From a virus, in the IMG/VR virus record IMGVR_UViG_3300045256_000381, positions 1 through 26,672 of that record: a DNA stretch of 26,672 nucleotides. One strand, written 5' to 3'. Under the pieces are notes generated by a model that made no database searches, was not told the DNA's origin, and saw only the letters and a program-made list of their open reading frames with translations. The position numbers and the translations under genes were made by a program. Positions within the stretch are counted from its first letter, which is position 1; each line of letters begins with the position of its first letter. Below, in pieces: positions 1 to 26,672 of this stretch.

Positions 1-44
1 TGCTGCACTGCTAACTACTTCCCGGTTTTCTCCAGGCACAAGCC

Positions 45-145
45 CATCACCTTCATTTCCTACCCTAAGGGGCTACCATCACGTCTCGCTCGCTTGTGGG
101 GGTAGCAATTTCACTGTAGGGGCTTTCAGCTCCGAAGAACGGTAA
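45..145 (-). repeat. IS605-type right-end / omega-RNA-like unit A
   Basis: Read on the minus strand, this unit starts with a core near TTACCGTTCTT, followed by a GAAAGCCCCTAC box (plus 116-145). A hairpin with stem GCTACC/GGTAGC (plus 72-77 and 101-106) comes next, then a terminal box TTAGGGTAGGAAATGAAGG ending in GATG at plus 45-48. The same order occurs in units at 445-545 (minus), 26091-26206 (minus) and 26243-26361 (plus). Against the unit at 26243 the similarity stops abruptly after GATG, which marks a likely element end. The core translates as LPFFGAESPY, preceded by an open frame, and looks like the tail of a TnpB protein. Assignment to an IS605-type right end is inference from layout and from TnpB remnants elsewhere in the window. 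Confidence 0.5.
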
Positions 146-444
146 GATTGGTTTCATGGGGCGTATCGCTCCGTAGGTGGAGACACTTTACTCCATAATT
201 TTGAAAAGTAAAGCCCAAAATGGGGGGCAAAAAAGGAAAATTCCCCCAAAATTGGAAAAAGTCAACTACCCTGACTCTAAACGGTCTTAGCTTGTCATTT
301 CAAATTTCGTGTCTGGACTAACCGATGGTCGGCATTTCACACCGACCGACACGAAGACAAACTCAAAAAACAATAATAGGCAGGTTGATGGTTACCTAAC
401 TATATTATAATTTTAAATTTTTTTAACAGTTAGTACTATGGCTC
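146..444. other. non-coding, hairpin-rich stretch
   Basis: No convincing gene is seen. A nested hairpin at about 309-355 has an outer stem CGTGTC/GACACG and an inner stem GGTCGG/CCGACC. Another possible stem pairs CTTTACT near 187 with AGTAAAG near 206, and runs of G and C near 222-248 can pair. The stretch lies between two right-end-like units and is probably the interior of decayed mobile elements, but no coding match was recognised. Confidence 0.35.
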
Positions 445-545
445 GCATTCATCCCTTATTTTGAAGGGGTTTGGTCGTTTTTAACTTTCGCTAAACGACC
501 AAACTTTTTAAGAAAGTAGGGGTTTTCGGCTCCAAAGAACGGTAA
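445..545 (-). repeat. IS605-type right-end / omega-RNA-like unit B
   Basis: On the minus strand, a core TTTACCGTTCTTTGGAGCC with a CCCCTAC box (plus 516-545) is followed by a perfect 12-bp hairpin, GTTTGGTCGTTT/AAACGACCAAAC (plus 469-480 and 493-504). A terminal box AAGGGATGAATGC ends at plus 445. The core could encode FFGAENPY, matching the peptide read from unit A. The hairpin shares TTTGGTCGTT with the unit at 26091-26206. Read on the plus strand the hairpin is followed by TTTTT and could also end a plus-strand transcript. Confidence 0.5.
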
Positions 546-555
546 AGCACAAAGT

Positions 556-589
556 AGAAAAAATGGAGACCCGGCAAAGCCGGTTCTCC
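556..589 (-). terminator. rho-independent terminator of the 612-866 gene
   Basis: On the minus strand an 11-position stem, GGAGAACCGGC against GCCGGGTCTCC with one A/G mismatch and a TTT loop (plus 565-589), is followed by ATTTTTTC. It lies 22 bases past the stop of the small minus-strand gene and is well placed to end the 3004-to-612 transcript. Confidence 0.85.
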
Positions 590-611
590 TGTGGTTTGTT
601 CCAATCAGAAC

Positions 612-866
612 TTAGAAAAGGCGTTGGTTACAAACCGTAACAGCAGCGACGTATGCCTCGGAACGGGCGTTGCAAAGGCGGTTAGGCTTTGAACAGGATA
701 CCCGGAACAGACGATTAGTTGTACAAATATAAACTTTGTTACCTTCCGTGTCCACTTTCTTCAAACACTTGAAGTGGCGATACTTAGTGCCGTCATTACG
801 GGTGCCAACACAGCGGTTCCCCGGTAGAGGCGGCAAGGTTGCCAGCATGTCTTCGATAGTTTCCAT
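612..866 (-). CDS. small Cys-containing hypothetical protein
   Basis: An 84-aa protein I do not recognise. It has six cysteines spread over residues 19-79 but no clear CxxC pair, so a zinc site is possible but not shown. There is no signal peptide or membrane segment. The start has a GGAG ribosome-binding site about 7 bases upstream and the gene is followed by a strong terminator. It is the last gene of a likely minus-strand transcript that begins at 3004 with a glycosyltransferase. The short gap of 56 bases to the gene before it supports co-transcription. Function unknown. Confidence 0.6.
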   Translation of the reverse strand: METIEDMLATLPPLPGNRCVGTRNDGTKYRHFKCLKKVDTEGNKVYICTTNRLFRVSCSKPNRLCNARSEAYVAAVTVCNQRLF

Positions 867-922
867 AAATATCTCCGTTAACGGAATAGGACTATAGCGA
901 AGGTATCTAGCAGTATTAACTA

Positions 923-1687
923 TTATTTCATTATCGCTCGGATGTCCTCTAAAGCCAACTCACGATTCCTTTCCACGACCTTCAGGTTGTTTGGATTACG
1001 ACGACAAATCTCTGTAATCGTGCATTCCCCTTCGTGATAAACAAAGCTGTTTCCGGCGATGGCTTGTTTGTAACCGTGCTTTCGCATCCGATAAGCAAAT
1101 TCCTCGTCCTCGTACCCGCACAAGGGGTAAGACTTGATCGGCCCGCCCACATGCTTAAACAAATCTCTATGGCACATGAAGCAGTACATCGACAAGTGGG
1201 TATCATCCAGAATGATCGTGTCGGCCTTTTTCGGCTCCAGAACACCCTTCTGGCGTTCGTCCCCGCCCAAGGGATTGTTTGTCTTCGGTGCGACCATTCG
1301 CACCCCCTTGTCCTTCAGTGTCAAGAGCGGATAAGCCATACTCGTTAACCAATTCAAGTCGTCCACCACACAGTCCGACTGAATGACCACAACCCAGGGG
1401 TTTTCTGTGTTTTCCAGCCCGGCCCGGATCGCCCCGCCAAACCCCTTTTGTTCGTTACACCGCAGACACTTAATTGTCTTCAGTGAATTCAAATCATTAA
1501 TGAATTGCTCGTTCGGCGAATGGTCGTCCACCAAGCAAATCTGGTACGGGTTACTGTAAGTGTTGCGGAAGATGCTCTCTAATAAGCGTCGTACCTTGTC
1601 GTACTGTCCGTGAAACGGAATGATGATGTCCACGGCAGAAAAAAAGTCCCGCCGCTTAATCGGTCGGGCTTCATGTACCTTCGGCAT
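923..1687 (-). CDS. family 2 glycosyltransferase
   Basis: A 254-aa soluble GT-A type transferase expected to move a sugar from a nucleotide-sugar donor. The first strand VDIIIPFHG (19-27) and LVDDHS (52-57) form the nucleotide-binding start of the fold. KGFGGAIRAGL (81-91) matches the GT2 helix. The metal site is the variant IQSDC (102-106), not a plain DxD. GYEDEEF (191-197) supplies the usual acidic catalytic pair and YHEG (217-220) the late histidine. It resembles rhamnosyltransferase-like GT2 enzymes, but donor and acceptor cannot be read from sequence. Its start codon overlaps the stop of the upstream gene (TAATG) and has a strong GAGGAG site, so the two are translationally coupled. Confidence 0.9.
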   Translation of the reverse strand: MPKVHEARPIKRRDFFSAVDIIIPFHGQYDKVRRLLESIFRNTYSNPYQICLVDDHSPNEQFINDLNSLKTIKCLRCNEQKGFGGAIRAGLENTENPWVVVIQSDCVVDDLNWLTSMAYPLLTLKDKGVRMVAPKTNNPLGGDERQKGVLEPKKADTIILDDTHLSMYCFMCHRDLFKHVGGPIKSYPLCGYEDEEFAYRMRKHGYKQAIAGNSFVYHEGECTITEICRRNPNNLKVVERNRELALEDIRAIMK

Positions 1688-2223
1688 TAAATCTCCTCAG
1701 AGAACTGGTCAAACCACTTTTTCAACACCACATCCACTTCGCCTGGGTTGGAGTGGAAGTAAACGAGTGACGAGGTTTGAGCGGCATACTCGGCAAGTTT
1801 AGTCTTGTCATACTTGTTGCCGACGCCGATCACCAAAATCTTACACTCCAAATCCTCTTTATCGTTCAACAAAATGACCTTTTTCAAGCTAATTAGGTCA
1901 TTCGACAAGAAGCTGTCCGTTATCAGGATCAACGCTTTGTCAACGTAGCTGTCACCCCGAGCAGCGACGTATAAAGTTTGCTTCAGTGCAAACCCCAGGT
2001 CGAAATTGAACCCGTCCGTCTCGAAGTTGCCCAGAGCGGCTGTCTTCTCGCCCTGCGAGTACACAGAGTCAAGAAGCTGTGGATGGTACAAGTAAAAACC
2101 GTCTTCGCTCTCCGTTTTACAGACGAACCGAACCAGGGACTTACGCACTTCGTCCACCACACGCCTACCCTCATGTTCACGAGAAGATAGGTGGAGTACG
2201 AGTCCAATATTTTTAGTTTTCAT
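1687..2223 (-). CDS. vWA-like domain protein with degenerate metal site
   Basis: A 178-aa protein whose strand and motif pattern fits a von Willebrand A (Rossmann-like) fold: IGLVLHLSS (6-14), KALILITDSF (96-105) and CKILVIGVGNKYD (127-139). The canonical metal-binding DxSxS is replaced by HLSSR (11-15), and the usual threonine loop is not evident near 70-80, although the aspartate in ITDSF is kept. Metal-dependent ligand binding is therefore doubtful. It overlaps the upstream glycosyltransferase gene by 11 bases and the downstream one by 1 base, so it is made together with two sugar-transfer enzymes. A scaffold or adhesion role is possible but not shown. The fold call rests on pattern only. 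Confidence 0.65.
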   Translation of the reverse strand: MKTKNIGLVLHLSSREHEGRRVVDEVRKSLVRFVCKTESEDGFYLYHPQLLDSVYSQGEKTAALGNFETDGFNFDLGFALKQTLYVAARGDSYVDKALILITDSFLSNDLISLKKVILLNDKEDLECKILVIGVGNKYDKTKLAEYAAQTSSLVYFHSNPGEVDVVLKKWFDQFSEEI

Positions 2224-3004
2224 TGCGTCCCTTTCGTTTGTTGCGATGTTTGACTCGGATCGGGTTGTTGAAATCTTTCAGGGGGTGGAGAAGCGAGGCA
2301 TTCGGGAAGTCCTCGGCCTCCGTCAGTTCCGGGCGGAACCGACAGGGGAAATATTCGTAACTGCCATGCCATCGACCCGGTGTGTAAGTGGCGAAAACCC
2401 CGATGTTACCGCCCATTTCTCGGGCCAGTGTCGGATACATGTGTTCAGAAACGTCGTATCCGTCGTACCCCGGCATAAATCCCTGAGAGAACGAGTTGGT
2501 GGCTGCGATGAATCGGTCTAATAAATTAATTTCTCGCAGTCGGTCGATGAATTTACGGCTGAAGAAAAGCATGCAGCCAAGAAGGTAATACCCCTTAGTT
2601 ATCTTCTTACCGATGATGGCTTCGACGATAGGAATCCTCACTTCGTTTACCGCTCCGTCATTTCCCAACATCCAAATGTTCTGATCGTCAGCCATCTGGA
2701 GGTTATATTTAAAACGGTCGGACGCAACCAGGGCGTCGTAATCCATGTAACAATACCAGTCCGAATCGTACATCTCGGTCAGGTTTTTTAACCCAAGGGC
2801 AACGTTTCGGTAAGGGGCACGGGGATAACCATGTTTGAAGCCTTTAATGTATGGTACAGGCAGTTTAACGTCGGAGAAATTGTTGCTGCTGGCACCGTCA
2901 ATGACCAAGAGAATGTCTTTGGTCATGTGGGCTTGAATCGACTCCACCGTGTCCAGCACCAAATTAGGATTGGCGTGAATATTTAAAAATGTTGCTACTC
3001 TCAT
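2213..3004 (-). CDS. glycosyltransferase-like protein (GT-A fold)
   Basis: I place the start at the ATG at 3004 because the product then begins with a fold-like strand MRVATFLNIH. An in-frame upstream start would add 19 unrelated residues and overlap the divergent promoter region. The 263-aa product has LLVIDGAS (32-39), as in GT2-type nucleotide-binding loops, and WYCYMDYDALV (83-93) with DYD as the DxD metal site. The C-terminal half is rich in aromatic residues and has no known module I can name. It is the first gene of a tight minus-strand cluster (overlaps of 11 and 1 bases with the next two) and is divergent from a methyltransferase gene 41 bases away. Donor and acceptor are unknown. 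Confidence 0.75.
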   Translation of the reverse strand: MRVATFLNIHANPNLVLDTVESIQAHMTKDILLVIDGASSNNFSDVKLPVPYIKGFKHGYPRAPYRNVALGLKNLTEMYDSDWYCYMDYDALVASDRFKYNLQMADDQNIWMLGNDGAVNEVRIPIVEAIIGKKITKGYYLLGCMLFFSRKFIDRLREINLLDRFIAATNSFSQGFMPGYDGYDVSEHMYPTLAREMGGNIGVFATYTPGRWHGSYEYFPCRFRPELTEAEDFPNASLLHPLKDFNNPIRVKHRNKRKGRNEN

Positions 3005-3045
3005 AGTTACACTCAGGAAATAGAATAATATAGTAAGAGGTGAAA
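3005..3045. promoter_or_regulatory. divergent promoter region
   Basis: The 41 bases between two divergent genes contain the AT-rich, nearly symmetric TAGAATAATATAGTA, which offers a -10-like box in both directions. On the plus strand an AGAGGTG ribosome-binding site at about 3036-3041 points to the ATG at 3046. No clear -35 box fits inside the gap. Confidence 0.4.
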
Positions 3046-3963
3046 ATGGCTGACAAAACAAAAGTCAACTTACTCATGGATAAGTTAGCACAAGTATTCC
3101 AAGAACTGAAAACCGCACTGAACGATGAACCCGCAACACCCGTTGTGGCTCAGTCTGCCCCGACTGCTCAACCGGAGTTAAACAATTTTGACCGGCTCCG
3201 GCAAGCCCTCGAAACAGACCGTTGGCCGGAGGCTGTCAACAAGAACCTCGTGTGCGATCCGAACTCCGAGATTGACAAGATGGAACGTGGGCGTGGGATT
3301 GTTGAACTTCTAGTAGAGGACAATTTGAGCGGACTGAAATTCCTTGACTACGGCTGTGGCGAAGGGTACTCCGCATTCTACGCTTCCGAAAAGAACCCAA
3401 CTATCTCTGTCGGTTACGACATTAAAGAACAAAACTGGAAACACTTCCAAAGCAAACCGAACCTATTGTTAACTAATGACAGAAAAGCAGTCGCAGGCAA
3501 CGGTCCTTACGATGTCATCCTGATGTTTGACGTAATCGACCACCTGGACGGTGCTACCCCGGTGGAAATTCTTGCAGACGCCGCCAGCCTACTCTCGCCG
3601 ACCGGCAAAATTTACATGCGGACACACCCTTACACCTCTCGCCACGCTACGCACCTGTACCACAATCTTAACAAGGCATTCGTACACTTAGTCTTCACTG
3701 AAGATGAGCTAAAACAAATCGTCCCGGACACAAAGCACGTTGAAAAGAACTTAGGCGTAACCACCCCAATACTGTCTTACGGCAAATGGATCGAAGAAGC
3801 CAAACTTACCGTCGTTCATAGACGAGAAATCAAAGACAAGGTTGAGAATTTCTTCAAAATCCCGCAAATCGCCGAACGGATCATGAAAAACACCAAAATG
3901 ACTTCGTTCCCTGAGTTTCAGTTATCAATACAATTCATCGATTTTATACTAAAAAAATCCTAA
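3046..3963 (+). CDS. class I SAM methyltransferase (paralog 1 of 3)
   Basis: The ATG at 3046 is chosen over a GTG at 3040 because AGAGGTG is well spaced from it. The 305-aa product has a polar N-terminal helix (1-45) and then a Rossmann methyltransferase core. KFLDYGCGEGY (98-108) is SAM-binding motif I, GYD (123-125) the acidic end of strand 2, and YDVILMFDVIDH (155-166) motif IV-like. A block RTHPYTSRHATHLY (192-205) followed by LNKAFVH is shared with the genes at 8471 and 10260, as are WPEAV (60-64) and a C-terminal QFIDFILKK. The acceptor is unknown. Clustering with glycosyltransferases suggests a sugar O-methyltransferase. Confidence 0.85.
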   Translation: MADKTKVNLLMDKLAQVFQELKTALNDEPATPVVAQSAPTAQPELNNFDRLRQALETDRWPEAVNKNLVCDPNSEIDKMERGRGIVELLVEDNLSGLKFLDYGCGEGYSAFYASEKNPTISVGYDIKEQNWKHFQSKPNLLLTNDRKAVAGNGPYDVILMFDVIDHLDGATPVEILADAASLLSPTGKIYMRTHPYTSRHATHLYHNLNKAFVHLVFTEDELKQIVPDTKHVEKNLGVTTPILSYGKWIEEAKLTVVHRREIKDKVENFFKIPQIAERIMKNTKMTSFPEFQLSIQFIDFILKKS

Positions 3964-3984
3964 CAAATATATTAAGAAATTAGT

Positions 3985-4467
3985 TCATGACTTCGTGGAA
4001 TCTCTCAAAAAGGCATAAAAGTCGCTGGCAGAACGCTCCTCAAAATCACCCGTGTTTTCGAAATACCGAACAGGGCACCTGAGTCTGGGGTAATCAACCC
4101 CACGATACCATTTATCAAACATCGGCCGGTGCTGATCGGGGTCACTAACCTCGACTCGGTACTGGGCGATGATTTTTTCGTAAGGGGCGTAGAGAACGTA
4201 CACTGTCGTCTCTGGTGGAAAATAAAGACCAGTCGGATCACTCAAGTGCCAACCATCCAGGGTAAAATTTGTATTACAAAACCAACTAACGTGAGCCATT
4301 GCTTCACTGATAGGAAGCCCGAAAGTCTCGATTTGATGCCATGGAAAGAGAGCGTCAAAACAAACGTAACGGTTGGGCAGCAATTTGGCGAAAGTGGTTT
4401 TGCCCACGCAACTTTGACCAAAAATAATGATTTTATCACTGTGCGGCGAGACGTTTAATACTTTCAT
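3985..4467 (-). CDS. P-loop NTPase, kinase-like
   Basis: A 160-aa protein with a textbook Walker A, GQSCVGKT (17-24), after a short hydrophobic strand IIIFG. The size and the early P-loop fit small nucleoside, sugar or shikimate-type kinases. No firm LID or base-recognition motif is visible, so the substrate is unknown. In this setting a kinase that supplies an activated sugar or sulfate donor is conceivable, but this is only inference. It is convergent with the methyltransferase gene (21-base gap) and stands alone on its strand. AAGG lies about 10 bases before the ATG. Confidence 0.75.
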   Translation of the reverse strand: MKVLNVSPHSDKIIIFGQSCVGKTTFAKLLPNRYVCFDALFPWHQIETFGLPISEAMAHVSWFCNTNFTLDGWHLSDPTGLYFPPETTVYVLYAPYEKIIAQYRVEVSDPDQHRPMFDKWYRGVDYPRLRCPVRYFENTGDFEERSASDFYAFLRDSTKS

Positions 4468-4610
4468 CCCAATCTACCTTATATCACTCAGTACTATTTT
4501 TTTTTTAACCGACTGTATACCACACCTTTTTCAATTGTTCAAAAACACCATGCTGGTAGCTTTAATATCTTATTTTTTGAAAAAATCCAGAATATTATGA
4601 TGCATTTAGG

Positions 4611-5246
4611 ATGATTACTATTGTAACTGTTAATTTCCACAGCAACGACTTCCTTGAGCTTCTTCGAGAGTCCATCGACAGGTTTAGTGTAACAAGTCCT
4701 CAATTTCTTGTCATCGACAATACCATAGAAAACAAGGGGCATGGCGAAGCCATGAACCTCGGCGCAGCCCAGGTAACAACAGACTACACGATGTTTGTTG
4801 ATGTTGATACCCACTTTACGCTCAACGCCTGGGATGAAATGCTACTCACCGCTATTGAAAACTGCGAAGCTATCTTCGGGCGAGGCGTTCCCGTAAAGCC
4901 CGTCCGTCCTGCCTGCATGTTCATGCAGTCTTCAGTCGCAAAAAACTACGATTGGAGTGCAACCCCGGGCTACAGAGGGCACCGGGTCACACCTGACGGT
5001 TTCGATGTGGGTGTAAAAGCATACTGTAACATTGTGAATGACGGCAAGAAGCATGCCTTCTTCGAGACGATTCCGAACCGTTATGGGACAGCCAACGGAG
5101 AAGAATTCTGTTGGCAAGGCGTTCCGTTCATTTATCATCATTGGCACGGAACACATTTGGCAGCCCGGCAGACCGACTTTCCGTCAGTGGACTTACTGGC
5201 GGACAAGAAGAAACTTTTTGACTCAATTCCTTGGCGGTATCTTTAA
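4611..5246 (+). CDS. family 2-like glycosyltransferase
   Basis: A 211-aa GT-A type transferase. MITIVTVNFHS (1-11) is the typical first strand, FLVIDNT (32-38) the nucleotide-binding loop, GHGEAMNLG (43-51) the helix after it, and FVDVDTHF (62-69) carries the DVD metal site. The C-terminal part has GEEFCWQG and HHWHGTH, where the histidine cluster may replace the usual acceptor-site motif. The family is usually longer, so this is a compact form. No good ribosome-binding site precedes the ATG, and TATTAT lies about 13 bases upstream, so a very short leader is possible. Its last 119 bases are also coding on the other strand. Confidence 0.8.
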   Translation: MITIVTVNFHSNDFLELLRESIDRFSVTSPQFLVIDNTIENKGHGEAMNLGAAQVTTDYTMFVDVDTHFTLNAWDEMLLTAIENCEAIFGRGVPVKPVRPACMFMQSSVAKNYDWSATPGYRGHRVTPDGFDVGVKAYCNIVNDGKKHAFFETIPNRYGTANGEEFCWQGVPFIYHHWHGTHLAARQTDFPSVDLLADKKKLFDSIPWRYL

Positions 5247-6039
5247 CGAATTTACGAGTTAGTTCGCTTTGTAATGCGTAATACTCTGCGTAAGTCAGCG
5301 GCATATTCCACTTCAGCAAGTAATAAATAAAATTGTATAGAGACAATTTGATGAGTTCTTTGTCTGACAACACCTTCTCGTCATGTTGCTTATTGTGATG
5401 GTAGTGGAATTCGTTGACCTTCGTGTCAACGAATTTACAACCGCCCACTTTCGCCGTCATGTGGAAATCCGTGTCGGCGAACGCACCGTGTCCACAATAC
5501 CAGGGATCAACCCCGTTGAGGCGATAAAAGGTGGATTTAGTGAAGGCGGTGTTTCCTGACATGACGTTTTTGCCCGGTCCAGGCGGGGGATCGGCGAAAC
5601 GAGGTTCATAACGGAATGCCGCCAGAGATCGCTCGTCGAGCAAGAAATCATCTCGTGGCAATAAATCCTGTAAGACCTGTAAAGACATGTCTTTAAGTAC
5701 GAAATAATGATGAGAAGAAAAAATAAATACGTCGTCCGAGATCAGTTTTTTGATTAACGATAGGTACTCCGGGGGTAGAAGCCGGTCGGAATCTAAATAC
5801 CAGACGATATCATGTTTGGCGGTTGCTACGCCAGCCTCCCACATGTTCGACCAGGAGAACTTGCCGTTAATACGGGGGACAACAATAGGAGTGAAATCAC
5901 GAGGAACGAGCCTTGGTTTGCCATCACAAACTAAAACTTTTTGACAATTTTCGTATCCTTGCATAGCTTCGAGGCAACGGATCGTGTAGTCTAGCTGAAT
6001 TTCACGGTCCGGTGAGAACATAATAAATATTGAAACCAT
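5128..6039 (-). CDS. GT2 glycosyltransferase with galactosyltransferase-like C-terminal region
   Basis: The start at 6039 puts the fold's first strand MVSIFIMFSPD at the N-terminus. Earlier in-frame starts would overlap the divergent gene at 6049. In the 303-aa product WYLDSDRLLPP (80-90) carries the DSD metal site, NVMSGNTAF (158-166) and GVDPWYCGHGAFADTDFH (176-193) form a galactosyltransferase-type C-terminal region, and a late histidine follows in FHYHH. It shares this layout with the gene at 12948 and is probably a diverged paralog. That gene ends where this one reaches about RKFVKD. The last 35 or so residues here, rich in S, P and R, read antisense to the end of the 4611-5246 gene and look like a run-on extension. 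Confidence 0.85.
   Translation of the reverse strand: MVSIFIMFSPDREIQLDYTIRCLEAMQGYENCQKVLVCDGKPRLVPRDFTPIVVPRINGKFSWSNMWEAGVATAKHDIVWYLDSDRLLPPEYLSLIKKLISDDVFIFSSHHYFVLKDMSLQVLQDLLPRDDFLLDERSLAAFRYEPRFADPPPGPGKNVMSGNTAFTKSTFYRLNGVDPWYCGHGAFADTDFHMTAKVGGCKFVDTKVNEFHYHHNKQHDEKVLSDKELIKLSLYNFIYYLLKWNMPLTYAEYYALQSELTRKFVKDTAKELSQKVSSCPPVSPLTESRSAGLPNVFRANDDK
6022..6029 (+). promoter_or_regulatory. T4-type late promoter-like box (AATAAATA)
   Basis: AATAAATA fits the NATAAATA late motif of T4-type phages and lies 19 bases before the ATG at 6049, which would leave a leader of roughly a dozen bases. It sits inside the N-terminal coding part of the opposite gene. A single short match in AT-rich DNA, so weak on its own. 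Confidence 0.3.
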
Positions 6040-6048
6040 AGATAAACC

Positions 6049-6789
6049 ATGCTCACGTTCAAAAATTTCATGATGGTCGAAAGCGGTTGGTTCGGAGGAA
6101 GAACCCAATATGCCCACGGCACGGGTCAAAATTTTTCGATGGGCAGGGACATGTTGTACAACCGACAGTACACTTCCAGAATGTACTCGCCAAAGCTGCC
6201 CATTGGCGTTGACTTCGATACGTGGTTACACCAAAAAATAAGTAACATAACAAAATTCTTGGATTTCTTATACCACCGTTATCAGGACAATGACCTTGTG
6301 GTGGTCAACAAACGGCTTTGTATAGCGTCATCCGAGATAGAACACTGGGATAAACAAATAGTAAAAAAGCTCATAAATAATGGCGTGCTGGTACAAATGC
6401 CGTCTCAGAATGTGATGTGTCGATGGTTAGAGCGTGACCTATCAAACTTCATTCCGAGCTTCAAGCATCACCAGCCGGTGATAATGAAAGATGGCGCAAC
6501 TAAAGTCAAGAGCATGTTTTTTACCACAGAAGAAACGTTGAGCCGTCTTGTACAGAACCCGGAAATGTCCGCAGAATTGAAAAAGTGGATCGCACACGGA
6601 TGGATGGCTCAGAAAGCTATGCCGCTCACAGGGATCATATTTTACGCTATAGACACGATACGTATTGTTCTCCTTATGCAGCGGCAAAAAGACATCTTCG
6701 GTGCCATGAATATAGCAAAGAAAATAGGCAACCTAGCGTCTCAACCTGGAGCGTATCAAGCCAACCCAAACTCTAACGTCAGATATTAA
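6049..6789 (+). CDS. hypothetical protein with capsid-targeting-like N-terminus
   Basis: A 246-aa protein without a recognisable domain. Its first residues, MLTFKNFMMVE, match the T4 internal-protein capsid-targeting peptide pattern (MKTYQEFIAE in T4 IPIII) and the next gene's MITFKEFIKE. In T4 such peptides direct proteins into the prohead and are cut by the gp21 protease after an (L/I)xE site. Here MVE is a near match only. A hydrophobic stretch around 190-205 (LTGIIFYAIDTIRIVLLM) could be a membrane or core helix. A late-promoter-like box lies just upstream, and the next gene follows after 8 bases. An injected or internal head protein is a reasonable inference. Confidence 0.65.
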   Translation: MLTFKNFMMVESGWFGGRTQYAHGTGQNFSMGRDMLYNRQYTSRMYSPKLPIGVDFDTWLHQKISNITKFLDFLYHRYQDNDLVVVNKRLCIASSEIEHWDKQIVKKLINNGVLVQMPSQNVMCRWLERDLSNFIPSFKHHQPVIMKDGATKVKSMFFTTEETLSRLVQNPEMSAELKKWIAHGWMAQKAMPLTGIIFYAIDTIRIVLLMQRQKDIFGAMNIAKKIGNLASQPGAYQANPNSNVRY

Positions 6790-6797
6790 ATATAAAA

Positions 6798-7223
6798 ATG
6801 ATAACCTTTAAAGAATTCATAAAAGAACAAGATGAAAACCCGTATCAGACATTTCTGAAGATGCGTCATGGGTTGGGTTGGGGTGATCTAAAACAAGCCC
6901 CGAAGGGAACCGCTACGGCTGTAGCAGATGCGGAGACGACATTACCGACTCGTACCATGACTCGCAACCCTTTGGAAATAAAACTGTCCAATGAAGTCCA
7001 AGCCGGGCACAAAATGGGCAGTATAGTTCCTCGGTCTGTCATTGCACGCATGACGGCAAACAACCCGGAAGATATCCGTTCGTTTATTGCCCCTGACCGG
7101 CTCAAAGCCGGTCAGATTTACCCGTTCATTCAACAGCGTCAAGCAGGTCGAGATGTCGGTGGCATCGTATACAACCAAATGTTCCCGCTACACAGCTTAC
7201 TCCGGCTCCTCAACCTTCACTGA
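6798..7223 (+). CDS. small hypothetical protein with capsid-targeting-like N-terminus
   Basis: A 141-aa protein beginning MITFKEFIKEQ. Against the T4 IPIII targeting peptide MKTYQEFIAE it keeps M, T, E, F, I and E at the same positions, and IKE fits the gp21 cleavage rule (L/I)xE exactly. The remainder is polar and unrecognised. It is co-directional with the previous gene and has no clear ribosome-binding site, so it may depend on coupling. Its stop TGA lies inside a repeat copy (7222-7246) that looks like a TnpB tail. The last few residues may therefore come from an insertion and the original C-terminus may be lost. Probable internal virion protein. Confidence 0.65.
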   Translation: MITFKEFIKEQDENPYQTFLKMRHGLGWGDLKQAPKGTATAVADAETTLPTRTMTRNPLEIKLSNEVQAGHKMGSIVPRSVIARMTANNPEDIRSFIAPDRLKAGQIYPFIQQRQAGRDVGGIVYNQMFPLHSLLRLLNLH

Positions 7224-7246
7224 TCTTTAGAGCCGAAAGCCCCTAT
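7222..7246 (+). repeat. partial copy of the TnpB-tail core repeat (unit C)
   Basis: CTTTAGAGCCGAAAGCCCCTA closely matches the core of the unit at 26243-26361, and one frame reads FRAESPY as in the other copies. The hairpin and terminal box of the full units are not recognisable here. It begins at the stop codon of the preceding gene, so it may mark an old insertion at that gene's end. Confidence 0.45.
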
Positions 7247-7630
7247 CTTCGAACGGAGCGAGAAAGTAAGACAGCCATGTCACATACCGCAGGGCAAGCC
7301 CTGCGGCTTGGATTGATCCAAGAAATGTTCTTGAACCAACCGCATAGAAGAAGTTTGTTGAATCTTATTCAGGGCAAGCCTTGTCGGATCGGTACTCCGA
7401 CCCGACAACCGCAAGCGACTGCGGTTTCCGCCGCCCGTTTTATGACAAACTCTTAAAAAAAAGTTAATGCTATAATACAGTTGGGTAAACATCAATCTAA
7501 ATATTGCCGTCTATCAAATCTGTTTCCGGATTCCAGATTTTCTGGCACGTCGGAAACGGTTCTGTCAAACATGAAACTTGGAATAGTGAGTTGCTGGTTC
7601 TGAGCGAAGCAAAACGTCAGCGGTAGTTAG
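7247..7630. other. 384-base structured intergenic region
   Basis: No gene is supported. Strong hairpins occur one after another: CCGCAGGGC/GCCCTGCGG (7287-7306, 9 bp), CTTGGAT/ATCCAAG (7307-7322), a nested TTGTCGG-TCGG/CCGA-CCGACAA stem (about 7379-7407) and CCGCA/TGCGG (about 7409-7424). After a promoter-like site at 7468 comes GTTTCCG/CGGAAAC around CCAG/CTGG (about 7521-7560). CAGGGCAAGCC occurs twice. No U-run follows the stems, so they are not simple terminators. Non-coding RNA or decayed element ends are both possible. Confidence 0.5.
7468..7476 (+). promoter_or_regulatory. extended -10 promoter-like site
   Basis: TGCTATAAT is a perfect extended -10 element for a sigma70-type polymerase. 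No clear -35 lies at the usual distance, which is tolerated with an extended -10. Transcription would start near 7483 and run into the hairpin at about 7521-7560, with no plus-strand gene downstream. This suggests a short RNA or antisense transcript. Confidence 0.45.
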
Positions 7631-8431
7631 TTAAATGATGGCTGCTAGTTCTCTGATGCTTTGTTGATACCATCTCAGATATTCATCAATTGCCAGAGAT
7701 TTTTTAATACGCATTGGTCGTCGCTCTAGGGTTTTGGACTTATCTTCTAACGGAGACGTAATGCCGTCAACCATACCGGCAATGCAATACAAATAGTCGG
7801 GATCATCGGTAGTCACATACTTGTACAAAAAATAATTAAAGTGCACCTTTGACTTTTCGTAGATATTTTCGCCCCCCATGAACACACCCTGATCCCACTC
7901 CGACCCATATTTCCGCAAAGTCATATACACATCACGGTACTTGTGATAACAAAAAAACTTTCCCTTTACCACATGTTTCCCAATAGGCGATCTGGCTAAG
8001 TAGTTCTGAATGCAGGTGTAACCAGCTGCCGTCAACCTTTGAAAATGCTCCACATCCGGCGTCGGGCTGTCTACAAACGGATAAGCACGCATAATATCCG
8101 TTCGCAACACCTTCAGGGCAAGAATACGTTGTTCAGTAAGTGTGTCCCACAAAGGGAAAAGGATCGAGTGCCAATTCGGATCGTGAGAATATTTATCAAT
8201 CGCCCGCTCGATTCGTTCGAAGGCATCCGTGTCTAATATCATATCGGCATCGAGCGGAACAAGGTAAGGGGTATTGGCAGACTGGAGCATCAAATTCAAA
8301 GCTTTGACTTGTGGCGTGACGTTCCGTACCTCTCGAAACTCAATCTTGTCCCGAAAATGGGATATGGCGGCAAGACAGTCTTTCTCAGTTTCTTCACCAC
8401 ATGTCATTAAACAAAACGTTATTCGTTTCAT
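7631..8431 (-). CDS. family 2-like glycosyltransferase
   Basis: A 266-aa GT-A type transferase. MKRITFCLMTCGEE (1-14) gives the first strand, VKALNLMLQSANTPYLVPLDADMIL (42-66, in part) the donor-binding helix and the DAD metal site (61-63). The second half, with KGKFFCYHKYR and MGGENIYEKS, is not a standard acceptor motif I can name. It is the last gene of a three-gene minus-strand cluster (GT8-like, methyltransferase, this gene), 39 bases after the methyltransferase stop, and has a TGAGGCG ribosome-binding site. Probably acts in the same glycan pathway. Donor unknown. Confidence 0.8.
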   Translation of the reverse strand: MKRITFCLMTCGEETEKDCLAAISHFRDKIEFREVRNVTPQVKALNLMLQSANTPYLVPLDADMILDTDAFERIERAIDKYSHDPNWHSILFPLWDTLTEQRILALKVLRTDIMRAYPFVDSPTPDVEHFQRLTAAGYTCIQNYLARSPIGKHVVKGKFFCYHKYRDVYMTLRKYGSEWDQGVFMGGENIYEKSKVHFNYFLYKYVTTDDPDYLYCIAGMVDGITSPLEDKSKTLERRPMRIKKSLAIDEYLRWYQQSIRELAAII

Positions 8432-8470
8432 GAAAACGCCTCATCAAGCATCTTGGTAATCTTTAATTTT

Positions 8471-9436
8471 CTAGTGGGTAATGCGATAATCTACGAATTC
8501 AATTTCCATATCCTTAATAAAACCCTCCTGGCGATCCGGCGGAATCTGCTGCTGGTCCCACACCAATTTTTTGAATTCTGGAACGAGGAAGAAATCACTC
8601 AAAGGCGTCCGTTGAAACGTCTCTTTAACGATATTAAACTGGTGAAACCAGTAGTGGTAAGCTCGGATAGGGTCGGTCTCCTGCCTCGTGAACATCTGCT
8701 CGTAACCCTTCTCGGCCAACTCTTCCCAAGAGAGGAACAGGTGAATGAAGGCCCTGTTTAAGCCAATTTTGAACAAATGACTGGCATGCTTAGAACACCA
8801 CGGGTGACAACGGACATAAACAACGCCTTTTGGTTTGAGCAAGCTCTTGACGTGATTCATCACGTCAACCGGGTCATAGACGTGATCAATTACGTCATAC
8901 AAGAAGATGCAATCGTAGCTACCCTTCGTCAAAGCCTTCCTGTCTGTAGTGAAGATGACGTTGCTCGGATGCTTATTCCAAACCGGAGACTCTGCAATAT
9001 CGTAACCAGTTGTAGATACGACACCTCGCTTCAGTACCCCCGCTGTAATCCAGCCATCACCACACCCGTAGTCTAGAAAATTTAAACCCTCCAGAGAGCC
9101 AGATAAAGTCATATCAAGCACCGCCGTTGCCCGGTTAATCTGATCCTGATCGTTTGGAACACGCATCAAATGGTTCGGCACGGCAAGCGGCCAACAGTCT
9201 ATGCCAAATAACTCGTCAGCGTGTTTCCGCCGAGCCTCCTTGTGTAGACGCTGTTCCTCAGCCAACCGCTTGTTGTGTTCTTCAGATTCATCTTCAGGTT
9301 TTAACGTCTTAGTTGGTTTTACGGACTGTGTTGCCACTACAGGCTTCGTCGTTGTCGGCTTGCCAAGTTGTTCTTCAATCTTATCGCACGCCCGGCGAAT
9401 GACTTCGAGATATTTTCTTACTGCCTGTTCGTCCAT
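8471..9436 (-). CDS. class I SAM methyltransferase (paralog 2 of 3)
   Basis: A 321-aa protein. The N-terminus (1-75) is charged, helical and partly Thr/Lys-rich, followed by a methyltransferase core: NFLDYGCGDGW (119-129) is motif I, GYDIAE (144-149) ends strand 2, and YDCIFLYDVIDH (174-185) is motif IV-like. It shares WPLAV (82-86), the HPWCSKHASHLF block (211-222), LNRAFIH and a C-terminal EFVDYRI with the genes at 3046 and 10260. The start codon follows directly on the stop of the upstream gene (TAAATG), so translation is coupled to the GT8-like protein. The likely role is methylating the sugar that enzyme adds. This is inference. Confidence 0.85.
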   Translation of the reverse strand: MDEQAVRKYLEVIRRACDKIEEQLGKPTTTKPVVATQSVKPTKTLKPEDESEEHNKRLAEEQRLHKEARRKHADELFGIDCWPLAVPNHLMRVPNDQDQINRATAVLDMTLSGSLEGLNFLDYGCGDGWITAGVLKRGVVSTTGYDIAESPVWNKHPSNVIFTTDRKALTKGSYDCIFLYDVIDHVYDPVDVMNHVKSLLKPKGVVYVRCHPWCSKHASHLFKIGLNRAFIHLFLSWEELAEKGYEQMFTRQETDPIRAYHYWFHQFNIVKETFQRTPLSDFFLVPEFKKLVWDQQQIPPDRQEGFIKDMEIEFVDYRITH

Positions 9437-10240
9437 TTAAACTCCTAAGTTTTTAGCCACCAACTGTTGATAGAGTCCCCAAGCCCGGTGATTGGGCAAA
9501 CGGTTGGACTGAGTAAAGTGAATGCCACCCTCTTTCCCAGTCGGTTTCTGCTGGAAGTCACGAGCCAATATTTCTACGATTAAATTTTTATCGATCCGCA
9601 CACTCGGACTTTGACTCAAGGCATACATCAACAAGCCTTGCTCATCGGCCTGAGAAATGTTCGTAAACCTGCCGTTATGTTCCCAGGCATTGCGGATCGC
9701 CCGTCCGAAGTCGTAACCAGGGTAGAAACCCATCAGACCACTGTTTAGGTACGGCTCACTTTTTGGGAACAGGTGGTCGTACCGACCGTAAAATCGAATC
9801 GGTTCTTCGAGAATTAACACCTTATCTTTCGACGCCAGGAAGTCTTGAATCGGCTTAAGTTTCTGCAGTAAAACGATGTCATTGTCCATGACGATCTCGT
9901 GTGTATCCATACGCATCCGAGCCGGGCACGCTTTCCACAGTGTTCCGCCGCAACGGTTGCCGTTCCACTCGAATGAACCGTCATCACGCTGAGGGCTACG
10001 ACACTCCTCTTCAATAGGACAGGTTTGCCAGTCCTGTTTAAAGAAGTGAATGGGCTTATCTTTTACTCCTTGTTTAAGGAGTTCCAAATTTTCCGTGGGG
10101 ATATTATTATAACAAATCATCCAGTCGAATGTGTCCACGCCGAACGCCTTCAGTGTCATTCGGACGGACTCGATCAGAATGTGGACCCCTTGAGGCAAGG
10201 TCGGTCCGATTGTCCAGCGGAACAGCGGTTTTGCGATCAT
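9437..10240 (-). CDS. GT8-like glycosyltransferase
   Basis: A 267-aa protein. HEIVMDNDIVLL (114-125) has the DND metal site in the hydrophobic setting typical of GT8 and related retaining enzymes, and YLNSGLMGF (164-172) is the matching NSG motif that shapes the active site. Five cysteines lie between 74 and 105 in the stretch before it. The late HFTQSN may supply the third metal ligand. It is first in a three-gene cluster and coupled to the methyltransferase by stop-start contact. The ATG has no clear ribosome-binding site and is separated by only 19 bases from the divergent plus-strand gene. Substrate unknown. Confidence 0.8.
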   Translation of the reverse strand: MIAKPLFRWTIGPTLPQGVHILIESVRMTLKAFGVDTFDWMICYNNIPTENLELLKQGVKDKPIHFFKQDWQTCPIEEECRSPQRDDGSFEWNGNRCGGTLWKACPARMRMDTHEIVMDNDIVLLQKLKPIQDFLASKDKVLILEEPIRFYGRYDHLFPKSEPYLNSGLMGFYPGYDFGRAIRNAWEHNGRFTNISQADEQGLLMYALSQSPSVRIDKNLIVEILARDFQQKPTGKEGGIHFTQSNRLPNHRAWGLYQQLVAKNLGV

Positions 10241-10259
10241 ATTATAATAGAGAGAGAGA
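10241..10259. promoter_or_regulatory. 19-base divergent intergenic region with palindromic -10 box
   Basis: ATTATAAT (10241-10248) is its own reverse complement. For the plus gene, TATAAT lies 11 bases before the ATG, leaving room for only a few bases of leader, and the purine run AGAGAGAGA may act as ribosome-binding site. For the minus gene the box touches the start codon, so its promoter is probably elsewhere or the box serves one direction only. Confidence 0.35.
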
Positions 10260-11261
10260 ATGCACCAAAATCAATGGGACGAGTTGGTAAAATACGGACA
10301 ACAGCTTGAATTTAACCTGAATCGGCTCAATGAAACCAAAGACGAGATTGTCAAAGTACAAGCGATCCTCCAGTTCATTATACAGACCAGAAATGATGAC
10401 CTACGGGTAGCCGTTAGCCGACTGGCAGACAGGTTTACCCTTCTGGAACAACAACTCATCAAACACGGGCTGCCGAAAATCGACTATTACGACCATGAAT
10501 TCACCAGTATCAGAAAACTCGTCGAGAGTACAGACTGGCCACTTGCCGTCGAGAAAATAGTCCGAGACGAGAACTATGAGAAGGCAAAAGCGGCGAGCAT
10601 TCTTGACATGATTGTGATCGAAAGTGTGGCCGGAAAGCGTGTTCTGGACTTTGGGTGTGGCGAAGGTTATCTCACATCGGCTATTGCCGCTAGGGGGGCA
10701 ACATTGGCCGTTGGGTACGACCCGGCTGGCAAGAACGAGCGATTTCAAAACAAACTTTTAACTAAAGACAAGATCATCGTCGCCAACAACGTCCCGTATG
10801 ATTTCATCATCGTGTACGACGTATTGGATCATTGCGAAGACCCGATTGGCGAACTGAAATTCATTGAAGAAGTAGCATCCATACAGACGAAGGTGATCGT
10901 TCGTAACCACCCATTCTGTGCTCGTCACGGCAAGCACCTGTTCACAACGCTCAACAAGGCGTTCTTACATATGATCTTCGACGAGATGGAGTTGGTACGG
11001 CTGTGTGGCACCGCCGGGCTGCCGACGAAATTGATTCTGCGTCCCGTGTCCGAGTACCGGGCGTGGCTCGCTAACACCAAGTTTAGCGTCGAGATGGAGA
11101 CGCCGGTCACGACGCCCGTCGAGCCATTCTTTCTGAACCCAGAAAACTACATGGTCCGAGACAAGTTAATCGGGAAGTATATGGGCGAAGACCCTACACG
11201 CCACATGCAGATCGACTTCATGGACTACATATTGAAGAAAAATAATCAATTTGTCATATGA
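10260..11261 (+). CDS. class I SAM methyltransferase (paralog 3 of 3)
   Basis: A 333-aa protein with a longer N-terminal helical region (1-75, likely coiled coil) than its paralogs, then the methyltransferase core: KRVLDFGCGEGY (126-137) is motif I, VGYDPAG (151-157) ends strand 2, and YDFIIVYDVLDH (180-191) is motif IV-like. WPLAV (93-97), the NHPFCARHGKHLF block (216-228), LNKAFLH and the C-terminal QIDFMDYILKK are shared with the genes at 3046 and 8471. The three are clearly one family, duplicated and spread over both strands. It overlaps the convergent gene at 11254 by 8 bases. Acceptor unknown; a sugar is likely from context. Confidence 0.85.
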   Translation: MHQNQWDELVKYGQQLEFNLNRLNETKDEIVKVQAILQFIIQTRNDDLRVAVSRLADRFTLLEQQLIKHGLPKIDYYDHEFTSIRKLVESTDWPLAVEKIVRDENYEKAKAASILDMIVIESVAGKRVLDFGCGEGYLTSAIAARGATLAVGYDPAGKNERFQNKLLTKDKIIVANNVPYDFIIVYDVLDHCEDPIGELKFIEEVASIQTKVIVRNHPFCARHGKHLFTTLNKAFLHMIFDEMELVRLCGTAGLPTKLILRPVSEYRAWLANTKFSVEMETPVTTPVEPFFLNPENYMVRDKLIGKYMGEDPTRHMQIDFMDYILKKNNQFVI

Positions 11262-12042
11262 TAACTTTTCGCCCCCTCATACCCTCTATGATATCTCGCA
11301 GTTTGGGAATGTTGGGCAAAAATTTGTCCCGAGAGGGCATATCGAAAAACTTCTTAAAATCTGCGGTAACGTATTTGTGAACCTTGTACTCGGCTGACAA
11401 ATTGTATTTGGCACAAACTTTATTGGCCTCTTTAATTGAAAACTCGTAAGTCAGGTTGTTTCGATAATAGTTGTCGCCGTGGAAGCATGCCCTGGTGTGA
11501 ACGGCAGGCGTTTCGTCAATAATACCGATCTTATCCGTCGGGTTTCCTAAAATCATGTTCCATATGAACTCGATACCCCAATGTGACTCATTCTCGGTAA
11601 AGGTGTGTTTAACCGCCTGGAGACACACCCGTGAAAAAATCGGACACATGATCTCCACCCAATTCGTAAAACGCACCCTGGAGAACGGGACGGCCGCACT
11701 GATGGGAATAGAGATAAAGCCAATGATGCCGGGCTGACCCAACATCAGGTCAAACTCCTTGAACGAATTGAACATCTTGCTGACGCCATCAGCGTCAAGA
11801 TAAATGTCATCGTCCGGCACCCAAATGTTCTGATAATTATTGAACAAATCAGGGTTTGCTTCAAGAGCTTGTAACAAAATCTTATATTTAGTACCCTTAA
11901 AAGTGGAATAGAACTGTCCGTCCTTCTCGTACCGTCCGGTCACGTCGCCGTAGTAGTTAATGTACACATCAAAGTCTGAACAGTACAGCCAGTGTTGATG
12001 CAAGGAGGTATCGCCCGCCGCTACGAAAACGAGGTTTTTCAT
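11254..12042 (-). CDS. DUF707-like putative glycosyltransferase
   Basis: A 262-aa protein. YQNIWVPDDDIYLDADGV (70-87) contains an acidic PDDD/DAD cluster after a strand, as in GT-A metal sites, and HWGIEFIWNMILG (154-166) resembles the GWG-type motif of the DUF707 group, whose members are thought to be glycosyltransferases. The family call is tentative. Its start overlaps the stop of the upstream sulfotransferase-like gene (ATGA), with AGGA about 8 bases before, so the two are coupled. The C-terminus is basic (GMRGRKVII) and overlaps the convergent methyltransferase gene by 8 bases. Confidence 0.65.
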   Translation of the reverse strand: MKNLVFVAAGDTSLHQHWLYCSDFDVYINYYGDVTGRYEKDGQFYSTFKGTKYKILLQALEANPDLFNNYQNIWVPDDDIYLDADGVSKMFNSFKEFDLMLGQPGIIGFISIPISAAVPFSRVRFTNWVEIMCPIFSRVCLQAVKHTFTENESHWGIEFIWNMILGNPTDKIGIIDETPAVHTRACFHGDNYYRNNLTYEFSIKEANKVCAKYNLSAEYKVHKYVTADFKKFFDMPSRDKFLPNIPKLRDIIEGMRGRKVII

Positions 12043-12773
12043 AATTTATATCCTAATTCCTTTGCGTAAACTTCAAGCTCGGACCGCACATGTCGTGAGG
12101 ACAGGTCGTCCGGCGAAAACTGCGGGCAGTTCTTCTTATAAAAAGTATTCTCATCTTTGGGTATTTCGGGAGCAGGACAGCCAATGAACTCACCAAGCTT
12201 TTCCGCTGCGTCCTCGATCTTCAAAAAAAAGTGATTGCGATTCTTAAGCTTGTCTTGAATCATCCTATTCCATAGGATGTAATACATCGCACCCCGTTCG
12301 ACCTGAAGAAGGGCAGGGTTCATTAGCTCGGGAAAAATGACATAAATGAAGTTCTCGTACCGGCGTGTGATCTTGTTCCAGGGACATGGCATATGATAAC
12401 TAAAGTAATTCAGGTAGTAACAAAAAGATTGAATTACTGCTATTGGGTGGCGAACCACGTGAACTATCTGCGTGTTTTTCAAGCAGTCATGTTGCAAGTA
12501 GGGGGCTGCAAGATAACTCGATTCGGCCCGCAACTGACTAGCGTCAACGTAAGCCTTTAACCTAGTAATGGTTCCGTCAGGGTATACCCTCATCTGGGAG
12601 GCATCACTCAGGGTCACTGGCTCGGTGCCGTTAAGTCTACTCAGAGCGGCTGTCAGTCCCTTATAATCAAAAATCGCTTCATGTCCACAGGGAATTCCGG
12701 CTGCCGAAAGATATTTTGCACAGTAAACTGTTCCGCACCGACCTGTGCCTGTGATAAGATAATCTAACTTCAT
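12039..12773 (-). CDS. sulfotransferase-like protein (PAPS-dependent type)
   Basis: A 244-aa protein with both hallmarks of the PAPS sulfotransferase fold. GTGRCGT (9-15), right after the first strand, is the 5'-phosphosulfate loop. VHVVRHPIAVIQSF (104-117) holds the Arg and Ser that bind the 3'-phosphate. The middle contains a Trp/Tyr-rich segment (117-165) likely to form the acceptor pocket. Such enzymes move sulfate from PAPS to sugar or protein hydroxyls. It starts the two-gene cluster with the DUF707-like gene. No strong ribosome-binding site is seen, but the start fits the fold. A GATAAATA box lies about 95 bases upstream. Sulfation of the phage-directed glycan is inferred. Confidence 0.8.
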   Translation of the reverse strand: MKLDYLITGTGRCGTVYCAKYLSAAGIPCGHEAIFDYKGLTAALSRLNGTEPVTLSDASQMRVYPDGTITRLKAYVDASQLRAESSYLAAPYLQHDCLKNTQIVHVVRHPIAVIQSFCYYLNYFSYHMPCPWNKITRRYENFIYVIFPELMNPALLQVERGAMYYILWNRMIQDKLKNRNHFFLKIEDAAEKLGEFIGCPAPEIPKDENTFYKKNCPQFSPDDLSSRHVRSELEVYAKELGYKL

Positions 12774-12868
12774 GAACTAAAATAATGACACTGACGTGAT
12801 TATTGATGACCCACACAAAAATAAGTTAACTAACCGTCATTGTTAAATCTAGTCAGACGTATACAGCC

Positions 12869-12876
12869 TATTTATC
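12869..12876 (-). promoter_or_regulatory. T4-type late promoter-like box (GATAAATA)
   Basis: On the minus strand GATAAATA matches the NATAAATA motif, 95 bases upstream of the sulfotransferase-like gene in a 174-base intergenic gap. The same eight bases precede the portal gene. Weak evidence alone. Confidence 0.3.
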
Positions 12877-12947
12877 TTAGGGTGATAATGAATATAAAAA
12901 TATATGTATTACAGGGCGAAAATTATCGCAATAATCACCAGTGAGTC

Positions 12948-13700
12948 ATGATAGCAACATTCATCATCCCATTCCCGTCGGCCAGAATTGACAACGTACT
13001 CCAAACGGTTAGATTTTTGAGCCGCAACCACCCAGAAGTGTGCCGGGAATCAGAAATCATCTTCTCCTGTCAGGACCGTTGTGGGAACATCCCGAATACG
13101 TTCAAAAAGGATCGCCTCATTAACTTAGAAACGGATTGTATGAGGAAATCTAAGATGATGAACGAGGCTGCAAAGGTGTCCACATCCGAATTGCTCATTT
13201 TTCTCGACAGTGACCGAGTATTACCAGTCGGATACTTCGATAAAGTAATACGGAACTACCAGCCAGGTACAGCCGTTTCAACCAAAAACATGTGGCGGCT
13301 AACCGAGCCAGTGTCAGACGAACAGATTGCAGCCGGTACATTCACCTACGAAATTGATAACAAAGATACGACCAACAAGACGTGGACTCGCACTATGTTC
13401 GCCGGGAACTGTGCCGTAAGTAAAGCCGATTTTTGGCGGGTTGGCGGGTGTGACGAATCATACCACGGATATGGGTTTGAGGATCACGACATGACTCGCA
13501 CCCTGGAAACTGGCGGGGTGCGGTTCGTTTGGTACGAGGACATCGAGCTTCACCTGTGGCACCCGCGTTTAACTTACGGTAAAGGCGATCAAAAAAGGAT
13601 GTTCATAATGAATGGAATTCGCTACTGTCAGAAATGGAACTTGCCGGTACCGCCGGAGCTTCAGGCGGAAATTGGAAATTATACAAAGAGGATGATCTAA
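12948..13700 (+). CDS. GT2 glycosyltransferase with galactosyltransferase-like C-terminal region
   Basis: A 250-aa protein. MIATFIIPFPS (1-11) is the first strand, LLIFLDSDRVLP (82-93) carries the DSD metal site, and MFAGNCAVSKADF (150-162) with GGCDESYHGYGFEDHD (166-181) is the C-terminal acceptor region of the galactosyltransferase (Glyco_transf_7C-like) type. HLWHPR supplies the late histidine. The order of motifs matches the gene at 5128-6039. AGTGAG lies just before the ATG. The stop shares a base with the next gene's start, so the two glycosyltransferases are coupled and probably act in sequence. Confidence 0.9.
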   Translation: MIATFIIPFPSARIDNVLQTVRFLSRNHPEVCRESEIIFSCQDRCGNIPNTFKKDRLINLETDCMRKSKMMNEAAKVSTSELLIFLDSDRVLPVGYFDKVIRNYQPGTAVSTKNMWRLTEPVSDEQIAAGTFTYEIDNKDTTNKTWTRTMFAGNCAVSKADFWRVGGCDESYHGYGFEDHDMTRTLETGGVRFVWYEDIELHLWHPRLTYGKGDQKRMFIMNGIRYCQKWNLPVPPELQAEIGNYTKRMI

Positions 13701-14629
13701 TGGAATGCGTCGTTTATCATTGGTGGGAAGAAGAGTACGACGCCAAACTAGCAGATAATTTGCGAACGCCGTTAATCCACTCGATTGCCAGCCTCCGGGC
13801 CGTTGATAAAACGATCCCCATTTACGTCCTCGATGGCAGTAAGAGTCCACTAAACTGGCATTATTGGTCGAGCAGCCTCCGCTTCAAAACGATTACGATC
13901 AGTTTTACTTATGAAGAAAAGTACGCAGACAAGGCGGGGTACAAGAACCTATCACGGATCGAGGACATATGGAGGTGTGAGTTTCTTGAGCAAAAAATAA
14001 TTTATTGTGACGCTGACGTGTTTTGGATCAGGAGTCCCCGCCCGACGGCTTTCGACGGTCAGAAGTTCGCTTTCAACAAGTACAACAGCGGATTCTTTTA
14101 TTATGACAAAACATCCCCGTTAGTTAAAGACTTCCATGACATTTGGCACGCTTATATCATCACGGCGTTAAACGATGAGAACTTTCGCATATTAAGTCGC
14201 CAATACACAGACTATCGTGAGTGGTACTTTGTGTTAGACGAGACGGTGTTAACATACATGGCGTTCAAGCTGCCGCAGTTCTTTGACATCATTGACACTA
14301 ATGAACATTGCACACTAAGCATGGCGGCACAGCGGATGCCGTCCTCTGACAAGATCAAAATGTTTCACACGCATGGTATACTGGTTAAAGATGTGTTCAC
14401 GCATAACGAACACGCTCGTGGGCTGACTCCTCTGTTGATTAAAGAATGTTGGGACTCGCTACAGGGCATCGGGGAGGAAAAAATGAAATTGTTGTATAGG
14501 CAGCAATACCTGGACAAGTACCTGCCACACCAACGATCTCTGTTCGACCCGGAATTCGCTAAAGCTCTACGGGAAAGTCAAAATGAAAAGGGCTTGTGCC
14601 GGTTGACACAAGCCCTAAATATTACTTAA
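13700..14629 (+). CDS. nucleotide-sugar transferase-like protein
   Basis: I choose the ATG at 13700, which overlaps the previous stop (TAATG) and has AGAGGA 6 bases upstream. An in-frame start 66 bases earlier lies inside the previous gene and would add 22 unrelated residues. The 309-aa product shows IYVLDGSKS (41-49), RIEDIWRCEFLEQKIIYCDADVFWI (86-110, in part) with the DAD metal site, and YNSGFFYYD (128-136), a pattern like GT8/GT77-type enzymes where NSG follows DxD. The late HTHGILVKDVF may be the third metal ligand. It is coupled to the preceding GT2 enzyme. Its last codons lie within a terminator hairpin. Confidence 0.75.
   Translation: MECVVYHWWEEEYDAKLADNLRTPLIHSIASLRAVDKTIPIYVLDGSKSPLNWHYWSSSLRFKTITISFTYEEKYADKAGYKNLSRIEDIWRCEFLEQKIIYCDADVFWIRSPRPTAFDGQKFAFNKYNSGFFYYDKTSPLVKDFHDIWHAYIITALNDENFRILSRQYTDYREWYFVLDETVLTYMAFKLPQFFDIIDTNEHCTLSMAAQRMPSSDKIKMFHTHGILVKDVFTHNEHARGLTPLLIKECWDSLQGIGEEKMKLLYRQQYLDKYLPHQRSLFDPEFAKALRESQNEKGLCRLTQALNIT
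14586..14616. terminator. hairpin between convergent genes
   Basis: A perfect 10-bp stem AGGGCTTGTG/CACAAGCCCT (14589-14598 and 14607-14616) has an 8-base loop. On the minus strand it is followed by TTTTCATTTT, so it best fits the end of the release-factor/intron transcript. It lies inside the last codons of the plus-strand gene, where it is followed only by AAATATT. Confidence 0.7.
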
Positions 14630-14862
14630 GAAGGTCTAACTCGCCCTTCATGATTGCCTTAATGTTAGTCACTTTCTTGTTAGTCCTGTGATCCGTTACT
14701 CGGCTTTCCATGAAATTGTAAGTTCTAACTTTCTGTCCACGGCTGCCATCACCGAGAATTTTGCGTCGGAACTCGGAGTATTCCTTATCGGCGGCAGCCT
14801 TTCGTTTATCCTGCACACGGGCTGTCATAATTCTTATGGCATCCCTCTTGTTTGAGTGTTGG
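14622..14862 (-). CDS. RF1-type peptide chain release factor, 3' exon only
   Basis: Seventy-nine codons match the end of bacterial release factor 1. QHSNKRDAI aligns with the conserved (RS)QHKNK region, KILGDGSRGQKVRTYNF with the LLGSGDRSDRNRTYNF stretch, and ESRVTDHR with the invariant GRVTDHR, ending in MKGELDLL. RF1 recognises UAA and UAG and releases the peptide with a GGQ loop, which would lie upstream. The first base (C) would complete a codon split by the intron; with AG or TC before it the joint reads S-Q-H as in RF1. No GGQ-bearing 5' exon occurs anywhere in the window, so as seen this is a fragment. It also ends about 20 residues earlier than E. coli RF1. Confidence 0.8.
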
Positions 14863-16798
14863 ATGAACTCAGCACAGGTGTCGCCACCTGTACTGGTCTT
14901 CAAAACCGTACTTGAGAGTTTGCCCCTCATACGGCTCCTCGAATAGTTAGTCGTTTTCATCGACACTCCCCTCTGAGTTCGCAGCCGGTCCATGCTCGCT
15001 GTCGTGACAGTGACCATGTAGAGCCACCCGGTTCGACTTCTTGTTGTTACCGTGGTCGCCATCCTTGTGATGTACCTCGATAACGTCGTCCGGCAAAAAA
15101 CTTAGCCCACAGTTCGGACACCTACCACCCTGCCCCTTGATTAGCTTCGCCAACCAGAGGGTGATGCCGGGATAGTATCCTGTCCTCGCCGCCCAATAAG
15201 TCCAGTCACCGTCGAAGGGGCTTTTGTCGCCCTGAACCTTCACATGACGCTGAATATGCACCATGCTGTGTTTCAGGAGCGTCTTGACGCCCTCCTTTGG
15301 TCCGAACATCCAGAGTGGCATACGCCAGTACCTTCTGACGATCCATTTCATCGGTTTGTTCGGGTGTCTCCATCTCGCCCAAGTTCGGAGGTTGTGGTAC
15401 ATCACATCGTCAGCCTTTTGGAACGACTTCGTGCTGACCACAGTACGGTAGTAGTTGCTCCAGCCACGGATGATCGGGTTCAACCGTGCGATCAGAGCCT
15501 CCTGTGCGGCTCCCCGGTGCTGTCGAATGACTTCTGCAATCTCCCGACAGTGCAACTTTACCTTCTCCTTGCTCGGTCTGATGATAGTCTTGAAGCCCAG
15601 CAACTTCCCCTTTGTCGTCTTGCCACTGTGCGTCTTCCCCACCGGGAACTGTCGCACATAGAAGCCGAGAAAGTGGAACCCGATCTCACCATCCACTTCA
15701 TTCATGGTATGAGAGATGCGGGTCTTGCTTGGTTTCAATTCCAAACCCATGCCCTTGAGCCATTCCGAAGCGACTTCCTTACACTTCTCGATTACGTCCC
15801 GATCCCGGTGCATAACAACAAAGTCGTCTGCGTACCGTACCACGGTCGGTGTCCAACAGATGTTTCTATCCCCCGGCATGGTCTTCGGGATGGCGGCTTG
15901 CACCGCTACCTCCAGACCATGCAGAGCGATGTTAGCCAGCAGGGGCGAGATGACCCCTCCTTGCGGCGTACCATCGTCTGTTGGGAAAAGTGTACCGCCA
16001 TCGAGGACACCAGCCTTTAGCCACGCACGGACGAGCCGTTCGATCTGCGGAATGGTGTCCAATTTCTTCAACAATGCCTCATGGTTGATGCGGTCGAAGC
16101 ACTTGGCTATTTCGGCGTCTAGTACGAACTTCGGCATGTGCCTCACGCTCGTAAAGATCGCCGCAACCGCATCATGTACAGAGCGTCCCGGTCGGAATCC
16201 GTAGCTGTTTGGCTCAAAAAGAGCCTCCCACTCCGGTTCAAGTGCCAGCTTGACCAGTGCTTGTAAGGCACGGTCTGCCATCACAGGTATGCCCAACGGT
16301 CGTTTCTCGTCCGTGCCGGGTTTGGGTATCCAGACACGACGCACAGGAAACGGCTGTTGGTCGAGGCTCAGGCGTTCTAACAGTTCCAGACGTTCATGTG
16401 GTTCTAGGGCTGCAACGCCGTCGATACCAGCAGTACGCTTTCCCCGGTTGTCCTGAGTCACCTTGCGAACGGCAAGGCACTTAGCCGACCAAGAACTCAT
16501 CAAGAGACGCTGCAACCTATGGACTAGGTTCCTGTCTCCCTTTTGGGATGCTCGGTAGATTCTCTGTTGAAGTGCGTGGACTTCCCGTTGGACTTTCGCC
16601 CACGGTATGTCACGCCACTCCTGTACTCCAGTTTCCTGTGTACTCATGGTATCCTTCAACTTCAACTCTACCTTCTAACTAATCGTGATCTCGTCAGCGT
16701 ATCCACCGGCTTTCCCGGTGGCGTTTGCTTCTAGATCAATCCTGCCTCTGAGTACCATACGCTTGACTGCTACTCCCGAAGGAGAGGTATTTCAGAGG
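14863..16798 (-). mobile_element. group II intron (3' half secure, 5' end not found)
   Basis: Minus strand. Domain V is at plus 14902-14937: GAGCCGTATGAGG, a short loop, then a GTACGGTTTT return. Domain VI follows, with stem ACAGGTG/CACCTGT around GCGA and a bulged branch-point A at 14869. The intron then ends in AT at 14863, placing the A at position -7, the usual distance. The maturase gene fills domain IV. Upstream of it are a CCACCGG/CCGGTGG hairpin (16703-16721), a CTCC-TTCG-GGAG hairpin (16773-16784) and a CCTCTG/CAGAGG long stem (16745-16798). No GTGYG 5' splice site is found in the expected place. Domain I needs several hundred more bases, but a TnpB-like remnant begins at about 16859, so splicing is doubtful. 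Confidence 0.8.
14947..16647 (-). CDS. ltrA: group II intron reverse transcriptase/maturase with HNH endonuclease
   Basis: The ATG at 16647 has AAGGA at good spacing; an in-frame TTG six codons earlier is less likely. The 566-aa protein is complete. The RT palm has IPKPGTDEKRPLGIP (107-121), SYGFRPGRS (148-156), GTPQGGVISPLLANI (226-240) and catalytic YADD (272-275). Maturase domain X has NPIIRGWSNYYR (390-401). The C-terminal HNH nuclease has CPNC (510-513), EVHHKDGDHGNNKKSN (524-539) and LHGHCH (543-548). This set fits the chloroplast-like (CL) class. It copies intron RNA into target DNA and aids splicing. It is open with all motifs intact, although the surrounding ribozyme looks truncated at its 5' side. 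Confidence 0.95.
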   Translation of the reverse strand: MSTQETGVQEWRDIPWAKVQREVHALQQRIYRASQKGDRNLVHRLQRLLMSSWSAKCLAVRKVTQDNRGKRTAGIDGVAALEPHERLELLERLSLDQQPFPVRRVWIPKPGTDEKRPLGIPVMADRALQALVKLALEPEWEALFEPNSYGFRPGRSVHDAVAAIFTSVRHMPKFVLDAEIAKCFDRINHEALLKKLDTIPQIERLVRAWLKAGVLDGGTLFPTDDGTPQGGVISPLLANIALHGLEVAVQAAIPKTMPGDRNICWTPTVVRYADDFVVMHRDRDVIEKCKEVASEWLKGMGLELKPSKTRISHTMNEVDGEIGFHFLGFYVRQFPVGKTHSGKTTKGKLLGFKTIIRPSKEKVKLHCREIAEVIRQHRGAAQEALIARLNPIIRGWSNYYRTVVSTKSFQKADDVMYHNLRTWARWRHPNKPMKWIVRRYWRMPLWMFGPKEGVKTLLKHSMVHIQRHVKVQGDKSPFDGDWTYWAARTGYYPGITLWLAKLIKGQGGRCPNCGLSFLPDDVIEVHHKDGDHGNNKKSNRVALHGHCHDSEHGPAANSEGSVDEND

Positions 16799-16859
16799 TT
16801 TCCTGCTTTCTGAAATCCACCAAAATCGGTGGACTCTAAAATCGCCCTCTTTCAAGGGC
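16799..16859 (-). repeat. hairpin pair after the TnpB-like remnant
   Basis: On the minus strand directly after the remnant's stop codon come two hairpins, GCCCT/AGGGC (16844-16859) and TCCACC/GGTGGA with loop GATTTT (16816-16833). Subterminal hairpins at the 3' end of a tnpB gene are typical of IS605-type right ends. They could instead belong to the intron's upstream structure. TTTTGGTGGATTT recurs at about 17435 in inverted orientation, near the other end of the remnant. Confidence 0.4.
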
Positions 16860-17383
16860 TAAACCTTGCTCCCTGCGAGCAGTTCTTGCAGGAAGACTTC
16901 GCCTCGGAGAGTTTCACTCCGACACCAACTATTGCCAACGAACTCTTTTAGGTCCGTCAGTCGAACTGGCAACGCTGTGAGCGTGGCTTCAATGTTGTCG
17001 TTCAGATGCTTCCACAAAGACCATGAATGTACTTTTCGGTTTCTGTACTTTGCTGCAAGCGTTCCAAAAACCAGTTCTTTCAATCACTTTGAGCAAGCCT
17101 TATAGAACGACAATTTTTTGTTATATCCCATGCCCCTTCTGTCAATCACGTAGGCAGCAGACTCATGGATCGTTACCTTGTACATCCACCTGTACTTGTA
17201 CTTGCCAATGATGCTGGTGAACGCCGGATTTACTTTGCGATACGCAACTCCATGTTCTACGCACTTGCGTTCCAGCAAGGTCAGGAACTTCCTCCAGACG
17301 AAATTACTTTGCTTTCTCTTCCACTGGCGGCTACCAGTTTTGTCCTTGAGTTCGCCGTTCACGACGACATATTCCTTGGTCAG
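16859..17383 (-). pseudogene. TnpB-like (IS605 OrfB-related, no zinc ribbon) remnant
   Basis: One reading frame of about 175 codons is broken by TGA at 17084-17086 and bounded upstream by TAA at 17384. It contains WRKFLTLLERKCVEHGV, then RKVNPAFTSIIGKYKY and IHESAAYVIDRRGMGY. These match the C-terminal half of the TnpB-related OrfB group (VNPAYTS, IG-x-KY, AAxVIxRRGLG), which lacks the CxxC zinc ribbon of classical TnpB. After the TGA the frame continues with KVHSWSLWKHLN, also family-like. The RuvC-I part is missing, so this is a 5'-truncated, inactive copy. Where TnpB is active it is an RNA-guided nuclease. It lies directly downstream of the 610-aa structural gene and abuts the intron. Confidence 0.65.
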
Positions 17384-17500
17384 TTAACTCATTTCTACAT
17401 CCGCCATAGTCTTCATCGTCATTTTTCTCCAAAAAGTTTACTGTATTTTGGTGGATTTTATCCGATTTCGGCAAGTTTTCAGGAAACTGCTAATCCTCGA
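17384..17500. other. short spacer with isolated ribosome-binding site
   Basis: On the minus strand TTTTTGGAGAAAAATG at about 17420-17435 is a good start signal, but the frame (MTMKTMADVEMS) stops after 12 codons at the TAA at 17384. The same frame continues as the TnpB-like remnant beyond it. Nothing else is recognised. Confidence 0.35.
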
Positions 17501-19333
17501 TTACTTGTCTACGATCAGGTCTTTTTCCTTCATCTTGTAAGACTTCGGAGTTTCACCCTTCGGGACATGCGGGTTATGAAGGTTTGGCCAAGTGTCCTTA
17601 GACTGCCACGTCGAGTGGTGTTGGCCGGTAGCTTCCTTGTCAACGCCCTTCTCGCCCTTCATCGTGTAATCACCAAAAGGCTTCGGAATGTATGGGTTTT
17701 TCAAGTTCGGGAAGGTGTCACTACCACCCTCGTTACCCCAAGAATTGTTGCGAGCCATCTTGGAATACTTACCCTTGTAATTGTTATCATCCTGTCCGAT
17801 CATCGGAACTTCGTCACCATAATCGCCCTTGTACCTACCAGGCACGCCATCAACATAAGCCTTTTTCGCCATGTCCGGGTGATCGCCCGAAACCGTAACG
17901 TGTGGCTTGTTGCTTACGTTCCAACTACCAGCGCCAGGCAGGTTGGCTTCAACGAAGTCAACGAGGAAGGTGGCGGCTTCTTCGGCCAGCGAGATATCTG
18001 CCTTGGCATCGCCGTTAAGTACATCGGCCAAATCGTTCAGGTAACTGGCGGAAACCTTCATGGTTTCACGATCACCACGACGGTCTGCGGTCTTGTAAAT
18101 GTTCTCGAACGACTCATACAAGTCACTAAACACCCGCCGTTCCAAATCGAACTTCTCATCCACAGCCGGGAAGAATTGTTCTACGACACTCTGGAAGAAC
18201 TCGTAGGGATCAGCACCTTCTTCGACCTTCGGCGCAGAAGCGAGATGTAAGATTTGGTTAACACGTTCGGAGTACGAGGAGTGTGCGTGACGCAGAATGC
18301 CCTCGGCCAAAAACTCACAATCCTGATCGCCGTAGTTGGTAACGCCAACAATACGCAGCGACTCGCCGATCACCCGGGCCAGTTCAGCCTGAGTGGCATA
18401 GAGGACTTGCGGGAATTCTTTAACAATCTCTTCCAGCGACTCTTCAAGAGACTGCGGGTTGGAGATGTTATTTTGCTTCTTCAGTTCCGCAACCAACTTG
18501 CAGAACTTCTGGTTTTCCCACAGGGCAAGAGCGGAATCACGAAGGCTCTTACACTTCTCGTTAAGAGTACGCCAGTTGGACTTGAGAACCTTGCCCTCGT
18601 TACGAACTTTAACGGTCGGAATCTGAACGCCGACAACGTTGCCACTCTCGTCGGTAGCAACTACGGACTCAGAAAGAACCGGGCCGAGGTTAACGAACTC
18701 GACGTAGCTTAAGACGTTGTTGCCAACAGTCCAGGCTTCTTCCATCTTCTTACCCGCACTCTTTAGGTTCTTCAGAAACTCAGGGGACTTTTTGTCACCC
18801 TTCTTATGCTTCTTGTCACCATTCTTCTTCATGAAAGCCGGAACCTTTTTGCCGTCCTTCTCGTCGTCACAGTCCTTATCCTTCTTACCCTTGATCCACG
18901 GCAACATCTTTTTGCCGTCCTTCTTTTCGTCCTTACCAAACAACATCTTCTTCGACTCGTTCCATGGGTGAAGAGCTAAGTATTTCTTATATATTTCAGA
19001 TGCTTTCTCGTTGTTATCCGTCAAAACGGCGTCTAGAACTTCCGACAAAATAGCCTTCTGCTTTTCCTTCTTCGAGTCATGGTCTATTACCAATTCCTCG
19101 ATGTTTTGAAAGGTGATCTTACCATTTCCAATCTCGTAACCGGCGTGGACATAGGTTTCGTCATCCGATTCGTAAACAGCAGTGGATTCATTGAAGCAGT
19201 GAAGCGAGAGACTGCCCTTACCAAGCTTCTTGGCTAGGAAATCACCGGCTTCGACTAATTCGGTAGCTGCTGCATTAATTGAGGTATTAGCGATCTGCTC
19301 GAAGGCATCTTGCTTGATGAGTTTACGTCGCAT
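17501..19333 (-). CDS. lysine-rich putative head/structural protein
   Basis: I prefer the ATG at 19333 (610 aa), which has GAGGAG 9 bases upstream, over a GTG at 19363. No family is recognised with certainty. Residues about 125-200 are very rich in K, D and E and hold three imperfect repeats of the form GKKxxPxFxK (DGKKMLPWIKG, DGKKVPAFMKK, GDKKSPEFLKN). The middle (210-480) is an ordinary helical domain. The C-terminus has two copies of DT(F/W)PNL(K/H)NP(Y/H)(I/V)PK, at about 539 and 580, in a flexible Gly/Lys-rich tail. It directly follows the portal gene region, where T4-type phages keep prohead core, protease and scaffold genes, so a core or scaffold role is plausible. This is inference. 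Confidence 0.7.
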   Translation of the reverse strand: MRRKLIKQDAFEQIANTSINAAATELVEAGDFLAKKLGKGSLSLHCFNESTAVYESDDETYVHAGYEIGNGKITFQNIEELVIDHDSKKEKQKAILSEVLDAVLTDNNEKASEIYKKYLALHPWNESKKMLFGKDEKKDGKKMLPWIKGKKDKDCDDEKDGKKVPAFMKKNGDKKHKKGDKKSPEFLKNLKSAGKKMEEAWTVGNNVLSYVEFVNLGPVLSESVVATDESGNVVGVQIPTVKVRNEGKVLKSNWRTLNEKCKSLRDSALALWENQKFCKLVAELKKQNNISNPQSLEESLEEIVKEFPQVLYATQAELARVIGESLRIVGVTNYGDQDCEFLAEGILRHAHSSYSERVNQILHLASAPKVEEGADPYEFFQSVVEQFFPAVDEKFDLERRVFSDLYESFENIYKTADRRGDRETMKVSASYLNDLADVLNGDAKADISLAEEAATFLVDFVEANLPGAGSWNVSNKPHVTVSGDHPDMAKKAYVDGVPGRYKGDYGDEVPMIGQDDNNYKGKYSKMARNNSWGNEGGSDTFPNLKNPYIPKPFGDYTMKGEKGVDKEATGQHHSTWQSKDTWPNLHNPHVPKGETPKSYKMKEKDLIVDK

Positions 19334-19484
19334 ATCTCTTAACTCCTCGATAATGTTTGCCACTCTCGCTATTATCTATGGTCCGTGCAGCCGATTTGAC
19401 GGTACGTTCGCTTATATACGGTGGCGGCAAATAATGCCTACTAATCTGTAGATATGCTGCACGAATGTTTTTTTTAGAGGTAAT

Positions 19485-19805
19485 ATGGGTAAATTTAAAG
19501 ATTGGGTCAGGCAACACCGCGAGTCATTTGGAGCGAAGTACGGATTCGACCAAGACAAAGCTGGAGACTACGAAAACGATCTGAAGAATCTCGCTAAGTT
19601 ATTAGCGAGTACCTACCACACCGAATTCTTTACGTTTCTTCAGCAATTAGCAGAAGACGAGAAAAACTCAGAACTCAAAGAATTGATTGACAAAGTGGCA
19701 CATTATCGCAAGAGTGCGTTCCGAGACGGCGACCTGCGTAACAAAGAACCCGAGGAAGTTGTAGCCCCGATGGCCGACCGGTGGTCCAACAATGGTGAGG
19801 GATAA
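19485..19805 (+). CDS. small charged hypothetical protein
   Basis: A 106-aa, mostly helical and charged protein I do not recognise. It starts MGKFKDWVRQHRESFG and has no cysteine, signal peptide or membrane segment. A strong ribosome-binding site (AGAGGTAAT) lies just before the ATG after a T-run. It is divergent from the structural gene at 19333 and ends in a bidirectional terminator shared with the portal gene. Its isolated plus-strand position between two minus-strand head genes suggests a separately controlled accessory gene. Confidence 0.7.
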   Translation: MGKFKDWVRQHRESFGAKYGFDQDKAGDYENDLKNLAKLLASTYHTEFFTFLQQLAEDEKNSELKELIDKVAHYRKSAFRDGDLRNKEPEEVVAPMADRWSNNGEG

Positions 19806-19806
19806 A

Positions 19807-19833
19807 AATAACCCGGCAAAAGCCGGGTTATTT
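19807..19833. terminator. bidirectional rho-independent terminator
   Basis: A perfect 11-bp stem AATAACCCGGC/GCCGGGTTATT (19807-19817 and 19822-19832) has an AAAA loop. It is followed by T-rich sequence on the plus strand and by TTTTTATC on the minus strand. It lies between the convergent 106-aa gene and the portal gene and can serve both. Confidence 0.92.
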
Positions 19834-19836
19834 CGT

Positions 19837-22383
19837 TCACAACTCTGACATGTCGATTTCTTCCTCATCCTGCTCCGACCCGTAATCCTTGATTTCCAAA
19901 TCGTACTTGGCAATATCGTCCAACGCCGGTTGCGGGAGCGGCTGACTACCGCCTATAGGTGGAGTTTCTGCTGTCATGCCCCCGCCCGGCATTACCCCAG
20001 GACCACCCGGAGGCGGCGGGGCTGCGCCAGGAACACCACCCAAAGGATCGCCCCCGCCAGCCATCGGGTCGCCACCCAACATCGGTTGGACTTGACCGGA
20101 CTCCGCACCGACCTGCTGCTCGTCGTCCGATGGCAAACCAACACCCAAGAGTTGCGGGTTCTGAGCAATAATCTGCAACTTAAGGTCTTCGATCTTCTGA
20201 ATTTTCATACGGGCCAACATGATTTTGGCTTCGTCTTCCGAGTATTTCATCCACTTTGTTAAGATGTCGAAGTCGCTCATCAACTGTGACCCCTTCAAAG
20301 ACCCGGCATTACCGATGCGTGCCGTAACGACCTCAGACCGGGTAAGTTCACGCCAGTCCGAAGGCGGCGTCATCTTAATCACCAAGTCCTCGTACATATC
20401 CTCCGGGAACCCACGAAGTTTCAGGTGGCGGTCGCACAGTTCCCATAACCCGTCTTCTATGTGGCTCTGAAGCCGCTCGATCATCCGGGCGAACTTCACA
20501 TCCTGGGCTGACAACGAAATTCGATTCGCCTGAAAGTCCTCGTTGTTGAAATAATTCTTCGGGAAATTCATCGACACGAATAACTTGTTGCGGAAGTAAA
20601 CCGTATCGTCAATTTCACCCAGGTTTTGTGCCCCCGGAAGAGTCTCTATACGGGTGTTCGAGTTCGGCCGGATCGGAATCCAGTAGTCCTCGTCCGCAGC
20701 CGGTGCGTGCCACCGTTCTTCTACGGCGGACGCGCCATCAGCGTTAAACTGTTTCGGCACCTTTTTCTTCTTAAACTGATCCTTCATTCGCTCAATGAAG
20801 GCTTCGGCACGGGCACCACTATACTGTTGTGTATCAATATAAAACACACGCCGTTCGGGGGCACGAGTCAGTCGGTACACCAACATGGCATCTTCCATAA
20901 GACGCAACTGGTGGGCCGGACCACGGGCAGCTTCTATTAGTGAAACGCCATACGGGTAGAACGTCTTCCGGTCATCCCCAATTCTGATATGCACAATTTG
21001 CTGCGGGGCAAATCGAATCGCCTTCGCCTGCATCAAATCCAAGTCGGTCGCCTTCGTAACCTCGACACGAGCCAAAGAGTCGTAGTCCGGGCCTTCCTTT
21101 GATTGCTGGAACTCTACGAGTCGTCCTTTCGTGGTCTCAATACGGTACATCGTATCCGGCGGAAGCGGGACAATGTTAACGATACCACGAGACGGTTTCT
21201 CAGGGTCGATTACGATTTCCCAGAAATCGTCGCCGTTAATAAATAACTGCTTTGCTCGGTTCCAGCACTTCTTTTGATCGAGATTTAACATCTTTCGGTG
21301 GAAGCACAGGAACTCAAGTTCTTCTTGAACCTCCCGGTTCTTGCACACTATCTGGAAAGCCCGCCCTTTATCATCTTTCTGACAGTTGTGGGCCACACCC
21401 CAGTCCGTACAAAAATTCTCGTATTTCTCTACCGACAGGTCGTACACCTTTCGAACGCCGCCCGGGGCAATACCGATCACCCTCCGAGCCGGCTCCTTCT
21501 TCGCAAGTTGTTTGAGTTCAGCATTACTAAACCCGCACCTTTCCATGTGCCGCTTGATCGTCTCGTAGTCGCCGTGTCCCGCCTTGTAAATCTGGCGGAC
21601 GTTTAACCCTTCAGACAACATGCGACAAAACTTGTTGCCCTTCTCGTAAAACGGGTCGCTGTGTCCGGTCTTCCACTCGTCCACGAACTGCCGCTCATTG
21701 ACCCAACCTTTGCTGTTAGTAAAGATGCGAGGGAACTGACGCACCTTCGGCTGGTCTTTACCGACCCGAGGGTTTACTCGGTAAAACGGCATCAACAAAT
21801 CACCTTCCTTCAGCTCACCTGCTGTCAGCCACTTTTGGTTTTTGGCAAGGATGCGATGATCTTTGGTGGCGACGAAGGATGACCCGTCGTCGAGCATGAC
21901 CCGAACGGTTTCTTCTTCCTTAACAAACCGAGGGTCATAGGCCCAACCCAATGTGTAATCTTCTTTTGCAAAGTCCCAGCAATATACCAGAAAGCGTTCA
22001 TCCTTCTTATTTTCCGCAAGCCATTTGAGGGTACGAAACCCCCCGTCGTATGCCGGGGTTGCGACCTTAGTATCACCCGCCAGACATGCCTCGTCGGCAA
22101 AGACAGTCATCGCCATCTCGATCTCGGGTATATTTCGTAACCGCTCGTACTCTTTATAACGGTGGAGGCGGTTAGTGACCGTTGACAGGTCAACCATCTC
22201 ATTCGTGTCACGAAGACGAACAGACCCACGGCCGCCCAAAGTGCCGTCGGCCATAGCCCGCACGTCGGGCATGGCATCCGGTTGTGATACACCGGCGTTT
22301 GGAAAGTCACGCCCGTCTCGCCGAGCGAGTGGGTCGTTCTGAAACGCTCGTGTGAAAAGCTTGAAAAAATCGTACCAAGCCAT
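19837..22383 (-). CDS. portal protein (gp20-like) containing an intein
   Basis: The 848-aa precursor would give a mature portal of about 614 aa after removal of the 234-residue intein at 100-333. T4 gp20 is 524 aa. The exteins join as ...VFADEA-CQKDDKGRAF, matching the T4-type region where an 'xxADEACQ' helix leads into the portal stem core. Later motifs such as YPYGVSLIEAARG and NYFNNEDFQANRISLS are typical of gp20 homologs. The portal is the 12-subunit ring at one head vertex through which DNA is packed. The C-terminus is a Gly/Pro-rich, probably flexible tail followed by an acidic end. AGGA about 9 bases upstream and a GATAAATA box 51 bases upstream serve the start. It lies upstream of the structural gene and downstream of the terminase, as in T4-type modules. 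Confidence 0.9.
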   Translation of the reverse strand: MAWYDFFKLFTRAFQNDPLARRDGRDFPNAGVSQPDAMPDVRAMADGTLGGRGSVRLRDTNEMVDLSTVTNRLHRYKEYERLRNIPEIEMAMTVFADEACLAGDTKVATPAYDGGFRTLKWLAENKKDERFLVYCWDFAKEDYTLGWAYDPRFVKEEETVRVMLDDGSSFVATKDHRILAKNQKWLTAGELKEGDLLMPFYRVNPRVGKDQPKVRQFPRIFTNSKGWVNERQFVDEWKTGHSDPFYEKGNKFCRMLSEGLNVRQIYKAGHGDYETIKRHMERCGFSNAELKQLAKKEPARRVIGIAPGGVRKVYDLSVEKYENFCTDWGVAHNCQKDDKGRAFQIVCKNREVQEELEFLCFHRKMLNLDQKKCWNRAKQLFINGDDFWEIVIDPEKPSRGIVNIVPLPPDTMYRIETTKGRLVEFQQSKEGPDYDSLARVEVTKATDLDLMQAKAIRFAPQQIVHIRIGDDRKTFYPYGVSLIEAARGPAHQLRLMEDAMLVYRLTRAPERRVFYIDTQQYSGARAEAFIERMKDQFKKKKVPKQFNADGASAVEERWHAPAADEDYWIPIRPNSNTRIETLPGAQNLGEIDDTVYFRNKLFVSMNFPKNYFNNEDFQANRISLSAQDVKFARMIERLQSHIEDGLWELCDRHLKLRGFPEDMYEDLVIKMTPPSDWRELTRSEVVTARIGNAGSLKGSQLMSDFDILTKWMKYSEDEAKIMLARMKIQKIEDLKLQIIAQNPQLLGVGLPSDDEQQVGAESGQVQPMLGGDPMAGGGDPLGGVPGAAPPPPGGPGVMPGGGMTAETPPIGGSQPLPQPALDDIAKYDLEIKDYGSEQDEEEIDMSEL
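21385..22086 (-). other. mini-intein in the portal protein
   Basis: Residues 100-333 of the portal precursor. It starts with C at 100 in the block A pattern CLAGDTKV, has block B VATKDHRIL (171-179) with the conserved T-x-x-H, block F RKVYDLSVEKYENF (311-324), and block G GVAHNC (329-334) with the terminal H-N and C as the first C-extein residue. All catalytic residues for class 1 splicing are present. There is no LAGLIDADG nuclease. Instead, residues about 220-300 contain NVRQIYKAGHGDYETIKRHM, which looks like a helix-turn-helix of the kind found beside homing endonucleases. Self-splicing is expected. Mobility is probably lost. Confidence 0.9.
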
Positions 22384-22434
22384 AAATTAAATTCCTATAG
22401 ACTGTTACCTGGAGTTAGGTATTAATAAAAGTCT

Positions 22435-22442
22435 TATTTATC
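22435..22442 (-). promoter_or_regulatory. T4-type late promoter-like box (GATAAATA)
   Basis: On the minus strand GATAAATA lies 51 bases before the portal ATG, in a 62-base divergent gap. It matches NATAAATA, and the portal is a late gene in T4-type phages, which makes this the best of the three boxes in the window. Confidence 0.4.
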
Positions 22443-22445
22443 TGT

Positions 22446-22901
22446 ATGACACACAACGTTTTATTCGTCCTAACACACACCGGGGCCGAGATCGCTCCCC
22501 TCAAAGAAGCCATCTACGCCGTCAAGCCTAACATCCACCTGTTCTGCACCGGCACACAGTATCAGAGTTATGACGACTTGCAATATCTCCGCTCTTTACC
22601 ACACCACATCAGGAATGCCGCCTCGGTCTGGGGGGATGTGATTTATGACAACGCCGGATTGAGCCGCTTCCTGTTGCCATACGTGGACATAATCGCTTAT
22701 TTCAGCACCACCAAGGCGTGCGAGACTGTACTGAATCATTCGTTCGGTAAGAGGGCTGAAGACTACTACATTAACCGACTGGTGGGTATTCGGCAGTTCG
22801 TCGAACGCAAAAAGGGAATTGTCATTAGTGAACCTGGTGAGCAGTCCGCCCGATTGGTTAAGATTGCGACTGCCTTTTTCCCAACAGCAGTGTCGTCTTG
22901 A
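22446..22901 (+). CDS. hypothetical protein
   Basis: A 151-aa protein with no family I recognise. It begins with a strand MTHNVLFVLTHTG that resembles the first strand and loop of a Rossmann-like fold, and contains YDNAGLSRFLLPY and SFGKRAEDYYINRLVG. A distant relation to sulfotransferase-type folds is imaginable but not shown by any key residue. No ribosome-binding site precedes the ATG. It is divergent from the portal gene, on the plus strand among minus-strand head genes like the gene at 19485, and is probably an accessory gene. Confidence 0.65.
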   Translation: MTHNVLFVLTHTGAEIAPLKEAIYAVKPNIHLFCTGTQYQSYDDLQYLRSLPHHIRNAASVWGDVIYDNAGLSRFLLPYVDIIAYFSTTKACETVLNHSFGKRAEDYYINRLVGIRQFVERKKGIVISEPGEQSARLVKIATAFFPTAVSS

Positions 22902-23131
22902 CCGTCTTTTGGGAACTGAGTTTCCGCACTTCCTACGGTACATAATTACTATGGTGTGGTTGTGACTGTTTTTTAATCGCTATTCTAAAGAGGCTATTGC
23001 CTGTTTGTCTGCCCCTGCGGCGTTAGCCCGCACAGGCGGTCACGCCTTGGGCATAACTGCTTCCGTGCCGCAAATCCGGTGAACGGATGAAAAGTCATGT
23101 CGAGCAGGCATGATTATGGTATCTAGCCGGA
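22902..23131. other. 230-base structured intergenic region
   Basis: No gene is seen. Several stems can form: GCCTGT/ACAGGC (about 22999-23036), TGCCC/GGGCA (about 23012-23053) enclosing TGCGG/CCGCA, ATCCG/CGGAT (about 23074-23088) and TCATG/CATGA (about 23096-23114). The section ends CGGATGAAAAG, which recalls the terminal box of the right-end-like units. It is T-rich just after the plus-strand gene (GTTTTTT at about 22968). Could be a decayed element end or a structured RNA. Confidence 0.35.
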
Positions 23132-23566
23132 TCATCCTAAAAACATTTGACTGTGTTGCTGTTGGGAGTCCGAACCGTCATCAGCCAGTTGTTGATCCGC
23201 CTTCGGCTGAGGTTTGACCTTCTGTTCCAACTCGTTGAGTCTCTTCTGCTCGACAGAGAGTATCTTATCCAATTCTTTTAACATCCGCATGGCAGCTTGT
23301 TCAGTAATCTTACCTGACGGGGAGTTAGCGGTTGCCGCCATATTTGTTGCCCCGGCAGACACGGTACCCCACCACTGTTGAAAGGCGGTCTGGTTGGTTT
23401 CTTGCCTCCGAGCATACTTATGAGCCTGATGCTCTATCTTCTGCACCGCCATTTTCAGGTAACCGTAAGCCTCCCGAAGTTCTTGGCTACCCTGAGCCAA
23501 CTGACTCAGTACCCGAATGGCGTGCTGGCTGTGGGATAAAGCTTCTTGAATCTTCTTTTCTTTCAT
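23132..23566 (-). CDS. small coiled-coil hypothetical protein
   Basis: A 144-aa helical protein, mostly charged and glutamine-rich. Residues about 90-120 (MRMLKELDKILSVEQKRLNELEQKV) show a heptad pattern and may form a coiled coil; the C-terminal 25 residues are disordered (QQ/DS-rich). AGGT lies just before the ATG. It stands between terminase and portal on the same strand, a place where T4-type phages often have small head or packaging proteins. A role in assembly is possible. No homology is recognised. Confidence 0.7.
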   Translation of the reverse strand: MKEKKIQEALSHSQHAIRVLSQLAQGSQELREAYGYLKMAVQKIEHQAHKYARRQETNQTAFQQWWGTVSAGATNMAATANSPSGKITEQAAMRMLKELDKILSVEQKRLNELEQKVKPQPKADQQLADDGSDSQQQHSQMFLG

Positions 23567-23798
23567 GATTACCTATGAATATATTTCCATAATATAACTT
23601 AACGATATTATATGCTTTGCCAATATTGATGTTTTTCTTGACAGCAACCCCCAACAATGTCAGCTACCGCTAACCTAAAGTGGTTTCAACCTGTTATTAT
23701 ACAAAATTCACAAGTTTTATTACCACTCGCTCATTTCCTACACAGAAGGTTAACCATGCCGGGGCGGGGCTTTACGCCGTCTCTTGTAATTATTGATT
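23567..23798. other. spacer with possible TnpB tail remnant
   Basis: On the minus strand at about 23735-23790 one frame reads RDGVKPRPGMVNLLCRK and then a stop, similar in feel to tails of TnpB proteins (GDGV-K/R-P). The DNA GACGGCGTAAAGCCCC resembles an IS605 right-end stem. CTTTAGGTTAG, present in the unit at 26243-26361, recurs at about 23678. An AT-rich promoter-like TATAATAT lies upstream of the 23566 start on the minus strand. Weak evidence. Confidence 0.3.
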
Positions 23799-25661
23799 TT
23801 ATACCATAATATAGTTACTTACCAACCAAATTGGACAGAGAATTGACCACCCGAATTCCTTGAACAACGTGTCGAAAGGTCTTTTGTATTCTTTCTTTAC
23901 GGTTTCGTCCACTTCGACATCGAACTCATCCTTGTACAAGTCCTGTGGGCTTAACCAAGTTTCCGGTGCCCCCTTTTCGAGTTCCTTTTTGATTTCCTCA
24001 TACACCTTCGCCTTGAAAGTCTCAGTTAATTCCTCCGGCATGCCGTCGCCGACAATCGGAGCAGACCGGCCAGAAATCTCCCGGATGTATAGGGCGAAAC
24101 ACAGGCTCATGATCGAGTCGTCATGGTAGCCCTTCGGTGCCTCGGCCTTCTTTGTTACTTTGTTAAATATAAAGTGCTTCAACTCGTATACCGTGCGACG
24201 GCTGCGGAGGATTAAACTCTTCATCAACAAACGGGTCTGGAGGGTTTCTAACAACATCGGACGACTGTTCTTTGTCGTCTTTAAACCGGCTTGGTGGTTT
24301 TCGTCATAGTACAGATTCTCGTAGTCAAGGTCGTGTTCAAGCTTGCTCAAAATCGTCAGCCCACACTTCTCCCTTTCAACCACGCACAAGGCATTATTAT
24401 ACATAATCCCGACCTGTGCGACGATCTGGGCGAATATGTGCATCGGACAGTTGTTACTGTAAAACTGAGCGCACTGTTCACCCGTGTTGGCGTCGATAAT
24501 CTCAATTGTTGAGTTGTCGCCGTCTTCACCAATGCCTTCAGCGGCGTCCACGCCCATGATATACTCACGTCCCTCAATCGGTTCACGCCACACGAGCATG
24601 GCGGCTTGATCGGCACGGGCCTGAAACTTCGTCGCCTTGTTCGCCCAATCCTCGAACAGATAGCGAACGGGTTCGATTTCCCGGACCGCCAAATCCAGAT
24701 CGTTCAGAATGTTGGACGGGATAAACGTGTCCCCGCCACCGAGGAAGTCACCCAACACTTCCTGGGCAAAGCCCTTTTCCCCAAGCTGTGAGCGGATGAT
24801 CCGTACCCACTCGTCGTCGTTGTACTCCGGGTGTTGGGTGTAATCCAACTGGATGATGTTAAAGTCGTTTTCTTTCCTTTCGGCCTGATGGTACATTTCT
24901 TCATACCAGTTACCGATGCCGTTCACAGTGGAAATGACGATCACGCTACCACCAGTCGAAATCGTCGGGAACACGTCATTCCAGAACTTGTGCATGTTCG
25001 GAATGAACGCCGCTTCGTCGATGATGAGATAAGAGATAGCACGACCACGGGCCGCTTCCGGGGTGTAAAAGAACAACTTGCAACCAGTATCATTGAAAAT
25101 CTTCTGGTGGTCGTTATTCTTCTCCATCACCGGAGCCATCCAACTAGGTAATTCCTCGATAGCCCGCTTCACGATTTCACCGGCGGCGATAGCTTCACGG
25201 TCGGTCTTCGACACGACCATGATCGTTTCGTCCATCTTAAACAAACACCGCCAGAGTGCCCAAATCGTCGTGACCGTAGTCAGCCCCCCTTGACGGAACT
25301 TACGAATGATGTTAAAACGGTGCTTTTCATACTCACTGATTGCTAAACGCTGGTAGGCGTAAGTGATAAACGGCAAAAGCCCTCGCTTCGGGTGGGCAAT
25401 TTTAACATACTTGTGGCAAAAATAGTTAAAGGAGAGAGCGCATCGCTTGATCTCAAGTTGCTGTCGTTTCTCGTCATACCTCTCAATCTGCTCTTCTGTC
25501 TCCATCGGGTCGATAGTGTACTCAAATTTCTCGAACTCATAGTACGGCAAAGGATAGTTGTCTATGTAGAACTCTTCTAGCGTCTTGTATCGCCCTCTCC
25601 AGTTCGGATCGACGAAGGTTTCTTCCTTCTTCAATCTTTTCTCGTCATCACGTTTAGACAT
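23799..25661 (-). CDS. terL: large terminase subunit (gp17-like)
   Basis: A 620-aa packaging motor and nuclease, close to T4 gp17 (610 aa). The ATPase half has a Walker A-like RKFRQGGLTTV (120-130), where the usual GKT is GLT, Walker B YLIIDEAAF (211-219) with the catalytic Glu after the Asp, and coupling motif ISTVNG (243-248). The nuclease half has GVDAAEG (369-375), VVEREKCG (426-433) and GYHDDSIMSL (510-519), the three acidic groups of the RNase H-like site. A non-Lys Walker A of the form RQxGxTT/S is known among terminases. The last 15 or so residues (WSILCPIWLVSNYIMV) are hydrophobic and unlike gp17 tails; they border a possible mobile-element remnant. AGGTGA lies before the ATG. Confidence 0.95.
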   Translation of the reverse strand: MSKRDDEKRLKKEETFVDPNWRGRYKTLEEFYIDNYPLPYYEFEKFEYTIDPMETEEQIERYDEKRQQLEIKRCALSFNYFCHKYVKIAHPKRGLLPFITYAYQRLAISEYEKHRFNIIRKFRQGGLTTVTTIWALWRCLFKMDETIMVVSKTDREAIAAGEIVKRAIEELPSWMAPVMEKNNDHQKIFNDTGCKLFFYTPEAARGRAISYLIIDEAAFIPNMHKFWNDVFPTISTGGSVIVISTVNGIGNWYEEMYHQAERKENDFNIIQLDYTQHPEYNDDEWVRIIRSQLGEKGFAQEVLGDFLGGGDTFIPSNILNDLDLAVREIEPVRYLFEDWANKATKFQARADQAAMLVWREPIEGREYIMGVDAAEGIGEDGDNSTIEIIDANTGEQCAQFYSNNCPMHIFAQIVAQVGIMYNNALCVVEREKCGLTILSKLEHDLDYENLYYDENHQAGLKTTKNSRPMLLETLQTRLLMKSLILRSRRTVYELKHFIFNKVTKKAEAPKGYHDDSIMSLCFALYIREISGRSAPIVGDGMPEELTETFKAKVYEEIKKELEKGAPETWLSPQDLYKDEFDVEVDETVKKEYKRPFDTLFKEFGWSILCPIWLVSNYIMV

Positions 25662-25680
25662 TTGACTTCACCTAAAAATC

Positions 25681-25711
25681 GTGAACTACCCCGCCGCTAA
25701 AGACGGCAAGG
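25681..25711 (-). repeat. IS605-type right-end hairpin
   Basis: On the minus strand CCTTGCCG pairs with CGGCGGGG (25689-25711, with G-T pairs) around TCTTTAG and is followed by TAGTTCAC. This is the classical right end of TnpB-bearing elements, a GC-rich hairpin ending in a short conserved box. It follows the TnpB remnant immediately. The element end lies 19 bases before the terminase start codon. Confidence 0.6.
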
Positions 25712-25993
25712 CTTCCGACACAACCAATAGCCACCTCTGATGGGTCTTATATCAGGGCAGTCGGCTACCCCTCTCGTTCCAAGAGTTCTAATCCTCAAGC
25801 ATTCATTGTTTATATTGACACTGGCATTTTCATCACGATTATGTGAAGTCTAGCAATTCCGTTCTTTCTCTTCGCTTAATTCTCTGTTATGATAATTACA
25901 CTCAGAACAGAGTTGTGATGACGGAAACCATCGACTTACTTTGATGATATCTCGACCATACCATTTTGTCTTATACATAAACTTATCGAAAAA
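25697..25993 (-). pseudogene. TnpB C-terminal remnant (RuvC-III and zinc ribbon)
   Basis: About 95 codons match the C-terminus of classical IS605 TnpB: KTKWYGRDIIKVSRWFPSS, then CSECNYHNRELS with the first CxxC, then NRDENASVNI, which carries the RuvC-III aspartate, and a tail GVADCPDIRP. TAG at 25850-25852 breaks the frame where the second CPxC should be, and TAA bounds the upstream end at 25994. The rest of the gene is gone. Active TnpB cuts DNA guided by an RNA made from the element's right end. This copy cannot. It is inserted just upstream of the terminase. Confidence 0.8.
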
Positions 25994-26090
25994 TTATCTG
26001 TTTTCTATCCCTTTTTCATGGGTCTTTTAATTGGGTAAGTGGAAGCCAGATTATATCAGTGTCGGAATTTAAATAATTTCTACTATGGAG

Positions 26091-26206
26091 GCTTTCATCC
26101 CACTACCCTAAATAGGTTAGCCCTGTTTGGTCGTTCACTTCGCTCACTTCCTGCACGAGGCTAACTTTTCTCATTCAGAGAAAAGTAAGGGGTTTCTCGC
26201 CCCTAT
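26091..26206 (-). repeat. IS605-type right-end / omega-RNA-like unit E
   Basis: On the minus strand AGGGGCGAGAAACCCCT (hairpin, plus 26188-26204) is followed by a perfect 8-bp hairpin CTTTTCTC/GAGAAAAG (26165-26185). A long stem GTTAGCC/GGCTAAC (26116-26165) comes next, then a terminal box TTTAGGGTAGTGGGATGAAAG ending near 26091. Core, hairpin and terminal box occur in the same order as in units A, B and D, and the loop shares TTTGGTCGTT with unit B. Confidence 0.5.
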
Positions 26207-26242
26207 GGATAAACTTTAATTTTTAAACTAACTTATAGAGCA

Positions 26243-26361
26243 TTTACCGTTCTTTAGAACCGAAAGCCCCTACATCGTAGATGCTACCCACCACAAGCGA
26301 GCGACCGAAGGGAGCGAGACGTGGGAGGGGTAGCCCTTTAGGTTAGGGGATGAAGGCGATG
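26243..26361 (+). repeat. IS605-type right-end / omega-RNA-like unit D
   Basis: Plus strand. TTTACCGTTCTTTAGAACC and GAAAGCCCCTAC form the core, followed by a hairpin GCTACCC/GGGTAGC (26283-26334) with a GAGCG-rich loop, then TTTAGGTTAGGGGATGAAGG and GATG at 26358-26361. CCCCTA of the core can pair with TAGGGG of the terminal box, and the other units allow the equivalent pairing with different bases. The core reads LPFFRTESPY in one frame. It is an inverted relative of unit A at the other edge of the window. Confidence 0.5.
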
Positions 26362-26537
26362 CACTAAAGATCGTCTCAGAAATTTCTCCTTCTTAAAGCA
26401 AGATAAAACATAGTCAAACAGGATTCAGATGGGACAACAATCGCACGACTGAAAGTTACCCAAAGATTGCCTGAAGGTTTTCTCTTGTTCTCGTTGTAAA
26501 AAATACGACGACAAAATTATATAAGGTTGATGAATAA
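26362..26537. other. spacer between unit D and the edge TnpB fragment
   Basis: No gene is supported. One short frame holds a CSRCKKYDD stretch at about 26485-26515, possibly a broken zinc-ribbon piece, but it is too short to name. AT-rich toward the right. Confidence 0.25.
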
Positions 26538-26672
26538 AAGTCTAGCCGAAAAGAACGAAATCAAAGAGAAAAGGAGAAGGACAAAGAGAAGAGAAGGATT
26601 GAGTACGAGAAACTGACCAACAAGCTGAAAGACATTCGGCACAAATTGGTTGGTGCTATCGTGAGCAACTAC
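26538..26672 (+). pseudogene. TnpB-like central fragment, runs off the window
   Basis: Forty-five codons, open to the window edge and preceded by TAA at 26535-26537. They read as a charged helix KEKDKEKRRIEYEKL followed by NKLKDIRHKLVGAIVSNY. This corresponds to the TnpB stretch before RuvC-II, usually of the form KKAxxKLAKLHEKIANQRKDFLHKLT...Y. No start or RuvC-I part is seen upstream in the same frame, so the 5' half is lost or frameshifted. Whether the RuvC-II and -III parts survive lies beyond the window. Confidence 0.55.

Follow-up and report, generated by a model that had tools for sequence, protein, structure and literature searches.

The repeated hairpin units A, B, C and D of this phage contig, together with a scrap of a fifth (E), are almost certainly left ends (LE/IP_L) of insertion sequences, several related members of the IS200/IS605 family that colonized the phage lineage and that, by analogy with IS608, would be mobilized by TnpA acting in trans. 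They are relics of decayed elements and ordinary mobile DNA; the kind of element is already known, and what is new here is the additional members. An initial annotation made from the letters of the DNA had taken the units at both edges of the contig for right ends or omega-RNAs of TnpB-type elements. Its assignment to IS200/IS605 elements, its view of the units as relics and their descent from several related elements all held up; the choice of the element end did not.

The stretch that we analyzed (the window) is an entire IMG/VR record of 26,672 bases, classed as linear. It contains T4-type portal and terminase genes, and its positions 1-8000 gave no match when compared with known phages by DNA similarity. 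The T4-type portal protein is split by an intein (19837-22383, minus strand; PF07230 and PF14890). A group II intron is present at 14863-16665 (minus strand; domain V/VI match to Rfam RF00029) and adjoins a 572-aa ORF in which a reverse-transcriptase YADD motif was recognized by eye.

As the initial annotation had noticed, units A and B at the left edge share a core, a hairpin and a terminal box with the units at the right edge, and this was confirmed both by core matches and by a covariance model. Exact copies of the core TTCTTNNGANCNGAAANCCCCTA lie at 139-117 (minus strand), 539-517 (minus strand) and 26250-26272 (plus strand), and a copy with one mismatch lies at 7223-7245 (plus strand); within three mismatches, four matches were seen, compared with 0.04 expected in shuffles. 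The LE covariance model was trained solely on units and left ends from other phage contigs, without window sequence. It matched unit A (45-147, minus strand) with 76.9 bits, unit B (439-547, minus strand), the left end of a tnpB-less relic, with 53.9 bits, and unit D (26242-26361, plus strand), the left end of a tnpB element, with 100.6 bits. Units C and E are weaker copies of the unit shared by A, B and D. Unit C (26087-26214, minus strand; 23.7 bits, E 5e-5), which lies on the strand opposite to unit D at the right edge, is the diverged left end of element C and has the variant TTTAT, and unit E (7215-7279, plus strand) is a left-end fragment with a marginal match (14.9 bits, E 0.02), the remainder of which is unrecognizable.

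From the outside inward, the target motif TTTAC, which lies in the left flank, comes first; a few bases further on follow GAAAG at the foot of the hairpin, the hairpin itself and then the element interior. In unit A, these parts are the TTAC target/cleavage motif at 145-142, the guide-like GAAAG and a branched hairpin; TTTAC lies at 546-542 in unit B and at 26243-26247 in unit D. The hairpin has the form CCCCTA(C)...(G)TAGGGG, and its bulge carries a variable side arm. The left ends of the L007/L042 type have no side arm and form a plain bulged hairpin (CCCCTA-T-CCCTTTAGGGTAGGGG); the other units have their side arm at the position of this bulge. The imperfect hairpin is subterminal, and the consensus structure contains 20 pairs, 8 of which show changes on both sides, in agreement with the earlier remark that the stems differ while the pairing is kept. 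As a point against the left-end interpretation, the folding energies of units A and D as single-stranded DNA were no better than those of shuffled sequences (z −0.45 and −0.29, respectively), and unit B reached only z −2.2.

We scanned viral contigs with three patterns, and the unit turned up in over a dozen of them. Three bacterial genomes that matched the core pattern (L012-L014) have neither the hairpin nor the box downstream and are probably chance matches. On other contigs, the unit is located 5' of tnpB on the same strand in 8/8 intact or near-intact tnpB elements (G002, G004, two in G007, G008, L038, L039 and L042), at a distance of 118-383 bp, or of about 2 kb where tnpA intervenes, and never at the 3' end. 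The element of G002 is complete and has the order LE - tnpA - tnpB - RE, with the TTTAC of the left end at 201957, a Y1 tnpA (PF01797, E 3e-36), a tnpB of 389 aa and a right end (GTAGTTCAC) that ends at 205168; here the unit precedes tnpA as well. The elements of G007, G008 and L038 consist of LE, tnpB and RE without tnpA.

A strongly covarying unit of about 110 nt, placed 118-383 bp ahead of tnpB, might also act at the RNA level, and one possible interpretation is that, besides being a transposon end, it doubles as a structured RNA leader on the 5' side of tnpB or tnpA and controls their expression. However, the unit is retained in gene-less mini-elements, where only a role in mobility in cis is expected, and we consider this additional function improbable.

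In the intact elements a separate right end (...GGTAGTTCAC) is located after tnpB, and its hairpin is a different one, which reads GAAGCCGCTACCCTTTAGGGTAGCGGTAGTTCAC in G007; L007 has a related version that ends in GAGCATTCACC. Except in elements of the L007/L042 type, GTAGTTCAC forms the right border. L007 (IMGVR_UViG_3300050034_000202) is a small phage contig with a tmRNA, eight tRNAs, two tnpB and one tnpA. In L008, we observed a solo hairpin (8158-8215, plus strand) the 5' half of which corresponds to a left end and the 3' half (GGGGAGCATTCACC) to an L007-type right end, as if both ends had recombined and the interior had been lost.

The initial reading of the units as right ends, that is, as omega-RNA scaffolds followed after ATGAA by a TnpB guide, is understandable, as the stems covary and a similar hairpin (GAAGCCCC...CCCTTTAGGG...) recurs at the right end of these elements, which makes the two ends look alike. 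It is nevertheless very hard to reconcile with the position of the units 5' of tnpB in all eight elements and with their start at TTTAC. The different sequences that had been noted where a guide would start are partly there, yet the shared sequence goes on past ATGAA, as GATGAA(G/T)GCGA and beyond, and this part is conserved between independent insertions (GGCGATG...TAAAGAT); it therefore belongs to the interior of the element, which rules it out as a guide. In addition, Rfam searches at the units, with gathering as well as relaxed thresholds, detected no omega-RNA and no other family, and a model of verified right ends (the RE model), run against the window, matched no unit. We used this model because, when the window was searched for right ends as plain text, the results were at chance level except at 25681. 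Its sole real match in the window was 25681-25740 (minus strand; 42.8 bits, E 6e-9), which had been overlooked in the initial annotation. Since this segment alone was recognized by the RE model and A-D were recognized by the LE model, we take the units to be left ends and not right ends, and therefore no guide would follow them. The initial annotation had itself named a failure to align to TnpB right ends as evidence against its proposal, and this is what we found.

The borders of the elements are sharply defined. Unrelated left flanks stop at TTTAC in every copy, and the unit begins exactly there. In units A, B and D alike, the sequence is TTAC|C. GAAAG lies just 5' of the hairpin, where GAAA is invariant and AAAG is found in 12/13 aligned copies, the exception being unit B with AAAA. 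When the element was removed from L004, the frame of a PD-(D/E)XK endonuclease was restored, with a PF11645 match that spans the junction and is slightly below the cut-off; across this junction (QGL|PYDV), 28/28 uninterrupted homologues align without a gap. Likewise, removal of the element from L038 restored a thymidylate synthase frame. The joined flanks in L004, L009 and L038 restore genes without extra bases, and no target duplication is present, and the joined flanks of the G007a insertion are one base off in an A-run. The element at 216-1763 (plus strand) of L033 lies in an amidinotransferase-like gene (assigned by eye), and there too the joined flanks are one base out of frame at an A-run. 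An exact scan for an empty site of L004b found none. L041, considered as an empty site of the L009 insertion, was rejected as a chance match because its flanks fail to align. Restored frames at several insertions inside genes might also be expected if the unit were the 5' part of a self-splicing, IStron-like intron, but this is most unlikely, as no group I or group II intron match was found in L004, L007, L033, L034, L036 or L038, the mini-elements are merely 345-349 bp long and the exact DNA boundaries with TTAC/AAAG suit excision by a Y1 enzyme.

The units resemble the IP_L of IS608 (ISHp608 of Helicobacter pylori), for which C_L is TTAC, G_L is AAAG and C is preferred after TTAC (PMC5934647). 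They share with it the insertion 3' of TTAC, the TTAC|C preference and the AAAG at the 5' foot of the hairpin; furthermore, LE and RE hairpins resemble each other, and both tnpA and tnpB are present in the complete relative G002. By analogy with IS608, we infer that Y1 TnpA, supplied in trans, would bind the LE hairpin of the single-stranded DNA and cleave on the 3' side of TTAC, while GAAAG would be base-paired to the cleavage site. The element would leave as a circle and be inserted 3' of another TTAC. Compared with IS608, the LE hairpin is much more elaborate, with the large variable side arm at its bulge, and an outer GCC/GGC helix lies around an internal loop of GAAAG and ATGAA. C_R and G_R look like TCAC and GAAG, whereas they are TCAA and GAAT in IS608; these right-end motifs were assigned by position only.

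The elements of the window are decayed. Over 118 nt, unit A shares 81% identity with the left end of G002's complete tnpA+tnpB element, and the interior of element A lies past the left edge of the contig. The interior of unit B is similar to the L007/L042 left ends. On the strand of unit B and 285 bases past it, a segment at 261-319 (minus strand; GGGTAGTTGAC) matched the RE model weakly (7.7 bits, E 2.9), and its position and GTTGAC ending are suggestive of a decayed right end of element B.

Element C contains a C-terminal zinc-ribbon fragment of TnpB (25811-25993, minus strand; PF07282, E 1.8e-17) that resembles the tnpB product of G008 and has one internal TAG. This fragment is followed by the true right end at 25681-25740, which ends in GGGTAGTTCAC and whose region is 83% identical over 129 nt to the right end of G008. 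This is the location expected for the 3' end of an omega-RNA. In ISDra2, which belongs to the same element family, the reRNA derives from the RE (PMC8612924); the equivalent position here is the right end of element C, whereas units A-E occupy the opposite end of the element.

The region of unit D aligns with the G007 element at 83% identity across 328 nt and is colinear with it except for a deletion of 688 bases in tnpB at about 26570/26571. In the alignment with L033, 26243-26570 corresponds to 217-540 and 26571-26671 to 1229-1329. What remains of the tnpB of element D (26532-26672, plus strand; PF01385, E 7e-4) is the gene start with the internal deletion, running off the contig end. Element D is thus of the IS1341 type (tnpB-only IS200/IS605), as are the elements of G007, G008 and L038, with the difference that the tnpB in the window is broken. 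A further small TnpB remnant (PF07282, 26.4 bits) with unrecognizable ends was observed in the region 17084-17362 (minus strand).

The earlier statement that no intact tnpB is nearby proved correct: the window holds three tnpB remnants, at 25811-25993 (minus strand), 26532-26672 (plus strand) and 17213-17296 (minus strand). Because no tnpA was found within the window and no copy combines both ends with a whole gene, any remaining mobility of the window copies is conjectural. Both contig ends appear to sit inside repeated elements, which are a usual breakpoint for assembly.

Elements of 345-349 bp that lack tnpB yet possess a true right end in addition to the left end were found in L004 (two copies, 11692-12038 on the plus strand and 5313-4964 on the minus strand), L006, L009, L011 and L040. 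In those of L004, L006, L009 and L011, the final 130 nt share 75% identity with the tnpB-3'/RE region of L038, and in a GGAAC hairpin of this region the pairing is kept while the stems vary (CGGGC/GCCCG, CCGTT/GACGG and CTCT/AGAG, compared by eye). Several of these mini-elements have different flanks and thus different potential guides. Gene-less copies moved in trans are known as PATE-like elements, for example in Halanaerobium hydrogeniformans (PMC7290912), and the mini-elements of L004, L006, L009 and L011 are similarly short and gene-free with both ends present; element B of the window would share this likeness only if its right end is real. In contrast to PATE-like elements, those described here are found in phages, represent several independent insertions and retain the tnpB-3'/RE region of about 130 nt.

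From their sequences, the mini-elements are better candidates for orphan guides than the units of the window. With the left end joined to the tnpB-3'/RE region, they might be mobile orphan guide-RNA genes, in which each fresh insertion would create another guide, available in trans to the TnpB of the same phage or of a co-infecting relative. The units of the window are not guides of this kind, but the right end of element C might formerly have served as one. We regard this as a speculative idea with a rather small chance of being right.

Because the left and right ends share a hairpin, an annotation based only on sequence can take a left end to be an omega-RNA and thereby invent guides. The present case offers a simple test: where the unit lies with respect to tnpB, whether it borders on TTTAC, and how it scores with separate models for LE and RE. 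For the phages themselves, our results mean that this group has been colonized by several IS200/IS605 elements and that it carries gene-less mini-elements that are testable as orphan guides.

Follow-up and report, generated by a model that had tools for sequence, protein, structure and literature searches.

The window analysed here is one virus record of 26,672 bases, in which 31 genes were called by a simple longest-ORF rule. Two adjacent genes of this window encode orphan proteins, and both proteins begin with a short peptide of T4 capsid-targeting type (Table 1). Both open reading frames were confirmed at the positions given in the table, and in each of them the start is the earliest one possible behind the preceding stop codon. 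The ATG of the second gene follows the stop of the first after 8 bp; the two genes therefore probably form one operon. The tag of the second protein, MITFKEFIKE, carries aromatic residues at positions 4 and 7, a hydrophobic residue at position 8 and Glu at position 10, and thus fits the T4 arrangement exactly. The tag of the first protein, MLTFKNFMMVE, is a near fit: Phe4 and Phe7 are present, but position 8 is Met and the Glu is shifted to position 11 (M-V-E). An earlier note on this DNA had called the latter peptide the weaker match, and this holds. The note had also aligned MITFKEFIKE with the T4 IPIII peptide MKTYQEFIAE at six of ten positions and had seen an exact (L/I)xE cleavage site; with the IPIII letters read from the T4 record, both the six identities and the site (I-K-E) were confirmed.

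Table 1. Features of the 26,672-base window (G002, closest large relative; LR756511.1, relative in the annotated phage collection).
Feature	Position	Strand	Remarks
Inverted repeat, copy near one end	41-145		~81% identical copy near 202 kb of G002
Family-2 glycosyltransferase	4614-5243		Pfam
One-mismatch late-promoter box AATAAATA	6022..6029	+	upstream of first tagged gene; weak
First tagged protein, 246 aa	6049..6789	+	orphan; no family or relative found
Tag MLTFKNFMMVE of first protein	6049..6081	+	Phe4, Phe7, Met8; cleavage-like site M-V-E
Second tagged protein, 141 aa	6798..7223	+	orphan; no family or relative found
Tag MITFKEFIKE of second protein	6798..6827	+	Phe4, Phe7, Ile8, Glu10; site I-K-E
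DUF707 protein	11257-12042		Pfam
Group II intron with reverse transcriptase and TnpB-type zinc-ribbon remnant	14947-17362		where synteny with G002 ends
Head-cluster gene, 610/620 aa	17501..19363	-	91% identical to G002:121568-123400; in G002, gp21 directly next
Possible third tagged gene, MGKFKDWVRQHRE	19485..19805	+	small reverse gene beside portal; score rank 2 of 31
Portal (gp20), T4-type, intein-bearing	19837..22383	-	PF07230, 2.7e-68; PF14890, 4.6e-10
2H/Acb1-like gene, two short end pieces	22867-23135		intact copy beside the terminase in G002
Large terminase subunit, T4-type	23799..25661	-	PF03237, 6.9e-14; 93% identical in G002, 47% in LR756511.1
Inverted repeat, copy near other end	26243-26423		see first row

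For the first protein, no Pfam family, no PHROG below an E-value of 0.28 and no phage match by tblastn was found, and no relative was confirmed in viral_contigs, in the 15 terminase-related records described below or in genome_contigs. Searches with the second protein in Pfam, PHROGs, phages (tblastn), viral_contigs and the 15 related records yielded nothing convincing (in one of them, only hits of E-value 0.6). Since neither body has detectable relatives, homology lends no support to a function for either of them. AlphaFold2 predictions from single sequences reached pLDDT values of 38.7 for the first and 38.9 for the second protein, both too low to be used. Weak matches of the tagged bodies to PDB sequences (guanylate kinase, E-value 0.021; nanobody, E-value 0.087) were judged to be chance.

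The tags themselves have close counterparts. MITFKEFIKE is identical at nine of ten positions to MKTFKEFIKE, the start of T4 gp61.1, and MLTFKNFMMVE shares nine of 11 residues with MLTFKKFMMAE, which begins a protein encoded at 161061 of the sister contig G002; the bodies of these two proteins are unrelated. An exact pattern of the MLTFKKFMMAE type matched in IMG/VR only G002 and one contig with the same protein, and a further G002 tag of similar spelling, MLTFRSFME, is located at 128573. Near-identical MLTFK tags thus sit on unrelated bodies, which suggests that a tag lasts longer than the protein body to which it is attached.

The window derives from a large T4-headed phage, because it carries T4-type terminase and portal genes and its relatives are large phages. 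The nearest terminase in the annotated phage collection belongs to the uncultured phage LR756511.1, which comprises 595,163 bases (47% identity over 95% of the query). Related terminases were found at 14 IMG/VR loci; two of these, on contigs G001 (56.9 kb) and G002 (245 kb), are 93% identical to the query. Splice junctions of the portal intein could also be read in G002 and G003, whose inteins measure 232-234 aa; in LR756511.1, this was possible for the C-terminal junction.

The earlier note had placed the two genes in a sugar-transfer block far from the head genes. This location was corroborated by the Pfam matches to a family-2 glycosyltransferase and a DUF707 protein in the block, and the genes are located outside the head cluster. 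Matches to a sulfotransferase and to another glycosyltransferase remained below the Pfam cut-off, and three block genes appear SAM-methyltransferase-like, as read by eye from a motif of the LDYGCGEGY type. Relatives of two block genes lie at 203.6-205.3 kb of LR756511.1, a long way from the terminase of that phage. Similarity to G002 ends at 17497, 4 bp past the 610-aa gene; beyond this break follow the TnpB-like remnant and the group II intron and then the sugar-transfer block. The break reflects either a rearrangement or an assembly join. We considered that the contig may be chimeric, with left and right parts from different genomes: mobile elements sit at the break, and the tetranucleotide correlation between left and right parts is 0.76 as compared to tile means of 0.91-0.95 in four other records (minima 0.30-0.93). 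However, the repeat common to both ends of the window and to G002 gives mild support for a single genome.

The exact T4 late-promoter box TATAAATA does not occur in the 26,672 bases. The late-promoter-like box which the earlier note had reported before the first tagged gene contains one mismatch and is one of 33 such sites in the window, as compared to 16.8 expected; this evidence for a late promoter is weak and was not relied on. Upstream of genes in the window, G002, G008, G009 and LR756511.1, NATAAATA was found in 52 regions in sense and in 21 regions in antisense orientation; this mild bias may point to late promoters of T4 type in the clade.

The frequency of the tag was determined with a motif taken from T4 genetics, M-x(1,2)-[FYW]-xx-[FYW]-[ILMVF]-x(1,2)-E, in which the spacing may vary by one residue on either side. 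It was present in 2 of the 31 called genes of the window, whereas 500 shuffles of the N-termini gave a mean of 0.02 (maximum 1); at the 164 internal Met residues of the window it was absent. Twelve of the 15 related records were tiled and their genes called by the same longest-ORF rule. Here, 27 of 2196 called starts fitted the motif, as compared to a mean of 1.72 and a maximum of 9 in 200 shuffles; among internal Met residues, 7 of 7165 did so. The search for further proteins with this start, proposed in the earlier note, thus added nothing to the two genes within the window but was successful in its relatives. When any alternative start was accepted, 35 of 2196 genes matched as compared to 7.3 after shuffling; the called starts (27 versus 1.7) were preferred, because alternative starts raise the shuffled background. 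Tagged genes numbered 13 of 1115 in LR756511.1 and 8 of 301 in G009; enrichment across the clade is uneven, since the closest large relative G002 has just 2 of 352 (shuffled mean 0.15). Furthermore, the counts are not fully independent, because identical proteins recur in G001 and G002 and because tandem paralogs account for four of the G009 tags. Among control phages, the motif was found in 0 of 365 genes of phiKZ, 0 of 260 of S-RSM4, 1 of 398 of KVP40 and 0 of 520 of phage G (first 381 of 497.5 kb). T4, the positive control, gave 3 of 271, namely IPII, IPIII and gp61.1.

Additionally, the genes were ranked with a score trained on regex hits in other phages, which is circular for the relatives and held out only for ranking the 31 genes of the window. 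The two tagged genes ranked first and third. Second was the gene at 19485, a possible third tagged gene in which the aromatic pair is present and the hydrophobic-x-Glu site is not clear; its counterparts at the same place in other records have starts like MSMFQQWLRDRNLKEG.

A form of the tag with Trp at position 7 was searched in IMG/VR. The exact pattern MKTFxEW(hydrophobic)xE occurred in 39 stretches on 38 contigs, ten of them at least 100 kb and the largest 533 kb in size; a permuted pattern of the same residues matched five contigs, three of which carry one identical protein. gp21 was detected in 18 of the 38 contigs with the Trp form, in 17 of these above the cut-off, and in 7 of the 10 largest contigs, as compared to none of the five contigs with the permuted pattern. 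This is an association and not a rate, because several of the 38 contigs carry the same protein, larger contigs hold more bases and the comparison is made without a random-contig base rate. In 18 records, a looser Trp pattern gave 44 matches in 11 of 13 large records and one match in five control phages; the reversed pattern gave none in the same 18 records. Ten of the 13 large records had been chosen for holding the tag, so that the independent matches are their extra copies and the nine in LR756511.1. G002 and G009 had no match to the Trp form and use the Phe form.

T4 gp21 cuts after hydrophobic-x-Glu, and a preference for this sequence was found in the tags. In the 15 tags with the Glu one place later, a set that includes the window, the residue two before the Glu was I, L, M, V or F in 12 cases (background 0.304, p=1e-4), at a position left free by the regex. 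With the Glu two places later, the preference was absent (4 of 12). Of 32 tags, 13 had A, S or G directly after the Glu (background 0.18, p=0.002). Furthermore, the conserved columns of the tag coincide with the positions needed in T4 IPIII for targeting (4 and 7) and for processing (8 and 10), as given in PMC9026906.

The gp21-type protease which the earlier note had suggested to look for is absent from the window, as is gp23, but gp21 (PF03420) was detected in 8 of the 15 related records, among them both sister contigs, G001 and G002. In G002 it is located at 123468-124133, directly after the 610-aa head-cluster gene; the window lacks gp21 because synteny with G002 ends just before this place. 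The motifs GEL(N/D)HP and G(I/V)SSRGxG, which presumably hold the catalytic His and Ser, are common to T4 and five aligned clade sequences; S-RSM4 has GELGHP. A second, diverged S77 protease match (E-value 3.5e-9) was observed at 242621-242989 of LR756511.1, far from the head cluster. gp23 was present in all six of the 15 related records that were searched, and LMNE-A of the clade proteins (LFNE-I in LR756511.1) aligned with FLTE-A of T4 gp23, which we take to be its cut site.

Altogether, 80 tagged proteins with a median length of 138 aa were collected. They fall into 68 body clusters; the same leader thus stands on otherwise mostly unrelated proteins of this phage group. The alignment comprised 45 of 49 tagged references and both window proteins, four doubtful sequences having been dropped by eye. 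Most tagged bodies matched no family. Matches included an Acb1/2H phosphodiesterase on G014:11806 (2.5e-8), a 2H phosphodiesterase of the tRNA-ligase type (tRNA_lig_CPD, 7.7e-9) on W01:411779 of LR756511.1, an HD domain on G009:94199 (2.7e-5) and a weak Nudix match on G009:160843. For the Trp form, 33 of 40 matches were scanned for families, six repeats of an included protein and one 19-aa frame being left out; at least two of the 33, L191 and L220, are packaging proteins in which the pattern fell on an internal Met. The Trp-form bodies comprise a Nudix protein (L221, 8.7e-17), for whose tag an upstream stop was not found within 150 codons, an RNA ligase (L206, 1.6e-10), a SAM-lyase-like protein (L216, 4.7e-6, 1 bit below the cut-off), DUF6321 and a peptidoglycan-binding domain (L226). 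Acb1, SAM lyase and RNA ligase are known types of counter-defence protein; the case of Acb1 is weakened because relatives of the Acb1-like protein elsewhere do not all carry the tag.

Tagged genes also occur in arrays. Contig L189 (IMGVR_UViG_3300048796_000091) contains at 419-6233 an array of six tagged genes, four consecutive, then one untagged gene and two consecutive, with starts of the type MITFK(Q/E)(Y/F)(L/I)xE and bodies of 204-284 aa. Four tandem paralogs of 566-583 aa are encoded at 169016-177625 of G009 (L059, L060); their tags are spelled differently, and each is followed by a conserved (A/G)GLEHR(A/P)FNK stretch. HGT-like stretches in the tagged proteins of L189 and in G002:161061 had raised the reading of an ADP-ribosyltransferase, which Pfam and PDB searches did not support.

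We consider it likely that the tags are T4-type head-loading tags on injected cargo which is trimmed by gp21 and probably serves counter-defence. The N-terminal peptide, aromatic at residues 4 and 7, would bind to the scaffold core while the prohead is assembled and draw the protein inside, and a gp21-type protease would then cut after the Glu of I-K-E or M-V-E. The mature bodies would stay beside the DNA in the head and reach the bacterium upon injection; there, the cargo would most likely act in host takeover or counter-defence before any phage gene is expressed. Capsid targeting, already suggested in the earlier note, has gained from the enrichment across the clade at N-termini only, the hydrophobic-x-Glu site, the presence of gp21 and gp23 in relatives and the association of the Trp form with gp21 in IMG/VR; the window itself holds neither gp21 nor gp23. 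Judged from these data, capsid targeting is highly probable. Injection of the tagged proteins appears fairly probable, and for a role in counter-defence the chances are about even.

Alternatively, the tags may target the head, but both proteins may be head-assembly or core components with a role in the virion rather than injected effectors. According to PMC5694885, T4 gp21 cuts scaffold and core proteins too; furthermore, a tagged 1076-aa protein is encoded in the head cluster of LR756511.1 (W01:516905-520135), and the MCP itself begins with an FLNE-like site. However, neither of these orphan genes has a relative in the 15 terminase-related records, unlike head genes, which are conserved, and the tagged proteins are variable and dispersed like the T4 internal proteins; we therefore regard this explanation as unlikely. 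The motif may also be a signal for another kind of localisation or interaction, such as recruitment to an intracellular phage compartment or into a complex, which merely resembles capsid targeting, and the frequent Trp at position 7 in the clade, where T4 has Phe, would agree with this. But the hydrophobic-x-Glu site and the small next residue are kept when shifted by one, and the Trp form is found together with gp21; such a signal is quite improbable, because pure binding would need no protease site. Chance similarity of two ordinary N-termini, conceivable for a short motif with an imperfect first tag, is very improbable in view of the excess in the window (2 of 31 versus 0.02 expected) and in the clade and of the controls with internal Met and permuted pattern.

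Head loading of injected cargo, which we prefer, would closely follow T4. The internal proteins IPI, IPII and IPIII likewise have an N-terminal peptide of 10-11 residues with aromatic residues at 4 and 7, a hydrophobic residue at 8 and then Glu, unrelated bodies behind a common leader and genes away from the head cluster; of the T4 head machinery, gp20 and gp17 are present in the window and gp21 and gp23 in relatives. In contrast to the T4 proteins, both bodies of the window show no relation to any known family and are only predicted to be packaged; the relatives tag more proteins, often with Trp at position 7 and in some cases with the Glu one residue later. The inner-body and ejection proteins of phiKZ and SPN3US, likewise giant phages, are trimmed by the prohead protease and ejected, as stated in PMC5694885 and PMC13282480, but they mostly have long propeptides (often >100 residues), and phiKZ lacks short tags among its 365 genes. 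A long cleaved propeptide of the phiKZ type was not found in the two window proteins, whose candidate Glu is residue 10 or 11. In the literature searched, which covered few subscription journals, capsid targeting was not found for huge phages and, among jumbo phages, only for SPN3US.

In PMC12373910, T4 Ip1-Ip3 are described as sharing only the leader, each blocking a different GmrSD enzyme; by analogy, specific targets are predicted for the tagged cargo. According to the review PMC13282480, no anti-defence protein other than the injected Tad1 has yet been described from jumbo phages. It is an evenly balanced question whether in huge T4-headed phages (to ~600 kb) the tag, often MKTFxEWLxE, constitutes a general export system for a large and fast-changing injected arsenal, which would neutralise nucleotide-signalling, restriction and tRNA-cutting defences prior to transcription. 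If so, the tag would list from sequence alone those unknown genes of huge phages that act at time zero. Most genes of huge phages are without known function, and a tag marking cargo would provide a small, testable set of first-minute effectors. The tags may also be of use as head-loading signals for very large capsids.

T4 gp61.1 (NC_000866 18966-19130), whose start is like that of the second protein, differs from it as a 54-aa annotated hypothetical protein. By its start it may be a capsid-targeted protein; its gene is close to the counter-defence genes 61.2-61.5, among which 61.2 (AdfA), 61.4 (TifA) and 61.5 (Dmd) are named as such in PMC9391042.
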